Assembly: GCF_021129155.1 (NCBI RefSeq) | Contig: NZ_JAJOMC010000007.1 | Coordinates: forward strand, 1-64,000 | Source: Arthrobacter sp. AK04 | Lineage (GTDB): Bacteria; Actinomycetota; Actinomycetes; Actinomycetales; Micrococcaceae | Direction of reading: 5' to 3' | Length of the DNA stretch: 64,000 bases | Shown: positions 1 through 64,000 of the stretch, in pieces | Position numbering within the stretch: the first letter of the stretch is position 1 | Layout: each line of letters opens with the position of its first letter | Position numbers and translations under genes: made by a program | The notes under the pieces: generated by a model | Database searches by the model: none | What the model was told of the DNA's origin: nothing | Seen by the model: only the letters and a program-made list of their open reading frames with translations

Positions 1-154
1 GGGGGCCCACACGTATAGCCCCCCCCCCCCCTCCCCCCCCGCCCGGCCCGGCCGGGCGGTAAAAACGGCCCCGGGAACCCCGCGGGGGGGGCGCCCCGAT
101 TTTCTGCGCCCCGCCCCGCCGCTGTTGTCCAGCCAGCCGTGGCTGGGAAGGATG
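1..154. other. Low-complexity, probably unreliable contig-end sequence
   Basis: Long C and G runs, alternating CCGG blocks and no reading frame make the first ~120 bases unlike the rest of the window. The sequence becomes normal just before the gntP stop codon at 155-157. I see no gene or terminator here and treat it as poor-quality terminal sequence. Confidence 0.6.
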
Positions 155-1558
155 CTAGCCCGCCACTCCGGCCACCAGGAAGATCACGGCGGCGATGGCG
201 AAGCCCATCACGCCGATGAGGGTTTCCATGACGGTCCAGGTCTTCAGCGTGGTCTTGACGTCCATGCCGAAGAAGCGGCCCACCAGCCAGAAGCCGGAGT
301 CGTTCACGTGGGAGACCACCACGGAGCCGGCGGCCACGGCGATCACCATGGCGGCCACCTGCATGCCGTTGAGTCCGGCCAGGGCCACAGCCGGGGCGAT
401 CAGGCCCGCGGTGGTAGTCAGTGCCACTGTGGCGGATCCCTGGGCGATGCGCAGGATGCTGGAGATGAGGAAGCCGGCCAGGATCAGCGGGATGCCCAGG
501 TCGCCCAGGACGTCGGCGAGTGCCTGGCCGATGCCCGAGGTGCGCAGGACGCCGCCGAACATGCCGCCGGCGCCGGTGATCAGGATGACGGAGCAGACCG
601 GGCCGAGCGAGGATTCGAGGAGCTTCTCGACTGCCCCGGCGTCCTTGCCGCGCTTGCTGCCCAGCACGAACACGGCCACCAGCACCGAGATCAGCAGCGC
701 CACCGGGGTTTCGCCCAGCGTCCGCAGAACCTGGTACCACTGCTCGTCCTTGACTCCTTCGGCGAGCACGCCGGAGGAGGCCAGGGTGTTCAGCCCGGTG
801 TTCATGAAGATCAGGACCAGCGGCAGGAGCAGCAGGCCAACCACGGTGCGGAAGCGCGGCGGGTTTGATTCGGCTTCGGCGGAGGCGTGGCCCAGGATTT
901 CCGGCACGGGAAGGACCAGCTTCTTGCCGGTGTAGAGGCCGAAGAGGTAGGCGGTGACGTACCAGGTGGGGATGGCGACAAGCAGGCCGGCGATGGTGAC
1001 CAGGCCGATGTTGGCGTCAAAGAACGCGGACGCGGAGACCGGGCCGGGGTGCGGCGGCAGGAAGATGTGCATCACGGAGAACGCACCGGCGGCGGGCAGG
1101 CCGTAGCGGAGCACTCCCCCGCCCAGGCGGTGGGCAACGGCGAAGACGACGGGCAGCATGACCACCAGGCCGGCGTCGAAGAAGATGGGGAAGCCGAAGA
1201 TCAGGGAGGCCAGGCCCAGCGCGAAGGGGGCGCGCTTCTCACCGAAGACACCGATGAGGTAGTCGGCCAGCACCTTGGCGCCGCCGCTGGTTTCCACGAT
1301 GCGGCCGAGCATGGCGCCCAGGCCGACCAGGAGGGCCACCGTGCCGAGGGTGGTGCCGAAGCCGTTGATCAGCACCGGGACCACCTGGTTGGCGGGGATG
1401 CCGGTGGCGAAGGCGGTGGCGAGGCTGATGAGGATCAGGGCGATCAGGGCGTGCATGCGCAGCTTGATGATCAGGAACAGCAGGACGAGGATCGCGGCTC
1501 CCGCGATGAGCAGCAGGGGTCCTGCGCCCAGCGTTTGGGTCCATCCTTCGATGGTCAT
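155..1558 (-). CDS. gntP: GntP-family gluconate:H+ symporter
   Basis: Inner-membrane permease of 467 residues that would import gluconate for phosphorylation by the adjacent kinase. The protein is almost entirely hydrophobic with about a dozen membrane segments. It carries the GntP-family glycine/proline loop FLPPHPGPVSAS near residue 170 and the late stretch SHVNDSGFW near residue 415. Length fits the family (about 440-470). The ATG at 1558 is preceded by an AAAGGAGAA ribosome binding site. It lies 42 bases downstream of gntK in the same orientation, so the two are probably one transcript, controlled from the palindrome-rich region at 2223-2278. A second, divergent GntP protein lies at 33157. 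The family call is firm; gluconate as substrate rests on the gntK neighbour. Confidence 0.93.
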   Translation of the reverse strand: MTIEGWTQTLGAGPLLLIAGAAILVLLFLIIKLRMHALIALILISLATAFATGIPANQVVPVLINGFGTTLGTVALLVGLGAMLGRIVETSGGAKVLADYLIGVFGEKRAPFALGLASLIFGFPIFFDAGLVVMLPVVFAVAHRLGGGVLRYGLPAAGAFSVMHIFLPPHPGPVSASAFFDANIGLVTIAGLLVAIPTWYVTAYLFGLYTGKKLVLPVPEILGHASAEAESNPPRFRTVVGLLLLPLVLIFMNTGLNTLASSGVLAEGVKDEQWYQVLRTLGETPVALLISVLVAVFVLGSKRGKDAGAVEKLLESSLGPVCSVILITGAGGMFGGVLRTSGIGQALADVLGDLGIPLILAGFLISSILRIAQGSATVALTTTAGLIAPAVALAGLNGMQVAAMVIAVAAGSVVVSHVNDSGFWLVGRFFGMDVKTTLKTWTVMETLIGVMGFAIAAVIFLVAGVAG

Positions 1559-1600
1559 GGTTCTCCTTTGAAACAGTATTTGTTGGGGTTTTGGGGAAAG

Positions 1601-2146
1601 TCAGGGCGCGCAGGGCGCCTGTCCGGCGGGAAGCTGCAAAGCCTTCACGACGGCGGCGACCAGCTGTTCAGGTGACTGCGAGATGTCCAGGCGGAGGCTG
1701 CCGGCGTCGAGCTCTTCCTGGCTGAGCGGCTCGAGGGTGGCCAGCTGGCTGGGCAGCAGGGTGGGCGGCATGAAGTGGCCTTCCCGGCCCTGCATGCGCT
1801 GGCTGATCAGGTCCGCGCCGCCGTCGAGGTGCAGGAAGACGACGCGGCCTTCCGCTTCGGAGAGGAGCTGGCGGTAGCTCTTTTTGAGGGCGGAACAGGT
1901 CAGGACCGTGCTGCAGCCGGCCTGCGCCTGCGCTGTCATCCAGCTGCGGATTTCCTGCAGCCAGGGCCAGCGGTCCTCATCCTGGAGCGGGATGCCCTGC
2001 GTCATTTTGGTGATGTTGGCTTCTGGGTGGAACTCGTCCGCTTCGGCGCAGGCCCAGCCCAGCTGCGAGGACAGGGCCGCCGCCAGGGTGGTCTTGCCGG
2101 ACCCGGCAACGCCCATGACCACAAGGTGCGTGGGGGGATACTGCAT
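1601..2146 (-). CDS. gntK: Gluconokinase
   Basis: Cytoplasmic kinase that phosphorylates gluconate to 6-phosphogluconate, feeding the pentose phosphate pathway. It is a small P-loop protein (181 residues) with Walker A GVAGSGKT at residues 12-19 and the GntK-type acid patch ADEFHP near residue 34. CSALKKSYR near residue 86 and EGHFMPP near residue 122 are further GntK hallmarks. I chose the ATG at 2146 because GGAGGT sits five bases upstream. The frame stays open to 2191, but those extra residues run into the operator side and resemble no family member. First gene of the gntK-gntP unit, divergent from gntR. Confidence 0.94.
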   Translation of the reverse strand: MQYPPTHLVVMGVAGSGKTTLAAALSSQLGWACAEADEFHPEANITKMTQGIPLQDEDRWPWLQEIRSWMTAQAQAGCSTVLTCSALKKSYRQLLSEAEGRVVFLHLDGGADLISQRMQGREGHFMPPTLLPSQLATLEPLSQEELDAGSLRLDISQSPEQLVAAVVKALQLPAGQAPCAP

Positions 2147-2222
2147 GTCATACCTCCGGAGAAGACGTCTTTGGCTTTCGAAGAAGCTCACTGCGAGCCC
2201 GTGAAGAAGTGGGCTACGCCAT

Positions 2223-2278
2223 AAGGTATCACCTTTTGCGCCAAAAGATACTATCTTTTCGTGTTACAGGTCATACCT
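2223..2278. promoter_or_regulatory. Three palindromes between gntK and gntR (probable GntR operators)
   Basis: Three inverted repeats sit in the divergent promoter region: AAGGT-ATC-ACCTT at 2223-2235, the perfect AAAAGATACTATCTTTT at 2243-2259, and AGGT-CAT-ACCT at 2268-2278. Spacing is regular, with centres about 22 bases apart. Adjacent FadR-type regulators typically bind such palindromes to control both their own gene and the transport/kinase operon. Binding is inferred, not shown. Confidence 0.6.
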
Positions 2279-2333
2279 TTGCTACTTTCCCGGTATTCTG
2301 GGAGGGCGCTGCGGCGCAGGAGAGGCGGACAGC

Positions 2334-3068
2334 ATGTCGACGGCGACAGATGAGGGCGCGGATGAAGCGCACGACGGCGGGGCCTCCCCCGCGATGCACG
2401 AGCGCGTCCTGGAGGTGGTTGGCGTTGCCATCGCTTCCGGCAAGCTTCCGCCCGGCAGCCGGCTCACGCTCGAGGGCCTGCAGCAGGAATACGGGATATC
2501 CCGCACCGTAGCCAGGGACACCATGAAGGTCCTGGAGTCCATGAACCTGGTCTATTCGCGGCGGCGCGTGGGCATTGTGGTGCAGGACCGGTCGCTGTGG
2601 AACGTTTTTGATCCGAAGCTGGTGCGCTGGCGGCTGGCCTCAGACCGGCGCGAGCTCCAGTACACCAGCCTCACCGAGCTGCGCATCGCCGTCGAACCCA
2701 TTGCCGCCGCCGGCGCCGCCCGGCGTGCCAGTGCTGCCGAACGCGCGCAGCTGGTTGCCCTGGGGGCCGAACTCCGGCGGCTGGGCGAGGCCGGTGATCT
2801 GCAGGGGTTCCTGTCCGCGGACATCGAGTTCCACCAGCTGCTTCTGCGAAGCTGCGGGAACGAGATGTTCCGGGCCCTGGAGGGCATGGTGGCGGAAGTG
2901 CTGACCAGCCGGACCCAGCAGGGACTCATGCCGTTCAAGCCCCGGGACGAGGCACTGCAGGCGCACCAGGACGTGGCAGCAGCGGTGGCGCGCGGAGATA
3001 CGGCGGTTGCGGAGTCAGCGATGCACCACATCCTGGATGAAGTGCGGGAAGCGATGGGCCTGGGTTAG
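2334..3068 (+). CDS. gntR: GntR/FadR-family regulator of the gluconate operon
   Basis: DNA-binding repressor, 244 residues. The N-terminal winged helix-turn-helix spans about residues 25-90, with LTLEGLQQEYGISRTVARD as the recognition region. The C-terminal all-helical FCD ligand domain spans about residues 100-235, with the metal/ligand-type residues of DIEFHQLLL near 163 and a late H pair in AMHHIL. Divergent from gntK-gntP, with three palindromes between, so it is the likely gluconate-responsive repressor; in this family the effector is usually the sugar acid or its phosphate. The ATG at 2334 has an AGGAGAGG element a few bases upstream. A second FadR-type regulator lies at 34793 beside the second GntP gene. 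Confidence 0.88.
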   Translation: MSTATDEGADEAHDGGASPAMHERVLEVVGVAIASGKLPPGSRLTLEGLQQEYGISRTVARDTMKVLESMNLVYSRRRVGIVVQDRSLWNVFDPKLVRWRLASDRRELQYTSLTELRIAVEPIAAAGAARRASAAERAQLVALGAELRRLGEAGDLQGFLSADIEFHQLLLRSCGNEMFRALEGMVAEVLTSRTQQGLMPFKPRDEALQAHQDVAAAVARGDTAVAESAMHHILDEVREAMGLG

Positions 3069-3188
3069 GCCCCCACGCTGGCAGGCCGCTGCGGGTCGGA
3101 CTCCCCACAGGGCGGCTCGCACAAAGGCGGCCCCGGCCCGCATGAACGGTGCCGGCCAGCACCGTGCAAGCGGACCAGGACCGCGAAT

Positions 3189-3220
3189 GCGGAGGGCCGG
3201 CACACAAGCCGGCCCTCCGC
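3189..3220. terminator. Perfect 13-bp hairpin between convergent genes
   Basis: GCGGAGGGCCGGC (3189-3201) pairs exactly with GCCGGCCCTCCGC (3208-3220) around a six-base loop. It lies between the end of gntR and the end of the small membrane gene at 3254, so it can serve both. Read on the minus strand it begins with the ACGACGGCGG head also found at three other terminators in this window. Confidence 0.75.
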
Positions 3221-3253
3221 CGTCGTTCGTCCCGATGGCTGGGACGGGGGAAC

Positions 3254-3415
3254 CTACATGCGCAGCGAAGCGTATGGCTCACTGGGAAGATTGCCTGCCG
3301 ACCACGGGTCCGTGGAGCGGATCTCGGGCGTGTGGCCCCGGCCGTCGGTCACGACAACGCAGACAGTGACAATAAGAACCCAGAGTCCAAAGAGCAGGAT
3401 ACCGAGCAGTTCCAT
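3254..3415 (-). CDS. Small membrane protein (53 aa), function unknown
   Basis: A short gene hidden inside a longer spurious reading frame. From the ATG at 3415 it encodes one strongly hydrophobic N-terminal segment (about residues 2-22, LLGILLFGLWVLIVTVCVVV) followed by a hydrophilic tail of about 30 residues. An AGAGGTG ribosome binding site lies eight bases upstream of the ATG, and a strong hairpin follows the stop; both support a real gene. It would be a single-pass membrane peptide with the tail on one face. I do not recognise a family. It diverges from the BTAD regulator at 3534. Confidence 0.6.
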   Translation of the reverse strand: MELLGILLFGLWVLIVTVCVVVTDGRGHTPEIRSTDPWSAGNLPSEPYASLRM

Positions 3416-3533
3416 GATTTTGCACCTCTTGTGATGGTGTGCGGATTGGGTGATTTCAGGGTGCTCGGGCCGCGTGTGAGCAAGCGTGTGACGGCCGCAG
3501 ACGCCGTTGTTCCGGCGGCGTACCATGGGCGGT

Positions 3534-5363
3534 ATGGCCGAGAATTTGATTCGGCTCCTTGGTCCGCCTGCGGTCGAATCCCCCGACGCAACTCCCCCGC
3601 AGCCCAGAGGCCGCAAGGCCTGGGCGGTGCTGGCATACCTTGCGCTGCAGGCCGAGGGCACCGGCCGGTCCCGCACGGCGTCGCTGTTGTTTCCGGATGC
3701 CGCCGACCCGCTCGGTGCCCTGCGCTGGAACCTGTCCGAGCTGCGGCGGGTCCTGCCAGGCGTCACAGTGGCCGGCGATCCATTGCGGCTGGTGCTCCAG
3801 CCGCCCTGGCGCTGCGACGTACTCGAAGTGGTGGGCCCGGCTGCCAACCCCGGCCTGGACCCCCGTGGCTTTACCGGCCAGTTGCTGGAGGGATTGTCCT
3901 TTGCCGACTGCCCCGTCTTCGATTCCTGGCTGGCGGATCAGCGCTTCCGGCTTGATAACGCGGTCCAGTCCCTGCTGTACGAGGCCGCGCTGGCCGCCTT
4001 GGCGTCGGATGCTCCCGGCGAGGCCGCCGAGCTGGCCTCCCTGGCTCTGCACCGGGATCCCTTCCATGCGGACTCTAACGCTGTCCTGGTCAAGGCGCTG
4101 GTGGCTTTGGGTGAGCACCGCCGGGCCCGCAGGCACGTCAGCGCGTGCGGCGCCCTCTACCGCCGGGAGCTGGGCCTGCCGCTGCCCGCGGAAATCCGGC
4201 GTGCGCTGTCCGCTGCTGCGCCGGAGACGGACCCTGGTATGCCGGCCACCGCGGCGACAGTCCGTTCCTACCTCGACGCCGGCGGCGCGTCATTGTGGGC
4301 GGGCGCGGTGGACCGGGGGCTGGACCAGCTGCGGCTCGCTGTGGTGCTGGCGCAGCGCATTGGCGGCGCTCACCTGATCGCCGAGTCCCTGGTCACCCTG
4401 TCCGGCGCCCTGATCCACCAGGCGGGCGGGCGCGGCGCACAGGTGGCGGACTTCCTGCACCGTGCGCTGCAGGCGGAAGGGCCGGACGGCGCCTCCCGCA
4501 CTGCCGCTGCCGCGTACCGCGAGCTGGGGTACCTGTCCGTCCAGCGGGGCGTGCCGGACCGGGCTGCCGGGTGGCTGGACCGGGCAATGCTGGCGGCCAG
4601 GGGGTTCCCCGACGAACAGGCGAGAATCCTGGCCATCCAGGGCATGCTGGCCTCGGACACTGCACGCTACGAGGCCGCCGTGAGGGCGCTGACCGAGTCC
4701 GGAAGACGGGCGAAGGCCGTGCGGAACCGCCGGCAGCAGGCCTTCAGCGAGGCGCTGCTGGGCCGGGTCCGGCTCCTCCGCGGTGAACTGGAGCAGGCGG
4801 CTGAGTCCCTGGACCGGGCACAAACCTGGATTGCGGAGGAACACTGGACGGCGTTTGAACCGTTTGTTGCCGGCGTGCAGGGAGAGACGTACCTTGCCGC
4901 CGGCCAGTTGGAGGAGGCTGCGGCCCTGATTGACCGGTCATGGGTGATGGCCGAGCTTGCCGGCGACCACTGCTACATGGCCCTGGCCGCCGGGGCCGAG
5001 GCGCGGCTCTTCATGGTGCACGGCGATCTGGCAGCTGCAGAGCACTGGATAGACCGGGGCCTCGAACCCACGCCGTGGTACCTCTGGTATTCCGCCCGGC
5101 TGCTTGATACTGCGGCGGAAGTTTCCATTGCCGGCCGGTCTCCCCGTGCTGCCGCCTTCGTGGAGCAGCTCATAGAGCTGGCGAGCCGGAGCGGGATGCG
5201 GGAATTCGTGGTGCGGGGGCAGTCCCACCGTGCTGTCCTCGGTGACGACGCTGCGGCCCAGGCAGTTCCCTGGCTGGCGAGGGAGATCGACAATCCCGCG
5301 TTGGCGGCGTTCCTGGCCGAGCGCCACCGGGTGGGCCCGTTGCCGCTGGCGCTGCCGCGTTAA
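3534..5363 (+). CDS. BTAD-domain (SARP-like) transcriptional regulator with TPR-like C-terminus
   Basis: Protein of about 609 residues. The first ~90 residues form an OmpR/SARP-type winged helix (LGPPAVESP, then GRKAWAVLAYLALQ and LRWNLSELRRVLPG), followed by a bacterial transcriptional activation domain at about 95-235 (LHRDPFHADSNAVLVKALVA). The rest is alanine-rich helical repeats typical of TPR arrays. Such proteins act as cytoplasmic activators; the target here is unknown. Two starts are possible, ATG 3525 and ATG 3534; I prefer 3534 (MAENLIRLLG), where family similarity begins, although neither has a strong ribosome binding site. It stands alone, divergent from the 53-residue membrane protein. 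Confidence 0.8.
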   Translation: MAENLIRLLGPPAVESPDATPPQPRGRKAWAVLAYLALQAEGTGRSRTASLLFPDAADPLGALRWNLSELRRVLPGVTVAGDPLRLVLQPPWRCDVLEVVGPAANPGLDPRGFTGQLLEGLSFADCPVFDSWLADQRFRLDNAVQSLLYEAALAALASDAPGEAAELASLALHRDPFHADSNAVLVKALVALGEHRRARRHVSACGALYRRELGLPLPAEIRRALSAAAPETDPGMPATAATVRSYLDAGGASLWAGAVDRGLDQLRLAVVLAQRIGGAHLIAESLVTLSGALIHQAGGRGAQVADFLHRALQAEGPDGASRTAAAAYRELGYLSVQRGVPDRAAGWLDRAMLAARGFPDEQARILAIQGMLASDTARYEAAVRALTESGRRAKAVRNRRQQAFSEALLGRVRLLRGELEQAAESLDRAQTWIAEEHWTAFEPFVAGVQGETYLAAGQLEEAAALIDRSWVMAELAGDHCYMALAAGAEARLFMVHGDLAAAEHWIDRGLEPTPWYLWYSARLLDTAAEVSIAGRSPRAAAFVEQLIELASRSGMREFVVRGQSHRAVLGDDAAAQAVPWLAREIDNPALAAFLAERHRVGPLPLALPR

Positions 5364-5504
5364 GCAAGAGCAGGACCGTGCGGGAAGCGACGGGACTCAG
5401 CGGCTGAAAGATCCCCTTCCCGGGGGCCATGATCCTGAGTAGCCTTCAAGGTAAGGCCCACGAAGGACCTGCCGCGCCATACGGAAGATTCGGTGAGGTG
5501 GAAG

Positions 5505-7259
5505 ATGGCCACTACAGAACATTCAGCTGAAGGACTCGCCGCCACCGCCGCGCCTGCCGTCACGCGGCGCCGCAAAGGCAGCCTGGTGGTCAACTGGATC
5601 ACCACCACTGACCACAAAACCATCGGGTACATGTACCTGATAACGTCGTTTGCCTTCTTCTGCCTGGCCGGCGTGATGGCCCTGCTCATCCGGGCGGAAC
5701 TCTTCGAGCCCGGCATGCAGATCCTGCAGACCAAGGAGCAGTACAACCAGCTGTTCACGATGCACGGCATCGCAATGCTGCTGATGTTCGCCACCCCGCT
5801 GTTCGCCGGGTTCGCCAACTTCATCATGCCGCTGCAGATCGGTGCTCCGGATGTGGCATTCCCGCGGCTCAATGCCCTGGCTTTCTGGTTCTTCCTCTTC
5901 GGCTCCACCATTGCGCTGTCCGGCTTCATCACGCCCCAGGGCGCCGCGTCCTTTGGCTGGTTCGCCTACGCGCCGCTCTCGGATACCACCTTCAGCCCGG
6001 GCATCGGCGGGGACCTGTGGGTGTTCGGCCTGGCGCTGTCCGGCTTCGGAACCATCCTGGGTGCCGTCAACTTCATCACCACCATCATCTGCATGCGCGC
6101 CCCGGGCCTGACCATGTGGCGGATGCCCATCTTCACGTGGAACACCCTGGTCACCTCGATCCTGGTGATCATGGCCTTCCCGCCGCTGGCCGCAGCGCTG
6201 TTCGCGCTCGGTGCCGACCGTCGCTTCGGTGCCCACATCTACGATCCGGAGAACGGCGGCGCAGTCCTCTGGCAGCACCTGTTCTGGTTCTTCGGCCACC
6301 CCGAGGTGTACATCATCGCGCTGCCGTTCTTCGGCATCGTCTCGGAGATCTTCCCGGTGTTCAGCCGCAAGCCGATCTTCGGCTACAAGGGCCTGGTGTA
6401 CGCAACCATTGCCATTGCCGCACTGTCCATGACCGTCTGGGCGCACCACATGTACGTCACCGGCTCCGTGCTGCTGCCGTTCTTCGCATTCATGACCATG
6501 CTGATTGCAGTGCCCACCGGCGTGAAGTTCTTCAACTGGATCGGCACCATGTGGGGAGGCTCGCTGACCTTCGAAACCCCCATGCTCTGGAGCATCGGCT
6601 TCCTGGTCACATTCCTGTTCGGCGGCCTGACCGGCATCATCCTGGCCTCACCGCCGCTGGACTTCCACGTGTCGGACACCTACTTCGTGGTGGCCCACTT
6701 CCACTACGTGGTGTTCGGTACCGTGGTGTTCGCCATGTTCGCCGGGTTCTACTTCTGGTGGCCCAAATTCACCGGCACCATGCTGAACGAGCGCCTGGGA
6801 AAGATCCACTTCTGGATGCTGTTCCTGGGCTTCCACGGCACCTTCCTGATCCAGCACTGGCTGGGTGTCATGGGCATGCCCCGCCGGTACGCCGACTACC
6901 TGGTGGAAGACAACTTCACCTGGATGAACCAGTTCTCCACCATTTCGTCCTTCCTCTTGGGCGCATCCCTGCTCCCGTTCTTCTGGAACGTCTACATCAC
7001 CTGGCGGACCGGGAAGAAGGTCACCGTGGACGACCCCTGGGGCTTCGGCGCCTCGCTGGAGTGGGCCACGTCCTGCCCGCCGCCGCGGCACAACTTCACC
7101 TCACTGCCCCGGATCCGTTCCGAGCGGCCGGCACTGGACCTGCACCACCCGGAAATCCGGGTCCGTGAGCACGCACCCGTCCACAGCCCGGCAGCGGAGG
7201 CCCTGGGTGCGGCCGATATTGGCCAGAAGGATGTCCGCAGCCCCAGCCCGGACGAGTAA
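5505..7259 (+). CDS. ctaD: Cytochrome c oxidase subunit I (aa3 type)
   Basis: Catalytic subunit of the terminal oxidase, 584 residues, with twelve-helix heme-copper oxidase topology. Hallmarks: the low-spin heme ligand in MHGIAMLL near residue 86; GHPEVYI near 265, with the CuB histidine and cross-linked tyrosine; HH in WAHHMYV near 313; and FHYVVFG near 400, with the heme a3 histidine. It reduces oxygen and pumps protons across the membrane. The ATG at 5505 follows GAGGTGG by four bases; an in-frame GTG at 5493 would add four residues. No subunit II, III or assembly genes are adjacent, so this is a solitary ctaD, perhaps a second copy. Confidence 0.95.
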
Positions 7260-7265
7260 CAATAG

Positions 7266-7279
7266 GGCCGGAGCCGGCC
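7266..7279. terminator. Short GC hairpin between convergent ctaD and lipase genes
   Basis: GGCCGG and CCGGCC are separated by two bases within the 25-base gap between the two stop codons. It is too short for certainty but is the only structure there. Confidence 0.3.
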
Positions 7280-7284
7280 GCCTG

Positions 7285-8133
7285 CTAGATGCAGCGTGGC
7301 TGGTACGCCGGGTCCGCAGGTCCCGAGCTCCTGCCCAGCGCGTGGGCCACGATCTGGTGGACCACGGGATCATTGGGCGTTTGGTCGTGCTCGAAGACGT
7401 CCAGCGGGCACTTGTCCTGGATGGTGATGTTGGTGACCTGCCGGGCCGGGCCCGCGAGGAACTGGCTGTTGTAGGGAATCACAACCTCGTCGTAGACCGT
7501 GGAGATGACGGTGTAGGACGGCCCGGCCACGGTATCGCCAATGGAGTTGAGCTCCTGCATAAACGCGGAGCCCGCCTGCTGGTCGGCGCAGGCGGCACAG
7601 CCGAGGGCGGCGAAGTCCGGATCCCCCAGGAGCTCCGGCGGCGGGATGATCACGCCCTCGGTGCCGTGGTTTGAGGGCGCGATGCCGATGAGCTGGTTGA
7701 CGTTCTTAGCACCGCCCAGAAAGCCCATGTAATAGCGGGGCATCATGCCGCCCTGGCTGTGGCCCACCAGGTTCACTTTCCTGGCGCCGGTGGCAGCCAG
7801 TACCGCGTCGACGAACGGGGCGAGCTCTTTTGCGGAGTCCGCCACAGGAGCCGTGGCGTAGACGCCGTTTGTCTCGCCGTAGTTCAGGGCAAACACGCAG
7901 TAGCCCTGGCTCTTGAGGTAGGGCGAGAGGGTGGACCAGTTCTTCACCATGCTCTCGAAGGTCCCGGGCACCAGGACCACCGGGTAGGGGTGCTCGGCGG
8001 TGGGCGTGCAGGACCAGTCATTGGCGCCGGGAGGGGAAATTTCGACGACGTCCGCATGGGCGGGTGCCACGGCGAGGGATCCGGCCAGGAGCGCCGAGGC
8101 GGCGATGGACAGGGTTCTGGTAAGCAGCGACAT
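7285..8133 (-). CDS. Secreted lipase/esterase (alpha/beta hydrolase, lipase class 2 type)
   Basis: Exported enzyme of 282 residues that would hydrolyse ester bonds of lipids or similar substrates outside the cell. A Sec signal peptide covers about residues 1-27, ending in APAHA. VVLVPGTF near residue 53 gives the oxyanion region, and GHSQGG at 124-129 the nucleophile elbow with Ser126. A late HDQTPNDPVVHQIV supplies candidate acid and histidine residues. Several cysteine pairs (SCTP, YCVF, GCAACAD, DKCP) suggest disulfides. I chose the ATG at 8133 because AAAGAGG lies five bases upstream and the signal peptide begins there; the frame is open further upstream without similarity. Confidence 0.85.
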   Translation of the reverse strand: MSLLTRTLSIAASALLAGSLAVAPAHADVVEISPPGANDWSCTPTAEHPYPVVLVPGTFESMVKNWSTLSPYLKSQGYCVFALNYGETNGVYATAPVADSAKELAPFVDAVLAATGARKVNLVGHSQGGMMPRYYMGFLGGAKNVNQLIGIAPSNHGTEGVIIPPPELLGDPDFAALGCAACADQQAGSAFMQELNSIGDTVAGPSYTVISTVYDEVVIPYNSQFLAGPARQVTNITIQDKCPLDVFEHDQTPNDPVVHQIVAHALGRSSGPADPAYQPRCI

Positions 8134-8460
8134 TGAAACCTCTTTGTTTTGTGTCAGCAGGTGCGGCCAGGGCCGGGAGCCGGGTGATCGGCCGGGTTTC
8201 ATGCTAGGCACGATCGATGCGGCAGCGGCATAAAGTGCACGAATGTGCGCAGCTGCGGGAGCAGACCGCACGACGGCGGGACCTGGACCGCCTGGCACGC
8301 GCACCACGCATTGTTACTGGTTAGTAGCTACTTGCCTGCCGCGCACTGAATTACTGAGTGACCTCCGGGCCTGGCCGGCGGTTCATGGCGGCTGCACAAA
8401 TGTTCACTCGCGGTACCGCCGCCGTCGCGTTGAGGTGCTGCTGGCACAATCAGGTTAAAC
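8134..8460. other. Intergenic region, no gene seen
   Basis: About 330 bases between the lipase start and the csp terminator. It must hold the lipase promoter. I see no convincing coding frame, RNA gene or repeat. Confidence 0.5.
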
Positions 8461-8495
8461 AAAAGCTGGGCCGGTCAGTGACCGGCCCAGCTTTT
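8461..8495 (-). terminator. Strong terminator of the cold-shock gene
   Basis: AAAAGCTGGGCCGGTCA (8461-8477) is an exact inverted repeat of TGACCGGCCCAGCTTTT (8479-8495). It lies 40 bases past the csp stop. Both ends are AT-rich, so the minus-strand transcript ends in a run of U. Confidence 0.85.
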
Positions 8496-8534
8496 CAAGC
8501 TTTGAAACCCTAAGGCCCCAGTTTCCCTAAGAAA

Positions 8535-8738
8535 TTAGAGGGACTGGATGTTTACGGCCTGGGGACCCTTGGGGCCCTGCTCGGTTTCGAAGGAGACCTT
8601 CTGGTTCTCTTCGAGTGAGCGGAAGCCGGAGGAGGCGATCGCAGAGTAGTGTGCGAAGACGTCCTGTGAGGAGTCATCGGGGGAAATGAAGCCGAAGCCC
8701 TTTTCAGCGTTAAACCATTTGACGGTACCAGTAGCCAT
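8535..8738 (-). CDS. cspA: Cold-shock protein
   Basis: Single OB-fold RNA/DNA-binding protein of 67 residues that melts structured mRNA and acts as an RNA chaperone in the cytoplasm. It has both RNA-binding motifs, KGFGFI at 14-19 and VFAHY at 27-31, and the family ending GPQAVNIQ. The ATG at 8738 is preceded by GAAGGAC with seven bases spacing. A long leader (over 100 bases with AT-rich patches) precedes it, as is usual for cold-regulated csp genes, although I cannot fix the promoter. The transcript ends at the 17-bp hairpin at 8461-8495. Which paralogue it is cannot be told from sequence. Confidence 0.97.
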
Positions 8739-9054
8739 TATTTTTGTCCTTCGTGAAGGTGGAGGAACTGTCCCGACTTTCGGGTCCTCCTGTTTGGGGT
8801 GCTCAAAACCGCTGCTTCAGAAGAACACGGGCTTTCGACCGTGCGTACTGCCTGAACTACGAACTGCATAAACACAACAACAGGATCTACTCTACAGGAG
8901 ATTGCGGACAGCAATTACCAGTGCCACTTTTAGGCCCCGAGGCCGGGCCCAGGCACCCCGGGCCGGGCACCGCTGTCGCCCCCTGTACGCAGGCCGGCGG
9001 CAGGCATATCCTGCCAGCAGGTCCAACTCCGCCCCGAGCCGCGGGAGAAGAATC
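8739..9054. other. Divergent intergenic region of csp and monooxygenase gene
   Basis: 316 bases. The csp-proximal half is unusually AT-rich for this genome (around 8860-8900) and probably forms the csp promoter and 5' leader. A small potential hairpin GGAC...GTCC lies near 8770-8790. No coding frame with family similarity was seen before ATG 9055. Confidence 0.45.
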
Positions 9055-10329
9055 ATGGAGATGCCCGCACCCACAGGCAAGACTGCTCCGCAGGAGGTCA
9101 ACACCCTGGTGATCGGCGCCGGGCAGGCGGGGCTGGCCGCAAGTTACTGGCTCGCCCAGGGCGGGGTGGAGCACCTGCTGTTGGAGGCGCGGGATACCCT
9201 GGGCGGTGCATGGCAGGACCGGTGGCATACGTTCCACTTGAACACGCCCAACTTCTCATTCCTCCTGCCGGACCTGACGTACGACGGCCCCGATCCGGAC
9301 GCGTTCCTCCCCCGCGACGCCGTCATCGACCTTTTCCGCGATTACGCAACCCCGATCGCCGCCCCGGTACAGATGGGAACGGAAGCCACCCGCATCGCGG
9401 CGGCAGATGGCCGCTTCCGCGTGGAAACCTCCGGCGGAACGTTCGCCGCGGCGAACGTGGTTCTGGCGAACGGCGCGTTCCAGCGCACCCGCATCCCGCC
9501 GTCGTCGGCCGGATTCCCCGGGAACGTCCTGCAACTGCACAGCCACCACTACCGCAGCCCCCGCCAGCTCCCGGACGGCGCCGTGCTGGTGGTGGGCACC
9601 GGCCAGTCCGGGGGCCAGATCACGGAGGACCTGCTGGACGCCGGCCGCGTGGTCCACTTGTCCGTGTCCGCCTGCCCGGAGGCGCCGCGCCGCTACCGCG
9701 GCCGGGACATCTTCCACTGGATCCTGCAGGTCAACATGCACGGCCCTGAGTACGGCATCAACGGACTCCAGACGGCACAGCTCCCCTCCCCCGCAGCCCG
9801 GTTCATGTGCAATCCGCTCCTCTCCGGCAACGACGGCGGACACAGTATCCACCTGCGGGAACTCGGCCGCCGCGGGGTGCGGCTGCACGGCCACTTTGAA
9901 GGAACGGACAACGGCGTCCTCGTCTTCAGCGACGACCTCCCCGGACGCCTCGCCATGGTTGAGGCCGGGTTCAGCCAGCGCCTGAAACTGATGGCGGACG
10001 CCTACATCGAGGCAGCGGGCATAGATGCGCCGCCGGCCGAAGCGCGCCCCGACGACCCTTGGCTGCCCGGGGAGTCCGGCGCACGGCTGGACCTGGCCGC
10101 GGAAAACATAACCTCCGTCATCTGGGCCACCGGGTACGGGCTGGACTTCAGCCTGCTGGACATGCCGGTGCTGGATGAATGGAACTATCCGCGGCACACC
10201 CGCGGCGTCACAGACGTTCCCGGCCTGTACGCCGTCGGACTGCCATGGCTCACCAGGCACCTCTCAGCCACGCTGGCGTTGGTGGGCGATGACGCAAGGT
10301 ACGTCGCGGAGCATGTCGCGGGACGCTGA
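9055..10329 (+). CDS. FAD/NAD(P)H-dependent flavoprotein monooxygenase
   Basis: Cytoplasmic oxidoreductase of 424 residues in the flavin-containing monooxygenase / CzcO-like class. The Rossmann FAD site is GAGQAG at residues 21-26, preceded by NTLVI. A second nucleotide-binding site VVGTGQSG near residue 180 would bind NAD(P)H. The late ATGY motif (IWATGYGLDF near 357) is typical of the class. Substrate unknown. The ATG at 9055 follows GGGAGAAG; the frame is open far upstream but that part has no family similarity. The neighbouring alpha/beta hydrolase starts 47 bases downstream and may be cotranscribed. Confidence 0.85.
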   Translation: MEMPAPTGKTAPQEVNTLVIGAGQAGLAASYWLAQGGVEHLLLEARDTLGGAWQDRWHTFHLNTPNFSFLLPDLTYDGPDPDAFLPRDAVIDLFRDYATPIAAPVQMGTEATRIAAADGRFRVETSGGTFAAANVVLANGAFQRTRIPPSSAGFPGNVLQLHSHHYRSPRQLPDGAVLVVGTGQSGGQITEDLLDAGRVVHLSVSACPEAPRRYRGRDIFHWILQVNMHGPEYGINGLQTAQLPSPAARFMCNPLLSGNDGGHSIHLRELGRRGVRLHGHFEGTDNGVLVFSDDLPGRLAMVEAGFSQRLKLMADAYIEAAGIDAPPAEARPDDPWLPGESGARLDLAAENITSVIWATGYGLDFSLLDMPVLDEWNYPRHTRGVTDVPGLYAVGLPWLTRHLSATLALVGDDARYVAEHVAGR

Positions 10330-10376
10330 GCCTGGTGGCCCTTGCCAACGTCCGGCCGCGGCGTAGGGTTCTTTCC

Positions 10377-11144
10377 ATGGAACCGATCCGGGTCATCCTC
10401 CTCCCTGGCGCTGTCCTCCCTGCACAGGAAGCGTATGGCGCGCTGATTGAAGCTCTGGGACCGGACGTCCAGGCCGTGGCCAAGGACTTGGAGATTTACG
10501 CGGACAGTGAGCCGCCGCCCGGCTGGAGCCTTGATACAGAGATCGACGGCGTGCTCCGCGACGCCGATGCCCTCGGGTGGGAGACCTTCCACCTTGCCGG
10601 CTACTCCGGGGGCGGGGCCGCGGCGCTGGCCTTCGCCGCGAAGCACCCCGAACGGCTGCTGAGCCTTGCCCTGCTTGAGCCGGCCTGGGCCGGGAGCTGG
10701 GACTGGAGCCCCGCCCACGCCGCGGTCTGGATGAAATTCGGGGAACTGGAGGCCCTTCCGCCGGATCAGCTCCTTCCCGCCTTTATGAGGCTGGGAGTCA
10801 AGTCCGACGTCGTCCTGCCACCACCACCGCCGGGTCCCCCGCCGCCGTGGATGGCAAAGCGGCCGGCGGGAATCAAAGCATTCCTGCGCACCTTCAGGAG
10901 CTATGATCTGGACCGTGCGCGCCTGGCCGCGTTCCGCCCGCCCGTGTTCTTTGCCCTCGGCGGCCTGAGTAACCCGGATGACTACGGAGAGATTGCAGGC
11001 CGGCTGGCGCGGGTCTTCTTCCCGGACTTCCATCTTGAAGTGTTCCCCAGGCGCCACCACTTCGACCCGCCCCACCGGACGGAGCCCGCACGGCTGGCGG
11101 AGTTGCTGCGGCGGCACTGGGAGCAGGCGGAAAGCCGCGGCTGA
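10377..11144 (+). CDS. Alpha/beta-fold hydrolase
   Basis: Cytoplasmic hydrolase of 255 residues. The oxyanion strand is VILLPGAVL near residue 7, and GYSGGG at 75-80 is the nucleophile elbow with Ser77. A late HHFDPPHR near residue 228 supplies the catalytic histidine. A proline-rich insert (six prolines, a glycine and four more prolines around residue 150) probably forms part of the lid. Natural substrate unknown. I start at ATG 10377, where similarity begins; the preceding AGGG is a weak ribosome binding site, and translation may be coupled to the upstream monooxygenase. Confidence 0.8.
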   Translation: MEPIRVILLPGAVLPAQEAYGALIEALGPDVQAVAKDLEIYADSEPPPGWSLDTEIDGVLRDADALGWETFHLAGYSGGGAAALAFAAKHPERLLSLALLEPAWAGSWDWSPAHAAVWMKFGELEALPPDQLLPAFMRLGVKSDVVLPPPPPGPPPPWMAKRPAGIKAFLRTFRSYDLDRARLAAFRPPVFFALGGLSNPDDYGEIAGRLARVFFPDFHLEVFPRRHHFDPPHRTEPARLAELLRRHWEQAESRG

Positions 11145-11166
11145 ACCTTCCCCCGGACCGCCAGGA

Positions 11167-11182
11167 TTGCTACACTTGCTAC
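11167..11182 (+). promoter_or_regulatory. Direct repeat TTGCTAC x2 upstream of vapB
   Basis: TTGCTAC occurs at 11167-11173 and 11176-11182, nine bases apart, just before the ribosome binding site GGAGG of the antitoxin gene. Repeats here are often antitoxin operators. This is only a positional inference. Confidence 0.3.
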
Positions 11183-11193
11183 GGAGGTAGGCC

Positions 11194-11457
11194 ATGACAA
11201 CTATTCCACATCGCGAACTGCGGAACGAGAGCAGCAAGATCCTTGAACGCGTGAAGAACGGGGAGACGATCGACGTCACCAACAATGGCGAAATTGCCGC
11301 CACGCTTATCCCGCCGTCGGCTTCGCCCCTGGAACGCTTGCTGCTGGCAGGTCAGGTCCGGGCGGCAACTGGCCCCGTCGACTTCACCGCCCTGCACCGG
11401 ATCGCCCTGGATTCCAGCACGGAGGAAATTCTGGACGATCTCCGCGGCGACCGGTGA
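11194..11457 (+). CDS. vapB: Antitoxin, Phd/YefM type (VapB)
   Basis: Antitoxin of 87 residues that would bind and silence the PIN toxin encoded next to it, and repress their shared promoter. The N-terminal half has the Phd/YefM fold signature (IPHRELRNESSKILERVKNG, then TNNGEIAATLIP). The C-terminal half is the toxin-binding tail (FTALHRIALDSSTEEILDDL). ATG 11194 is preceded by GGAGGTAGGCC. Its TGA overlaps the toxin's GTG in a GTGA junction, so the two are translationally coupled. The pair lies directly upstream of the Wadjet operon. Confidence 0.9.
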   Translation: MTTIPHRELRNESSKILERVKNGETIDVTNNGEIAATLIPPSASPLERLLLAGQVRAATGPVDFTALHRIALDSSTEEILDDLRGDR

Positions 11458-11855
11458 TCATTTACGCCGATACCTCCGCTGTCCTCAAGCTCGTGGTGGA
11501 GGAGCAGGAATCGTCCCCCCTGGCGGAGTACCTCTCAACGGCGTCCCGGACCCATAGGCTGGTCGCCTCCATGCTCCTCTACACAGAGCTCCACTGCGCG
11601 GCGCGCCGTCGCGCAATACACGGCGAACTGGTCAATGCAGCGCTTGGCGGCATCAACCTCGTTGACCTTGTACGTTCGGACCTCATGTACGCTGCGGCCT
11701 TGCCGGGCAGGCTGCGCAGCGCGGATGCCATTCACCTGGCCGCGGCTATTCGCCTGCAGGTTGACGTTCTGGTGTCCTACGATGTGGAACTCTTGGCCGC
11801 AGCGGTTGATGCCGGCCTCAATGTCCTGTCACCGGGCAAACGAACCGGGCCGTAA
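11454..11855 (+). CDS. vapC: PIN-domain ribonuclease toxin (VapC)
   Basis: Toxin of 133 residues, a Mg-dependent RNase that inhibits translation when free of antitoxin. All four PIN acidic residues are visible: Asp6 in YADTSA, Glu45 in YTEL, Asp91 in SADAIHLA and Asp110 in VSYDVEL. It starts at GTG 11454, overlapping the antitoxin stop. Length matches VapC. The intact active site suggests a functional toxin. Confidence 0.92.
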   Translation: MIIYADTSAVLKLVVEEQESSPLAEYLSTASRTHRLVASMLLYTELHCAARRRAIHGELVNAALGGINLVDLVRSDLMYAAALPGRLRSADAIHLAAAIRLQVDVLVSYDVELLAAAVDAGLNVLSPGKRTGP

Positions 11856-11954
11856 CGAGGATTCAGTTCACCCCTCCCAGACGTAAATTGTCGGCGGCTG
11901 CGTGTAGCTTGGGCAGATAAGTCATCCCGCCGCCGGAAGCCCACTGAGGACGCC

Positions 11955-13397
11955 TTGGATTTCTACGCCATCAACAGCCTGCGTGAGAACCACGCCGGGT
12001 GGTCCCTGCTCCGGGCGCAGAACGCGCCGCTGGCTTTGTCCTTCTTCATGAAGGCCTTCACCGGTCCCAACCAGAGGGATATCGGCCGGCAGCAGCTCAT
12101 CGACCACCTCGACGACATCCTGTTCGGCCTGCGCGACGTGTACGGCGAGGACAAATTTCCCCGGCCCGCCGGTGAGTACCTGGACGACTGGGCCGCGCCG
12201 GAAAAGGCCTGGCTGCGGAAGTACTACGTTCCCGGCCAGGACGAACCGCACTACGATCTCACCCCCGCCGCGGAGGACGTGGTGCGCTGGGTGGAAAACC
12301 TTCGCGGGCGGGACTTCGTGGCCACCCAGTCCAGGCTCACGAGTATCTTCGCGGTCCTGAAGGCACTGGTCCAGCAGTCGGAGACCGATCCCGAAGTCCG
12401 GCTCGCCGAGCTTCAGCGCCAGCGGGACGGCATCGACGCCGAAATGCAGCGGATCAGGGAGGGCAACGTCAAAGTCATGACGGCCCCGGAGGCGCTGGAC
12501 CACTTCCAGCAGCTGACCACCCTTGCCAAGGACCTCCTCGCCGATTTCCGGGAGGTGGAGCAGAACTTCCGGAAGCTGGACCGGCAGGTCCGTGAACAGA
12601 TCGCCACCTGGGACGGCACTCAGGGCGAACTTCTGGAGACCATCTTCGCCAACCAGCAGGGCATCAGCAGCTCCCTCCAGGGCCGCACCTTCCAGGGTTT
12701 CTGGGACTACCTGATGTCGCCCCAGCTGCGCACCGAGCTGCAGGACCTGCTGCAGCGTGCCACGGAAATCGAGGCGCTCTCCGGCGTGGAGGACCTGCAC
12801 GCCGTGACAAGGCTGCACCAGGACTGGCTTCCCGCCGTGGACCAGACGCAGGCAACCGTCCGCCAGCTGTCCGAGCAGATGCGCCGGCTCCTGGATGACA
12901 AGGTCTTCCTTGAAAATAAGCGCATCATGCGGCTGATCCGGAGCATCGAATCCGGTGCGCTGGGCACCCGGGAGGCGCCGCCGTCGGGCGCATTCATGGA
13001 GATCGCCGCGCAGTCGGTGGACGTCGCACTGCCCTTCGAGCGGCCGCTGTACGAGCCCAGCCGGAAGATGATGGTGGACGACGCCGTGCTGGCCGCCGAT
13101 GATTCGGATGTGGATGCCGGCGCCCTGTTCAGCCAGTTCCACGTGGATAAGGAGCGCCTGCAGGCGAACGTGGATGCCGTCCTAGCCGGCGCCGAGCAGG
13201 CCACCCTTGCTGAAGTAACGCAGGCCCATCCGTTGCAGCAGGGACTCGCCGAGATCGTGGCGTACTACCAGCTGGCCAGCGAATCCGAGTGGGCCAGTAT
13301 CCATGACGACGTTCCCCAGCAGCTGCAGTGGAAGCTCCCCGACGGCAGCATCCGCGAAGCCACCATCGACCAGATCATTTTTGTGAGGCCGGCATGA
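11955..13397 (+). CDS. jetA: Wadjet subunit JetA (DUF3375, MukF-like kleisin)
   Basis: First gene of a type I Wadjet operon, 480 residues. It belongs to the DUF3375 family, the kleisin-like subunit that bridges the JetC heads. It opens with the family's N-terminal pattern (INSLRENHAGWSLLRAQNAP, then DIGRQQLIDHLDDIL). The middle is long coiled-coil-prone helix (about 135-200), and the C-terminal part is a winged-helix-like region. The start is a TTG at 11955 with TGAGGA four bases upstream; no upstream in-frame ATG exists. The stop overlaps the jetB ATG in ATGA. JetABC detects and JetD cleaves circular plasmid DNA in characterised Wadjet systems. Confidence 0.93.
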   Translation: MDFYAINSLRENHAGWSLLRAQNAPLALSFFMKAFTGPNQRDIGRQQLIDHLDDILFGLRDVYGEDKFPRPAGEYLDDWAAPEKAWLRKYYVPGQDEPHYDLTPAAEDVVRWVENLRGRDFVATQSRLTSIFAVLKALVQQSETDPEVRLAELQRQRDGIDAEMQRIREGNVKVMTAPEALDHFQQLTTLAKDLLADFREVEQNFRKLDRQVREQIATWDGTQGELLETIFANQQGISSSLQGRTFQGFWDYLMSPQLRTELQDLLQRATEIEALSGVEDLHAVTRLHQDWLPAVDQTQATVRQLSEQMRRLLDDKVFLENKRIMRLIRSIESGALGTREAPPSGAFMEIAAQSVDVALPFERPLYEPSRKMMVDDAVLAADDSDVDAGALFSQFHVDKERLQANVDAVLAGAEQATLAEVTQAHPLQQGLAEIVAYYQLASESEWASIHDDVPQQLQWKLPDGSIREATIDQIIFVRPA

Positions 13398-14041
13398 ACC
13401 CGAGTGAAACGATGGAAACCGCCCGCACGCCCGAGGAACTGCCCGGCGTCGTGACCCGCCTGTTCCGCGGCGTCCTCTACGCAGAGTCGGACGAGAAAGC
13501 GTGGCAGTCCCTGCTCACCCTGGAATCCCAGGCCCGGGACTACGTGGCCGTGCTGGGGCTGGACCTGATCCTGGACGAGTCCGAGGGCTATGCGTTCCTG
13601 CGGTCAAGGGAGGACCCGGAGGGCAACCTGCCCCGGCTGATTCCGCGCCGCAGGCTCACGTTCGACGTCAGCCTCCTGCTGGCCCTGCTGCGCGGCCGGA
13701 TGCTCGAGTTCGACACCAACAGCAGCGAGCTCCGCCTCATCATGACGGAACAGGACATCGTGGACATGGTGGCGGTTTTCCTGCCTGAGTCCAGCAACCA
13801 GGCCAAGATCCTGGACAAGCTGGGCGCCACCATCAAAAAGGTGGTGGAGCTAGGCTTCCTCCGCAGGCTCCGCGGCCAGGCCGACACCTACGAGGTCGCC
13901 AGGATCCTGAAGGCCTATGTCGACGCCCAATGGCTGGAGGAGTTCGACGCCCGGCTCGCTGACTACCGGGCGTCCCTGGAGGAACCCGCAGGCGCTCCAC
14001 CGCAAACGCCTGAAAGCACTACTGAAGGGGAGCTGCCGTGA
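13394..14041 (+). CDS. jetB: Wadjet subunit JetB (DUF4194, MukE-like KITE)
   Basis: Protein of 215 residues of the DUF4194 family, the winged-helix KITE subunit that binds the kleisin JetA. Recognisable features are ESDEKAWQSLL near the N-terminus, GYAFLRSR near residue 60 and RRLTFDVSLLLALLR near residue 80. It ends with a proline- and acid-rich tail. It starts at ATG 13394 inside the jetA stop (ATGA) and ends in the jetC start (GTGA), so the three subunits are translationally coupled and probably made in fixed proportion. A longer upstream reading frame exists but lies entirely inside jetA. Confidence 0.93.
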   Translation: MNPSETMETARTPEELPGVVTRLFRGVLYAESDEKAWQSLLTLESQARDYVAVLGLDLILDESEGYAFLRSREDPEGNLPRLIPRRRLTFDVSLLLALLRGRMLEFDTNSSELRLIMTEQDIVDMVAVFLPESSNQAKILDKLGATIKKVVELGFLRRLRGQADTYEVARILKAYVDAQWLEEFDARLADYRASLEEPAGAPPQTPESTTEGELP

Positions 14042-17000
14042 CCGCGGACCTGCAGGACAGCCTGTTCAGCCTCGAGGACCCCGCGGAGGCGCCAGAGTCG
14101 CCGGAACAGAACACAGAGGACGACGCCGGCACTCCCCCGGGCTACCGGCTGCACCGTTTGGAACTGCTCAACTGGGGCACCTTCCACCAGGGTGTGCGCA
14201 CGTTCCGCCTGGACGGGGCGAACAGCCTCCTGACCGGCGACATCGGCTCGGGAAAGTCAACGGTGGTGGATGCCATCACCACGCTCCTGCTGCCCGCAAA
14301 CAAGATCGAATACAACAAGGCTGCGGGTGCCCAGAAGAAGGAACGCACCCTCATGTCCTACGTGCGGGGGTACCACAAGAGCACCCGCAGTACCGGCGGC
14401 GAGAACTCCAAACCTGTGTCGCTGCGCGGTACGGGAACGCTGACGGTGGTTCTCGCCGTCTTCCGCAATGCGGTACTGGACAAGTCGGTCACGCTGGCCG
14501 TCACCCTGTGGGCGGTCCAGGAGGCGGGCCAGCCCAACCGGTTCTATTCACTTGCGGAAACGGACCAGACCATCGCGGCGGACTTCGCCAACTTCGGCCA
14601 GGACCCGTTCAAGCTGAAAAAGAAGCTCAAGGCTGCCGGCGCCACTGTTCACGACACCTTCGAGCCTTATGCGGCGGCATTCAAGCGCCAGTTCGGCATC
14701 AGCGGCAACCAGGCCATGGAGCTGTTCCACCGGACGGTGTCCATGAAGCAAGTTGAGAACATCACCTCATTCGTTCGCACCAACATGCTTGACGATGACG
14801 ACGTCGAGAGCCGGATCAAGAACCTGATCCACCACTTCGACGACCTCAAAAAGGCGCACGGCGCAGTGCTGCGCGCCAAGGACCAGATCGCCATGCTCGC
14901 TCCCATCCGCGAGGGTGCGGCCAGGCATGCCAAGCTGACGCTTGAGGACCAGGAAGCCAGGGACCAGCGGGACCAGCTGCACCCCTGGTTCACCAACCAG
15001 AAGCTGATCCTCAGCCTCGAACATGCCGCCGAACTGGAAAGCACCGGCCAGCGGCTCCGCGAGGACAACGTAGCCGTCACCTCCCGCATCACCGAACTCC
15101 GGCATGAGTTGAGCGCCGTCGCCGAGGACATCCGCTCCAACGGCGGCGGCCGGCTCGCGGCCATAGACGCGGACATTAGCCGTCTGGAGCGGGAAGCCGC
15201 CGTCCAGCGGACCCGCTACCAGACGTACGCTGCCGCCGCCGCGGAGCTGGGCCTGCGGGCCCCGGAGGACCGGGTGCTGTTCGACGCCAACCGGGACGGC
15301 CTGGCCGCCGTCGAATCCGGGCTTGCGGAGCAGAACAGGGACCTGCAGGAGCAGCGCACGGAGCTGACCATGACGCAAACGGTCCTGAATGCACGCGCCG
15401 CCGACCTCAAAGCCGAACTCACCAGCCTCCAGTCCCGGCGGAACCTGCTGCCGCTGGACCAGGTGGGGATCCGCCGCCGGCTGTGTGAGGGCTCCGGCGT
15501 GCCGGAGAAGGCGCTGCCGTACGGGGGCGAGCTGCTGCGCGTCCGCGACGGCGAGGCCGCCTGGGAAGGCGCCGCCGAACGGACCCTGAAGAGTTTCGCA
15601 CTGTCCCTGCTGGTGCCCGCGGAACACTACGCGGCGGTGAGCAGCTGGGTGGACTCGAACAACCTCAAGGGCAAGCTTGTCTACCTGCGGGTGGGTGATT
15701 CGTACACTGCCAGGAGCGCCGAACCCGGCACCCTGGCTGCCAAGATCGCCATCAAGCAGGGCACGCCGTTCCGCGATTTCCTGCTGGAGGAACTGGCGGG
15801 CCGGTTCGACTACGTCTGCTGTGACACGCTGGCCGACTTCCGGCGCTTCCCCAAGGCACTCACCGCCAACGGGCAGCTGAAGGGCGGCCGTGGACGGCAC
15901 GAAAAGGATGACCGTAAGGACATCGCGGACCGACGGAACTACGTGCTGGGCTGGGACAACCAGGACAAGGTCAACAGGTTCCTTGCCGAGCTGGACGAGG
16001 CAAAAGGCCAGCTCCAGGTGGCCGCAACGCAGCTGGCCAGCGTCGACCGCCAGCTGGGCGACCTCGGCCGGAAGAACCAGCAGCTGGGCACCGTGCGCTC
16101 GGTGTCAGATTTCGGTGAGGTCAGCTGGGAGCTCACTGCCCGGCGGATCGAGGAGTTGAAGGAGGAGCGGCGGGCGCTGGAGTCAGCCAGCAACATCCTC
16201 CAGGAGCTGGCAGCCCGGGAGGCTGCCCTGAAGGCTGACCTGCAGCGCTTTGAAGAGCGGGCCGGCAAGATCCAACAGCGGCTCGGGGCCAATGAGAAGG
16301 ACGCCGAGAACCTCGCGGAGGCCATCGCCGAGTGCCGTGCCGTGCTGGCGGAGGAGCCGCTGACAGACGACGCCGGCCTGCTGGCGTCAGTGGCAGGCCT
16401 CGCCGCCGGGGCGCCCGGGGACAGGGTCCTCACATATAAGAACACCGTTGCCGTGGAGAGCGCGGTGCGGCAGGAGCTGACGAAGGCCATCGATGCGCTG
16501 TCCAAGCGCCTGGCCACGGCGGAGGCCGGGACGGTGCGTCTGATGGCTGATTTCCGGAACAAGTATCCGAACGAAACCACGGAGATCGACGCGTCACTGG
16601 ATGCCGCCGGAGATTACAGCCGCCTGCTTGAGCAGCTGGAAAAGAACGATCTGCCCAAGTTCGAGGCGCATTTCAAGGAGTCCCTGAACCAGAACACCAT
16701 CCACGAGGTGGTGGCGTTCAATGCGTTCCTGGACAGCCGCCGGCAGGACATCGTCAGCCGGATCACCAAGATTAACGAATCCCTGGCCACCATCGAGTAC
16801 AACCGCGGCCGGCACATCCAACTGGAGCACCAGAACACCACGGACCTGGATGTGCGGCAGTTCGGAACGGACCTGCGGGCCTGTTCGGAGGGAACCATCG
16901 GGGACGAGGACCAGTACTCCGAGCAGAAGTACCTGCAGGTGGAACGCCTGATTGAACGGTTCCGCGGGCGGGACGGCTTCACCGCCCTGGACGAGCGGTG

Positions 17001-17466
17001 GACGGCGAAAGTAACGGACGCGCGGAACTGGTTCACGTTTTCCGCCTCCGAGAAGTGGACCGAGACCGGCGAGGAGTTTGAGCACTTCACCGACTCCGGC
17101 GGCAAGTCCGGCGGCCAGAAGGAGAAGCTGGCCTACACCATCCTGGCTGCAGCGCTGGCGTTCCAGTTCGGTTTGGGCGCCGCTCCTGCCGGGGCCGGGA
17201 GGAGTTCAGGCAAGGGCCGCAGCTTCCGCTTTGTGGTGATCGACGAAGCGTTTGGGCGCGGATCCGACGAGTCTGCGCGCTACGGCCTGGAGCTGTTCCA
17301 GCGCATGAAGCTGCAGCTGCTGATTGTCACTCCCCTGCAGAAGATCCACGTGATCGAGCCCTTTGTGGCACACGTGGGCTTTGTGGCCAATACCAACGGC
17401 AACGATTCACAGCTGCGGAACATGACCATCCAGGAGTACCGGGACGAGCGGGACCGGCGTGCCTAA
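14038..17466 (+). CDS. jetC: Wadjet SMC ATPase JetC (MukB-like)
   Basis: Large SMC-like ATPase of 1142 residues, the DNA-translocating, loop-extruding motor of Wadjet. Walker A GDIGSGKST is at residues 67-75, preceded by the conserved LLNWGTF. Long coiled-coil arms run to about residue 1000. The ABC signature region SGGQKEKLAY is near 1023 and Walker B FRFVVIDEAFGRGSDES near 1065. An acidic N-terminal extension of about 35 residues precedes the head. It starts at GTG 14038 overlapping the jetB stop, and its last eight bases overlap jetD. All ATPase motifs are intact, so the complex should be active. Confidence 0.95.
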   Translation: MTADLQDSLFSLEDPAEAPESPEQNTEDDAGTPPGYRLHRLELLNWGTFHQGVRTFRLDGANSLLTGDIGSGKSTVVDAITTLLLPANKIEYNKAAGAQKKERTLMSYVRGYHKSTRSTGGENSKPVSLRGTGTLTVVLAVFRNAVLDKSVTLAVTLWAVQEAGQPNRFYSLAETDQTIAADFANFGQDPFKLKKKLKAAGATVHDTFEPYAAAFKRQFGISGNQAMELFHRTVSMKQVENITSFVRTNMLDDDDVESRIKNLIHHFDDLKKAHGAVLRAKDQIAMLAPIREGAARHAKLTLEDQEARDQRDQLHPWFTNQKLILSLEHAAELESTGQRLREDNVAVTSRITELRHELSAVAEDIRSNGGGRLAAIDADISRLEREAAVQRTRYQTYAAAAAELGLRAPEDRVLFDANRDGLAAVESGLAEQNRDLQEQRTELTMTQTVLNARAADLKAELTSLQSRRNLLPLDQVGIRRRLCEGSGVPEKALPYGGELLRVRDGEAAWEGAAERTLKSFALSLLVPAEHYAAVSSWVDSNNLKGKLVYLRVGDSYTARSAEPGTLAAKIAIKQGTPFRDFLLEELAGRFDYVCCDTLADFRRFPKALTANGQLKGGRGRHEKDDRKDIADRRNYVLGWDNQDKVNRFLAELDEAKGQLQVAATQLASVDRQLGDLGRKNQQLGTVRSVSDFGEVSWELTARRIEELKEERRALESASNILQELAAREAALKADLQRFEERAGKIQQRLGANEKDAENLAEAIAECRAVLAEEPLTDDAGLLASVAGLAAGAPGDRVLTYKNTVAVESAVRQELTKAIDALSKRLATAEAGTVRLMADFRNKYPNETTEIDASLDAAGDYSRLLEQLEKNDLPKFEAHFKESLNQNTIHEVVAFNAFLDSRRQDIVSRITKINESLATIEYNRGRHIQLEHQNTTDLDVRQFGTDLRACSEGTIGDEDQYSEQKYLQVERLIERFRGRDGFTALDERWTAKVTDARNWFTFSASEKWTETGEEFEHFTDSGGKSGGQKEKLAYTILAAALAFQFGLGAAPAGAGRSSGKGRSFRFVVIDEAFGRGSDESARYGLELFQRMKLQLLIVTPLQKIHVIEPFVAHVGFVANTNGNDSQLRNMTIQEYRDERDRRA

Positions 17467-18802
17467 GCGGCGTCCCGAGGGGCCCGAAGCGAGCTTGCGA
17501 GGTTCGGGAAGGGACCTCCGCGCTGACAGCTCCGCCGGCCGGGCGCGGGGGTGGACCACGCTGGAGGACCTTCGCACCCTGTCGCTGAAGGCCTGGAGCA
17601 GCGGTTCCCTCCTCCGCGAACTGCTGGATCCCAGCGGGGCCTACCCCCGCCGTCGTTCCCTGAAGCGGCCGACGGCGGCGGCGCTCCTGCGTGATTACGC
17701 GGCGGCGCGCGCGTGGGCGGCCGGGCTGTTTGCCGCCGCGGGGCCGTTCACCCTGGAAACTACCGAGGTAGGGCGCAACACCATTGGGGCCAATCATCTG
17801 CCGGCCGCGGTGGTATTTGCTTCGATACAGGATGAGATTGCGTTTGCGGGCAAGGCCAAAGATGCCTCCCGCTTCGTGGAACTGGCTGAGGGGTTGGCCG
17901 GGCTGGATCCGGCATTCCGCACCTGGGCGCTGCGGCGGCCGCTGAAACTGCTGGACCTGGGCATCAGCGCACTTACGGCAGCGCGCGTTGCACTGTGGCT
18001 TCGGGACAACACGGAGCCCGGGGTCTACGTCCGCCAACTGAGCCTCTCCGGCGTGCACACCAAGTTCATCGAGGGTAACCGGACGGTGATCGACGAATTA
18101 CTCGGAACGCTGTCCGCGGAAACAGCAGCCGGTGATGCGCCGGAGGCTGCCGCAGAGCAGGTGGCTGACACAGAGCAGGTAGCCGGCGTGGCCGCTGAAG
18201 CCGGCTCGCTCCTGGGGCAGCCGGTCCCGCGGACTCCCGCCGCCCGTTTTGCCGCCCGGCATGGTTTCCTGCACCCGCCTGAGCTTGTGCGGTTCCGTTC
18301 ACTGGATGTTGCCGTGCCTCTGCTGGGCGGCGCCAGGGATGTGACCGTGACGGCAGAGGCATTCAGCACCCTGAGCCTGCCCGTCACAAGAGTGCTGATC
18401 ACGGAGAACCTGGTGAACTTCCTGGCCCTCCCGGAATGCCCCGGAACCCTGGCGATCTACGGCGGAGGGTACGGCTTCTCGTCCCTGCGGGATGCGTCGT
18501 GGTTGCGGGACTGCGAAGTCCTCTACTGGGGTGACTTGGATACCCACGGGTTCCAGATTCTCGACCAACTCAGGGCAGTCCACCCGCATGTGGTGAGCGT
18601 ATTGATGGACGAAGCGACGCTCCTGGCGCACCGGGACGTGTGGGGCAGCGAGCCGGCACCGTCCACGGCGGCACTTGGCCGGCTGACTGCTGATGAGGCG
18701 GCGCTCTACAAAAAACTGCAAAACAACGCATACGGAACAGCTGTCCGGCTGGAGCAGGAACTGATCCACTGGGACTGGGCGCTGACACGGCTTGTGGGTT
18801 AA
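17459..18802 (+). CDS. jetD: Wadjet nuclease JetD (DUF3322/DUF2220, Toprim-like)
   Basis: Effector nuclease of 447 residues that cuts the DNA bound by JetABC. The N-terminal DUF3322 region spans about residues 30-210 (LLDPSGAYPRRRSLKRP near 55). The C-terminal DUF2220 Toprim-like part carries the acidic residues expected for metal binding: Glu in LITENLVNFLALP near 312, and two Asp in YWGDLDTHGFQIL near 356. A low-complexity A/E/V linker (about 220-250) separates the halves. The start is GTG 17459, inside the end of jetC. Its stop codon falls in the first unit of a 15-bp tandem repeat. Confidence 0.92.
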   Translation: MPKRRPEGPEASLRGSGRDLRADSSAGRARGWTTLEDLRTLSLKAWSSGSLLRELLDPSGAYPRRRSLKRPTAAALLRDYAAARAWAAGLFAAAGPFTLETTEVGRNTIGANHLPAAVVFASIQDEIAFAGKAKDASRFVELAEGLAGLDPAFRTWALRRPLKLLDLGISALTAARVALWLRDNTEPGVYVRQLSLSGVHTKFIEGNRTVIDELLGTLSAETAAGDAPEAAAEQVADTEQVAGVAAEAGSLLGQPVPRTPAARFAARHGFLHPPELVRFRSLDVAVPLLGGARDVTVTAEAFSTLSLPVTRVLITENLVNFLALPECPGTLAIYGGGYGFSSLRDASWLRDCEVLYWGDLDTHGFQILDQLRAVHPHVVSVLMDEATLLAHRDVWGSEPAPSTAALGRLTADEAALYKKLQNNAYGTAVRLEQELIHWDWALTRLVG

Positions 18803-18855
18803 CCGGGTTTGGGTTAACCGGGGTTGGGTTGACCGGGATTGGGTTGACCGGGATT
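18796..18855. repeat. Four tandem 15-bp repeats over the jetD stop
   Basis: Units at 18796, 18811, 18826 and 18841 read GGGTTAACCGGGTTT, GGGTTAACCGGGGTT and twice GGGTTGACCGGGATT. The array begins inside the jetD stop codon. Each of the first two units contains the palindrome GGTTAACC. Copy number may vary by slippage. Confidence 0.9.
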
Positions 18856-18956
18856 TTGGACTGACCGCGCCTGAAAGGACTTCGGACTCTGGCGGCCGGC
18901 TGTGAACCGGCGGAGGATCGCCCTATCAGTGGTCTACGGGCGAAAGGGCGCCGGTC

Positions 18957-19226
18957 ATGATGTGGGGTTACGGCACGAACATGGGCTGGATGATGTGGCT
19001 CTGGGGCTTCCTCCTGCTCGTTGGGATCGCGTTGCTGGTGCTGGTGGCCGTGCGGTTGTCTGGCCCCGGGAGGACACCTGGACGTCATCCAGAATGGCGG
19101 GGTCTGCCGGGACCTGATGCCGGCCGGACGCGGGCGCAGCAAATCCTCGACGAACGCTTTGCCCGGGGTGAAATCGCGGAGGAGGAATACCGCGAGCGGC
19201 TGAGGGTCCTCGGCGAGGACCACTGA
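18957..19226 (+). CDS. Small membrane protein with SHOCT domain
   Basis: Protein of 89 residues. A methionine/tryptophan-rich start (MMWGYGTNMGWMMWLW) leads into one membrane helix (about 12-35). After a Gly/Pro linker comes a C-terminal SHOCT motif (ILDERFARGEIAEEEYRERLRVL, in two helices, about 63-86), an oligomerisation module. Met-rich stretches often bind copper, and the stop overlaps the multicopper oxidase ATG by one base (TGATG), so a role in copper handling is a reasonable inference. Two adjacent in-frame ATGs (18957, 18960) are possible starts. Confidence 0.8.
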   Translation: MMWGYGTNMGWMMWLWGFLLLVGIALLVLVAVRLSGPGRTPGRHPEWRGLPGPDAGRTRAQQILDERFARGEIAEEEYRERLRVLGEDH

Positions 19227-20698
19227 TGCGTGCCATAAGCCGACGGCGGGCGCTGCTGCTAGGAGGTCTTGGCGCGGCGGCCACGGCGGCTGGCGGAGCC
19301 GGGCTCTGGTGGACGGTCACGTCCCGTTTTTCCCCCGAAGCCGGCGACGGGTTCAGTGAGCCGGAGGAACTGCGCAGCGCTGACGGACAGCTGAAGGTCC
19401 GGCTGGAGGCCTCTGCGGTGTCGGTGCCGCTCGGCGGCCTGCAGGCATCAATCCTGGGCTACAACGGAGGCGTCCCCGGCCCCACACTGAAAGTGCGGGG
19501 CGGCGACACACTCCAGATCGAGCTGGTCAACAACCTGGGGGTCCCCACCAACCTGCACGTCCACGGCCTCCACGTCTCGCCCCAGGGCAATGGCGACAAC
19601 GTCTTTGTGATGGTCCGGCCGGGACAGTCGTTCAGCTATGAGTACAACCTCCCCGCGGACCATCCGCCCGGAACGTACTGGTACCACCCCCACCATCACG
19701 GCATGGTGGCAGACCAGGTTTCCGGCGGTCTTTTCGGCGCCATCATCGTCGAGGAAGAGGACGCGCCAACTGTCGGCCGGGAACGCATCCTGGTGGTTTC
19801 GGACCTCACCCTGGACGGAACAGGCGCCCTGGCAGAGGCCACACCGATGGAGCGGATGCTCGGGCGGGAAGGCCGGCTTGTCCTGGTGAACGGCCACAGC
19901 AGCCCTGAGCTTTCCGCCCGGCCAGGAGAGCGGGAGCGGTGGCGGATCGTGAACACCTGCATTGCCCGCTATCTGCGGCTGCGGCTGGAGGGGCAGCAGT
20001 GGGAACTGCTGGGCATCGACCTTGCACGTCTCCCCGCACCGCAGATGGTTGACGAATTGCTGCTGGCGCCGGGAAACCGTGCCGATGTCCTGGTCACGGC
20101 CGGCGAGGGAGTGTCCGCCCTCAGATCCAGCTACTACAACCGGGGAAGCATGGCGGGCATGATGGGACCGGCAGCCCGCAGGGGCGATGCCGGAGGCACC
20201 GGTGACCTGATGCTGGCCACGTTCTCGGTGTCCGGAGCCCCTGCCACCACGCCGCCAACTCCCCCGCCCCTGCCCGCCCGGCCGGCACCGGAGGACCTGC
20301 GGACCGCTGTAGTCGCTGCGCGCCGGCAGCTGACTCTCGCCACCGGCATGGGCAGGGGGATGGGTATGGGAATGATGGCGTTCACCATCAACGGGCGGAC
20401 CTTCGATCCGGACCGGACGGACACTGTTGTGGCCGCGGGGACGGTGGAAGAGTGGACGCTGCTCAACCCGAGCCCCATGGACCACCCCTTCCATCTGCAT
20501 GTCTGGCCGATGCAGGTCATCGAGGAATCAGGGACCGCCCAGGATTCGGTCACCTGGCGGGATGTGGTCAACATCCCCGCGAACGGGCAGGTGAAAGTCC
20601 GCGTCAGCTTTACCGGTTTCACCGGCCGTTCCGTGTACCACTGCCACATCCTGGACCATGAGGACCAGGGCATGATGGGAGTGATTGACGTCCGCTGA
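19226..20698 (+). CDS. Tat-exported multicopper oxidase
   Basis: Three-domain cupredoxin oxidase of 490 residues, exported folded by the Tat route: the N-terminus has RRRALLLGG followed by a hydrophobic segment. All copper motifs are present: HVHGLH near residue 111, WYHPHHHG near 152, HPFHLHVW near 417 and HCHILDHEDQGMM near 471, giving the type 1 and trinuclear sites. A Met/Gly patch (GMGRGMGMGMM near 375) resembles the copper-binding inserts of CueO-like cuprous oxidases. It probably oxidises Cu(I) or phenolics in the cell envelope. Translationally coupled to the SHOCT protein. Confidence 0.93.
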   Translation: MRAISRRRALLLGGLGAAATAAGGAGLWWTVTSRFSPEAGDGFSEPEELRSADGQLKVRLEASAVSVPLGGLQASILGYNGGVPGPTLKVRGGDTLQIELVNNLGVPTNLHVHGLHVSPQGNGDNVFVMVRPGQSFSYEYNLPADHPPGTYWYHPHHHGMVADQVSGGLFGAIIVEEEDAPTVGRERILVVSDLTLDGTGALAEATPMERMLGREGRLVLVNGHSSPELSARPGERERWRIVNTCIARYLRLRLEGQQWELLGIDLARLPAPQMVDELLLAPGNRADVLVTAGEGVSALRSSYYNRGSMAGMMGPAARRGDAGGTGDLMLATFSVSGAPATTPPTPPPLPARPAPEDLRTAVVAARRQLTLATGMGRGMGMGMMAFTINGRTFDPDRTDTVVAAGTVEEWTLLNPSPMDHPFHLHVWPMQVIEESGTAQDSVTWRDVVNIPANGQVKVRVSFTGFTGRSVYHCHILDHEDQGMMGVIDVR

Positions 20699-20732
20699 GC
20701 CAGGCCGCCCGAAGTGCCCACTACCCCAATAC

Positions 20733-22567
20733 CTACCGCCCGGCAGCGTAGCCCTGCCCGCCCCGCGGGTTGGCCGCAGCCTTCAGGACGCCGGTCTCCG
20801 GACAGCGAACCACAGCCGACAGGCGTCCGAGGGACCAGTCCCCCGCCCGGGTCACAATGTGGCCGCGCGCCTCGAGTCCGGCGATGACCCCGTCCCCAAG
20901 CCTGTCCTCCACAACCGCGCCGCCGGGCGTCCAGGTGCGGGGCCAGAAAGAGCCCGGGATGGACGTGGTGTGGAAGGCGGGCGCGTCGATGGCCTGCTGC
21001 GGTTCATAGCCGCCCACGATGGTGCGCAGCAGGTACAGCAGCTGCCACTGGTCCTGCTGGTCGCCGCCCGGTGACCCGAGGGCCGCCACCGCCTTGCCGT
21101 CCCTGAGCACCAGCGTGGGCGTCAGCGTGGTGCGCGGCCGCTTGCCAGGGGCCAGGGTGGACGGGGCGCCGTCCTCCAGCCAGGTCATCTGCAGCCGTGA
21201 TCCCAGGCAGAACCCAAGCTCCGGGATGGCCGGGGAGGACTGCAGCCAGCCGCCGGACGGGGTGGCTGAGACCATGTTTCCCCACTGGTCCACCACGTCG
21301 ATGTGGCAGGTGTCGCCGCGGGTTTCCCCGGTGGGGGCCACCGTCGGCTCCCCCACTCCGGCAAACGCATCTTCCCCGCGGGCAGCGAGCGACGGCGGGA
21401 GGTACTCCGTGCGCAGCGGCGGCAGGAAGGGTTTGTGGCCGGGAACTTGGCCGGGCCGGAATGCGTGCGAGGCCTGCTCCCCGATCAGCTGCCGGCGCTC
21501 CGCCGCGTACTCCGGGCTCAGCAGGTAGTCCAGCGGCACCTCGGCATCGCCGTAGTACGCCTCGCGGTCCGCGATGGCCAGCTTCTGCGCCTCCAGGATG
21601 GTGTGCGCGCCGAGGGCGGTGGACGGATCCAGGTACTCGTCATCGAACCCGTCCAGGATCGCGAGCGTCTGCAGCAGGGCGGGCCCCTGCCCCCAGGGCC
21701 CGGTTTTGGCGATGGTGTGGCCGCGGAACTCCAGGGTGGCGGCGGGCTCGTACCCGGCCGAGAATCCCGCGAAGTCCGCTTCCGTCATCACGCCGGCATG
21801 GTCCGTGCCGGAGGAGTGGCGGTGCGGTGTGGCAAGGAACGTAGCCGCCGCTTTGGCCACGAAACCCTTGCGCCATTCCCGCCGCGCGGCGTCGATCCGC
21901 GCTGACCTCGTCGCTGCCGTGCCGCCGTCGTCCGCCACATCCGTGCCGGCGGCAATAAGCCGCTCAAGGACGTCCGCGTACGCCACGTTCTTAATGATGT
22001 CTCCCCCTGCGGGAACTTTGCCGTCCGGCATCCAGAGGGCGGCCGACGTCGGCCAGTGCTCTGTGAAGAGCGTTGCAACCGAGGCGATGGTGCTGCCCAC
22101 GCGGTCCAGGACGGGGTGCCCGTTCCGGGCGTAGCCGATGGCGAAGGACAGCACGTCCGCCAGCTCCCAGGTGCCGTGGTCTCGGAGGAGCAGCAGCCAG
22201 GCGTCGACGGCGGCGGGCACGGCGGCGGCGAGCGCCCCGGCGCCGGGCACCAGTTCCAGCCCTTCGGCCAGGTAGTGCTCGCGGGTTGCCGCGGCCGGGG
22301 CGGGTCCCTGCCCCATCAGCACAACGGGTTCGGAGGGATTGCCGGCGGTGGTGAACACGCCCGTCATGTCCCCGCCCGGGCCGTTCAGGTGGGGTTCCAC
22401 CACGTGGAGGACGAACGCGCCCGCAACGGCGGCGTCGAACGCGTTCCCGCCGCGCTCCAGCACCGCCTGCGCGGAGGCCGTGGCCAGCCAGTGGGTGGAG
22501 GCCGTATGCCGAACGTGCCCTGGAGGGTGGGCCGGGTGGTGAAGCTGCCTGCCGGTGTGTACGCCAT
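20733..22567 (-). pseudogene. ggt: Gamma-glutamyltransferase family protein, frameshifted near the N-terminus
   Basis: N-terminal nucleophile hydrolase that transfers or hydrolyses gamma-glutamyl groups. The first 20 codons from ATG 22567 (MAYTPAGSFTTRP...) are in one frame; from about 22506 the family sequence continues in another (LERGGNAFDAAVAG... to the stop at 20733). Reading GGC-AT-ACG-GCC shows one missing base near 22506-22508; restoring it gives a continuous protein of about 610 residues. The processing site is visible as GDTCHIDVVDQWGN, whose Thr would be the nucleophile. All else is intact, so this may be a sequencing error rather than true decay. It lies downstream of the dehydrogenase gene on the same strand. 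Confidence 0.8.
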
Positions 22568-22637
22568 GGTCTGCAATCCTAGGGACCCGGCAGGGAGGCG
22601 GCGGTGACCGCCACGCCCGCCTCCCCGCCCTGGGCCG

Positions 22638-23693
22638 CTACGGATGCACCAGGATTTTGACGGCGGTGTCCTTGTGGTTGATCAGGGTGTCGAAACCCTG
22701 CTCCACCAGGTCATCGAGCGCGATCCTCCCGGTGATGAACGGCTTGAGGTCCACCTTGCCCTCCTGCACCATTTTGATGACGGCGGGGTGGTCCCGGACG
22801 TAGGCGATGGTGCCGCGCAGGTCGATCTCCTTGAGCACCAGCTTCTGCATGTCCAGCGTGGCCGGAGCGCCCCAGATGGACACGTTGACCACCACTACCC
22901 CTGGCCGGACGGCGTCGAGCATGGTGTCCAGCACCGCGTTCACGCCGGCGCACTCGAAGGCGACGTCCGCGCCGGTCCCGCCGGTAAGTTCCCGCACCCT
23001 CTCGGGGACCTCCTCCTTGCTCGGATCCAGGACGTGGTCCGCCACGCCGCTGGAGGTGGCTTTCTCCTTCCGGGCCTGGGTGAGGTCGCTGATGATCGTG
23101 GTGACCCCCATGCCCTTGAGGACGGCGGCGGTGAGCAGCCCGATGGGGCCCGAACCGCCCACCAGGGCCGTGTCGCCAGCCTTCACGCCGCTGCGGGCAA
23201 CGGCGTGGTGGGCCACGGACAGCGGCTCGATCAGCGCCGCCTCATCCAGCGGAATATCCCCGATGGGATGCACCCACCGCGCATCCACCACGATCTTCTC
23301 GCTCAGCCCTCCCCCGCCGCCGGACAGCCCGATGAATCCCATCTGCCGGCACAGGTGGTAGCTGCCCGCCTGGCACATGTCGCAGTCGCCGTCCACAAAG
23401 TAGGGTTCGACGACGACGTTGTCCCCCTTCGCCAGGCCCGTCACCCCTTCGCCCACGTCAGAGACCGTCCCGGATAATTCGTGCCCCAGGGTCACCGGGG
23501 ATTCCTCGTGGGAGAGCGGGTGCGGATGCCCCGGTGCCGGGCAGAAGATGGGGCCCTCCAGGTATTCGTGCAGGTCGGTGCCGCAGATGCCGCACCACGC
23601 GACGTCGATCATTACCGCACCGGCCCGGAGCGTTGGCTCCGGGATGTCCTCGATGCGGATGTCCTTGCGGGCGTGGAATCGTGCTGCCTTCAT
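22638..23693 (-). CDS. Zinc-dependent alcohol dehydrogenase, 2,3-butanediol dehydrogenase type
   Basis: Medium-chain dehydrogenase of 351 residues, probably oxidising a vicinal diol or secondary alcohol with NAD. Catalytic zinc ligands are in GICGTDLHEY (Cys near 37) and TLGHELSG (His-Glu near 70). The structural-zinc loop CDMCQAGSYHLC shows only three of the usual four cysteines. The cofactor site is VGGSGPIG near 180. ATG 23693 has GGTAGAGCC just upstream. It follows the SnoaL-monooxygenase by 15 bases in the same direction and is therefore probably cotranscribed, under the divergent GAF regulator at 25678. Confidence 0.88.
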   Translation of the reverse strand: MKAARFHARKDIRIEDIPEPTLRAGAVMIDVAWCGICGTDLHEYLEGPIFCPAPGHPHPLSHEESPVTLGHELSGTVSDVGEGVTGLAKGDNVVVEPYFVDGDCDMCQAGSYHLCRQMGFIGLSGGGGGLSEKIVVDARWVHPIGDIPLDEAALIEPLSVAHHAVARSGVKAGDTALVGGSGPIGLLTAAVLKGMGVTTIISDLTQARKEKATSSGVADHVLDPSKEEVPERVRELTGGTGADVAFECAGVNAVLDTMLDAVRPGVVVVNVSIWGAPATLDMQKLVLKEIDLRGTIAYVRDHPAVIKMVQEGKVDLKPFITGRIALDDLVEQGFDTLINHKDTAVKILVHP

Positions 23694-23708
23694 GATGGGC
23701 TCTACCTT

Positions 23709-25508
23709 TCAGCGGGTGTGGTGGCTGGGCTGCAGTTCGTAGACCGGCGTCTCCAGCCCTTCCATCCGGGCCTTGAGCTGGAGCGCCAGGTAGGAGGAGT
23801 AGTGCCGGCTCTGGTGCAGGTTGCCGCCGTGGATCCAGAGGTTGGGGACGTTGGTTGGTTTCCACATATTGCGCAGCTCCCCCTCCCATGGGCCAGGGTC
23901 TTTTGGCGTGTCTGAGCCGTATCCCCAGCACTTGCCCACCTGGTCCGCCACTTCGGGAGAGACCAGGTCCGCCAGCCAGCCGTTCATGGACCCGTAGCCG
24001 GTGGCGTAGACAATGAGGTCCGCTTCCAGCTCCGTGCCGTCCGCCATGACCACCGCGTTTCCGGTGATCTTGGAAACCTGCCCTGACTTCAGCTTCACCC
24101 GCCCGTCGATGATCAGCTGGGAGGCGCCGACGTCGATGTAGTAGCCGGAGCCGCGCCGCAGGTACTTCACGAAGAGCCCCGAGCCGTCCACGCCGAAATC
24201 CAAATCGAACCCCGCGGCCTCCAGCTGCGAGTAGAACTCGGCGTCCTGCTCGGCCATCTGCTGGTACACCGGCACCTGGGTTTCCGGCAGGATCCGCATG
24301 GGCAGCGAGGCGAACAGCAGGTCGGCCTTCTCGGTGGTGACCCCGTTCGCCAGCGCCTTCTCCGAGTACAGCCCGCCCAGCGCCAGGTCCATCAGGGATT
24401 CGCTCCGGGCAATGTGCGTGGAGGACCGCTGCACCATGGTCACGTCGGCGCCGTGCTCCCACAGGTCCGCGCAGATATCGTGCGCCGAGTTGTTGGAGCC
24501 GATCACCACAGCCTTCTTGCCGGTCCAGTCCCCGCCGCCGGGGTGCTGCGAGGAGTGCCGCTGCTCCCCCAGGAAGCTCTCGGCGCCGTCGAACGTAGGG
24601 ATGTTGGGGTAGCCGGAGACGCCCAGGGCGAACACCAGCTGCTTGGGCCGGAGGGTCACAGGTTCGCCGTTGCGGAGGACGTTGACCGTCCACTCCTGCG
24701 TGCCGTCGTCGAACTTTGCCCCCACGCACTCGGTGCCGGACCAGTAGTTCAGCTCCATGATGCGGGTGTAGTGCTCCAGCCAGTCGCCGATCTTGTCCTT
24801 GGCGGCGAAGACGGGCCAGTCGTCCGGGAACTGCAGGTAGGGCAGGTGGTCGTACCAGACTGGATCGTGCAGGTGCAGGGACTTGTAGCGGTTCCGCCAG
24901 GAGTCCCCGGGCTTCTGGTTCTTTTCGATGATGATGGTGGGCACGCCCAGGCGCCGCAGCCGTGCCGCGAGGCCGATGCCGCCCTGCCCGCCGCCGATGA
25001 TCACGCAGTAGGGCTGCTCCTCGTAGCCGAGTTTCGCCTCCTGCTCTTCCTTCAGCTCCAGCCAGGACCGGCGTCCCCGGACAATTTCATGGGCCACGCC
25101 CTGGTCGCGGCGGGGGCCCTTCTTCTCCTCGAAGCCCTTGAGTTCCTGCATGGTGGTGAGCAGCGTCCAGCACTTGCCGTCCCGCAGCCGCAGGTGGCCG
25201 TAGCCGCGGGCAGCACCGGTTTCGAACGTGATCCAGGCTTCCACTGTTCCGCCAGCGGCTGTGCTGCCAGTGGCTTCCTCGGCCAAGGCCCAGTTGGCGG
25301 GCTGCACCCGGTCCAGCGTGGCCTCCAGCATCCGGCGGATGTCCGCCTTGCCTTCGAGCGTCTTGAGGTTCCAGGTGAAGGCCACGAAGTCCCGCCAGTA
25401 GCTGTCATCCCCGAAAAGCTCCAGCGCCGCGTCCACGTCGCGCCGCTGCAGCGCGTCATCCAGGTGTTTGAGCCAGGCCTGCGCGGCTGCCGTTGGTGAA
25501 TCGGTCAT
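23709..25508 (-). CDS. Flavin monooxygenase with N-terminal SnoaL-like domain
   Basis: Two-domain protein of 599 residues. Residues 1-150 form an NTF2/SnoaL-like fold (LKHLDDALQRRDVDAALELF, then WRDFVAFTWNLKTLEGKADI). The rest is a class B-type monooxygenase: FAD site GGGQGG at 172-177, an FxGxxxHS-type stretch SFLGEQRHSSQH near 340, an NADPH site VIGSNNSAHD near 358, and a late ATGYGSMNGW. It would insert oxygen into an unknown organic substrate. ATG 25508 follows AAAGGAG by five bases. Operon with the butanediol-type dehydrogenase downstream, divergent from the GAF regulator. Confidence 0.9.
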   Translation of the reverse strand: MTDSPTAAAQAWLKHLDDALQRRDVDAALELFGDDSYWRDFVAFTWNLKTLEGKADIRRMLEATLDRVQPANWALAEEATGSTAAGGTVEAWITFETGAARGYGHLRLRDGKCWTLLTTMQELKGFEEKKGPRRDQGVAHEIVRGRRSWLELKEEQEAKLGYEEQPYCVIIGGGQGGIGLAARLRRLGVPTIIIEKNQKPGDSWRNRYKSLHLHDPVWYDHLPYLQFPDDWPVFAAKDKIGDWLEHYTRIMELNYWSGTECVGAKFDDGTQEWTVNVLRNGEPVTLRPKQLVFALGVSGYPNIPTFDGAESFLGEQRHSSQHPGGGDWTGKKAVVIGSNNSAHDICADLWEHGADVTMVQRSSTHIARSESLMDLALGGLYSEKALANGVTTEKADLLFASLPMRILPETQVPVYQQMAEQDAEFYSQLEAAGFDLDFGVDGSGLFVKYLRRGSGYYIDVGASQLIIDGRVKLKSGQVSKITGNAVVMADGTELEADLIVYATGYGSMNGWLADLVSPEVADQVGKCWGYGSDTPKDPGPWEGELRNMWKPTNVPNLWIHGGNLHQSRHYSSYLALQLKARMEGLETPVYELQPSHHTR

Positions 25509-25677
25509 GTCCACTCCTTTGTGTGATGGTCCGTGTTTAGTGGGCCCCGTTTCCGTCCTGCCCCCTGCGGTATGCTGGGCGGGCGTGAGCTGCGTCACCC
25601 CAGTGAAACGCAGTGGGGGTTACAGCAGCGTTGCATTCAGCACCGCCGGACAAGGGCGACGGCGGTGGAAGGGAGCC

Positions 25678-26994
25678 ATGGACCACGGCCTGAAGTTCTC
25701 GGACCCGGCGGCGTATTCGCGGCTGCTGCGCCGCGCCCATGAACAGGTGATCTCCGGCGTTCCGCGGCCCGAAATCCCGGAAGGGCTGGCCAGCTCCTGG
25801 CGCCGCTCCATGGCGCTGGGCATCAGCCCCGACCAGCACAGCCCCCGCCACCTGCACGAGGCGTCCGAGGTGCTGGAACTGCGGCAGGAGCACCGGCTGC
25901 AGCAGGTGATGCCTGCGCTCAGTGAGCTGCTGGCCGATGACTCCAGCGACGGACGGCACCTGCTGGTGCTGACGGACGCCGGCGGCGAGATCCTGTGGCG
26001 GGTGGGCAGTGCACAGGTGCTACGGCGGGCGGACGGGCTGGAGTTTTCCGAGGGCGCGGACTGGTCCGAGGGCGGAATCGGCACCAACGCCATCAGCGAG
26101 GCGCTGGTCACCGGCCGTCCGGTGCAGCTGTTCTCCGCCGAGCATCTGGTCCGCACCCACCACGAATGGGCCTGCACCGCGGCACCCATCAGGGATCCCC
26201 TGACGGGTGCGTTGCTGGGCGTGCTTGACGTGTCAGGGCCGCTGGAGTCCCTCACCGCGGACACGCTGCGCATGGTGCGGTGCGCCGTGAGCATGGCGGA
26301 GGCGCTGCTGAGAATGTCCGACGCCGGCACGCCCCTGGGTGCCCCTTCCCCCGTTCCTGTGTTCCGGCAGTCCTCCCGGACCGGATCGGCTGCACGGCCG
26401 GCGGCTGCAGTTGCGTCGCTTGAGCTGCTCGGCGACCAGCCGGCGGCGGTGTTCCGGGACGGCAGCCAGGTGCCGCTGACCCTGCGCCGGGCGGAGATCC
26501 TGGCGCTGCTGGATTCACGGAGCCAGGGCTGGAGTGCCGAGGAACTGGCGTATGAGCTCCACGGGGATGCGGGCATTGCGGCGTCCATCCGCACCGAAAT
26601 GTTCCGGGTCCGGTCCCTGCTGGGCGATGCCATTGCGTCCAACCCTTACCGGCTCGGTGAGGGGCTCGCCGGGCGGTCGGACGCGGGCCAGGTGCTGCGG
26701 CTGCTGCGCGAGGGCAATGCGGCTGCGGCGCTGGAAGCCTACCGCGCTCCCCTGCTCAGCCGCTCCGGAAACATGGCCATACAGCTCCTGCGGGACCGGC
26801 TGGACCTGGCACTGCGGGCAGCGGTTCGTGCCAGTACGGACCCCGATCTGCTCGTCCGCTGGCTGTCCACGGACATGGGCTCCGCGGACATGCTGGCGGT
26901 GGAGGCACTGGGGAAACTGGTGGGCCTGCGCGATGCACGGTATTTGTCATTCAGTGCCGGAGCCGCAGCGGCGGATGCAAAACTCGCCTGGTAA
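25678..26994 (+). CDS. GAF-domain transcriptional regulator (AcoR-like N-terminus)
   Basis: Regulator of 438 residues. The N-terminal half matches the activator-of-acetoin-catabolism type: RPEIPEGLASSWRRSMALGI near 25, then a GAF domain of about 75-205 (SEGGIGTNAISEALVTG and the THHEWACTAAPIRDP stretch). It lacks the sigma54-interacting AAA domain. Instead a C-terminal helical region (LTLRRAEILALLDS near 270, then EELAYELHGD) resembles the actinobacterial regulators that use a different DNA-binding tail. ATG 25678 follows GGGAG. It is divergent from the monooxygenase-dehydrogenase unit it likely activates. A decayed paralogue lies at 44126. Confidence 0.85.
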   Translation: MDHGLKFSDPAAYSRLLRRAHEQVISGVPRPEIPEGLASSWRRSMALGISPDQHSPRHLHEASEVLELRQEHRLQQVMPALSELLADDSSDGRHLLVLTDAGGEILWRVGSAQVLRRADGLEFSEGADWSEGGIGTNAISEALVTGRPVQLFSAEHLVRTHHEWACTAAPIRDPLTGALLGVLDVSGPLESLTADTLRMVRCAVSMAEALLRMSDAGTPLGAPSPVPVFRQSSRTGSAARPAAAVASLELLGDQPAAVFRDGSQVPLTLRRAEILALLDSRSQGWSAEELAYELHGDAGIAASIRTEMFRVRSLLGDAIASNPYRLGEGLAGRSDAGQVLRLLREGNAAAALEAYRAPLLSRSGNMAIQLLRDRLDLALRAAVRASTDPDLLVRWLSTDMGSADMLAVEALGKLVGLRDARYLSFSAGAAAADAKLAW

Positions 26995-27116
26995 ATTCTT
27001 TTGTCACTAAACCCATCCGATGTGCGATAACGCCGCGAATAGCAGGCATAACCCCTTGGGTTGGCAGGAATATAAACCGGCTAATCCATGAACGCATATC
27101 GCATGAGGAGTCTATT

Positions 27117-27566
27117 GTGGCAACACACACCAGCACCGGGATGGCTACCCGCACCAACGTCCAAAAGGCATCACTGGCAGTAGGAGCCGTATTCCTGCTG
27201 GTCGGCATCCTGGGCTTCGTACCCGGGATCACGGCCAACTTCGACCAGCTGCACTTTGCCGGCCACCACTCCGAGGCCCTGCTGCTGGGCCTGTTCCAGG
27301 TCTCAGCCCTGCACAACATCGTCCACCTGCTGTTCGGCGTCGCCGGCATCGCCCTGGCAAAGACGGCCGGCGGCGCCCGCTCCTACCTTCTCTACGGCGG
27401 CGCCATCTACCTGGTGCTGTTCGTCTACGGCCTGGTGGTTCCCCAGGACTCGGCCGGCAACTTCGTACCGCTGAACAGCTTTGACAACATCCTGCACCTG
27501 GTGCTCGGCATTGGCATGGTTGCCCTGGCACTTGTCCTCACCAAGGGACACAAGGCCCGCGCCTAG
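27117..27566 (+). CDS. DUF4383 membrane protein
   Basis: Integral membrane protein of 149 residues with four hydrophobic segments (about 18-38, 56-80, 90-108 and 122-142). It matches the DUF4383 family, common and uncharacterised in actinobacteria, with its conserved FQVSALHNIVHLLFGVAG and FDNILHLVLGIGM repeats; each repeat has an N-x-x-H-L core. Start is GTG 27117 after GAGGAGTCTA. A strong hairpin at 27608 ends the unit. Function unknown. Confidence 0.88.
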   Translation: MATHTSTGMATRTNVQKASLAVGAVFLLVGILGFVPGITANFDQLHFAGHHSEALLLGLFQVSALHNIVHLLFGVAGIALAKTAGGARSYLLYGGAIYLVLFVYGLVVPQDSAGNFVPLNSFDNILHLVLGIGMVALALVLTKGHKARA

Positions 27567-27607
27567 AAGTGTTCCGCGGCGGCGCCCCCGCCGCACCAGA
27601 AACACGG

Positions 27608-27644
27608 TGGCCCCGGCCGCAGTTTCCCGCTGCGGCCGGGGCCA
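27608..27644. terminator. Perfect 15-bp terminator hairpin
   Basis: TGGCCCCGGCCGCAG (27608-27622) pairs exactly with CTGCGGCCGGGGCCA (27630-27644) around seven bases. It follows the DUF4383 gene by 42 bases, and also shows that the next gene must start beyond it. Confidence 0.85.
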
Positions 27645-27721
27645 TTCACGTGGGTGGCCGAGACGTCCGGCGGGACTTATGGCACTTCTGCACCGGGGGC
27701 ATTGCGTGGGAAGTTGCAGGG

Positions 27722-28141
27722 GTGAGCAGGACACCCCGGCGGAGCCCCCGGCTGCGGCAACGTGAGGCTGCCGGCAACGGGACAAAGCCCAACCATGCTG
27801 CCGTCGTCGCCATCAAGGCAGTCCATACCCTGGCGTGGCTGTCGATTGAGTCGTGCGTTGTCTATCTGCTCGTCAGCGGGCTGGCCGGGCGTACCGACAA
27901 ACGTGCGGGCATAGCCGCAGCAGTGGTCACCGCCGAGACCCTGGTGTTCGCCGGAAACGGGTTCCGCTGCCCCCTCACAGGGCTGGCCAAGCGGTACGGC
28001 GCCGAGTCCGGCTCGGTCACGGACATCTACCTGCCCAGGTGGTTCGCGCACAACCTGCCGGCGATCCACACTCCCCTGCTGGCACTGATGGCCTACCTCC
28101 ACGTGAAATACCTCCGCCGCGGGCGGGCAACCGGGTTGTAG
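27722..28141 (+). CDS. Hypothetical membrane protein
   Basis: About 139 residues with three hydrophobic segments: AAVVAIKAVHTLAWLSIESC near 25; a second covering residues 60-80; and LPAIHTPLLALMAYLHV near the end. CPLTGLAKRYGAESGSVTDI followed by YLPRWFAHN is a conserved pattern I associate with small uncharacterised actinobacterial membrane proteins. The frame is open upstream to 27569, but the terminator at 27608-27644 lies inside that part, so I place the start at GTG 27722, without a good ribosome binding site. The start is uncertain; the C-terminal 100 residues are secure. Confidence 0.65.
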   Translation: MSRTPRRSPRLRQREAAGNGTKPNHAAVVAIKAVHTLAWLSIESCVVYLLVSGLAGRTDKRAGIAAAVVTAETLVFAGNGFRCPLTGLAKRYGAESGSVTDIYLPRWFAHNLPAIHTPLLALMAYLHVKYLRRGRATGL

Positions 28142-28167
28142 CTTTCAGCCTGCAGCCTGCGGTGCAG

Positions 28168-29403
28168 TTACCGGACTGCGTTGTTCGCGTTGACGCGGCC
28201 GTTGGCCCAGTAGGTGCCGGTGCCGGGGATCCTGTCCGCGCTTGATTGGACCTTGTCACGGATGGCCTGGTTGTCCAATCCGGGGTTGACGCTCCAGGCG
28301 AGGGCGGCCGTGGCAGCCACAATCGGCGCGGACATTGAGGTGCCGCTGCCGATGTCATAGCCGGAGGAACGGTTGTTCTGGGTTCCCAGGACAAAGGAGC
28401 CGGTCGGGAAGGTGGAGTAGACGCTGACGCCGGGCGCGGCAATATCCACCCACGGCCCATAGGTTGAGAACGAGGCCTTGTTGTCATGATTATCAGTGGC
28501 CGCGACAGCAATGACGTTGGAGTATGCGCCTGGATACATCATGTTTTGGTTCCCCCCGTTGCCTGCTGCGGCAACAAGCACCACACCTTTGTTCCAGGCG
28601 TTGTTGACGGCCGTCTCCAGAGTGCGTGACGGCCGCACTGCCAGGCTCATATTGATCACCTTCGCGCCGTTGCTGACGGACCAGTTGATCCCGTTGGCGA
28701 GCCCAGAGCTGGACCCGCCCCCACTGTCGTTGAGGACCTTGCCGGCCAGGATGGAGCAGCCCGGGCACACCCCGGCGACGCCCATGCCGTTGTCCGCGAC
28801 GGCGGCGATGATGCCGGCAACATGCGTGCCATGGCCGTATTTGTCCTCGTTGGTCCGCGCATTGCTGAAGTTGGCCCGGAGGGCAACGTTCGGGTTGAGG
28901 TCCGGGTGGTCCATTGCCACTCCGGAGTCGAGCACGGCAACCCTTATGCCAAGGCCCTTGGTGACGCCCCACGCTTCAACGGCGTCCACGTCCGCGTCCG
29001 CTGTGCCCGCGCCGACAGTCAGCGTGCCGGCGGTGTTCGTGAAGGACTGGCCCGTGTTGTTCAGTGCGTACTGGCGGTCGAGGTACGGGTCGGCGGCAGC
29101 GGGAGTGACGACCTGGTCCGGCTCGGCGTACTCGACGGCCGGGTTGCGGCCCAGGGCTTCAACGAGCTGGAGTTCTTTCCCGGCCGGAACCTTGATCAGG
29201 CGGGCGCCGGTGCCGCCGATCTCAGGTCCGTCGCTAAGTCCGTATCCCCGCAGCACCGCGGCCGCCGCACCGCGGTCCCGGAACTTGACCATGATCTGTC
29301 CGGGAATGTGGAACGGTCCGGCAGCGGCGCCCGGGGCTGCCAGGGTGATGCCGCCCAGCACCATCGCCGCCGCTGCAATACTGGCCGTAAGAAGTCTTTT
29401 CAT
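28168..29403 (-). CDS. Secreted subtilisin-like serine protease (S8)
   Basis: Exported endopeptidase of 411 residues. Signal peptide at about 1-28 (LGGITLAAPGAAA). An inhibitor/propeptide-like region follows (PGQIMVKFRD to YAEPDQVV, about 34-100), then the S8 catalytic domain. The triad is Asp159 (VLDSG), His191 (HGTHVAG) and Ser356 (GTSMSAP), with the oxyanion Asn in AAGNGG near 282. The pattern resembles thermitase-type subtilases. I start at ATG 29403, where the signal peptide begins, rather than at the longer frame to 29502. Divergent from phoD. Confidence 0.93.
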   Translation of the reverse strand: MKRLLTASIAAAAMVLGGITLAAPGAAAGPFHIPGQIMVKFRDRGAAAAVLRGYGLSDGPEIGGTGARLIKVPAGKELQLVEALGRNPAVEYAEPDQVVTPAAADPYLDRQYALNNTGQSFTNTAGTLTVGAGTADADVDAVEAWGVTKGLGIRVAVLDSGVAMDHPDLNPNVALRANFSNARTNEDKYGHGTHVAGIIAAVADNGMGVAGVCPGCSILAGKVLNDSGGGSSSGLANGINWSVSNGAKVINMSLAVRPSRTLETAVNNAWNKGVVLVAAAGNGGNQNMMYPGAYSNVIAVAATDNHDNKASFSTYGPWVDIAAPGVSVYSTFPTGSFVLGTQNNRSSGYDIGSGTSMSAPIVAATAALAWSVNPGLDNQAIRDKVQSSADRIPGTGTYWANGRVNANNAVR

Positions 29404-29577
29404 CCCGTCATTTTGCTCCCCGCAGCCCTGGGTGGATAGGGGCTTAGTGGACTTGTTGTGCCCCCTAAAGCCAAGACCACGGGAATCTGACCAAAAAGAC
29501 ATCTCTTGTCACGCAGTTAACTCTTCATTTACATTCCCCTCAAGACCTGTCCAACCGGGCTCCCTAGGTTCGGACGC

Positions 29578-31167
29578 ATGGATAACATCTCCCGCAGATC
29601 CCTTATTTCCGCCGGCCTGGGTGCCGGGCTCGTCGCTGCCCTGCCGGGTGCCGCCGTCGCCGTATCAACAGCGGACGACGCCGGCCTCCGCACCGATCCG
29701 TTCATGCTCGGCATAGCGTCGGGCGAGCCGTGGCCGGACGGCTTCGTGATCTGGACGCGCCTGGCGCTGGACCCCCTGGCCGAGGACGGCCTCGGCGGCA
29801 TGCCCGCACGCCCGGTCCCCGTGGCCTGGGAAGTGGCTGAGGACGCAAACATGCGCACGGTAGTAGCCCGCGGCGTCGAACACGCCCGGATTGAAACCGC
29901 CCACTCCGTCCACGTGGAGCTCCAGGGCCTGAAGCCCGGCCGCGAATACTTCTACCGCTTCCGCAGCGGCCGCCACCTCAGCGCCGTGGGCCGCACCCTC
30001 ACCAGCCCCGCGCCGCACGAGACGCCGGCCGCGCTGGCCATGGCGTTCGCCAGCTGCTCGCAGTACGAGCACGGCTACTTCACCGCCTACACGCGCCTGG
30101 CCGAGGACCAGCCGGACCTGGTGCTGCACCTGGGTGACTACCTGTACGAGTACAAGAAGGACAGCTACGTGATCGGCGGCGGCAACCCGCGCGACCACCA
30201 GGGCCCGGAGACCACCACGCTGCAGGGCTACCGGCAGCGGCACGCGCAGTACAAGTCCGACACCGACCTGCAGGCAGCGCACGCAGTGGCGCCCTGGCTG
30301 GTGGTGTGGGATGACCACGAGGTGGACAACAACTGGGCGGACGAGATCCCGGAGAACCGCGACGCGGGCCAGCTCAACGACACCACCGAGCGGTTCCGCC
30401 AGCGCCGCGCCGCCGCGTTCCAGGCGTACTACGAGAACATGCCGCTGCGGAGGTCCTCCGTGCCGGCCGGGTTCGACATGAAGATCTACCGCACCATCCA
30501 GTGGGGCCAGCTGGCCAACTTCCACATGATGGACACCCGGCAGTACCGCGACGACCAGCTGGCCGGCGACGGGTGGAAGAAGAACGTGGCCGAACGGCTC
30601 GCGGAGAACCGGACCATCACCGGCGCGGAGCAGGAGAAGTGGCTGCTGGACGGGTTCCGGAACTCCACGCAGCGGTGGGACATCCTGGGCCAGCAGGTGT
30701 TCTTCGCCGAGCGGGACCGGGCGCAGGCCCTGGAGATCGACGACGTCTCCATGGACGGCTGGGACGGGTACGCCGCCTCCCGCCGCCGCATCACCCAGGG
30801 CTGGCTGGACGCGAAGGTGCGCAACGCCGTCGTGCTCACCGGCGACGTGCACCGCAACTGGGCCAACGACCTCAAGGTGGACTACAAGGATCCGGCCTCG
30901 CCCGTGGTGGGTTCGGAGCTGGTGTGCACGTCCATCACCTCCACCGGCAACGGCACCGGTTCCACCACTGACCCGGTGATGGCGTGGAACCCGCACCTGA
31001 AGTTCTTCAACGACAACCGCGGCTACGTGAACACCAAGATCACGCGGGACGCCATGACGGCGGACTTCCGGACGCTGGACTACGTGACGACGCCGGGCGC
31101 ACCGGTTTCGACGAAGGCTTCGTTCGTAATCCAGGACGGCGTGCCGAGCCTGCAGGCGCGCGGGTAA
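29578..31167 (+). CDS. phoD: PhoD-family alkaline phosphatase/phosphodiesterase
   Basis: Secreted metallo-phosphoesterase of 529 residues that frees phosphate from organic phosphates. It has a Tat signal (SRRSLISAGLGAGLVAALPG) and then the N-terminal PhoD domain (FMLGIASGEPWPDGFVIWTR). Metal-binding stretches follow: FASCSQYEHG near 155, LHLGDYLYEY near 182, WDDHEVDNNW near 245 and LTGDVHRNW near 422. The upstream 174 bases are AT-rich, and phosphate control is usual for this family, although no convincing Pho box was established. A hairpin with the ACGACGGCGG head follows the stop. Confidence 0.94.
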   Translation: MDNISRRSLISAGLGAGLVAALPGAAVAVSTADDAGLRTDPFMLGIASGEPWPDGFVIWTRLALDPLAEDGLGGMPARPVPVAWEVAEDANMRTVVARGVEHARIETAHSVHVELQGLKPGREYFYRFRSGRHLSAVGRTLTSPAPHETPAALAMAFASCSQYEHGYFTAYTRLAEDQPDLVLHLGDYLYEYKKDSYVIGGGNPRDHQGPETTTLQGYRQRHAQYKSDTDLQAAHAVAPWLVVWDDHEVDNNWADEIPENRDAGQLNDTTERFRQRRAAAFQAYYENMPLRRSSVPAGFDMKIYRTIQWGQLANFHMMDTRQYRDDQLAGDGWKKNVAERLAENRTITGAEQEKWLLDGFRNSTQRWDILGQQVFFAERDRAQALEIDDVSMDGWDGYAASRRRITQGWLDAKVRNAVVLTGDVHRNWANDLKVDYKDPASPVVGSELVCTSITSTGNGTGSTTDPVMAWNPHLKFFNDNRGYVNTKITRDAMTADFRTLDYVTTPGAPVSTKASFVIQDGVPSLQARG

Positions 31168-31175
31168 CTGCTCCC

Positions 31176-31222
31176 AAAGTACGACGGCGGGGCGGCCGGC
31201 ATTTCTGCTGGGCGCCCCGCCG
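31176..31222 (+). terminator. Terminator after phoD, ACGACGGCGG-headed
   Basis: CGGCGGGGCG (31185-31194) pairs with CGCCCCGCCG (31213-31222). The preceding AAAGTACGACGGCGG is nearly identical to the sequence at 36339-36352 after another gene. Confidence 0.7.
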
Positions 31223-31300
31223 CCTGTGTGCAATGAGCGTGAAGGCTTCTGCGCCGGCTGCCCGGCGAGCGTCGCCACCTCCCTGCGCCCTCTGCGGGCA

Positions 31301-31993
31301 TTATTTGAGGCTCAGTACCTCGTCGATGGGGCGGCCGTTGACGAACACCTGGGCGCTCGTGGCCCCGGCTGCGGCCATGGCCGTGTACTCCAGCTGCGCC
31401 TTCGCCCGTGGGATGTCGCATACGCCGCCCAGCATGAACTGCCCGGTGAGGTAGATGGTGATGGTGCTGCCGGCCAGCTCCCCGCCGGCGTAGGTGAGGC
31501 TGGACTGGTACAGGACGTTCACCAGCCCCGAGAGGCCGACGTCGCGGCTCTTGTTCGCGAGCAGCGTCTCGATGCTGGGACCCACCTGGTCAGTGAAGCG
31601 GACCGGCGCCGTGGTGGTGGCCACGAGGCTGTCGCCGCAGCCGATCAAGGGACCTGAGACGCCGTTGTCGTCGATGGCCACGTAGTAGATGGTCAGCGGG
31701 GCAACCTGCTCCGGAAGCCCAGTTGGGGCAGGTTCCTCGGTAGGCGGCGGGCTGGCAGGGGCGGACGACGGCGGGGCGGCGGCTGTGGAGGGCGGGGCCA
31801 CCGGCAGGCTGGTCACCGCGGTGGGGCCCGCCGTCGTGCTTGGTGCGGCCGCGCTGGTGGTGGGTGCCGCCGTCGCTGTTGGGGCGGTGGGGGTACTCGT
31901 GGGCGCCGGGGCCGGCGGGCCGAAGCAGCCTGTGAGGATGACCAGGCCGCTGAAGGTGAGAACGCTGAATGCCGAAAGCCTGGGCCTGGTCAT
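31301..31993 (-). CDS. GerMN-domain lipoprotein
   Basis: Membrane-anchored exported protein of 230 residues. The signal peptide ends in the lipobox LTGC near residue 21, followed by a Pro/Thr/Ala-rich linker (about 23-90) that would span the cell wall. The C-terminal domain (APLTIYYVAIDDNGVSG to AQVFVNGRPI) has the GerMN fold pattern known from spore germination proteins and the LpqB family. It is probably a cell-wall or envelope protein here, since the organism type does not sporulate. ATG 31993 follows AAGGAG by four bases; the frame upstream is spurious. Confidence 0.82.
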   Translation of the reverse strand: MTRPRLSAFSVLTFSGLVILTGCFGPPAPAPTSTPTAPTATAAPTTSAAAPSTTAGPTAVTSLPVAPPSTAAAPPSSAPASPPPTEEPAPTGLPEQVAPLTIYYVAIDDNGVSGPLIGCGDSLVATTTAPVRFTDQVGPSIETLLANKSRDVGLSGLVNVLYQSSLTYAGGELAGSTITIYLTGQFMLGGVCDIPRAKAQLEYTAMAAAGATSAQVFVNGRPIDEVLSLK

Positions 31994-32141
31994 GATGCTC
32001 CTTGGGGTGCTGACGTTACCGAACTGCGAAACTTTTGGGTCCGCTGCTGCTGCGGGCCCAAGAGTTGGCGCGGGTTCCGTGTACCCGCGCAGCCAAAAGT
32101 TACGCAAACGCGTACAGAGCCTCGCGTGGCAGGACAGCTGG

Positions 32142-32924
32142 TCACCAGACCGAGTCTCCCCGCAGGACGACGTCGCTGCCGCCGTCGACATAGATGACCT
32201 GCCCGCACAGGTGCGTGTTCTCCTCGCTGTTGAGCCACGCCAAAAGGCGGGCGACGACGATAGGCTCGGCGATGCCGTTCAGCGGCATAGGGACCAGTCC
32301 GAGCAGCGCCTCCCGCCGGGCCGGGGTGGCAATCAGCTCGGCTGTCATAGGAGTGGCGATGATGCCGGGCGCTACTGCGTTCAGCGGGATCCCGGCCCCG
32401 GCCCACGCTGACGAGGCGGCCTGGCGCCGGACCCATCTTGAGAGCGCCAGCTTGGTCGAAGCGTAGATCAGCCGGCCGGTGGTCGTGGGCTCCTGGGCGA
32501 GGACCTCGGCGCGGGCCATGGCGGCCGTCTCATCTTCCGCAGCAAGCAGGGCGACGAGCTCATCGTCGCTTGCCATGAGGGCTGCCATCGAAGAAACGAG
32601 GACGGCCCGTGGAGCAGTCGATCCCGCCAGAAGGGGCCGGAGGCCTTCAATCGTGGCGATGGTGCCGAAATAGTTCACGGCCACGGTGGCGGGCGCCGGG
32701 ACGGCCAGGCCGGCAACGGCGTAGACGGCATCGATGGATCCGCCGCTGATCCTGCCCGCCTCCTGGACCAGGGCTGCGCGCCCTGCAGCGGTGGAAAGGT
32801 CCACCACCACCTCGGCGTCGTGGATGTCCGCCCCAATGACGCGTTCGCCCCGCTGCTCAAGCAGGTCCTTGGTTGCCTTCCCGATGCCCGAGGCAGCGCC
32901 GGTGAGGACAGATGTGCGGGGCAT
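32142..32924 (-). CDS. Short-chain dehydrogenase/reductase
   Basis: NAD(P)-dependent oxidoreductase of 260 residues, Rossmann fold. Cofactor motif TGAASGIG at 8-15, then ADIHDAEVVVDLS for adenine binding, VSSMAAL near 110 (catalytic Ser) and YASTK near 158 (catalytic Tyr-Lys). A C-terminal YVDGG is typical of classical SDRs. The NAG motif is replaced by AVAGLAVP. Overall it resembles 3-alpha-hydroxysteroid dehydrogenase-type SDRs, but the substrate is unknown. Alone on this strand, between the GerMN lipoprotein and the second GntP gene. Confidence 0.88.
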   Translation of the reverse strand: MPRTSVLTGAASGIGKATKDLLEQRGERVIGADIHDAEVVVDLSTAAGRAALVQEAGRISGGSIDAVYAVAGLAVPAPATVAVNYFGTIATIEGLRPLLAGSTAPRAVLVSSMAALMASDDELVALLAAEDETAAMARAEVLAQEPTTTGRLIYASTKLALSRWVRRQAASSAWAGAGIPLNAVAPGIIATPMTAELIATPARREALLGLVPMPLNGIAEPIVVARLLAWLNSEENTHLCGQVIYVDGGSDVVLRGDSVW

Positions 32925-33080
32925 GGTGCCTTCTTTCCCTGGCTATCCAGCGTGTGGCTCCACTTTGCCCGCCTGCCCGCCGTGCGGCCAGAGTCCAAGG
33001 GCCCATGGTGGCGCGGCGGTGTCCGCGCGGCCAGAGGGGCGGCGGCAGGGTGGGCGGCGAGATTCGCGGCCCAACACGGA

Positions 33081-33117
33081 AGGGCCTGGGCCCGGTTTGA
33101 AACCGGACCCAGGCCCT
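33081..33117 (-). terminator. 18-bp terminator hairpin of the second GntP gene
   Basis: AGGGCCTGGG... (33081-33098) and ...CCCAGGCCCT (33100-33117) pair over 18 positions with a single mismatch. It lies 40 bases beyond the permease stop. Confidence 0.8.
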
Positions 33118-33156
33118 CACGGCGCTTGGTCAGCGTGTCCTACAGCGGAGAGCGGC

Positions 33157-34647
33157 TCAGCCCAGGATGAGGTTCAGGATGAACAGCAGCGGGATGGAGC
33201 CGGCCCAAACGGCGGTGGTGATGCCGGACCAGCCGCGGAGCGCCGCGGTGCCTTCGAGCCCGGTGAACCGGGTGACCACCCAGAAGTAGGAGTCGTTGAA
33301 GTAGCTCAGGATCATGGATCCGGCGGTGCAGGCCATGGCCGCCACCAGAGGATCGATGCCGAGCGTGCCCACCAGCGGGGCCGTGACGGAGGCGGCGGTG
33401 ATCATTGCCACCGTGCCCGAGCCCTGGGCCAGCCGGACCAGGGTGGCCACCAGGAACGGCACCAGGAAGGCGGGCAGGGCCGTGGCGGCGATGGCCTCGG
33501 CCAGTGCGTCACCCACGCCCGAGCTGCGGAGCACCTGTCCCAGGGCGCCGCCGGCACCGGTGATCAGCAGGATGAGGCCGGCGGAGGCGGCAGCCTCGGC
33601 AAACCAGCCCTGGATGCGGCTGCGCGGGGTCCACCGCGGCAGCAGGACGCAGACGGCCAGCAGGACGCCGATGATCAGCGCGATCACCGGGTTGCCGATG
33701 AAGGCGAAGGGAACAACCCAGGCGGACGGCTCGTACTTGCCGCCCACAACGCCCTGGGCGTTCTGGTCCATGGCGCCGGTGACCGTGTTCAGGACGATCA
33801 GCAGCAGCGGGACCAGCAGGGGCAGGGAGGCCAGGAATGCACCGACGCGGTGCGGCTTGGCGCCCTCCGGCGGGGTGCCCAGGTCCAGTTCGGGATCGTC
33901 CGGCAAATCTTCGTCCTGCGCAGGGGTGTCGTCGGCGGTGATGGTTCCCGTGCTGCCGTGGTGGGATCCCTCGGAAGCACCCACAAGTGCGGCGCGGCCG
34001 TAGACGGCCTCGCGGACTTCCTCGGTAACGGCGCTTTCGAGCTTGGGTCCCATCCACTTGGCGTAAGTCACGGCAATCGGAAGGAGCAGGACGGTGAACA
34101 CCAGGCCTGTGAGGATGACGGCGCCCAGGTCCGCGCCCAGCAGGCCGGTGACGGCAAGGGGGCCGGGGGTCGGCGGGACCAGGTGGTGCGTCAGGGTCAT
34201 GCCGACGCCCAGTGCCAGGGCCAGGGTTACGTAGCCGGCGCGCTTGACCCGTGCGATGGAGCGGGCCAGCGGGTTCATGATGACGTAGCCGGAGTCGCAG
34301 AAGACCGGGATGGACACCAGGGCGCCCACGGTGCCCATGGCCCAGGGCTCCCGGCCCTTGCCGAAGAGCCGCAGGAAGGCCAGGGCCAGCGCGTTGGCGG
34401 CGCCCGAGACTTCAAGGATCTTGCCGATGGCCACGCCGAGCCCGATCACGATGCCGATCGAGGCGAGGGTGTTGCCGAAGCCTGTGGTGATGGCTTTGAC
34501 GATGTCGAGGGGGCTTTGGCCGGCCACCAGGCCGGTCACAAGGGCGGCGATGAGCAGCGCGACGAACGCGTCGAGCCGGGTGCGCAGTACGAGCACGACG
34601 ATGGTCGCGATGCCCAGTACCAGCGCAAGTAGCAGTTGTATATCCAC
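33157..34647 (-). CDS. GntP-family permease, second copy
   Basis: Sugar-acid/H+ symporter of 496 residues with about twelve membrane segments. It has the family loop HHLVPPTPGPLAVTG near 150 and ILSYFNDSYFW near 450. A hydrophilic central loop of about 60 residues, rich in Asp and Glu (AQDEDLPDDPELDL), is longer than in the copy at 155. I choose GTG 34647 as start: AAGGAG lies nine bases upstream, and upstream codons carry no family similarity. Divergent from the FadR-type regulator at 34793, whose operon includes an SDR, so the substrate is probably a sugar acid that an SDR then oxidises or reduces. Confidence 0.88.
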   Translation of the reverse strand: MDIQLLLALVLGIATIVVLVLRTRLDAFVALLIAALVTGLVAGQSPLDIVKAITTGFGNTLASIGIVIGLGVAIGKILEVSGAANALALAFLRLFGKGREPWAMGTVGALVSIPVFCDSGYVIMNPLARSIARVKRAGYVTLALALGVGMTLTHHLVPPTPGPLAVTGLLGADLGAVILTGLVFTVLLLPIAVTYAKWMGPKLESAVTEEVREAVYGRAALVGASEGSHHGSTGTITADDTPAQDEDLPDDPELDLGTPPEGAKPHRVGAFLASLPLLVPLLLIVLNTVTGAMDQNAQGVVGGKYEPSAWVVPFAFIGNPVIALIIGVLLAVCVLLPRWTPRSRIQGWFAEAAASAGLILLITGAGGALGQVLRSSGVGDALAEAIAATALPAFLVPFLVATLVRLAQGSGTVAMITAASVTAPLVGTLGIDPLVAAMACTAGSMILSYFNDSYFWVVTRFTGLEGTAALRGWSGITTAVWAGSIPLLFILNLILG

Positions 34648-34792
34648 GTTGATGTACTCCTTGGGGACAAGAGCCCGGGCGCGCTGCCCGGCTCTCCTCG
34701 AAGGACGCCAGTGCCTTTTGGAATTGACTCCGTCGAGTGACGGGTGCCACACTATCCGGACATAAGACATCTGACAAGCCAACGGAGGAGGG

Positions 34793-35527
34793 ATGCCGGT
34801 GAGCCGCATAACGCTGGCGGACTCTGTGTTCGCCGAGCTCCTGGAACGCATCCTCTCCGGCGAGCTCCCGCCCCAGTCGTCGCTGCCGGCGGAGGCGGAA
34901 CTCGCTAAGTCGGCGGATGTCAGCAGGCTGACGGTCCGTGAGGCACTGAAGACCCTGCAGGCCCAGAACATCGTGACGGTCCGGCGCGGGCTGGGGACCT
35001 ATGTGAATCCGCCCGAGGAATGGACGGGTCTGGAGGCCATCCTCCGCGCAGCAGCCCGCGGCACCGGGATTGACGAGGCAGCGCTGAAGCTCCTCGAAGT
35101 CCGGCGCATCATGGAAACGGGGGCCGCCGAGCTGGCCGCCCGGCACGCCACACCGGAGCACTTCGCCGCCATGGAGAAGGCGATTTCAGACTTGGAAGCG
35201 GCCCACGAGGCCGGGGACCTGGACGCCGTGACCTTGGCGGACCTTGCCTTCCACAACGTGGTGTTCAAGGCGTCGGCGAACCCGTTCCTCCCGGCGCTGC
35301 TGGGCCAGCTGGGCCACCTGCTGTACACCACCCGCCGGGAAACCTCGGCGTTCCCGGAAGTCCAGCGCCATGCCCTGGAGCACCACCGGCTGGTCCTGGC
35401 GGCGATTGCCACGGGAGAACCGGAAACGGCCCGCAAGGCCATGGACGAGCACATCAACCAGACCTACGACGACTACGCACGCTTCATCAAAGCCCAGGAA
35501 TCCAACACAGGAGTTGAACCAGAATGA
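34793..35527 (+). CDS. FadR-type GntR-family regulator
   Basis: Repressor of 244 residues. The winged helix spans about 8-75 (LLERILSGELPPQSSLPAEA, then SRLTVREALKTLQAQ and GLGTYVNPP). The FCD ligand domain spans about 95-225, with Asp/His metal-site candidates in DLAFHNVVF near 160 and HRLVL near 205. ATG 34793 follows GGAGGAGGG. Its stop overlaps the downstream SDR start in ATGA. A possible -35 TTGACT at 34724-34729 lies upstream, with only a poor -10. It likely controls both the SDR and the divergent permease. Confidence 0.87.
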   Translation: MPVSRITLADSVFAELLERILSGELPPQSSLPAEAELAKSADVSRLTVREALKTLQAQNIVTVRRGLGTYVNPPEEWTGLEAILRAAARGTGIDEAALKLLEVRRIMETGAAELAARHATPEHFAAMEKAISDLEAAHEAGDLDAVTLADLAFHNVVFKASANPFLPALLGQLGHLLYTTRRETSAFPEVQRHALEHHRLVLAAIATGEPETARKAMDEHINQTYDDYARFIKAQESNTGVEPE

Positions 35528-36300
35528 CCGAAACCACCGTTTTTCCCGCTGCACGCACGGCCGTCCTGACCGGCGCTGCCTCGGAGCGCGGCATTGGCCG
35601 CGCGACGGCTGACAGGCTGGCCCGCGAGGGCTGGAACATCGCCATCCTGGACATCGACGGCGAGGCTGCCGCCCTGGCCGCCAAGGAGATCGGAGACAAG
35701 CACGGCGTGCAGGCGCTGGGCCTCCAGACGGATGTCTCGGACGAAGCGTCCATCGATGCCGCCATCAGCCGCGTGGAGGCGGAACTGCCTCCCATCGTGG
35801 CGCTGGCCAACATCGCCGGCATCAGCTCGCCGCGGCCCTTCATGGAGGAAACCAAGGAAGGCTGGGAGCGGGTCTTCGCGATCAACATGACCGGGACCTT
35901 CCTGGTGACCCAGCGCGTCCTTGGCGGGATGATTGACCGGAAGCTTGGCCGGGTGGTGAGCATTTCATCCATCTCCGCCCAGCGCGGCGGCGGCACCTAC
36001 TCCAAGGTGGCGTACAGCTCCGCCAAGGCCGGCATCATCGGCTTCACCCGCGCCCTGGCCCGCGAGATGGGCGAGCACGGCATCACCGTCAACTGCATCG
36101 CCCCGGGGCCCGTGGACACGGACATCATGGGCGGCACCCTGACCGATGAGCGAAAGAAGGAGATGTCCAAGGACATCCTGGTGGGCCGCGTGGGAACAGT
36201 GACTGACATGGCGGCTTTGATGGCCTTCCTCATGGGCGAGGACGCCGGCTTCATCACCGCGGCCACCTACGACATCAACGGCGGACTGCAGGTTTCCTAA
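35524..36300 (+). CDS. SDR-family oxidoreductase in sugar-acid locus
   Basis: NAD(P)-dependent dehydrogenase of 258 residues. Cofactor loop TGAASERGIGRA near 16, slightly expanded; NIAGIS near 97 (NAG-like); SISSISAQRGGG near 142; and the active-site Tyr-Lys in YSSAKAG near 160. The PGPVDTDI region and YDINGG end are classical. Cotranscribed with the FadR regulator (ATGA overlap) and divergent from the GntP permease, which suggests oxidation of an imported hydroxy acid such as a sugar acid. The exact substrate is unknown. Confidence 0.88.
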   Translation: MTETTVFPAARTAVLTGAASERGIGRATADRLAREGWNIAILDIDGEAAALAAKEIGDKHGVQALGLQTDVSDEASIDAAISRVEAELPPIVALANIAGISSPRPFMEETKEGWERVFAINMTGTFLVTQRVLGGMIDRKLGRVVSISSISAQRGGGTYSKVAYSSAKAGIIGFTRALAREMGEHGITVNCIAPGPVDTDIMGGTLTDERKKEMSKDILVGRVGTVTDMAALMAFLMGEDAGFITAATYDINGGLQVS

Positions 36301-36338
36301 GCGGTTTCAGGCGGGTAGCTACGTAAACCTCTCCTAAG

Positions 36339-36381
36339 AAGTACGACGGCGGCGCGGTTGGCATTCCTGCCGGCCGCGCCG
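36339..36381 (+). terminator. Terminator after SDR, ACGACGGCGG-headed
   Basis: CGGCGCGG (36350-36357) pairs with CCGCGCCG (36374-36381). Head and loop (GGCATTcCTGC) match the element after phoD at 31176. Confidence 0.65.
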
Positions 36382-36449
36382 GCGGTTGTTTGGGGCTTAG
36401 CCGTGGCTGGCTTAAGGCGACAGGACCGCAGGCGCGCAGGCCGCCGTCG

Positions 36450-36995
36450 TCATGCGGTGGCGCTGCCTGGGGAGGTGGGCGATGCTGGTGTGGCGAGCTG
36501 GGCCGCGATCTCGTCGGTCCAGGCGTTGATTGCGGTCCAGTCCCGGAAGTCCCCGAAGCGGCCGCCGGTGAGCCGGAACAGGAAGCGCAGCGCTGACGAC
36601 ATCTGGTCTGCCTTGTAGACGCCGGAGAACATGCGGTGGCCGCGAAGCGCAACGTCCTGGGGCATTGCTCCTGCAAGGCGTGCCTGTTGCAGTGCCGCGC
36701 CTTTTTTGCGGAACGGCTTTGGCAGTGCGTCCGCCATCCCCACGTTGAAGGCCCAGACGGACCGCTTGCCCAGCTCGGACGCATGCCGGGCGAAGAACTG
36801 ATCGGCCGCGGGCAACCACGACTGATTGTGGACGGCGCTGCCAATCACCACGGCGTCGTAGCCGGAGACCGACTCGACCTCGTCCACGGACCGGCACTCG
36901 ACGCCGTCCAGCGTGGACGCCATGCGGTCCGCTATATGTTGGGCGATCTCCTGCGTGGAACCCATCGCGCTGGCATAGGCAACCAGAACAGCCAT
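36450..36995 (-). CDS. Flavodoxin-domain protein (HemG-like)
   Basis: FMN-binding flavodoxin-fold protein of 181 residues. VAYASAMGSTQEIAQHIAD at 5-23 is the phosphate loop, and VVIGSAVHNQSWLPAADQF near 50-68 is the second FMN contact. The layout resembles flavodoxin-5/menaquinone-dependent protoporphyrinogen oxidase relatives; its role could be quinone-linked oxidation or a redox sensor. GGAGG lies seven bases before ATG 36995; the longer open frame upstream has no similarity. Convergent with the SDR. Confidence 0.84.
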   Translation of the reverse strand: MAVLVAYASAMGSTQEIAQHIADRMASTLDGVECRSVDEVESVSGYDAVVIGSAVHNQSWLPAADQFFARHASELGKRSVWAFNVGMADALPKPFRKKGAALQQARLAGAMPQDVALRGHRMFSGVYKADQMSSALRFLFRLTGGRFGDFRDWTAINAWTDEIAAQLATPASPTSPGSATA

Positions 36996-37083
36996 TCCTG
37001 AACCTCCACTCGTGCAGTCTCCAGTCTGATGGACGGCGCGGCGGCCGGGACGTGCCATAGGTCCCGAAACGGGGGCCGTGATC

Positions 37084-37314
37084 CTAGCCGGGCTCTTCCT
37101 CGTTCGCGGTCGCTTCGACCCAGTCGATGGCGTCGTCCGGGAAGTAGTGCCCGGGGGTTTCATCCTGGCCGGCCCACCAGGAGTCATCGCTGGCCGGTCC
37201 GCCGGCTTCCGCAATCTCGGCCACTATTGTCGCCGGAACCTGATCTCCGTTGTTGTTGATCAGCCACTGCCGTGTCAATGGCTGCAGCTTCGTCCACCAC
37301 TGTTCGATGCCCAT
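37084..37314 (-). CDS. Conserved small acidic protein, unknown function
   Basis: 76 residues, acidic and tryptophan-containing: starts MGIEQWWTKLQPLTRQWLI and ends with DDAIDWVEATANEEEPG. No membrane segment and no known domain that I recognise. It resembles short hypothetical proteins found across Arthrobacter relatives. The ATG at 37314 is chosen because upstream residues look like random GC-rich sequence. Between flavodoxin and metallophosphoesterase genes, same strand. Confidence 0.6.
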   Translation of the reverse strand: MGIEQWWTKLQPLTRQWLINNNGDQVPATIVAEIAEAGGPASDDSWWAGQDETPGHYFPDDAIDWVEATANEEEPG

Positions 37315-37351
37315 GGCCGAAGTGTCCCATGCCGGCTGGACCGGCGTCACC

Positions 37352-37391
37352 GCCCGCGGCAAAGCCGGCGGCAGCACCGCCGTCGTGCTCT
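37352..37391 (-). repeat. Degenerate copy of the ACGACGGCGG terminator element
   Basis: On the minus strand, directly after the metallophosphoesterase stop, the sequence reads GAGCACGACGGCGGTGC and then GCCGGCTTTGCCG, matching the elements at 31176 and 36339 in head and loop. The stem is imperfect here. Confidence 0.5.
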
Positions 37392-37396
37392 CTGTA

Positions 37397-38479
37397 TTAC
37401 TCCGCTGCGGACCGCGTTCCCGCGTCCGTGCTGGACCCCGACGTCGGCACGAAGTTCCAGTCGAAGGATCCGTCCACCCGCAGTGCCAGCCGGAGGAACC
37501 CGTGGGTGTCGCTGAAGCGCTTGACGATGTACGGAGGGCTGCTGGTGAAGGGGCGGAGGCCGACGCCTCCCGTGGAAACCTGGAAGGACGTCATCCCGTC
37601 GCTGACGCACTCGTCTTCGTTGTTCACCGGGCACGAGCGTTCGTAGTTGTGCTGCGACCCGGACAGGGTCAGGCGGACACCGTGCTTCCACATCACGTCG
37701 ATCCACGGTTTGTGGTCCTTGTTCCGCTCATGCGTTTCGGTGCTGGACGTGAAGTACGGCTCGTGGTGCACCACTGCCAAGTGCTTGCCCGCAGCCTTGG
37801 CGGCAGCGAGGTCCCGGTCCAGCCACGTTGTGAGCGCCTGGGCCCGCGCCGGGTTGTACCGCCAGTGCGCGGAGGAGAGGAACGCGAAATGCCAGTTCCC
37901 GAAGTCCTTCGAGTAGGGTTGGCCGTTTTCGATGAACCCGCGCTCATGGTTGATTGCGGCCTTGGCAGAGGACCCCGGGCATTGGCCGTTCATGAAATCG
38001 TCGAGGTCCTCATTGCGGCCGGGTTTCCAGTCATGGTTAGGGGCGGATACCCAGTACAGCTTGGGCAGAGTGCCGGCCCAGAGCCTCGTCCAGTACTTCA
38101 CATAGTCCTCGCAGTACGCGGCGTCGTACTGGAAGTCCCCGATCCCCAGGAACGCGTCGATCTCGTTGTTCTGCACCAGCCGCGTGATCGCCGCAGCGTT
38201 CCGGCCGGACGGGCTGTCAGCCGCATAGGTCCGCACGCCGTTCATGTCGCCCACGGCAGCGATCTGGACATCGCGCAGGGGAAAGACAGGCCTGCCGTGA
38301 GGCGGCGGCAGGGCTGTCGTGGGGGCCGCTGCCGGGGACGAAACAGTTGGGGACGGCTGGTCCGGCTGAGGAGCAGGTTGCGGGGTGAAAGTGCAGCCCG
38401 CAACAGAGAAGGCCAGGAGGGTTGCGGCGGCTGCGGCCACGCTCCGGAGGGATCTGTGCCGCGGGAGTGCTGGCTGCAT
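37397..38479 (-). CDS. Calcineurin-like metallophosphoesterase lipoprotein
   Basis: Exported phosphoesterase of 360 residues, anchored by a lipobox (VAGC near residue 29) after a signal peptide, with a Pro/Thr/Ser-rich linker to about 65. Metal motifs follow: AAVGDMNG near 75, GIGDFQYD near 112, SAPNHDW near 145 (the GNHE equivalent), VVHHEPYF near 238 and SGSQHNYER near 273. The order fits the purple-acid-phosphatase/calcineurin fold. It probably hydrolyses phosphoesters outside the membrane. GGAGGG lies seven bases before ATG 38479. Confidence 0.88.
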   Translation of the reverse strand: MQPALPRHRSLRSVAAAAATLLAFSVAGCTFTPQPAPQPDQPSPTVSSPAAAPTTALPPPHGRPVFPLRDVQIAAVGDMNGVRTYAADSPSGRNAAAITRLVQNNEIDAFLGIGDFQYDAAYCEDYVKYWTRLWAGTLPKLYWVSAPNHDWKPGRNEDLDDFMNGQCPGSSAKAAINHERGFIENGQPYSKDFGNWHFAFLSSAHWRYNPARAQALTTWLDRDLAAAKAAGKHLAVVHHEPYFTSSTETHERNKDHKPWIDVMWKHGVRLTLSGSQHNYERSCPVNNEDECVSDGMTSFQVSTGGVGLRPFTSSPPYIVKRFSDTHGFLRLALRVDGSFDWNFVPTSGSSTDAGTRSAAE

Positions 38480-38781
38480 TCGGTAACCCTCCAGGAAGCC
38501 AGCCTTCGGGTGATCCTGCGACGGACAACCAGGCGCACCGGCACCTCTGATAATTCTCAGGCCTGGGCCGGGTGTCAAGGGCACGCCTTCCAACCCGTAA
38601 TACGCCTGTCGGGGTGCGCAGGCTGGCTCGGTCCTGCGCGCAGGCCTCTGTATGAGAGGTTGCATGGCGGGGTGACCGCCCCTGCGGCTGGTCCGGACCA
38701 TTGTTCGGCTTTGGTGCAAGCGATAAAATGCTCCCGGGGAGAGGTCCTGGTCTCGCTTGACCGCCGTTAGGGGCCCCTCCA
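38480..38781. other. Divergent intergenic region, no gene seen
   Basis: 302 bases between the phosphoesterase and the hemerythrin gene. It should contain both promoters. I see no coding frame with support, no RNA gene and no clear palindrome. Confidence 0.45.
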
Positions 38782-39507
38782 ATGACCGACTTCTTCACAA
38801 TGCAGCCCGGCGAGACCGCAGCTCCATTGCCGCCCGGCCCCGTCCTGTGCACCGGGTCAGCGGGCATGCGGCGCATACACCGCTTTTTCCTGTGGGCTTA
38901 CGACGAGGCGCCCGGCCTGGTGCGCTCCGTGAGTGCTGGCGACACTGCCCGCGCCGCCTACGTGGGGGAAGTGCTGGGGAACTTCGACAAGGTGCTCCAC
39001 ATCCACCACGAGGGCGAGGACCTGCTGATGTACCCGCAGCTGGGCCAGCGGGCACCTGCGTGCGCGCTTCACGTGGCGCAGATGCTGGAGCAGCACCGGC
39101 AGGTCACCCAGCGGCTCGAGGGCATTGAGCCCGTCCGCCTGCGCTGGATGGCGACGCCGGATGCAGAGTCCGCTGCGGAACTGGCCGGGCGCTACGAGGA
39201 CCTGTCGGCAATCCTCAAAGTGCACCTGCGCCGAGAGGTCACGGAGGTGATGCCCGTTGCGGACAGGGTGATGACCGAGAAGGAAATGGACGGGCTGGGG
39301 CAGCACAGCATTGAGCAGTTTGACAAGAAATTCCTGGTCACCTATCTGGGGATGGTGCTGGCCACGAATCCGCCCGCAGACCGGAAGGAACTGTTCAAGG
39401 AGATCCCCCCGCCGGTCCGCCTGGGCTACCGCCTCATCGGGCGCAGGATGTTCCGGAAACAGTACTCGACGCTCTTTCCTGGGCGCCCGGTCCCCGAAAC
39501 GCTTTAA
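38782..39507 (+). CDS. Hemerythrin-like HHE domain protein
   Basis: Cytoplasmic four-helix diiron protein of 241 residues. Candidate ligands are His in MRRIHRFFLW near 33, HIHHEGEDLLMYP near 73-79, HVAQMLEQHRQV near 97-106 and HLRREVTEVMP near 148. Such domains sense or bind oxygen, nitric oxide or iron. A C-terminal region (about 165-241) without ligands follows. ATG 38782 has no strong ribosome binding site. Next gene 10 bases downstream. Confidence 0.82.
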   Translation: MTDFFTMQPGETAAPLPPGPVLCTGSAGMRRIHRFFLWAYDEAPGLVRSVSAGDTARAAYVGEVLGNFDKVLHIHHEGEDLLMYPQLGQRAPACALHVAQMLEQHRQVTQRLEGIEPVRLRWMATPDAESAAELAGRYEDLSAILKVHLRREVTEVMPVADRVMTEKEMDGLGQHSIEQFDKKFLVTYLGMVLATNPPADRKELFKEIPPPVRLGYRLIGRRMFRKQYSTLFPGRPVPETL

Positions 39508-39517
39508 AAAGCCGACC

Positions 39518-39883
39518 ATGGTCTTCCTGTTTCCTGCGATCGGGCTGCTGCTCTGGATTGGCGTCCTTCTGGGTTCCCTGGTCCTGGTCGGTATTCTCTG
39601 GGCGGCATTCGGCCTGGTAGTTGGGCTTGGGAACCTCGCGCACCTGATCATTAGGGGAAACACCCGGACGCGCGTGCAGAGGAAAACCGCCGCTGGCCCC
39701 AAACTGAACGTACCCCGGGCGCCAACCCCACCGCAGGCAACCCGGGCCCCAGGGCCCGCGGAGTCCGGTAACAAAGTCGCGTCTGAGATATGGCCCAAAT
39801 GGAACACGGCGCACAGGCGTTACGTGGAGGGCGAGAAGTCGCACTGGCAGGAGCAGTTCGACGCCCTGAACTACCGCGAATAG
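39518..39883 (+). CDS. Small membrane protein, unknown
   Basis: 121 residues: two adjacent hydrophobic helices (about 2-20 and 20-42, FPAIGLLLWIGVLLGSLVLV) and a basic, proline-rich cytoplasmic tail ending EQFDALNYRE. ATG 39518 is ten bases after the hemerythrin stop, so the two may be cotranscribed. The reading frame continues upstream inside the hemerythrin gene without meaning. I recognise no family. Confidence 0.6.
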   Translation: MVFLFPAIGLLLWIGVLLGSLVLVGILWAAFGLVVGLGNLAHLIIRGNTRTRVQRKTAAGPKLNVPRAPTPPQATRAPGPAESGNKVASEIWPKWNTAHRRYVEGEKSHWQEQFDALNYRE

Positions 39884-39969
39884 GCCCGCCTGGAGGATGA
39901 GGACTGTACGATCTCGTTAGATCCGGGACGGCAGCGTCACGGCCTGCGGACGAGTTGGGGGACATCCGA

Positions 39970-40545
39970 ATGCCGGAACTGAGACGCATTTATTGGACAC
40001 GCATGGGCCTTCGCCTGGCGTTCATGGCTGTCACCCTGTGGTTCTTCGGCTCAGCCATTCTTTCGCTCATGCCGCAGGCGGATGCCGGCGCCGGGTCCGG
40101 AGTGGCCACGGCAGCCGGAGTTTTCCGCTCCATGCTGGACCGCGTGGTGACCGGGGTGACGCTCCCGGGCGCGATCGCAGTCGTCCTCATCATTGCCGCG
40201 GCCGTTATCAATGCACGGGACGTTCGACGGCGGGATCCAGTGCGGCGCTTTACGCGCCAGCAGCGCCGCGCAGGGATGGCACGGGCCGGCGGCGTATGTG
40301 AGATGGAGACGGGTTTTGGCCGCCGGTGCCCCCGGGCGGCCGAGCATGGCGACCACTTCTATCCCTGGTCGAAGGGCGGATCCACCAGCCTCCAGAATTT
40401 TGTGGCCGCCTGCAGCCGGTGCAACCGCGCCAAGGGCGCACGGATCCCTTCGCCGGGACAACAGCTGCGGCTGGAGCGGCGGCGCCGGACCTACGTCCCG
40501 CCTGACGGTGCGGATGCCGTCGGCGAGAGGCAGCCGCTTCCGTAG
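39970..40545 (+). CDS. Membrane-anchored HNH endonuclease
   Basis: 191 residues. Two N-terminal membrane helices (about 13-36 and 58-80) are followed by a basic linker and a C-terminal HNH nuclease: CEMETGFGRRC, HGDHFYPWSKGG near 132 with the catalytic His, NFVAACSRCNRAKGA near 150 with the Asn and a CxxC zinc knuckle. A metal-dependent nuclease tethered to the membrane would act on DNA at the envelope. ATG 39970 follows GGGGGA; an in-frame TTG at 39955 would add five residues. Confidence 0.82.
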   Translation: MPELRRIYWTRMGLRLAFMAVTLWFFGSAILSLMPQADAGAGSGVATAAGVFRSMLDRVVTGVTLPGAIAVVLIIAAAVINARDVRRRDPVRRFTRQQRRAGMARAGGVCEMETGFGRRCPRAAEHGDHFYPWSKGGSTSLQNFVAACSRCNRAKGARIPSPGQQLRLERRRRTYVPPDGADAVGERQPLP

Positions 40546-40549
40546 CCGG

Positions 40550-40927
40550 TCAGGGGTCAAGCCGTTTGCGCAGGAGGCAGAACTCGTTGCCTTCAGGGTC
40601 GGCCAGGACGTGCCACTGCTCGCTGCCGGTCTGCCCGACGTCGGCCGGGCGGGCTCCAAGGGCAAGCAGGCGTTCCAGCTCGGCGTCCTGGTCCCGGTCC
40701 ACCGGGTTGACGTCAATGTGCAAAGGGAGGCGTCCGGTCCGCGGGTTGCTGCTCGGGCTCAGGATGATGGTGGGCTGCAGGCCGCCGAACCCGGCGTCCG
40801 GAGGGCCGATCTCGATTGCACCGTCCTCCCGGCCGAGCTCGACATATCCGAGCACCTGGCTCCAGAACCCCGCCAGGAGTTCCGGATCGGCACAGTTGAG
40901 GACCAGTTCGCTGATACGGGAGACCAT
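40550..40927 (-). CDS. VOC-family (glyoxalase/bleomycin-resistance-like) protein
   Basis: 125 residues with the paired beta-alpha-beta units of the VOC fold: ISELVLNCADPELLAGFWSQ at the start, the central LHIDVNPVDRD (metal-type His near 75) and a closing HVLADPEGNEFCLL. It could be a small lyase, isomerase or ligand-binding resistance protein; substrate unknown. Start ATG 40927. Convergent with the HNH gene, with five bases between stops. Confidence 0.85.
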   Translation of the reverse strand: MVSRISELVLNCADPELLAGFWSQVLGYVELGREDGAIEIGPPDAGFGGLQPTIILSPSSNPRTGRLPLHIDVNPVDRDQDAELERLLALGARPADVGQTGSEQWHVLADPEGNEFCLLRKRLDP

Positions 40928-41289
40928 GAACCCCAGTGTACGAAGACCATGCCCGGACTGTCCGGGAATTGATACTTGTCCAAGACGTGCGCCGAGGCGA
41001 GGCGTCGGGCATTCCGCAGGGGACACTCCCCCGGATCGGTATCACCTGCCAGTTCTGCGCAACTTTGCCTGTCAACGGGTCACGCCTGCTTTTCGGGATG
41101 AGTGCGCCCCGAACGCAGCCACATGTACGTGTGCAGATGCCAAGGCCGCATTACCCTCCGTTAACGCGCGGGCAGCGGCGATTCAGCCAATGCAGTCCAG
41201 GACCTGTAAAATCTTTTGGTGCCTTTTTCAAAACCCCTCCCCCGCCCTTTCAGCTGCCGCCGTGCCGAGTCCCTGGCCGGTGAGACATC
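40928..41289. other. Divergent intergenic region, no gene seen
   Basis: About 360 bases between the VOC and beta-helix genes. An AT-richer patch with short T runs near 41205-41235 is the best promoter area. Open frames across it show no family similarity. Confidence 0.4.
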
Positions 41290-42621
41290 ATGATGCTGGG
41301 GCGCCGGCGGTTCCTGGAGTGGATTGGGGCTGCGGCAGTAACGGCCGGGGTGCCCAGCGCGCTTACTCCCCCGGCCGCGGCGGTTGTTCCCTCCCCTGCC
41401 TACGCGAACACCCGCTTCGTCAGCAGCGGCGGGGACGATGCCAACCCGGGCACCAAGGCAGCACCCTGGCAGACGCTTGGAAGGGTCCGGGCGGCGCTTG
41501 ACACCGGCGAAGTGGGGCGCGGCGACGCGGTCTTACTGCGGCGCGGAGACGTGTTTTGGGGCTCCCTCAAGGTTCCTGCGCTGAAAGGGACAACGGGAGC
41601 TTTTACCCTCGGCTCCTACGGCAGCGGAGCGCTGCCGCAGATCAACGGCTACAAGGTGAGCACGGACGCGTGGGTGCTGCACAGCCCCAACGTGTGGAAG
41701 CTGAACCTGACGGCCGGATCCGGGGAGTTCACCGGCAACACGGCCGGAACCTCAACCGACGCCGGATTCCTGAAGGCCGGCGGCACCATCCATGGCTGGA
41801 AGCGGTGGAACCTGGCTGACCTGGCGCAGGACTGGGACTTTTACAGCGACGACACCCACGTGTACGTGAAGCTGGGCGCATCCCCGGGTGCCGGGGTGGA
41901 GATAGCCGTGAAGCAGCAGGGTTTCCGGCCCGCCTCCAACACCAACGCCTCGGACCTGCACATCCTTGGCCACGGCGCCCACGGTGTAGGAATTTACGGG
42001 ACCCAGAACGCGCAGATCACGGACTGCCTGATTGAGGAAATCGGCGGTTCGCGGGTATCAAAGACCACCCGGTACGGGAACGGCGTGGAAATCTGGATTG
42101 GCTGCGCCAACGTGCTGGTCCAGGGCAACATGATCCGGCAGACATATGACACGGGCACCACCATGCAGGGCAATGCCGAGGGATCCAACGTTGCGTGGAC
42201 GGACTGCCGGTTCGTGGGCAACACCATTGAGAACTGCAACCAGAGCCTTGAGGTCTGGTCCCGGGGAACACCGGCTGCAGGCACGGGACACATCCGGTGC
42301 GCGTTTACGGATAACGAATGCCGCGATGCGGGCTTCTCATGGGCTGCCAATATCCGGCCGGACCAGGCAGGCATGGGCACGCACCTGCTGACCTATGACG
42401 TGGAGCTGCCCTGCGACATCGAGATTGCCCGGAACAGTTTTGTGGGCGCCAAGGACAACTTCGTGCGCTCAAGCGGCGCCGGGCGGCAGATCCCGGAGGG
42501 TATCAGGACCCACGGCAACACCATCTCGCTGGACAGCGGGCAGAAGATTGCGTACCAGCATCCGGAAACCATCGAGCAGCTCGAGGCATGGCGTTCCCGT
42601 ACCGGCAACGGACAGGCGTAG
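41290..42621 (+). CDS. Secreted right-handed parallel beta-helix protein
   Basis: 443 residues with a twin-arginine signal (GRRRFLEWIGAAAVTAG). Residues ~45-440 show repeated coil patterns of parallel beta-helix proteins: ADVYVS-like FVSSGGDDANPGTKAAPWQT at the start, then GVGIYGTQNAQITDCLIEEI, VLVQGNMIRQ, CRFVGNTIEN and IEIARNSFVG. Such folds bind or cleave polysaccharide (pectate lyase-like); catalytic residues cannot be assigned, so enzyme activity is unproven. Two adjacent ATGs (41290, 41293) are possible starts. Confidence 0.78.
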   Translation: MMLGRRRFLEWIGAAAVTAGVPSALTPPAAAVVPSPAYANTRFVSSGGDDANPGTKAAPWQTLGRVRAALDTGEVGRGDAVLLRRGDVFWGSLKVPALKGTTGAFTLGSYGSGALPQINGYKVSTDAWVLHSPNVWKLNLTAGSGEFTGNTAGTSTDAGFLKAGGTIHGWKRWNLADLAQDWDFYSDDTHVYVKLGASPGAGVEIAVKQQGFRPASNTNASDLHILGHGAHGVGIYGTQNAQITDCLIEEIGGSRVSKTTRYGNGVEIWIGCANVLVQGNMIRQTYDTGTTMQGNAEGSNVAWTDCRFVGNTIENCNQSLEVWSRGTPAAGTGHIRCAFTDNECRDAGFSWAANIRPDQAGMGTHLLTYDVELPCDIEIARNSFVGAKDNFVRSSGAGRQIPEGIRTHGNTISLDSGQKIAYQHPETIEQLEAWRSRTGNGQA

Positions 42622-42794
42622 CCCTGGGCACGGCTGCGCCTGTCCTGGCCGGTGGCCGCCCAGCCCCGCTCATCCGTGCGCGTGGCGGCACCCTCTGGAG
42701 ACAGCGGACGACGGCGGCACCACCGCGCCTGCGTCCCCCGCCACGGTCATCCGGCCGGCGCCGGGCAACCCTCTGTGGTGCAGCAGCTTTAGTC

Positions 42795-43295
42795 CTAGGA
42801 CCTGGCGTCCTCATGTGCGGCGCTGGACTCGGCGATCCGCTTGATCGCTGCGAGGGTTTTCGGAATGCCATCCAGCGCCTGCCGGGTGCGGTCGGCGATC
42901 TGGGCGTCAGCGTCAGCACCGTATTTTTCCCCGAACATGGCTATGCCCTCCGGCAGGAACTCCCACGACTCGGTGAGCGTGGTCCCGCCATCTGCCGGGG
43001 CCAGTGTGAAACCCCAGCGGACAAACCTGCCGCCCACCACCCAGGCGAACTCGCGGACCCGCTCGGCAGCCACCACCTGGGACCGGGTCTCCCAGGTCCG
43101 CTGCGGCAGCTCATTGCGCCCGGTGAACCACGCACCGGGTTGGCCGGCGCTGTCCTCGTCGTCCCACCAGCACCGCCTGCAGACCGGGCTCCACTCACCG
43201 GTGCGGGTGACGTCGGAGACCAGGTCGTACAGCGCCTCCGCTGATGCCTTGACCGTGACCGACTCCTGGTGGTGGCGGATGCTGTTCTGATTCAT
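42795..43295 (-). CDS. SRPBCC-family (polyketide cyclase/dehydrase-like) protein
   Basis: 166 residues with START/Bet v1-like helix-grip fold: VTVKASAEALYDLVSDVTR at the start, WSPVCRRCWW near 36, then TESWEFLPEG and a long C-terminal helix (RTRQALDGIPKTLAAIKRIA). It would bind a small hydrophobic ligand. AAGGA lies seven bases before ATG 43295. The adjacent gene at 43316 on the same strand is decayed. Confidence 0.85.
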   Translation of the reverse strand: MNQNSIRHHQESVTVKASAEALYDLVSDVTRTGEWSPVCRRCWWDDEDSAGQPGAWFTGRNELPQRTWETRSQVVAAERVREFAWVVGGRFVRWGFTLAPADGGTTLTESWEFLPEGIAMFGEKYGADADAQIADRTRQALDGIPKTLAAIKRIAESSAAHEDARS

Positions 43296-43315
43296 GGGTC
43301 CATCCTTACAGACGG

Positions 43316-44046
43316 TCACTTCTTCTGCCGCCGGCTGCCGCCGTGCCAGTCCTCCTGCTGACCGACTGCACCGGAGGTAACCCCGAAGGCCGGGAGCTGC
43401 GGCTGCTCGCGCAGGCTCCGCTTGAGCTCCGCGAACCCGGGGAACCGTGCCAGCCCCACCACGTGGTCCCACAGCTCGGCGGCCGACTGGTCGTCCGGCA
43501 GCCGGCTGATCACCGGCTGAAGAAGGCCACACCCGTGGGTGGCTCAAAGTGGATGATGGGCGTGCCCACATCCTTGCCCGTCAGCACCAGCGCCTCATCG
43601 GTCTCCTGCCGGATCTCGCTGTCCCAGGAGTCGTCGTCGAGGGCCTCCGCAAGCTCCAGGGGCAGGCCGGCCCGGGCCAGGATCGGCTCCACGAACCCCC
43701 GCGTCCCCCGCCGCTCACGCACTTCGCCCTCGCTGCTGGCCGTGTCCGGGGCAGCTTCGAAGATGTGGGTCCCGAACGCCTCGTACAGCCGGGCGATGGA
43801 CTCGCGGCCATGCTCCGCACGTGCCCGGGCCGCCACCCGCAGGAGCCGGAGCCCGGCGGTGTGTCCGGCCTCGTATTCAGGCGGGAAATGCGCGTCGTAG
43901 TCGACTGTCGCGTTGATCTGCCGCAACGAAATGAACCGCCAGTCCACGGCGTACTAGCGCTGGGCCTGCACCTGCCGCACCCACTTGCTTGTCATCCAGG
44001 CGAAAGGGCAGACCGGGTCGAAATAGAAGTTGATGTCGGCATCCAC
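43316..44046 (-). pseudogene. Decayed DsbA-like mycothiol-dependent nitroreductase
   Basis: Remnant of a thioredoxin-fold (Rv2466c-like) protein of about 240 residues. From GTG 44046 the frame reads VDADINFYFDPVCPFAWMTS and then hits a TAG at codon 31. The same frame continues with DWRFISLRQINA to about 43515, where a one-base loss in TTCTTC-AG-CCGGTG breaks it. The C-terminus (VISRLPDDQSAAELWDHVVG, then FPGFAELKRSL) is in another frame. One nonsense codon plus one frameshift makes a pseudogene likely. First of four decayed genes in a row. Confidence 0.82.
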
Positions 44047-44125
44047 GCGTCCACCCTCGCATCTGTTTGTGACCTGCGTCTATTCGACAAGCCCCGGCAA
44101 GGACGCCGGCGGTGAGGAGGAGAGG

Positions 44126-44947
44126 GTGGACTACGGCCTGAGGTTCTCGGACCCGGCAAAGTACGCGCGTGCCCTGCGAAAGGCGCACGAGCTGGTCATC
44201 TCCCGTGTCCCGCGCCCGGAGATCCCCGTGCCGCTGGTGGAGTCGTGGCGCCGGTCCATGGCCCTGGGCATCAGTTCGGACCAGCGCAGCCCGCGGCACC
44301 TGCACGATCCGTCCGAGGTGCAGCAGCTGCGGCGCGAGCACCACTGCAGCGGGTGATGCCGGCGCTGCAGGACCTGCCGGCCGATGATTCCAGTTCCGGC
44401 CGGCACCTGCTGGTGCTCACCGACGCAACTGGGGAGATTCTGTGGCGTGGGCAGCCGGGAGGCGCTGCGGCGGGCGGACCGGCTGGAGTTCTCCGAAGGC
44501 GCCGACTGGTCCGAGGCGGGCATCGGCACCAACGCCATCAGCGAGGCGCTGGTCACCGGCGGGCCGGTGCAGCTGTTCTCCGCCGAGCACCTGGTCCGCA
44601 CCCACCACGACTGGGCCTGCACGGCGGCGCCCATCACGGACCCTTTGACGGGTGCGTTGCTGGGTGTGCTCGATGTTCCGGGCCGCTGGACACCATCAGT
44701 GCGGACACGCTGCGGATGGTGCGGTGCGCGGTCCGGGTGGCGGAGTCGCTGCTGGGAACGGCCGACGGCGGCGCCTCCGTGAGTGCGTCTTCTGACGTGC
44801 GTGCGTCCCGGCAGCGCCGTCCCGGTGTTGCCGTTTCGTCGCTGGAGTTGCTGGGCGACAAGCCTGCCGCGGGTATTTGTTGACGGGAGCCGGGTGCCGC
44901 TGACGCTGCGCCGGGCGGAGATCCTAGCGCTGCTGGATTCCGTCTAG
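44126..44947 (+). pseudogene. Truncated, multiply frameshifted paralogue of the GAF regulator at 25678
   Basis: From GTG 44126 (VDYGLRFSDPAKYARALRKA) the sequence follows the regulator at 25678 closely but changes frame four times: about 44347 (-1), 44453 (-2), 44685 (-1) and 44867 (+1). It stops at TAG 44945, right after LRRAEILALLDS, so the whole C-terminal third of the intact protein is missing. GAF segments such as SEAGIGTNAISEALVTG remain readable. Clear pseudogene; its former target operon is not nearby. Confidence 0.9.
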
Positions 44948-45019
44948 CGACTCGGTTTCTGTGGGGCCGGAACTAGCATGGGTAGCACTGCCGCCACGCC
45001 CACAGGAAGACGACCCGGA

Positions 45020-45542
45020 ATGCTCAGCGCAAACGCGCGGCGCGAGGAGATCTACCACCTTGCCGTGACCACCGGCCTCGCTTCCGTGGAGGAACTCTCC
45101 GTCAAGTTCGAGGTAACAGGCGTCCACCATCCGCCGCGACCTGGCGCTGCTGAATTCGCAAGGGAAGCTGGCCCGGACATACGGCGGGGCGATGGCAGTG
45201 GGCGCGCACCCGGAGGCGTCGGTGCGGCAGCGCACGGGCGAGGCGTTCGAACAGAAGCACGCGATCGCCCGGTGGGCGGCGGCCGTGATCCAGCCCAGGG
45301 AGAACATCCTGCTCGACGCCGGTTCCAGAGCGGGTGCCCTGGCGCACGAGCTGCGCGGGTTCGGTCCGTTGTCTGTGACCACGCCTGGCATTAACGCCGT
45401 GCAGGAGCTGGCCGATTCCGAGGGCATCGGGGTGGACTGGTTGGGCGGCCGGCTCCGAGTTGTTTCGCAGAGTTTCGTGTGCCCGCTGGCCGAAGCGGCG
45501 CTGGAGCGGATGAGCTTCGACCGGGTGTTCCGGGGCGCCGAC
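45020..45542 (+). pseudogene. DeoR-family regulator, frameshifted and 3'-truncated
   Basis: From ATG 45020, MLSANARREEIYHLAVTTG begins a DeoR winged helix. At about 45117-45121 one extra G (GTAACAGGCG) shifts the frame; the recognition helix STIRRDLALLNSQGKLARTY and the rest continue in another frame to FDRVFRGAD at 45542. There the homology ends abruptly and antisense deaminase sequence begins; the second half of the sugar-phosphate sensor domain is lost. GAALDAGS-like ILLDAGSRAGAL near the middle is the typical DeoR ligand loop. Confidence 0.8.
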
Positions 45543-45845
45543 TCGCATCATGTCCACGCAACGCTGGTCATCCACCACCACGACATCAACCCCGCGTGAC
45601 CGCAACAGGTCCAGCTCGCCGTCGGACGTGCGCGCCTCCCCCACCACTACACGGGGGCGGATCGGCATTCTTGATGCATTCGTTTTGGCCGCTAGCGATG
45701 ACGACGCCATTGCGTTCGATTGCAGCAGTGATGGGCGTATCGTCTTCAGCCATGCCGCTTTGCGCGGTTTGATAGGCGGATTCGGATGCCGAAAGGTCGG
45801 CGCTGTCCAGCCTGCTGCCATAAGTTGAGGCTGCTCGTAAGTCAT
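45543..45845 (-). pseudogene. Nucleoside deaminase remnant lacking the zinc site
   Basis: From ATG 45845: MTYEQPQLMAAGWTAPTF, then a frame change near 45790 into ASESAYQTAQSGMAEDD, TPITAAIERNGVVIASGQNE and CIKNADP. Next, at about 45655, it jumps to VVVGEARTSDGELDLLRSRG and VDVVVVDDQRCVDMMR at 45543. The normal central part with the HAE and PCxxC zinc ligands is deleted and the C-terminal ~15 residues are missing. It therefore cannot be an active deaminase. Its end abuts the DeoR remnant base to base. Confidence 0.75.
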
Positions 45846-46278
45846 CGCGCTACTGATGCATGCACATGTGCGCTAGCGGCCCATCTACCGTCGGGGCCTT
45901 AGCGCAGGGCCTCGATGGTGACGCCCATTCAGTCCTTGAGGCTGCTCGCGGTGACTTCGAGTTCCTCCATGAAGACGTTCTGGGTCCTGCCCGCCCTGGC
46001 TGCGCCCCTCCCGGATCCTGCTGCCCCTGGCAGCCGGCCACCATCGCTTCCTCTGTTTGCCAAAGCGCCTTGAACAGGGCGTTGTGAGCCGACGGCCAAG
46101 AAAATCCGATGGTGCCGTGCAACAAACCCCAGTGTCGGCCCCCCTTTACTAGTGAGGCAGCTTTTACAAGCAGTCCCCGGCCAGCGGAAGCTGGTTGAAA
46201 CTTGCAACTGAATATAAAATTCATATCTACCGACCGTGCGGCCGAAGGCCCCACCGTCAGAAACGTAGGTTAGAGAAA
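45846..46278. other. Boundary region between decayed genes and island, no gene seen
   Basis: 433 bases. Open frames on both strands have no family similarity. An AT-rich patch near 46195-46230 (AATATAAAATTCATAT) is the likely promoter of the cassette that follows. No tRNA, integrase remnant or obvious attachment repeat was seen. Confidence 0.45.
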
Positions 46279-46773
46279 ATGATCAGCCCTGAAGTCCAGG
46301 CTGCTGTGGCCACCCTCCAGCAGCAAGCAGACGTCGCGAGGAAATCTCGCGACAGTTTTGAGCTCGACCGTGTCGAGCGCGCTCTCGACGAACTCGTTCG
46401 CAACCATACGAAGACCGGCAAACCTTCGCGCATGATTCGGAGCGCGCGAGCCAACGCATATAAGGTACTCAAAGACCGCGCAAGTTTTAATGCCTTCTCA
46501 CTGGATGCTCCTGAACTGCACACAGAAGCCAGAAGCAAAGCAGAAGCAAGCGCCTATGATGCCTACGCCGAGTTCGAGCTCCTTGACTGGCTAGCACATA
46601 CTTCTACTCTTAACACCGAACAGCGCGTCCTGCTCACTGCCGTCGCGCACGGTCACGACGTCACGTCCCTTGCCCTCGTAACCGGAGTTCCCCTCCAGCG
46701 TATGCGCGAACGTCTTTCTCGAGCCCGAAGGGCCGCCTTCAATGGCTATGCACTGGAGGTGGAGTGCATTTGA
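46279..46773 (+). CDS. Sigma-70 region 4-like helix-turn-helix protein
   Basis: 164 residues. The N-terminal two-thirds is helical and charged (VATLQQQADVARKSRDSFEL, then DRVERALDELVRNHTKTG). The C-terminal ~50 residues resemble a sigma region 4 HTH: LNTEQRVLLTAVAHGHDVTS, then LALVTGVPLQRMRERLSRAR, with conserved RLSRARRAA. There is no sigma region 2, so it is a DNA-binding regulator rather than a full sigma factor. I start at ATG 46279, where similarity in style begins; GGTTAGAGAAA precedes it. Its stop overlaps the mini-ORF at 46770. First gene of the GIY-YIG/GHKL cassette; a regulatory role is inferred. Confidence 0.7.
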   Translation: MISPEVQAAVATLQQQADVARKSRDSFELDRVERALDELVRNHTKTGKPSRMIRSARANAYKVLKDRASFNAFSLDAPELHTEARSKAEASAYDAYAEFELLDWLAHTSTLNTEQRVLLTAVAHGHDVTSLALVTGVPLQRMRERLSRARRAAFNGYALEVECI

Positions 46774-46880
46774 CACCGCGCAGATGTGCCCTTAAACCTT
46801 GGCTTATACGTACTCCAATTCCTACGGGAGCCATGGGTGCTTATGCCCTCGGGTCATCGAACACGGCGGTCTGTGCATGA
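46770..46880 (+). CDS. 36-residue mini-ORF, diverged copy of the GIY-YIG N-terminus
   Basis: TTG 46770 overlaps the upstream TGA, and GGAGGTGGAG lies five bases before it. It encodes TPRRCALKPWLIRTPIPTGA and MGAYALGSSNTAVCA, then TGA at 46878-46880, which overlaps the next gene's ATG (ATGA). It aligns without gaps to the first 36 residues of the GIY-YIG protein with 20 identities. In the shared ALKPWLIR block most DNA differences are synonymous (AAA/AAG, CCT/CCG, CTT/CTA, ATA/ATC, CGT/CGA), which suggests past or present protein-level selection. It may be a coupling leader peptide or a remnant of tandem duplication. Confidence 0.55.
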   Translation: MTPRRCALKPWLIRTPIPTGAMGAYALGSSNTAVCA

Positions 46881-47245
46881 CCAGCCGCAGATACGCCCTT
46901 AAGCCGTGGCTAATCCGAGCCCTAATCCCTGCCCATGTGATTGGAGCCTACGTCCTGTGGTCGCCCGAAGCCCCGGTGTATGTGGGCCGCAGCGACACGT
47001 GCCTCCGGCGACGACTCCTGGAGCACTCCCAGAACTGGCCGCACAGTTACTTCACCTACGACGTGGCCTTTTCAACGCATGACGCCTACACCATGGAATG
47101 CAGCCTTTTCCACGCGCTCGACCGTACCGCCAACATTGCCCACCCCCAGCGGCCACAGTCCGGCCAGCCGTCGTGTCCTTTTTGCTTCGGGGCCGTCAGA
47201 GCTGCCCGTGATGGCCGTCTCGAACTCCTGTTCATCTCCGCCTAA
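46877..47245 (+). CDS. GIY-YIG nuclease-like protein
   Basis: 122 residues. The GIY-YIG core is recognisable: GAY at 23-25, YVG at 35-37, an arginine helix LRRRLLEH at 43-50 and Glu74 in TMECSLFHAL, matching the catalytic Tyr, Arg and Glu positions of the superfamily. A C-terminal SCPFCFGA (CxxC at 100-103) may bind zinc. A single-domain nuclease of this size resembles excision or homing-type GIY-YIG cores with no added DNA-binding domain. ATG 46877 overlaps the mini-ORF stop. The GHKL ATPase begins 58 bases downstream and is probably in the same transcript. Confidence 0.72.
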   Translation: MTSRRYALKPWLIRALIPAHVIGAYVLWSPEAPVYVGRSDTCLRRRLLEHSQNWPHSYFTYDVAFSTHDAYTMECSLFHALDRTANIAHPQRPQSGQPSCPFCFGAVRAARDGRLELLFISA

Positions 47246-47303
47246 TCCAGCCATACCGCCCGGGCCGCACACTGCACCCCCGGCAGAGAAAGGAAGCATC
47301 GAA

Positions 47304-49082
47304 ATGACCGCCAACCCCCTTTTCCAGGCACCCACAACCGCCCACACCGACGAGGGCCGCACCTCGGCGCTCATTGAGGTCGACAAGGCACTCGAAAGTA
47401 TGCGCGATGCGGGCTTTGACCTGACAGCCGCTGCAGGCGAACCCATCGACAACTCGATCGAGGCCACTGCAAGCATCATCCGCATCGAGCCTAAGTACTC
47501 CAAAGACAAGAAGCACATCACCGAGCTCGCCTTTGCCGACAATGGACGCGGGATCGATCTGCCGGTCCTCGCCAAGGTCCTCAAAATGGGGTATTCCAGC
47601 CGGTACGGGCAACGGAAGGGGCTGGGCAGGTTCGGAGTCGGCCTTAAGCTGGCTGCCCTCAGCGTGGGCACACGCATCGAGGTTTACACCAAAACGGCCG
47701 ACAGTGACGCTTATCATCTCGCATACCTAGATCTGGCAGAAATCAGCGCCGGAACACAGACCGTGATCCGCACCGTCGAGGTCGCGGGCTGGCCTGCCGA
47801 TCACGTGGACCTGATGAAAGACCTTAAAGAAAAACCGTTTGAAAGCGGAACCCTCGTCCTCTGGAAGAAAATTGACCGGCTTTCTAGCGGCGGCACGTAT
47901 AGCGCCTCCCTCCAGACCAAGATCGATGACCTGCGCAAGTTCATCGCTCGGGTGTACCGCGAATTCCTGGACCAGGGCCTCCATATCGCCCTCGCTGGCA
48001 AGCCCGTGACCTTGCACGATCCGCTCTTCCTGCTGGATAATCCGCGCATCCAATCCCGTTACGGTAAGCGGGCGGACCTTACCCGAGAGCAGCTCAAAGG
48101 CAAGGTGATCGAAGAAACCGACCTCACCATTGACGACCACGACGTGCACGTCACTGTCTCCATCGCACCGGACATTTTCCGCCACGTGAAAGGTAAGGGT
48201 GGCGAGTTTGATCTGGACGGCAAGGAGATCCGCGAGTTTCAAATCAACCAGGAAAATGAGGGCCGCATCAGCATGATGCGGAATGGCCGTGAGATCTACT
48301 ACGACATCGTGCCTCGGATGCTTACCGGAGGTGTCACCGTTGGTGATCGTTACATCGGCATCGAGGTCTCCTTTCCTGCGGAGCTCGATGAGTACTTCCA
48401 GGTGCGCCATGTTAAGCGCGGAGCCGAACCCGTTAACAAACTTCGGGACGCACTCCGGGAGTGGTTGAAGCGACCCATCAGGCAGGCCCGTCGAGAGATC
48501 CGACACCACTGGGATATCGTACGCATCACGCAGCAGTCTGAAAGCGTCGATGGCCGCGCCCCTGAAATTCAGGAGGCGATCGACCGCGCGGAGCAAACTA
48601 CTCTCCGAGGTCAAGCGGGTCTGAGCCTTACTGCAAGTGAGGAATCCGAAAAGATTGCGAAGATCCTCGACGAGATGGACATCGACCCCGAGGCCGGTGC
48701 GGACAGGGCAGACGAAATCCGTAGCCATATCGCCGAGCACCCGATGACGATCCTCGACGGCAGTTGGCCGAGCAAAGAGATGATGGCCATCGACCACCTC
48801 AACGGCAAGGTCATCCTCCGGCTCAACCACCGGCACCCATTCATCAGGGATATCTATGACGTGCTGCGAGAAACCGGCGACAAAGCCTACGACGAGCAGC
48901 AGCCCGCTGACATGCACGGCCTTATCCGCCGCACTTCCATGGCACTGGACATGCTGTTCTTCGCCTACGCCAAAGCCGAAAACCTCCATCGCGAGCCTGA
49001 GGAGATGTTTACGGATCTCCGTGGTTACTGGGGGCAGCACACCCAGGCCTACATGAAAGAACTCGAAAAGTACGAGGAGTAA
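47304..49082 (+). CDS. GHKL-superfamily ATPase (MORC/Hsp90/MutL-like)
   Basis: 592 residues. The GHKL (Bergerat) site is complete: N-box EPIDNSIEA with Glu46 and Asn50, G1 box ADNGRGI at 79-84 and G2 GLGRFGVGLKLAALS at 106-120. Residues ~120-390 form the transducer-like domain (a Lys-rich FESGTLVLWKKIDRL stretch and FQINQENEGRISMMRNGREI). The C-terminal half is long helical and charged. It resembles stand-alone prokaryotic MORC-type ATPases found next to restriction genes. It probably clamps DNA on ATP binding. ATG 47304 follows AAGGAAG. A classic terminator follows at 49111. Confidence 0.82.
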   Translation: MTANPLFQAPTTAHTDEGRTSALIEVDKALESMRDAGFDLTAAAGEPIDNSIEATASIIRIEPKYSKDKKHITELAFADNGRGIDLPVLAKVLKMGYSSRYGQRKGLGRFGVGLKLAALSVGTRIEVYTKTADSDAYHLAYLDLAEISAGTQTVIRTVEVAGWPADHVDLMKDLKEKPFESGTLVLWKKIDRLSSGGTYSASLQTKIDDLRKFIARVYREFLDQGLHIALAGKPVTLHDPLFLLDNPRIQSRYGKRADLTREQLKGKVIEETDLTIDDHDVHVTVSIAPDIFRHVKGKGGEFDLDGKEIREFQINQENEGRISMMRNGREIYYDIVPRMLTGGVTVGDRYIGIEVSFPAELDEYFQVRHVKRGAEPVNKLRDALREWLKRPIRQARREIRHHWDIVRITQQSESVDGRAPEIQEAIDRAEQTTLRGQAGLSLTASEESEKIAKILDEMDIDPEAGADRADEIRSHIAEHPMTILDGSWPSKEMMAIDHLNGKVILRLNHRHPFIRDIYDVLRETGDKAYDEQQPADMHGLIRRTSMALDMLFFAYAKAENLHREPEEMFTDLRGYWGQHTQAYMKELEKYEE

Positions 49083-49110
49083 GTCAAAGCGGCCTGGAAA
49101 TTCTCCCGTG

Positions 49111-49149
49111 AGAACTCCCCAGGGGCGTTGAGCCTTTGGGGAGTTCTCT
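49111..49149 (+). terminator. Intrinsic terminator of the cassette
   Basis: GAGAACTCCCCA (49111-49122) pairs exactly with TGGGGAGTTCTC (49138-49149), followed by TCTTTGTTTTTG, a genuine U tract. It closes the sigma-like/GIY-YIG/GHKL unit. Confidence 0.9.
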
Positions 49150-49230
49150 CTTTGTTTTTGTAAGCGGCCGATCGTCCGGCACCCGTAGGCAGCCGCAATT
49201 TTCCGGGATGCGGTTGGGTATTCTGTCGAA

Positions 49231-49488
49231 ATGACAAACGTTGAAGAAGCTCGGTTCACTCAACCCTCCCACCCCTACACCAAGACCGTTCACCTGCCGA
49301 AGCCGGATGGGTCGACTCGCGATGAGAGTATTTTGACGGCGGAGGCCGAGGAAAAAGTCCTGAGTGAGTTGTCCGCTAACGAGTATGTCCAGCAGCGTGT
49401 AGGTATAAGTTACAGGTCAATGGGCAACAGGGTTATTTGGGACGTCTCGTTTCAGATTGGCCTCCAAATGGATGCACCGGAGAATTAA
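49231..49488 (+). CDS. Small hypothetical protein (85 aa)
   Basis: Soluble, acidic protein of 85 residues: MTNVEEARFTQPSHPYTKTV..., a helical stretch TAEAEEKVLSELSANEYVQQ and an amphipathic strand end RVIWDVSFQIGLQM. I recognise no domain. It sits between two intrinsic terminators and so is a monocistronic gene with its own promoter, in the AT-richer 49160-49230 stretch. The ATG at 49231 has no strong ribosome binding site. Confidence 0.6.
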   Translation: MTNVEEARFTQPSHPYTKTVHLPKPDGSTRDESILTAEAEEKVLSELSANEYVQQRVGISYRSMGNRVIWDVSFQIGLQMDAPEN

Positions 49489-49502
49489 CAGCTTGAAAAC
49501 CC

Positions 49503-49532
49503 AAGAGCCGGTCCCCATCAAGACCGGCTCTT
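49503..49532 (+). terminator. Intrinsic terminator of the 85-residue gene
   Basis: AAGAGCCGGTC (49503-49513) pairs with GACCGGCTCTT (49522-49532), followed by CCGTTTTC. Fifteen bases after the stop. Confidence 0.88.
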
Positions 49533-49659
49533 CCGTTTTCCCCGGCAAACCCAGCATCCGCTCATTCTGTCCATCTGGACTTGAGGCGGCAGGCCCGTCC
49601 CAGGCGTGGAGGGGCCGGGGGTGACGTGAGGGGAGTCTGACGGTTGTACGGTTAACCTC

Positions 49660-50634
49660 ATGCCTTCCCAGAGCGCGGTTTTTGTTGATGCCGGCTTCCT
49701 CCTCGCGGTCGGCGGGACCCATGTGGCGGGGACTTCGATCCGGTCCGCTTTCCGGGGTGAATTACGAGAAACTCATCCAAGGCATTCTGAAGCGCACCGC
49801 TGAGCACCCCGGTCTCGACGTGCTGCGGGTCTACTGGTACGACGCCTCAAAGGACGCCCTGTTCACCGACCAGCACAAGTCGATCGGACTGCTGCCGGAC
49901 GTCAAGGTGCGCCTGGGAAGGATCTCTTTCAACGGGGAGCAAAAAGGCGTTGACCTCAAGCTCGGGCTGGATCTGGTGGGAGTGGCCCGCAACCGCGCGG
50001 CCTTCACCGCGTTCCTGGTCTCCGGCGACGATGACCTCGCCGAAGCGGTTGAGGAAGCCCAGGACCTGGGCATGAAAGTCGTCCTGGTCGGCTTAGACAA
50101 CCCCGATCATCGCCTCGGTGTACAGTCCGTCGCAGAGCATCTGGCCCTGCGGGTCGACAGCATCATCGCCCTCCCGGCATCCCTCATCGAAGAGTGCTTC
50201 ACTAAGTATGTAGCGGAGGAACCGCGGCCGATACCAGCCCTAACGGTCAAACCTCCGGTACCAGTCGCCAAGGCCCCCGCCCCGGGGCCGCGCCGCCACG
50301 GAAACGAATATTCCTCCCCGGATACCGAGGCCCGGACCGAGGCCCGCTTCGTATACAGCTCAGGCGGGTACGGACCGGACTTTCTTCCCGCGGACGACAA
50401 TCCCGTCGACGTCGCCTTCGATGTCGGAGAAAGCATGGCGGCCAGCTGGTACGGCACGGTCACCCAGGGAGAACTCAACGATCTCCTCGCCGACCGCCCT
50501 ATCCTGCCCACTGACATAGACCGTGTGCTCCTCAAGACTGCGTCCAGCGGATAGGCGAGTACAAGACGGACCTGCAGGGAGTACGCCGTGCCGTGCGCGA
50601 GGCGTGCGGGACGAGTCTGGAGCAGTTGATCTGA
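49660..50634 (+). pseudogene. NYN-domain (LabA-like) protein with two compensating frameshifts
   Basis: From ATG 49660, PSQSAVFVDAGFLLAVGG gives the first NYN acidic residue (Asp10). At a run of four G (49754-49757) one extra base shifts the frame; the domain continues as VNYEKLIQGILKRTAEHP, VYWYDASKD, LKLGLDLVGVA and FLVSGDDDLAEAVEEAQDLG with the remaining acidic residues. Near 50545 a missing base (GCGTCCAGCGG) restores the first frame, giving RIGEYKTDLQGVRRAVREAC and a stop at 50632. The two shifts cancel, so the total is exactly 325 codons. NYN proteins are metal-dependent RNases. Sequencing error or recent decay. Confidence 0.7.
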
Positions 50635-50902
50635 GCCCGTCGGACTCCCCTATGTAACCCGGGCTGCTACCGCTGGAAAAGTGGCGCCCAGGGGCTGCCG
50701 GGGACAAGAAGTACTTTTAGAATCCTTGCGCTGTCCGAGAAAGTATTCGCCACTACCCCAGCTTTGCACGGAGGATTACTTCTGCGCGTGGCGGAGGCTG
50801 CAAATCTCGCGACCCAACGTACCGCGCAGGCCTGTGTGGGCGGGTGAGAGCGAAGCCTTCCTGGCGACCGCAGCTCCGAGCCTTCGCGTCACATCCCAGG
50901 AG
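50635..50902. other. Convergent intergenic region, no gene seen
   Basis: 268 bases between the NYN gene and the end of dndA. Open frames here are short and show no similarity. No clean hairpin was found. Confidence 0.4.
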
Positions 50903-52123
50903 TCATAGGAGCTGCCCCTTCTCTCTTGGCAAGTGTTCCAGCAGCCCGCGAAGCCGCCGCGCAATCTCCTCATACGGTATCTTCGTCGTCCCTGGTCCCC
51001 ACGAGAGGCGGAGCGCTCCTTCCACCCGGCTCTGCGGGAACCCCGCGGCGGATAGCACATGGCTATGTTCATAAGCTTGGGAAGTGCAGGCAGACCCGTT
51101 CGACAGCGCCACAATGTCCTTCAGCGCTACGATCGCCGCCTCTGAATCGACGCCTGGAATCGATACGTTAAGAGTGCTCGCAACCGTCCGGTCAAGATCA
51201 CCATTCAGTTCGGCACCTAGTGGCGTCAAGGCCGTAAGAAATTGTTCCCTGATCTCCATAGCGTGTTGCATCCGCTGCTTGGCTTCTTTCAGGGCCAGGG
51301 CTGAGGCTGTACCTAACCCTGCTATAAGGGCGACAGGAAGGGTACCAGGGCGAAGGCCCCGTTCCTGTCCGCCGCCGAACATCAGCGGCCTAAGGGGGAT
51401 GCGTTTGTAGCCTCGTCGTCGGCAAATGAGGGCACCGATCCCTTTTGGACCGCCAATCTTGTGACCAGAAACAGCAAGAAGATCGATGCGCGCGTTCCGT
51501 AGCGGCTCGATCAGCTTTCCAAATGCTTGGGCGGCATCCACATGGAAGTATGCCTCATGGTCATGCAGCACGTCAGCGATTTCTTGAAGCGGTTGGATTA
51601 CTCCGGTCTCGTTGTTGACGGCCATAACAGAAACCATCAACGTATCTGGTCGTAACGCGGCTGCGACAACTTCAGGCGCTACCCAGCCACCTTCGGTGGG
51701 TGGCAGCAATTCGACGTCGAATCCTCGTGCTCGCAAGACCTCGAGAGGCTCGAGGACCGCCTTATGCTCGATTTGTGTCGAGATGATGTGGCGCTTGCCG
51801 CTAGCCTCCCCGTGTGCAGCTAGCCCTAGAATCGCAAGATTGTTGCTTTCCGTAGCGCCGCTTGTAAAGATTACTTCGTCGAGTTGAGCGGCTACGACCG
51901 CGGCGAGTTCGCCTCGCGCCTGCTTGACGCGCTCTTTGGCGCGCTGCCCGTAAGAATGGGTCCTGCTGCCGGCGTTGCCAAATTCGAAGGCCATGTATGT
52001 CATGACTTCTTCTGCGACCCTTTGATCAACGGGGGCAGTGGAGTTGAAATCCAAGTAGACGGGCGATGTTCCTGCTACAAGCGACGAAACAGCTGCGATG
52101 TCAGGGGTAGGCACTACGTTCAT
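50903..52123 (-). CDS. dndA: Cysteine desulfurase DndA
   Basis: PLP-dependent desulfurase of 406 residues that takes sulfur from cysteine and passes it to DndC for DNA phosphorothioation. PLP lysine Lys222 in SGHKIGGPKG, the preceding HVDAAQAFGK near 195, the substrate loop NNETGVIQPL near 170 and the active-site Cys346 in SNGSACTSQ. IscS/NifS-like overall; the divergent dndBCDE genes make DndA the best name. Start at ATG 52123; the frame is open to 52327 across the promoter region without similarity. Confidence 0.92.
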   Translation of the reverse strand: MNVVPTPDIAAVSSLVAGTSPVYLDFNSTAPVDQRVAEEVMTYMAFEFGNAGSRTHSYGQRAKERVKQARGELAAVVAAQLDEVIFTSGATESNNLAILGLAAHGEASGKRHIISTQIEHKAVLEPLEVLRARGFDVELLPPTEGGWVAPEVVAAALRPDTLMVSVMAVNNETGVIQPLQEIADVLHDHEAYFHVDAAQAFGKLIEPLRNARIDLLAVSGHKIGGPKGIGALICRRRGYKRIPLRPLMFGGGQERGLRPGTLPVALIAGLGTASALALKEAKQRMQHAMEIREQFLTALTPLGAELNGDLDRTVASTLNVSIPGVDSEAAIVALKDIVALSNGSACTSQAYEHSHVLSAAGFPQSRVEGALRLSWGPGTTKIPYEEIARRLRGLLEHLPREKGQLL

Positions 52124-52154
52124 GTCTAGTACCCTAACCCAAAGTACGGATGCC

Positions 52155-52205
52155 TGTTTGGATCCTTTACCGCGTGTTGTTTGGATCCAAGGATCCATAC
52201 ATGAT
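52155..52205. promoter_or_regulatory. Repeated GGATCC palindromes in the dndA-dndB promoter region
   Basis: TGTTTGGATCC occurs twice (52155-52165, 52178-52188), 23 bases apart. TTGGATCCAA at 52181-52190 is a perfect palindrome and a third GGATCC follows at 52191. A possible dndB promoter is TTGTTT (52177-52182), 17 bases, CATGAT (52200-52205), placing the palindrome between -35 and -10. A repressor (DndB in some systems) may bind here. Confidence 0.45.
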
Positions 52206-52216
52206 AGAAACGACGT

Positions 52217-53371
52217 ATGACGCAAAAGAGGCCTGACCGAGAACTCTCGGGCGCCGGAACCGGAAGCGCAAAATCTGGCGAGTTCGAGTACGTCTTTCCC
52301 GCGATCCGTGGCGTGCAAGCGGGACACGAGTACTTCGTGACCATGTGCCCGCTGCGGATTGTCCCACGCCTCTTCGTTTATAACGAAGAAGAATTGCCCG
52401 CAGAGATGCGGGCGCAGCGTTCCCTTAATAAAGCCCGAGTCCCCGAGATGGCCCGCTACATTGTGGAGAATCCGGACAGCTATATCTTCTCAGCACTTAC
52501 TGCCTCCGTGAACGCCGACGTGCGGTTCGAGTCGCCGCTGGGAGATACTGGTCCCGCTGAGCGTGTCGGTACTTTGACAGTTCCCATGTCAGCCACCTTC
52601 GTAATCAACGACGGGCAGCACCGCCGCGCTGCCATTCAACAGGCTCTGGCCGAAAATCCAGCTTTGGGTGACGAGACCATCGCAATCGTCATGTTCATTG
52701 ACGTCGGTTTAAGCCGCTGCCAACAGATGTTCGCTGACCTGAATCGATACGCGATCAGGCCTGCAAAGTCGATCGGCGTGCTCTATGATCACCGTGATCC
52801 TATGGCCGCTATAGCAAGGCTCGTGGTGTCCCAAAACCCGGTCCTCAGCGACTTGACGGAGATGGAGAGCAGTAACCTGGCCCCCCGGTCCCGCAAGCTG
52901 TTCACGCTATCTGCACTGCACACAGCTACGAGTGCCTTGCTAAACGAGATCAAGCCGGATTCGTTGACTGAACGCGTCGATCTTGCTGCCGAATTCTGGC
53001 GCCTCGTCGCTAGCCAGTTCCCGCTGTGGCAGCAGGTCTACCGCGGCGAAGTCACTGCAGGGGAAGTGCGTCAGGACTTTATTCACACCCACAGCATTGC
53101 TTTGCACGCGCTGGGCCGGGTCGGCAACACCCTGCTCCGCGAGAGCCCGGTTCCGTCCACATGGGAGGATCGCTTGGAAAAGCTGCGCACCATCGATTGG
53201 CACCGTAAAAATGCTGATACCTGGGAAGGCCGCGCGACAAACGCCGGCAAGGTCAGTAAGAGCCGCACCAACGTGGAACTGACTACCGCATACATTCGAA
53301 CTGCACTTGGCATGCCGCTGCCCCCTGACGAAAAGCGCGCCGAGGATGCTTTTACCCGAGGAGAGAAATGA
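52217..53371 (+). CDS. dndB: DndB, DGQHR-domain regulator of phosphorothioation
   Basis: 384 residues with the diagnostic NDGQHRRAAI motif (DGQHR at 132-136) after VPMSATFV, and a helical C-terminal half. DndB is not needed for sulfur insertion but represses dnd genes and affects which sites are modified in studied systems. It opens with a disordered polar stretch, then FEYVFPAIRGVQAGHEYFV. Start ATG 52217. Its stop overlaps the dndC ATG (ATGA). Divergent from dndA across 93 bases with repeated palindromes. Confidence 0.93.
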   Translation: MTQKRPDRELSGAGTGSAKSGEFEYVFPAIRGVQAGHEYFVTMCPLRIVPRLFVYNEEELPAEMRAQRSLNKARVPEMARYIVENPDSYIFSALTASVNADVRFESPLGDTGPAERVGTLTVPMSATFVINDGQHRRAAIQQALAENPALGDETIAIVMFIDVGLSRCQQMFADLNRYAIRPAKSIGVLYDHRDPMAAIARLVVSQNPVLSDLTEMESSNLAPRSRKLFTLSALHTATSALLNEIKPDSLTERVDLAAEFWRLVASQFPLWQQVYRGEVTAGEVRQDFIHTHSIALHALGRVGNTLLRESPVPSTWEDRLEKLRTIDWHRKNADTWEGRATNAGKVSKSRTNVELTTAYIRTALGMPLPPDEKRAEDAFTRGEK

Positions 53372-54912
53372 CGACGATCAGCCTGCCGATCCGCCCCAAG
53401 ACACGGTCCGCCTTCGATGATCTCGGTTTCGCCGCTACGATTGACGCGCTTGTGGCCCAGACCCAGCAGCTGTACCTGGCTGACGGCGTACCGTGGGTTG
53501 TGGGATATTCGGGCGGCAAGGACTCTACCGCGACCCTCCAGATCGTCTGGCTCGCGCTGAAGGGCTTAGAACCAGAGCAACGCACGAAACCAGTGCATGT
53601 CATCAGCACGGACACACTCGTGGAAAATCCTGTGGTTGCCGCGTGGGTGTCCCACTCACTTGAAGTAATGGCCAAGGCTGCCGAAACCGACCACTTGCCG
53701 ATAACTCCGCATCGACTGACACCAGCGGTGGCGGACACATTCTGGGTGAACCTCATCGGTCGCGGCTATCCGGCACCTCGACCGAAGTTCCGCTGGTGCA
53801 CCAACAGGCTGAAGATCAAGCCCTCGAATGCTTTCATCCTCGAGACGGTGCGCTCCCATGGCGAGGCAATTTTGGTGCTTGGTACCCGCAAGGCTGAAAG
53901 CTCGGGACGGCATGCTCGGATGTCAGCCCTCGAGTCCCGGCGGGTTCGTGACCTGCTCAGCCCTAACGAGTCCCTTCCGAACACCCTTGTCTATTCGCCG
54001 GTTGAGAACTGGTCGAACGACGATGTCTGGACATTCCTCATGCAATCGACCAATGCTTGGGGCTACTCCAACAAGGAGCTGCTCACTATGTACCAGGGCG
54101 CTTCGGCCGACGGTGAGTGCCCACTTGTCGTGGATTCGTCGACGCCCAGCTGTGGTAGCAGTCGCTTTGGATGTTGGACCTGCACGCTTGTCGAGCAGGA
54201 CAAATCAATGGCAGCCATGATTCAAAACGACGAAGAGAAGGAGTGGATGTTGCCCCTTCTGGAACTCCGCAATGCTCTCGATGTCGCGGATGACCGTCAC
54301 CTCAGGGACTTCCGTCGAATGAACGGCTCGGTGCAACTCTTCCATGACCGGCCGATTCCGGGACCGTATAAGCAGTCTGCCCGTGAAGACTGGCTGAGGC
54401 GCTTACTGGAAGCTCAAGTCTGGATCCGCGAGAACGGACCAGACTACGTCCGCTCTCTAGAACTTGTGACATTGGCCGAGCTTGAGGAAATCCGACGAAT
54501 TTGGGTTGTTGATAAGCACGAATTTGAGGACCGTCTTCCCGGTCTGTATCAGGCCGTGGTTGGAGAGCCATACCCTGGCAGAGCGCTTGACGAGCATCTT
54601 CCCCTCGGACCGGACATGATCGAGTCCCTGCAGCAGGTGGTTGGAGAAGATCGCCTTCATTTCGAGATGGTGCGTGAGCTTTTGGACATTGAGCAGCGCC
54701 ACCGGTCCCAGGTACGGCGCGCTGGTCTATTTGAGTCGCTGGAAAAAGCTCTTCGTCGTGGTTTCTATGACGATGAAGAGGACGCCACACTTCGGGCGCA
54801 GAAGCGAAAGACGGCCATGGATCGGTCTGAGCAGGATACGGAACTAGGTGACCCTGACCCACTCGACATCGCCGATGGATACGTCCGGGCCGTTTCGGAG
54901 CCGGCGTCGTGA
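53368..54912 (+). CDS. dndC: DndC, sulfurtransferase of the phosphorothioation complex
   Basis: PAPS-reductase-like ATP pyrophosphatase of 514 residues that activates DNA phosphate for sulfur addition. PP-loop SGGKDST at 48-54. Cysteines for an Fe-S cluster: KFRWCTNRLK near 151, then GECPLV, CGSSRFGCWTC near 262-272. A specific stretch NDDVWTFLMQSTNAWG lies near 219. The C-terminal part after ~300 is helical and acidic. Translationally coupled to both neighbours (ATGA with dndB, overlapping GTG with dndD). Confidence 0.95.
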   Translation: MTTISLPIRPKTRSAFDDLGFAATIDALVAQTQQLYLADGVPWVVGYSGGKDSTATLQIVWLALKGLEPEQRTKPVHVISTDTLVENPVVAAWVSHSLEVMAKAAETDHLPITPHRLTPAVADTFWVNLIGRGYPAPRPKFRWCTNRLKIKPSNAFILETVRSHGEAILVLGTRKAESSGRHARMSALESRRVRDLLSPNESLPNTLVYSPVENWSNDDVWTFLMQSTNAWGYSNKELLTMYQGASADGECPLVVDSSTPSCGSSRFGCWTCTLVEQDKSMAAMIQNDEEKEWMLPLLELRNALDVADDRHLRDFRRMNGSVQLFHDRPIPGPYKQSAREDWLRRLLEAQVWIRENGPDYVRSLELVTLAELEEIRRIWVVDKHEFEDRLPGLYQAVVGEPYPGRALDEHLPLGPDMIESLQQVVGEDRLHFEMVRELLDIEQRHRSQVRRAGLFESLEKALRRGFYDDEEDATLRAQKRKTAMDRSEQDTELGDPDPLDIADGYVRAVSEPAS

Positions 54913-56882
54913 TTCTGAATGAACTCGTCCTGCATAACGTAGGCACCTTTGCCGGGCGTCACGTCATTGACCTAACTCCGCCCTCAGCAGACAGACCGAT
55001 CGTGTTGATCGGCGGACTGAATGGCGCCGGGAAGACCACCTTTCTGGAGTCCATCCAGTTGGCGCTCTACGGCTCACTCGCGCACGGCACAGGACGGCGT
55101 GCCGGGGGCTACGAAAACTATCTCCGGGGCCTGATTCACCGTGGCGTTCCTGTGAGTGAAGGCGCTGCCGTCGAACTTACCTTCACTGCACATCAGGAAG
55201 GAGAAGAGCACAGCTATACGCTGCGTCGCAGCTGGAAGAGCGCGGGCGCCTCGATCCGTGAACTCCTTCTGGTTTCAGTCGACGGTCGGTACGACCAGTC
55301 ACTGACCTCAACTTGGAGCGAACACGTTGAGACGTTCCTCCCCCGAGGTATCGCCGGGCTCTTCTTCTTTGACGGCGAGCAGATCGAGGCCCTCGCCGAT
55401 ATGGACCGTTCCCGCCAGGTGCTCAGCTCTGCCCTTGCCGCGCTACTTGGTCTTGATCTCGTGGAACGGCTCAGCACAGACCTCACCGTCCTCAAACGTC
55501 GCCACAGGGGCGAGAAGGTCCCCGACGGTCTGCGTCAGAGCGTCGAAGAGAAAAACCAACTGCTAACAGCCAGCCGCCAAGCTGAGGAAGCTGCAGTCCA
55601 AGCCGAGGCAGGTCGCCGGACCGAAATGGAGCGCCGGCAGAAGGTCCTCCATGAAGCAACCGAAGCGTACCGCGCTGCAGGGGGCGATCTTCTGGATCGG
55701 CGCGAGTCGGCGGAAGCAGCTGCAGGCATCGTGCGCTCCGGTCTCGCGCAGTGTGAGGAGCAAATTCGGCACGAAATTTCGGGGACTTCCCCCTTGCTGC
55801 AACTCGATGAACTACTTGACCAGTTGGGCGACCAGGTGCGCCGGGAAGCGCATGCCGAGCGGAACGCCCTGATGGTCGAGGCTTTCGAAGCGCGTGATAC
55901 TGCTGTGCTCCAGGAGCTTCGAGGCACCAACGTGGAGGCGGCTACGGTTGCTGCGGTCGAACAGTTCCTCAGGGGCGATCGAGAAGGGAGGCGCGTCTTC
56001 GCAGATGCCGAGGAAATCATCGGATTCCGCGATCCATCAGGGTTGGAAGCCCTGCTGGCGAACCTCCCGGAAGCACGCAAACGCCTACAATCGGCTGTCG
56101 CTCGGAGGGAAGAACTCAAGGCTGAGCTGGACCAGGCTGAGCGAGTCCTGGCTGCCATTCCCGATCCAGAAGCGCTGGCCCCACTCCGTCAGCAGCGTGA
56201 GGATGCTCGCAATGGATTCCTTCGAGCCGAGGCAGCCCACGCGGTTGCACTAGAACTGGTCGCGTCCACTCGCGCGGGCCGCGCCAAAGCCAGCACGGCT
56301 TACGAGGCTGCGCTGGACAAGGCGGCCTCGGTAAATCTGGCTGCCGACGACGATCGACGGCTGGTTGAGCACGTCGATCGCGTCCGTGCGACGTTGGAGG
56401 ATCTGCGCGTTGCCGCAGCACGTCGGCATCTCAAGCGAATTTCGCAGTTGATCCTTGAGGCACTCGGCATGTTGCTCCGCAAGGAGAAGCTCATCACCGA
56501 TGTTCAGATAGACCCTGAGACGCATGAGGTGTCGCTCACCGGTGCAGACGGTCGGACGCTTCCCGCCAAGGACCTTTCCGCCGGGGAACGGCAACTTCTG
56601 GCGGTGGCACTCCTATGGGGGCTGGCCCGTGCATCGGGCCAGCCGCTTCCGGTCGTAATTGATACGCCGCTCGGTCGTCTCGACGGATCCCACCGTGAGC
56701 ATTTGCTGGAGCGCTACTTCCCAAATGCCAGTCATCAGGTGGTGCTGCTCTCAACCGACACCGAGATCGACGAGGAGGCCTTCGCCCGCATCTCCCCCCA
56801 CACTGGCCGCACATATCACCTCGAATTCGACGCCGGTGCAAATGCCACGCGCGTCGAAACCGGTTACTTCTGGGAGAAATAA
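54909..56882 (+). CDS. dndD: DndD, SMC/RecF-like ATPase
   Basis: 657 residues. Walker A GGLNGAGKTT at about 35-44, hallmark IRELLLVSVDG and FFFDGEQIEALADMDRSR near 150, long coiled coils with high Ala/Glu/Arg content (about 190-540), then the LSAGERQLLAVALLWGLARA signature near 557 and the VVIDTPLGRLDGSHR Walker B/D-loop region. Walker B lacks the usual Glu after Asp, as is normal for DndD. It provides ATP-dependent DNA opening or nicking in the modification complex. GTG 54909 overlaps dndC; the stop overlaps dndE. Confidence 0.94.
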   Translation: MILNELVLHNVGTFAGRHVIDLTPPSADRPIVLIGGLNGAGKTTFLESIQLALYGSLAHGTGRRAGGYENYLRGLIHRGVPVSEGAAVELTFTAHQEGEEHSYTLRRSWKSAGASIRELLLVSVDGRYDQSLTSTWSEHVETFLPRGIAGLFFFDGEQIEALADMDRSRQVLSSALAALLGLDLVERLSTDLTVLKRRHRGEKVPDGLRQSVEEKNQLLTASRQAEEAAVQAEAGRRTEMERRQKVLHEATEAYRAAGGDLLDRRESAEAAAGIVRSGLAQCEEQIRHEISGTSPLLQLDELLDQLGDQVRREAHAERNALMVEAFEARDTAVLQELRGTNVEAATVAAVEQFLRGDREGRRVFADAEEIIGFRDPSGLEALLANLPEARKRLQSAVARREELKAELDQAERVLAAIPDPEALAPLRQQREDARNGFLRAEAAHAVALELVASTRAGRAKASTAYEAALDKAASVNLAADDDRRLVEHVDRVRATLEDLRVAAARRHLKRISQLILEALGMLLRKEKLITDVQIDPETHEVSLTGADGRTLPAKDLSAGERQLLAVALLWGLARASGQPLPVVIDTPLGRLDGSHREHLLERYFPNASHQVVLLSTDTEIDEEAFARISPHTGRTYHLEFDAGANATRVETGYFWEK

Positions 56883-57277
56883 TGCCGATCGAACACATCC
56901 GTTTGTCCCAGACAGCAAGGGACCAGCTCATCACGCTGAAGCGCCGCACGGGAATCCAGCACTGGAATGTCCTCTGCCGCTGGGCCCTCTGCCGTTCACT
57001 GGCCGAATCTGCCGCCCCGCCGACTCTCAGACTTATCCTGGACAGCAACGTTGAAATGAACTGGCGCACCTTCGGAGGCGACTTCGGCGACGTCCTCTGG
57101 GCACTGGTGAAGCTCCGCTGCCACAATGATGGCCACCCATCAGACGAGGAGACACTGGCGCAGCAGTTCCGGCTTCATCTGCACCGGGGTATCAGCTACC
57201 TTGTCGGAGACCCGCGGTCCGCTGATGTTGCTGGAATGGCCAGTATCGGCCTGAATGAGTCGCCGGCCACGACATGA
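56882..57277 (+). CDS. dndE: DndE, DNA-nick-binding subunit
   Basis: 131 residues, the small DndE protein that forms a complex with DndC and DndD and binds nicked DNA. It has the family start MPIEHIRLSQTARDQLITLK with RTGIQHWNVLCRWALC, the LRLILDSNVEMNWRTFGGDF stretch and the C-terminal LAQQFRLHLHRGISYL. ATG 56882 shares one base with the dndD stop, and its TGA overlaps the methyltransferase ATG. A C-terminal tail beyond LVGD is longer than in typical DndE (~110). Confidence 0.92.
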   Translation: MPIEHIRLSQTARDQLITLKRRTGIQHWNVLCRWALCRSLAESAAPPTLRLILDSNVEMNWRTFGGDFGDVLWALVKLRCHNDGHPSDEETLAQQFRLHLHRGISYLVGDPRSADVAGMASIGLNESPATT

Positions 57278-58722
57278 TTGGCACGCCCGTAGCACGTCAC
57301 AAGACGGCGCTCCGGCGCACCGGTCTCTCCCGGCCGATATCAATGGCTCTTGCAGACGGCTTATTGATTCCTGACGGTACAGTGTTCGACTACGGCTGCG
57401 GCAAGGGCGACGACATCCGGCACCTTCGAACCCTCGGTTATGCCGTCGACGGATGGGATCCGGTGCACCGCCCAAATGTGGAGCGACGCTGTGCCGAAAT
57501 CGTGAACCTGGGTTATGTTCTCAACGTCATCGAGAATCAGGAAGAACGTGCCCAAACTCTGCATTCCGCGTGGGCTCTCGCAACCGGGTTGCTTGTAGTG
57601 TCCGCTCGCATGACGTGGGATGGCCGAGACCTCGCCGGACGCCCCCTCGGGGACGGGATCATCACGCGCATGGGCTCATTCCAAAAGTTCTACGAACAGG
57701 CCGAACTAGCCGATTGGATCGAACAGACACTCGCCGTCAAACCATACGCCGCTGCCCCGGGCATCTTCTACGTGTTCCGAGACGAAGCGGCAGCACAACG
57801 TTTCGTGGCGTCAAGGGTATACACCTACCGGCCACGCATCACGATCGACCCCCATGTCCTCTACGAAGAGCATCAGGACACACTCGCTCCCCTTCTGTCC
57901 TTCATGCAGGCGCATGCCCGCGCGCCCCGGCAGATCGAACTACGGCAAGACGAACTCCTGGCGATTCAGGAGGCATTGGGCAGCCTCGGCCGCGCCGAAC
58001 ACCTGATTCGGCAAGTCACCTCGGACAACTATTGGGAACAGGTGGCTGCCCGGCGGCGAGCCGAACTCCTCATCTATGTGGCACTGTCCCGGTTTGGCCG
58101 CCGACCTAGTTTTTCCCAGCTGGACAGGGCCTTGGCGACCGACGTTCGAACGCTCTTCGGGCCGTATCGGGAGGCATGCCTACAAGCCGATCGACTTCTC
58201 CTCGCATGCGGCGACCAAGCAAAGCTCTATGTGAGCGCCCGAAGTTCCAAAATCGGGAAACAGACGCCAAGTGCGCTCTACGTGCACCATTCCGCTATGG
58301 CCAAAATCCCGCCCATACTCCAAGTCTACGAGGGGTGTGCACGGGTGCTTGCTGGTACGGTTGAGCACGCCAACATGATCAAGCTTTCGGTAGCAGAACC
58401 ACAAGTCTCATATCTCAGCTACCCCGACTTCGACCGGAATCCGCATCCGACGCTGCAGTCGGCCACCACGGTCAACCTCCGGAAGTTAACTGTGGAATTC
58501 CGGGACTACAGCCGTTCTGAGAATCCGCCGCTCCTTCACCGCAAGGAAGAGTTCCTGGCCCCGGACGACACAAATCGAATTCGGTACGAGCGCCTAACAC
58601 GGGCAGAGATGAAAGCCGGCCTTTACGACCATCCTGAGCGGATCGGAACACTCAAAGGGTGGATGGAGACGCTCGAGGCCGCCCGCGTGAAGGTTCAAGG
58701 GCACCGCCTTGTTCGTTGCTGA
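57274..58722 (+). CDS. DNA phosphorothioation-associated putative methyltransferase
   Basis: 482 residues. The N-terminal part has the family start VARHKTALRRTGLSRPISMA, and FDYGCGKGDDIRHL near 37 is SAM motif I, followed by GYAVDGWDPVHRP. Residues ~85-110 contain the NVIENQEERAQ motif. The C-terminal two-thirds has no known enzymatic motif that I can see. This is the methyltransferase family that recurs next to dnd operons; its target is unknown. ATG 57274 overlaps dndE (ATGA), so it is the fifth gene of one coupled unit. The stop lies within a strong terminator. Confidence 0.88.
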   Translation: MIGTPVARHKTALRRTGLSRPISMALADGLLIPDGTVFDYGCGKGDDIRHLRTLGYAVDGWDPVHRPNVERRCAEIVNLGYVLNVIENQEERAQTLHSAWALATGLLVVSARMTWDGRDLAGRPLGDGIITRMGSFQKFYEQAELADWIEQTLAVKPYAAAPGIFYVFRDEAAAQRFVASRVYTYRPRITIDPHVLYEEHQDTLAPLLSFMQAHARAPRQIELRQDELLAIQEALGSLGRAEHLIRQVTSDNYWEQVAARRRAELLIYVALSRFGRRPSFSQLDRALATDVRTLFGPYREACLQADRLLLACGDQAKLYVSARSSKIGKQTPSALYVHHSAMAKIPPILQVYEGCARVLAGTVEHANMIKLSVAEPQVSYLSYPDFDRNPHPTLQSATTVNLRKLTVEFRDYSRSENPPLLHRKEEFLAPDDTNRIRYERLTRAEMKAGLYDHPERIGTLKGWMETLEAARVKVQGHRLVRC

Positions 58723-58762
58723 TTCAGGCGGCCGACTGTAGCAGCCAACCGCCTGAATCAGC
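58718..58762. terminator. Terminator between convergent dnd operons
   Basis: GCTGATTCAGGCGG (58718-58731) pairs exactly with CCGCCTGAATCAGC (58749-58762) around 17 bases. It begins inside the methyltransferase stop codon and separates the two facing units. Confidence 0.8.
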
Positions 58763-58807
58763 GGAATTACCTACGCCGGCATCGTTTCAGGTCTAGTGCC
58801 GGTCCGT

Positions 58808-59278
58808 CTACCACTTCACCCCGCCGAGGAGTTCGTCAACGCTCATGGGCTTGATGCCGCCCTCCTGGGCCAAGGCATTAGTCACCACATCGAGCACGAC
58901 CAGCGACGCCGTCTGACGACGGGTGTTGATCTGCTCCTGGATGTACTCCAGCCCACCGTTGGCGTACTCCTCGAAGATCCGAATCCGTTCCTCAAGACGA
59001 ACGGCGTCGAGAATCTCGGGGTCATCCGAAACGGCATCGACAGCGATCATGCTGATCAAGGAATCACTGTAGGCGGGACTGGTCAGCACTTCCAATCGGA
59101 TGCCCTCCCCCGCTGATCCGTTTAGCGGAACCCGCCGGTCCTGGCTCCATCCAACGGCGGCAGCGAAGAGCAGAACGTCGCGGTAAGTTGTAAAGCCGGC
59201 CTCAGCCTGCAACACCTCGATAAGCACGGCGTGCTCTTGGGGGCGCCGCGCACGAACATCAGTCTGTGAGCTCGTCAT
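58808..59278 (-). CDS. dnd system-associated small protein (family 4 type)
   Basis: 156 residues. HAVLIEVLQAEAGFTTYRDV, LLFAAAVGWSQDRRVPLN and LISMIAVDAVSDDPEIL match the small protein family annotated as dnd system-associated protein 4; no catalytic motif. A helical C-terminus (RIFEEYANGGLEYIQEQINT). ATG 59278 overlaps the upstream SMC-like stop (ATGA). Last gene of the second dnd operon. The family name is from memory of family patterns. Confidence 0.75.
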   Translation of the reverse strand: MTSSQTDVRARRPQEHAVLIEVLQAEAGFTTYRDVLLFAAAVGWSQDRRVPLNGSAGEGIRLEVLTSPAYSDSLISMIAVDAVSDDPEILDAVRLEERIRIFEEYANGGLEYIQEQINTRRQTASLVVLDVVTNALAQEGGIKPMSVDELLGGVKW

Positions 59279-61335
59279 CGGATTTCGATCTCCTGCAGCT
59301 TCGAATGCGCCGTCTCTGACGGCCGGATGTACGGGTAGGGCGTGCCATTGAACTCGACGTCCTCAGGCTCAACGCCAGTTCCGGTAGCGTGGCTCTGGAT
59401 GACGCCGAGGTGACTGAGGAAGGGACGAAGTTCAGTCAGCACATTGCCTAGACCCTGACTCTTGCTTACAAGAACCACCAACTGTGGCGCCAATTTAGCT
59501 AACGCCCTCGAAACCGCTGTCTGATAATTCACGTCGAGGGATCCGAATGCCGCGTCCATGACAATGGGGTACACGCCCGCGTCTGGGGCGTTATTACCCT
59601 CCGCATGTTGGAGGTCTTTACTTTCGCGTGCCAAGGTCGAGACAGCGGCGACGAAGCTCAGGCTCAGGATTTGGTTCTCGCCGGTGGACTTGCCTACCGG
59701 GAGTTTCGTGGCTTCGTCGTAGAGCGACAGCTCGAAGTTCGCACTCAAAGTAGGGACGTAGGACTTTTTGAAGGTGATGTTGCTATAGATCTCCTTCAGC
59801 TTTTCGTCCAAGCGCCGTCGCGTGTCCGCCTCGCGGATCGCCAGAATCTCCGTAAGCGCCTTTCGCACGTTAGTGACGAGGTTTGAGCGTTCCAGAGCAC
59901 GAGCTGCCAACTCGTCCTGGACCTCGGCTTTGCCTCGTTCGCGGTTCTGGTGATCCAAGTCCTTGGCAATGTTTTGGAGGTCGATCTTCAGGCCTCCGAT
60001 CTCCTGCTGGCGTACTGCTATGCGGTTATCGAGGTCAATACGCTTGCTCTCAAGGGATGCGACCTCCTCGTGCCGGCTGTCCCGTAGCTTGTAGTTGAGC
60101 TCAGAGCTCGCAGCCACCAGCTCGCTGATCCGGTCGTTTAGGTCATCGATCTCCAACGTGACAATGCGCAGCCCATCGCGCAGCTCGTTCCGGGCGTCTC
60201 CGATCAGCTTGATCTGGCCGCGCAATTGCTGCCAAGCTGTTTCGACTTCCTGGAGCCCGGCCTTATGCCTCCATTCCTGAACCTGCTTCCATGGGGGCGA
60301 GTGCTCCGCCAACTCGGTACCACAGATGCAGGTTCCTTCGTCGAGCAGTTGGTCGACGAACTCGCGTTTGAGGGGGGCGGGGAGGGCACCACGCCGGTAC
60401 AACCCCTGCGCCATTGCTTCGGTCTTATCGCAGAGAGGGTCAGTGAAGGCCAGAAAACCACGGGTTGCAATCAGGTGGACGCGCCTAGTCTGAGCCGCTT
60501 CCAGGGAATCGCGAGCGAGATCTAGCTCCTTGACTACCTGATCACGCCTTTCTTGGATGGGAGCCGCTTCGGCATGCTGTCGGAGAACGGCGAGGACGCC
60601 TTCACGTTCTTCAGTTAGTGCGGCAAGCTTTCCCTCGGCAACAACCAGCGCCTCCTTTTTTTCAGTCTCCCGCTCATTCAAGGTGTCGATAGCTTCCTGA
60701 ATTTTGGATAACGCCCCACCGTCGTTCTTGCGCAGGTCATTCGTGACTTTGGTGTCGACCTTCTTCAGGTGGGTTAGGGCCCTCTCGACGTGTTCGAGCT
60801 CCAGGAGCATCTTGATGTCTTTTTGAGCTTCGGCGTAGGCACCTCCGGCAACCAGCTTCTCGATTCGCTCACCGTTGAAGAAGAAGAAGCGACTGAAGCC
60901 TTCGGGAAGGATGCTGGAAACCTTGACTTGAGGACCCTCAACAATCTCGGAGGAGCCGTCCGCGTTGGTCACCCACAACTGGATCTGGGGGGCACCCGTC
61001 TGCTGAAGGTCGGATTCTTTGCGCAGGTTCATTGAGCGCAAGAGTCGATAGTTGATCCTCTCGTGCTCGAAGTGGATCTCGACGGCAACGCTCATGCTGG
61101 CACCAGTGTCGGTACGGGCCCATGCGCTGTCGTTGACCAAGCGGTTCTTTTGCTCGAGGTCGTCCGACAGAATGCCGTACAAGCACCAAGTGAAGGCGTT
61201 GAGGAAGGTTGTCTTGCCGGCGCCATTCGCACCAAAAAGCATCACCACGGGGTGTACGTCGTCCGTCGTAAGGTCGAACGTCTGCTCACCCTCAAACTGA
61301 CGGAAGTTGGTGAGCGAGATGGACTGTAATTTCAA
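59275..61335 (-). CDS. SMC-like ATPase of the second dnd operon (DndD-related)
   Basis: 686 residues. Walker A FGANGAGKTTF near 35-44; FFFFNGERIEKLVAGGAYAE near 165 parallels the FFFDGEQIE of DndD; coiled coils follow with a CICG (CxC) near 335 that could form a zinc hook. Later come KSTGENQILSLSFVAAVSTL and VMDAAFGSLDVNYQ, which again lacks the Walker B Glu. It probably acts as a DNA-translocating or gating partner of the helicase. The start is TTG 61335: AAGGAG lies eight bases before it and it overlaps the stop of the 54-residue gene (TTGA). Confidence 0.85.
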   Translation of the reverse strand: MKLQSISLTNFRQFEGEQTFDLTTDDVHPVVMLFGANGAGKTTFLNAFTWCLYGILSDDLEQKNRLVNDSAWARTDTGASMSVAVEIHFEHERINYRLLRSMNLRKESDLQQTGAPQIQLWVTNADGSSEIVEGPQVKVSSILPEGFSRFFFFNGERIEKLVAGGAYAEAQKDIKMLLELEHVERALTHLKKVDTKVTNDLRKNDGGALSKIQEAIDTLNERETEKKEALVVAEGKLAALTEEREGVLAVLRQHAEAAPIQERRDQVVKELDLARDSLEAAQTRRVHLIATRGFLAFTDPLCDKTEAMAQGLYRRGALPAPLKREFVDQLLDEGTCICGTELAEHSPPWKQVQEWRHKAGLQEVETAWQQLRGQIKLIGDARNELRDGLRIVTLEIDDLNDRISELVAASSELNYKLRDSRHEEVASLESKRIDLDNRIAVRQQEIGGLKIDLQNIAKDLDHQNRERGKAEVQDELAARALERSNLVTNVRKALTEILAIREADTRRRLDEKLKEIYSNITFKKSYVPTLSANFELSLYDEATKLPVGKSTGENQILSLSFVAAVSTLARESKDLQHAEGNNAPDAGVYPIVMDAAFGSLDVNYQTAVSRALAKLAPQLVVLVSKSQGLGNVLTELRPFLSHLGVIQSHATGTGVEPEDVEFNGTPYPYIRPSETAHSKLQEIEIR

Positions 61336-61496
61336 GGCAGAATCTCCTTGACTACCGTGAGCAAATCATCTGTTGCGTCGTATGTGGACAGGTGCATTTT
61401 CGACCTCTCGATCTCCAGGACTCGCTTCAACAGGTGCTTCTCCTCCTCGGTCAGTTCATCTAGCACCTGGCGCTCGTTCCGTGCCTCAGCCATCAT
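61332..61496 (-). CDS. 54-residue protein of the second dnd operon
   Basis: Short, highly charged helical protein (EARNERQVLDELTEEEKHLL, then KRVLEIERSKMHLSTYDATD). ATG 61496 follows AAAGGAGGGAGC, one of the best ribosome binding sites in the window; a second ATG is directly after. Overlaps the SMC-like gene by four bases. I recognise no family; the position inside a tightly packed operon and strong RBS make a real function likely, perhaps as an adaptor. Confidence 0.72.
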   Translation of the reverse strand: MMAEARNERQVLDELTEEEKHLLKRVLEIERSKMHLSTYDATDDLLTVVKEILP

Positions 61497-61537
61497 GCTC
61501 CCTCCTTTCAGGTTCCTTTGCATTTGTCACTTGGCTA

Positions 61538-63670
61538 TCACAGGTCCATGAGCTGGTACCGCTCCTTCAGCGGACGCAGCACCTCCAAAGTTTCCTCGTA
61601 GTTCTCCGACAACTTACCGAACTCGTTAGCGCGCTGGAATTCGCGGATCAGGAGTTTTCGCTCGACGTCAAAGTTGATTGGTGCATCGGCGGGCGGCACT
61701 GCAAGGTAGTCAAAAATGACTGCGTGCGTTTTGCCTTCCGCGCGCCGCAGCAGTCGCCCGCGACGCTGAATGAATTGGCGAGGATTCGAGCTGCTGGCGA
61801 GCAAATAGCCCAATCGTGCATCAGGGATATCAACGCCCTCATCGAGGCATTTCATTGCTGCAAGGATCCGAAGGTCGTTGCCGGAGCTGAACCTCCGTAG
61901 TAGTTCCCTGCGTTTGTGAGGTGGCGTTTCGCCAATGAATTCGTGAACCGAGAGTCGTAGGCCGTTGCCGATCATTCCCATGACTTCGGAGAGCTGCTTT
62001 TCGCCGGTAACTTCACCGAACGGTCGAGGCCGGTTGCCTTCACCGCAATAGACCAGCTGGAACCAATCGTCGCGGTGTTCCTTCAAGTCCGCTTCGAGAG
62101 CCGCCACTTTGCCCTGGGCATGCCCAAGTATGTTGGCTCGATCGCGTAATAGTCGGCCGAGTGCCGAGTCGTCATGAGTGTCCGCGATACTTTCGCCTGA
62201 AGCGATTCGTCGGGCAATCTGCCCGGTTAGGTCGACATAGTGTTCAGTTTCGTTTGGGGTAAGTTCGACCAGGCGGGGGTAGTAGTGGTAGCGGGTGAGC
62301 GCCCCCATGGCTATGGCCTGACCCATCGGCAATTCGAAGATGATCTCGCCGAAGTACTCGACGAGTTCATCGGTGCCTTCGTCGTCGAACCATCGCTCAG
62401 GTGTGGCGGATAGGGCTAAGCGGTACGTTGCATTTGTCGGTAACGCAGCCAAGTTCGTTGACGACCCTAGGTTGTGCGCCTCGTCGGCTATCACGAAAAG
62501 GTGCTGCGAGATGCGGGAGAGCACTGACTGGAACTTCGCACCTGCGAAAGAGGAGTTCGTAGCCACCATTAAGACTAACGGTCGTTGGCCCATTCGGAGG
62601 GATGTCAATTGGCTTTCGACAATCGGCTGCCACTTCTTGCTGTTGTCGTAGATTGCGATGGGTTTAACACCGAACTCCTCGACCTCTGTAATCCATTGGT
62701 CGACCAGATGCAGCTGGGGCGCAACAATCACTATCACAAGCGGCTGTTCGTGTTCCCTAAGGGCGTTACTGAGTTGGGTGGCGGCGATCATTGCTGTCTT
62801 GGTTTTGCCCGTACCGGTCGCCATCTTGAGAATGCCCCGGCCTTGATTCCGCAGCCAGGATTCGACAGCCTCCCGTTGGTAATCACGGACCGTCAGCCAA
62901 CTGGGAATGGCGAGATGGTGCGGCTCTGAAGTCTCTACTGGAGCAGGAGTTAGGGCTGTGTCCCGTCCTGGCAGGGTTGCTTTCGGACGCTCGTTAGCTA
63001 GCTTAAGCAAACGTTCGCGCGCCACATCAGGGAACGGCTGGACGCTCAGGGTTGGCGTTTGGTTGGACCAAAGCGCCTGGAAGTCGTCCTCCAGCTGGAG
63101 TGCTCGCGCGCCGTCGCCAGGCACCCATCCCTGGTACACCTCAACTGATTCGAAGTTCGCCATCAGGCCGCCATAGGTTTCGTTGCTGCTACCCGTGAAA
63201 CCAACCAGGTCACCTTGATCGTCGCGGAATACGCCGATTTTCTCGTGATAGATGCCGATCCGGCCTTCCTGCTCTACGAATGCCAGCATGATGTCCAACC
63301 GACCTTCCGCGATAAGCCGCCCTAGCAATCCCAAGCCCTCTAGCACAGCATCAGAATCTTCCGAATCAAGCTCACGCACCGTGGCGCGCTCGATAACATC
63401 GCGCAGATCATAGCCCCGCTCGATGTCGACGATGTCGTCCTCGTTTAGATGCGGGGATGCGATAAGGCGCATCATCCCGCCACGCTCCGCGAACGTCTCG
63501 ATTCCCCTGGCGTACAAGGCCAGGCTGGTCGAGGTGAAGTAACCAACTGCGCGGCTGTAGCTGGACGCTACCGTAAAGGCCGGCACAAAGAAGTTTGCGA
63601 CTACATCTTGCCTATCACTGCGGTAGCGGTTACTTAGGTGCAGTGAGCGCAGACCTACCGGTGCGCCCAT
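61538..63670 (-). CDS. PLD-nuclease/SF2-helicase, phosphorothioation-system restriction enzyme type
   Basis: 710 residues. The N-terminal ~200 are a PLD-like nuclease: HEKIGVF with His142 and Lys144, then GFTGSSNET. SF2 helicase follows: MATGTGKT at 283-290, IADEAHNLG near 395, LSATPERW near 420 and QRRGRLLR near 650. It matches the family annotated as DNA phosphorothioation system restriction enzyme, believed to act on unmodified DNA. Start ATG 63670 shares a base with the upstream stop (TAATG). Likely the effector, with the SMC-like protein. Confidence 0.88.
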   Translation of the reverse strand: MGAPVGLRSLHLSNRYRSDRQDVVANFFVPAFTVASSYSRAVGYFTSTSLALYARGIETFAERGGMMRLIASPHLNEDDIVDIERGYDLRDVIERATVRELDSEDSDAVLEGLGLLGRLIAEGRLDIMLAFVEQEGRIGIYHEKIGVFRDDQGDLVGFTGSSNETYGGLMANFESVEVYQGWVPGDGARALQLEDDFQALWSNQTPTLSVQPFPDVARERLLKLANERPKATLPGRDTALTPAPVETSEPHHLAIPSWLTVRDYQREAVESWLRNQGRGILKMATGTGKTKTAMIAATQLSNALREHEQPLVIVIVAPQLHLVDQWITEVEEFGVKPIAIYDNSKKWQPIVESQLTSLRMGQRPLVLMVATNSSFAGAKFQSVLSRISQHLFVIADEAHNLGSSTNLAALPTNATYRLALSATPERWFDDEGTDELVEYFGEIIFELPMGQAIAMGALTRYHYYPRLVELTPNETEHYVDLTGQIARRIASGESIADTHDDSALGRLLRDRANILGHAQGKVAALEADLKEHRDDWFQLVYCGEGNRPRPFGEVTGEKQLSEVMGMIGNGLRLSVHEFIGETPPHKRRELLRRFSSGNDLRILAAMKCLDEGVDIPDARLGYLLASSSNPRQFIQRRGRLLRRAEGKTHAVIFDYLAVPPADAPINFDVERKLLIREFQRANEFGKLSENYEETLEVLRPLKERYQLMDL

Positions 63671-63999
63671 TAGAGCAGGTCCAGGATCTCGTCGACGTCA
63701 CCGCGGTGCTCCGGACGGTCACGGGTGTCCCCGGTATATATATGTTCGCGGAGGCTGATCAGAAGTTCGGCGATATCGTCGTCGCCGCGCTCTCGGTAAG
63801 CTCCGATTAGGCTTACAACGGGGCTAGACTCCGGCATTCCTAGGGCTGTGGCAAATGATCGGCGGGCGGCGTCGGGGTCGAGGGTCTGGGCTGCTCCGAT
63901 CAGGCTAAGAGCGTCCATAAGAGGCTGACCGACGGGCTCGCGAGTTGGCTCGAAACTGAAGTTACCGTCGTCCCCCATTATCAAGAAAACGTCTGTGCC
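63670..63999 (-). CDS. Partial ORF at window edge, first gene of the second dnd operon seen
   Basis: The frame MGDDGNFSFEPTREPVGQPL...DEILDLL ends at 63670, overlapping the helicase start. An ATG at 63978 (and a TTG at 63984) is possible, but codons upstream to 63999 remain open (GTDVFLIMGDD), so the gene may begin outside the window. No domain recognised; helical and acidic C-terminus (DDDIAELLISLREHI). Confidence 0.55.
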   Translation of the reverse strand, partial: GTDVFLIMGDDGNFSFEPTREPVGQPLMDALSLIGAAQTLDPDAARRSFATALGMPESSPVVSLIGAYRERGDDDIAELLISLREHIYTGDTRDRPEHRGDVDEILDLL

Positions 64000-64000
64000 A

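What the first reader, a model, noticed from the sequence alone, without database searches (positions are those of the whole stretch)
46279..49082. Coupled HTH / GIY-YIG / GHKL-ATPase cassette: candidate undescribed defence or DNA-processing module
Seen: four coding units in one direction with overlapping or near-overlapping junctions (TTGA, ATGA, then 58 bases), ending at a U-tract terminator, at the start of a defence-rich island. Known: GHKL MORC-like ATPases occur in predicted restriction operons, and GIY-YIG domains cut DNA. Inference: a DNA clamp plus a small nuclease plus a DNA-binding regulator. I know no named system with this exact set.
Basis: partly seen in the sequence, partly recalled or inferred. 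Interest (0 to 1): 0.82.

Follow-up and report, generated by a model that had tools for sequence, protein, structure and literature searches.

The report
MORC-type ATPase–nuclease cassette beside phosphorothioation genes
A small set of three conserved genes (a DNA-binding protein, a GIY-YIG nuclease and a MORC-like ATPase) was found almost only in actinobacteria that carry the genes for tagging DNA with sulfur, so it is probably an unrecognised weapon or helper of that DNA-tagging defence.

Summary
The cassette is real. The "fourth" unit (46770-46880) is only a truncated, diverged copy of the GIY-YIG start. The genes recur in order in distant actinobacteria (identity to the window: HTH 32-62%, GIY-YIG 38-69%, GHKL 50-81%): HTH+GHKL in 12 of 12 core loci, GIY-YIG between them in 8. 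No named system fits; MzaB scores 77.7 bits against a cut-off of 850.

Phosphorothioation (dnd) genes lie in the fetched locus in 9 of 12 core loci. All 10 other carriers examined as genomes have dnd genes, against 2 of 395 sampled Actinomycetota and 1 of 31 genomes with other GHKL ATPases. Distant GHKL relatives sit beside ssp genes, in four plasmids with a helicase and a phospholipase-D nuclease. The window cassette adjoins dndABCDE with pbeA and pbeC. A covarying 5'-leader hairpin precedes all 12 operons.

Best reading: a phosphorothioation-linked effector in which a MORC/MutL-like clamp ATPase gates a GIY-YIG nuclease. The association is well shown; the mechanism is inferred. Main gaps: no function is tested, most dnd genomes lack the cassette, and in three carrier genomes the nuclease was not found.

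The parts
46213..46290 (+). conserved 5' leader element (RNA model R1); core hairpin 46232-46258 (GAC.GUG.GGCC-GAA-GGCC.CAC.GUC), just upstream of the HTH start codon
   Evidence: found in 12 of 12 core loci; covariation score reached by 0 of 500 shuffles (number of further pair types: by 71 of 500) and above all slides; one copy in this whole genome at E <= 0.1; no Rfam match in 45800-49700 at E <= 1
46279..46773 (+). HTH protein, 164 aa; C-terminal sigma-70-region-4/LuxR-like helix-turn-helix, conserved N-terminal region
   Evidence: Pfam Sigma70_r4_2 E 0.016, below cut-off; orthologues in 12 of 12 core loci
46770..46880 (+). 36-codon remnant: diverged partial copy of the start of the GIY-YIG gene, no catalytic part
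   Evidence: (E 7.3e-5 to the GIY-YIG profile)
46877..47245 (+). GIY-YIG nuclease, 122 aa (GxY..YVG, R, H, E, N residues invariant in 8 of 8 aligned; C-terminal CPFC)
47304..49082 (+). GHKL (MORC/MutL-like) ATPase, 592 aa, with S5-type transducer and an extra ~180-aa C-terminal region
   Evidence: HATPase_c_3 E 4.7e-17; alignment; model and fold search; tree
49110..49148 (+). intrinsic terminator-like stem-loop with T-rich tail
50903..52327 (-). DndA/SspA cysteine desulfurase (partner system, not part of the cassette)
   Evidence: PADLOC SspA E 2e-132, DndA E 6.5e-128
52217..57277 (+). dndB, dndC, dndD, dndE (partner phosphorothioation genes)
57274..58722 (+). phosphorothioation-associated putative methyltransferase (TIGR04096)
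59275..63670 (-). pbeC (59275-61335) and pbeA (61538-63670), phosphorothioation-linked restriction genes; PbeB-sized ORF between them

Best explanation
The cassette is an accessory effector of Dnd-type DNA phosphorothioation (PT) systems. Shown by sequence: three co-directional genes behind a conserved leader hairpin, tied to dnd genes. Inferred: the GHKL protein dimerises on ATP like MORC/MutL, closes on DNA and senses whether that DNA carries PT marks. On unmarked (phage or plasmid) DNA it licenses the small GIY-YIG protein to nick or cut. PT marks on host DNA, or ATP turnover at them, release the clamp. The HTH protein and the leader hairpin keep the dangerous pair under tight or inducible expression. 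Confidence by layer: association with PT systems ~0.95; effector or helper of PT defence ~0.6; the specific clamp-gates-nuclease mechanism ~0.4.
For: Gene set and order: HTH+GHKL in 12 of 12 core loci and GIY-YIG between them in 8 of 12. dnd genes within the fetched locus in 9 of 12 (8 of 11 without the window), against 0 of 32 control loci with other GHKL ATPases (Fisher p 3e-7); two further fetched loci (L084, L087) were left out because they carry Ssp genes. Genome level: all 10 other carriers examined as genomes have dnd genes (9 with DndC itself; L043 by DndD/DndE at a contig end), although L038 and L040 have them on another contig. Baselines: 2 of 395 other Actinomycetota genomes; 6 of 219 in one large-genome genus, of which the single cassette carrier is one; 0 of 29 genomes with other GHKLs, or 1 of 31 with the two left out of that call, G409 and G556, of which G556 has DndC. 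Closest layouts: in L123 dndBCDE runs into HTH-GIY-GHKL; in L042 the cassette lies between dndBCDE and pbe; in L149 two GHKL genes flank dnd. Related GHKLs lie beside SspC with SspB and/or SspD, a DEAD helicase and a PLD nuclease on Treponema, Hymenobacter, Planktothrix and Pannonibacter plasmids, and beside SspA or SspC/D in two Flavobacteriales MAGs and an Acidobacteria MAG. Folds: GHKL model matches Morc3 Z 20.5 (rmsd 3.9, 299 aligned) and MutL Z 17.1 (rmsd 3.8, 289 aligned); GIY-YIG model matches UvrC GIY-YIG Z 8.9 (rmsd 2.6, 79 aligned); catalytic residues invariant.
Against: No experiment. Most dnd-positive genomes lack the cassette: 5 of 6 DndC genomes in one genus and both other DndC genomes of the phylum sample (G685 no GHKL match; G556 only distant GHKLs). 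GIY-YIG was not found in three carrier genomes, so the GHKL cannot always need it. Eight of the 11 carriers examined as genomes already have PbeA as a restriction gene. The Nocardiopsis copy is on a plasmid without DndC, its chromosome untested. Among distant GHKL relatives on the PT side of the tree, seven of 31 rows have no PT gene in the fetched locus, L033, L048 and L098 among them, and the Nostoc genome of L048 has no DndC. No PT-binding domain was recognised. The GHKL model has mean pLDDT 76 and pTM 0.60. The p-values assume independent loci, and several control loci are near-copies of each other.
Confidence: 0.6

Rival explanations
1. Independent defence cassette that hitchhikes in the same islands: HTH, GIY-YIG and GHKL act on their own (abortive infection or restriction) and dnd is merely a frequent neighbour.
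For: Plasmid copy without DndC on the plasmid; no dnd in the fetched loci L038 and L040; gene order relative to dnd varies.
Against: dnd in all 10 other carriers examined as genomes, including the two where it is on another contig, against 0.5-2.7% background and 1 of 31 genomes with other GHKLs; related GHKLs lie beside Ssp genes.
Confidence: 0.2
2. PT housekeeping: a MutL/UvrC-like pair that repairs or trims DNA at PT sites, or limits self-damage by the Pbe effectors, rather than attacking invaders.
For: GHKL resembles MutL and the nuclease resembles UvrC's GIY-YIG domain; 8 of 11 carriers also have PbeA.
Against: PbeA was not found in three carrier genomes; sporadic distribution, more typical of defence genes than of repair.
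Confidence: 0.13
3. Regulatory unit: the HTH protein and leader form a control circuit of the PT island, with GHKL acting as a signal-transducing ATPase and the nuclease incidental.
For: GIY-YIG optional; second leader copy before a different gene in the same Mycobacterium asiaticum PT locus; leader copy before GIY-YIG+GHKL in Catenulispora.
Against: GHKL keeps the ATPase motifs plus a MORC/MutL transducer, and Pfam shows no histidine-kinase dimerisation domain; no leader copy before dnd genes among the matches in 70 loci.
Confidence: 0.07

Closest known systems
Prokaryotic MORC / paraMORC GHKL ATPases of restriction operons (Iyer et al. 2008, PMC2292703; passages and one section seen)
   Same: GHKL plus S5-type ATPase encoded with nucleases in a DNA-modification context
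   Different: The searched terms GIY-YIG, phosphorothio, PAPS and DndB are absent from that paper's main text; about 70% of its MORC neighbourhoods have an SFII helicase, here found beside distant relatives but not in the core cassette itself
URI (GIY-YIG) nucleases noted at the edges of Dnd loci (Rakesh et al. 2024, PMC10853773; abstract, section 17 and passages seen)
   Same: Stand-alone GIY-YIG genes at dnd boundaries, proposed there to be backup or suicide effectors
   Different: GHKL, HATPase, MORC, MutL and sigma factor give zero hits in that main text. Its supplementary tables were not open to me
MZA system (MzaB GHKL ATPase, MzaA sigma-70-type protein by NCBIfam naming)
   Same: GHKL ATPase with a sigma-70-like partner
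   Different: MzaB 77.7 bits against cut-off 850; no Z1, PD-(D/E)XK or AIPR protein among the neighbours scanned; the two annotated MZA loci (L035, L036) fall on the other side of the tree
PT-linked effectors PbeABCD, DndI, SspE, SspFGH, DndFGH (PMC6459918 passages; PMC11662687 abstract and discussion; PMC8092258 abstract and passages)
   Same: Restriction modules that pair with dnd or ssp modification genes
   Different: In what I saw of these papers they rest on PLD/helicase, SMC-like, FtsK-like, Walker-A or DUF1524 parts; a GHKL ATPase was not mentioned
VcSduA, a Shedu protein with GHKL ATPase and PD-(D/E)XK nuclease (PMC12137116; passages seen)
   Same: GHKL ATPase proposed to control a nuclease in phage defence
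   Different: Fused single gene, other nuclease fold, no PT link in the passages seen

Membership tests
GIY-YIG (URI) nuclease superfamily | GIY and YIG tyrosines, following R and H, catalytic E and N | tested here: met
   Y25, Y35, G37, R38, R46, H50, E74, N86 invariant in 8 of 8; which residues are catalytic is recalled
GIY-YIG (URI) nuclease superfamily | fold | tested here: met
   model pLDDT 86; VIA Z 8.9, rmsd 2.6 over 79 aligned to UvrC GIY-YIG, also I-TevI and R.Eco29kI; Foldseek best E only 0.012
GIY-YIG (URI) nuclease superfamily | Pfam PF01541 curated cut-off | tested here: inconclusive
   window protein 14.5 bits against 22.6; 3 of 8 family members reach E <= 0.01, best 1.3e-4
MORC/MutL-type GHKL ATPase | Bergerat motifs (E..DN, DxGxG, GxxG, GT) | tested here: met
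   E46, D49, N50, D79, G81, G83, G108, G111, G113, T183 invariant in 12 of 12
MORC/MutL-type GHKL ATPase | GHKL followed by S5-type transducer domain | tested here: met
   Morc3 Z 20.5 (rmsd 3.9, 299 aligned), MutL Z 17.1 (rmsd 3.8, 289 aligned) over residues ~24-401
MORC proper / numbered paraMORC families | family-specific motif defined in PMC2292703 | not tested
   motif alignments of that paper were not compared
MZA system | MzaB score above its cut-off | tested here: not met
   77.7 bits against 850
MZA system | neighbouring Z1, PD-(D/E)XK and AIPR genes | tested here: not met
   none among 7 neighbours scanned to the right and 10 ORFs to the left; annotated in MZA loci L035 and L036
Dnd/PT-linked effector | genomic association with dnd or ssp genes | tested here: met
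Dnd/PT-linked effector | activity that depends on PT state of DNA | not testable with these tools
   needs experiment
DndFGH, PbeABCD, DndI, SspE, SspFGH | cassette proteins match models of those families | tested here: not met
   no Dnd, Pbe or Ssp model among the PADLOC matches of the three proteins at E <= 0.1; I did not check that PADLOC 2.0 holds a model for each of these families
sigma-70 region 4 / LuxR-type HTH | profile match of the HTH protein | tested here: inconclusive
   Pfam Sigma70_r4_2 E 0.016 below cut-off; best PDB E 0.034 to HTH regulators; 0 of 11 members match it at E <= 0.01

The most novel reading that the evidence does not exclude
MORC/MutL-like ATPases are a shared, unrecognised PT-reading component of bacterial phosphorothioation immunity. 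In Dnd systems of actinobacteria they work with a GIY-YIG nuclease and a sigma-like HTH protein under a dedicated leader hairpin; in Ssp systems of other phyla they work with an SF2 helicase and a PLD nuclease. This would be a further class of PT-dependent effector, in which an ATP-driven clamp, a relative of MutL and of eukaryotic MORC, discriminates backbone-modified self DNA from unmodified DNA.
Probability: 0.4. Interest if true: 0.85.

Novelty: new variant of a known kind. Interest (0 to 1): 0.72.

Why it matters
PT modification marks only a fraction of its sites (10-15% in one studied strain, PMC11662687 discussion), so how an effector spares the unmarked majority of self DNA is an open problem. 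A clamp that persists on DNA and is discharged at rare PT sites would be a natural solution, and this cassette makes that testable with three small genes. It would also connect bacterial relatives of eukaryotic MORC silencers to a specific DNA backbone mark, and it adds a conserved leader that can serve as a genomic tag for these loci.

Tried and rejected
Viral and plasmid origin: a two-pattern scan of viral contigs found no relative of the GHKL; GIY-YIG had no match in phages and only itself plus one weak archaeal-plasmid match in plasmids; phage records gave 3 distant GHKL hits. A GIY-YIG profile scan of viral contigs could not run. SspFGH as a counterpart of the GHKL was considered (note) and dropped: in the passages seen its parts are Walker-A and FtsK-like. 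A Streptomyces 'SspH HATPase regulator' (PMC9137472) was checked by term search only: no GIY-YIG, phosphorothio or Dnd. A test for DndFGH in the three PbeA-less genomes was empty, but the family rang in no control genome, so it says nothing. Weak PADLOC matches of the GIY-YIG protein to candidate system PDC-S14 (E 0.012-0.055) were not pursued.

GIY-YIG or PbeA was found in each of the 11 carriers examined as genomes (3 without GIY-YIG, 3 without PbeA, none without both), but such a pattern is expected 34% of the time by chance, so no claim is made. The NYN gene (49682) and the 85-aa ORF (49231) have no homologue in the fetched stretches of the 11 other core loci and are left out of the cassette. 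RNA or DNA for the leader: both arms covary, which fits an RNA hairpin, but a palindromic operator that changes with its protein could look alike; not settled. One leader match (G904 C4:17184) was weak in the genome search (E 0.039) and was accepted only after it proved to lie before GIY-YIG+GHKL. Individual folding z-scores are modest (-0.1 to -2.1).

Left out before counts: L084 and L087 (Ssp-carrying) from the control loci, and their genomes G409 and G556 (G556 has DndC); L033, L048 and L098 (distant GHKLs without PT genes) are in the tree but in neither side of the Fisher test; L031 from the genome-level count (plasmid record only). L002 is the same locus as L037 and counted once. The 10 of 10 in the Fisher test counts L043 by DndD/DndE, not DndC. 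One search listed 51 of 295 family genomes with any GHKL match; apart from the window and L002, the 21 loci with the strongest matches were fetched, the weaker ones not. Of 53 plasmid records with a GHKL match, 12 were opened, chosen by rank and interest. The species scan used only two peptide patterns and missed at least one carrier (L123), so the core set is incomplete.
Full report
OBSERVATION. HTH gene 46279-46773, 36-codon ORF 46770-46880, GIY-YIG 46877-47245, 58 bases, GHKL 47304-49082, stem-loop with T tail 49110-49148. The 36-codon ORF translates to a near-copy of the first residues of the GIY-YIG protein; at DNA level 69 of 105 aligned bases match. In the closest relative, Arthrobacter sp. 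CAU 1506 (L002/L037), it is missing and HTH and GIY-YIG overlap directly. Its synonymous divergence from the window's own GIY-YIG (dS 3.2) exceeds that between the two genomes' GIY-YIG genes (dS 1.0), so it is probably not a recent tandem copy; 36 codons are few and this is weak. I read it as a recombination scar (inference). Ten ORFs scanned to the left gave a DeoR C-terminal fragment, a polyketide-cyclase-type protein and nothing defence-like.

THE GENES. GHKL: HATPase_c_3 E 4.7e-17. The Bergerat motifs are invariant in a 12-sequence alignment (11 core sequences and L044). A model (mean pLDDT 76, pTM 0.60) matches Morc3 (Z 20.5, rmsd 3.9, 299 aligned) and MutL (Z 17.1, rmsd 3.8, 289 aligned) over residues about 24-401; the C-terminal ~180 residues are partly conserved in the family but not explained. 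Profile search of solved structures gives MORC2 (E 1.7e-8), MORC3, topoisomerase VI B and MutL. GIY-YIG: below the Pfam cut-off, but 3 of 8 relatives match, the catalytic positions are invariant in 8 of 8, and the model (pLDDT 86) matches UvrC's GIY-YIG domain (Z 8.9, rmsd 2.6, 79 aligned; Foldseek E only 0.012). The C-terminal CPFC motif with conserved histidines may bind zinc (inference). HTH: only weak sigma-70-region-4/LuxR-type matches, but present in every core locus.

HOW WIDESPREAD. A scan of one genome per species with two peptide patterns from the GHKL alignment gave 13 loci, 9 of them close relatives (49-81% identity) from Arthrobacter, Acrocarpospora, Streptomyces, Embleya, Frankia, Mycobacterium asiaticum, Catenulispora, Sphaerisporangium and an actinomycete MAG. 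With the window, a Nocardiopsis plasmid and one genome found later (L123) this makes 12 core loci. HTH precedes GHKL in 12 of 12; GIY-YIG lies between them in 8 of 12 (window, L031, L037, L038, L041, L042, L043, L123) and not in L039, L040, L045, L049. Whole-genome search finds no GIY-YIG of this family in the (draft) genomes of L039, L040 and L049; in Catenulispora (L045) it sits on the other side of the dnd locus with a second GHKL. Distant relatives include a truncated GHKL followed by GIY-YIG in Nostoc (L048) and a GHKL followed by the C-terminal half of a GIY-YIG in an Acidobacteria MAG (L044).

THE PARTNER: DNA PHOSPHOROTHIOATION. Right of the window cassette lie a NYN gene, dndA, dndB, dndC, dndD, dndE, a PT-associated methyltransferase-like gene, pbeC and pbeA. 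In 9 of 12 core loci (8 of 11 without the window) PT genes lie within the fetched stretch. L038 and L040 lack them there but carry dnd on another contig of the genome. The Nocardiopsis plasmid record has no DndC; its chromosome was not available. So all 10 carriers examined as genomes besides the window have dnd (9 with DndC, L043 with DndD/DndE at a contig end). Background: DndC in 2 of 395 other phylum genomes; 6 of 219 in the large-genome genus, where the only cassette carrier is one of the six and has DndC on the same contig, 3.6 kb before the GHKL gene; 0 of 29 genomes carrying other GHKL ATPases (with G409 and G556, which I left out of that call, 1 of 31, G556 having DndC). Control loci around other GHKLs: 0 of 21 from the same family as the window, 0 of 9 from the phylum sample and 0 of 2 MZA plasmid loci; two further loci of the phylum sample (L084, L087) carry Ssp genes and were set aside. 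Fisher p: 9/12 against 0/32, 3e-7; 10/10 against 2/395, 2e-18. Both ignore relatedness: the carriers span many genera, but some control loci are near-copies of each other, and fetched stretches vary from 10 to about 22 kb.

The arrangements argue for function. In L123, dndB-C-D-E is followed about 300 bases later by HTH-GIY-GHKL, with 4-base overlaps at both junctions. In Mycobacterium asiaticum the cassette lies between dndBCDE-methyltransferase and pbeCA. In Catenulispora, HTH+GHKL on one side and leader+GIY-YIG+GHKL on the other bracket the dnd genes. PbeA was not found in three carrier genomes (G783, Frankia, Catenulispora), where the cassette could be the only restriction-type module; DndFGH could not be excluded (one search is uninformative).

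BROADER FAMILY. Relatives at about 25-30% identity lie beside SspC with SspB and/or SspD, a DEAD/DEAH helicase and a phospholipase-D nuclease on plasmids of Treponema (SspB, SspC; no SspD hit), Hymenobacter (SspB, C, D), Planktothrix (SspC, D; record cut before SspB) and Pannonibacter (SspB, C, D and a cysteine desulfurase), beside SspA and SspC/D in two Flavobacteriales MAGs, and near DndC-like genes, below the DndC cut-off, in Photobacterium and Vibrio plasmids. A 59-row tree puts the 12 core proteins in one clade (100/100), inside a 31-row side that holds all 9 Ssp- and 3 DndC-like-linked rows plus seven without PT genes in the fetched locus; 28 unlinked rows, among them the MZA loci L035 and L036, form the other side. 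The root is a midpoint, so this shows grouping, not direction.

THE LEADER. Every core operon is preceded by a conserved element: an ACAACTnnATA-like sequence in most, then a hairpin of short 2-4-pair steps separated by single mismatches, then the start codon. Over 11 sequences 99.1% of cells pair, 5 of 11 pairs change on both sides, and 0 of 500 shuffles reach the covariation score (71 of 500 reach the number of further pair types); sliding the partner by 1-3 columns drops pairing to 35-50%. A covariance model finds all 12 loci, L123 being independent of its training (E 2e-8), and nothing at E <= 1 in the 58 other loci of the 70 searched; the only further match is a second copy in the same M. 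asiaticum locus, before a different gene. Across 11 carrier genomes it occurs once each except M. asiaticum and Catenulispora, which have two. No Rfam family matches the window region. It may be an RNA hairpin or an operator.

MECHANISM. Shown: composition, order, conservation of catalytic residues, leader, PT association. From established knowledge (recalled): GHKL ATPases of the MutL/MORC type close on DNA as ATP-bound dimers and hand off to nucleases; GIY-YIG enzymes cut DNA strands. Inferred: the GHKL clamp tests PT status and licenses GIY-YIG, with HTH and leader limiting expression. Precedents seen here: DndI's ATPase is stimulated by PT, which releases it from self DNA (PMC11662687, abstract and discussion), and VcSduA joins a GHKL ATPase to a nuclease (PMC12137116, passages).

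NOVELTY. Paper searches for PT with GHKL, MORC, paraMORC or GIY-YIG (listings) showed no description of this cassette; the nearest is a passage noting URI (GIY-YIG) genes at Dnd boundaries (PMC10853773 section 17). The library lacks most subscription papers, only the top of the longer listings was shown, and supplementary tables were not open to me. I file it as a new variant of a known kind (PT-linked effector modules and MORC-type restriction ATPases).

CHECK. On rechecking I corrected the control split (21/9/2), added G556 to the GHKL-genome baseline, narrowed the GIY-YIG identity range to the actinobacterial loci, and stated which Ssp genes each plasmid locus shows. None of these required a change of odds.

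Noticed in passing
46770-46880: Diverged partial copy of the GIY-YIG gene start between HTH and GIY-YIG, still open in frame; probably a recombination scar between cassette alleles.
   Followed up: partly
61336-61540, minus strand: Unlisted small ORF of about PbeB size (66 aa in the described system, PMC6459918) between pbeA and pbeC.
   Followed up: partly
L042 19132-19207: Second copy of the leader element before an unrelated 144-aa gene in the M. asiaticum PT locus, divergent from a 792-aa protein with a sigma-70 region 4 domain; suggests a small regulon.
   Followed up: partly
L096, L097, L099, L100: Recurrent set of Ssp genes, DEAD helicase, GHKL ATPase and PLD nuclease on plasmids of four phyla; looks like a PT-linked effector set in its own right.
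   Followed up: partly
L149 1685-3976: Catenulispora: leader + GIY-YIG + second GHKL without HTH, ending about 60 bases from dndE, opposite the HTH+GHKL copy on the far side of dnd.
   Followed up: yes
49682-50554: NYN-domain protein between cassette and dndA; no homologue in the other core loci as fetched, while L037 has a PIN-domain gene right after its GHKL.
   Followed up: partly
58808-59278, minus strand: 156-aa protein in the PbeD position without Pfam or PADLOC match; related genes occur next to pbeC in L039 and L042.
   Followed up: no
45192-45599: Fragment matching only the C-terminal sensor domain of DeoR regulators, in a stretch of overlapping short ORFs left of the cassette: a decayed gene at the island edge.
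   Followed up: no
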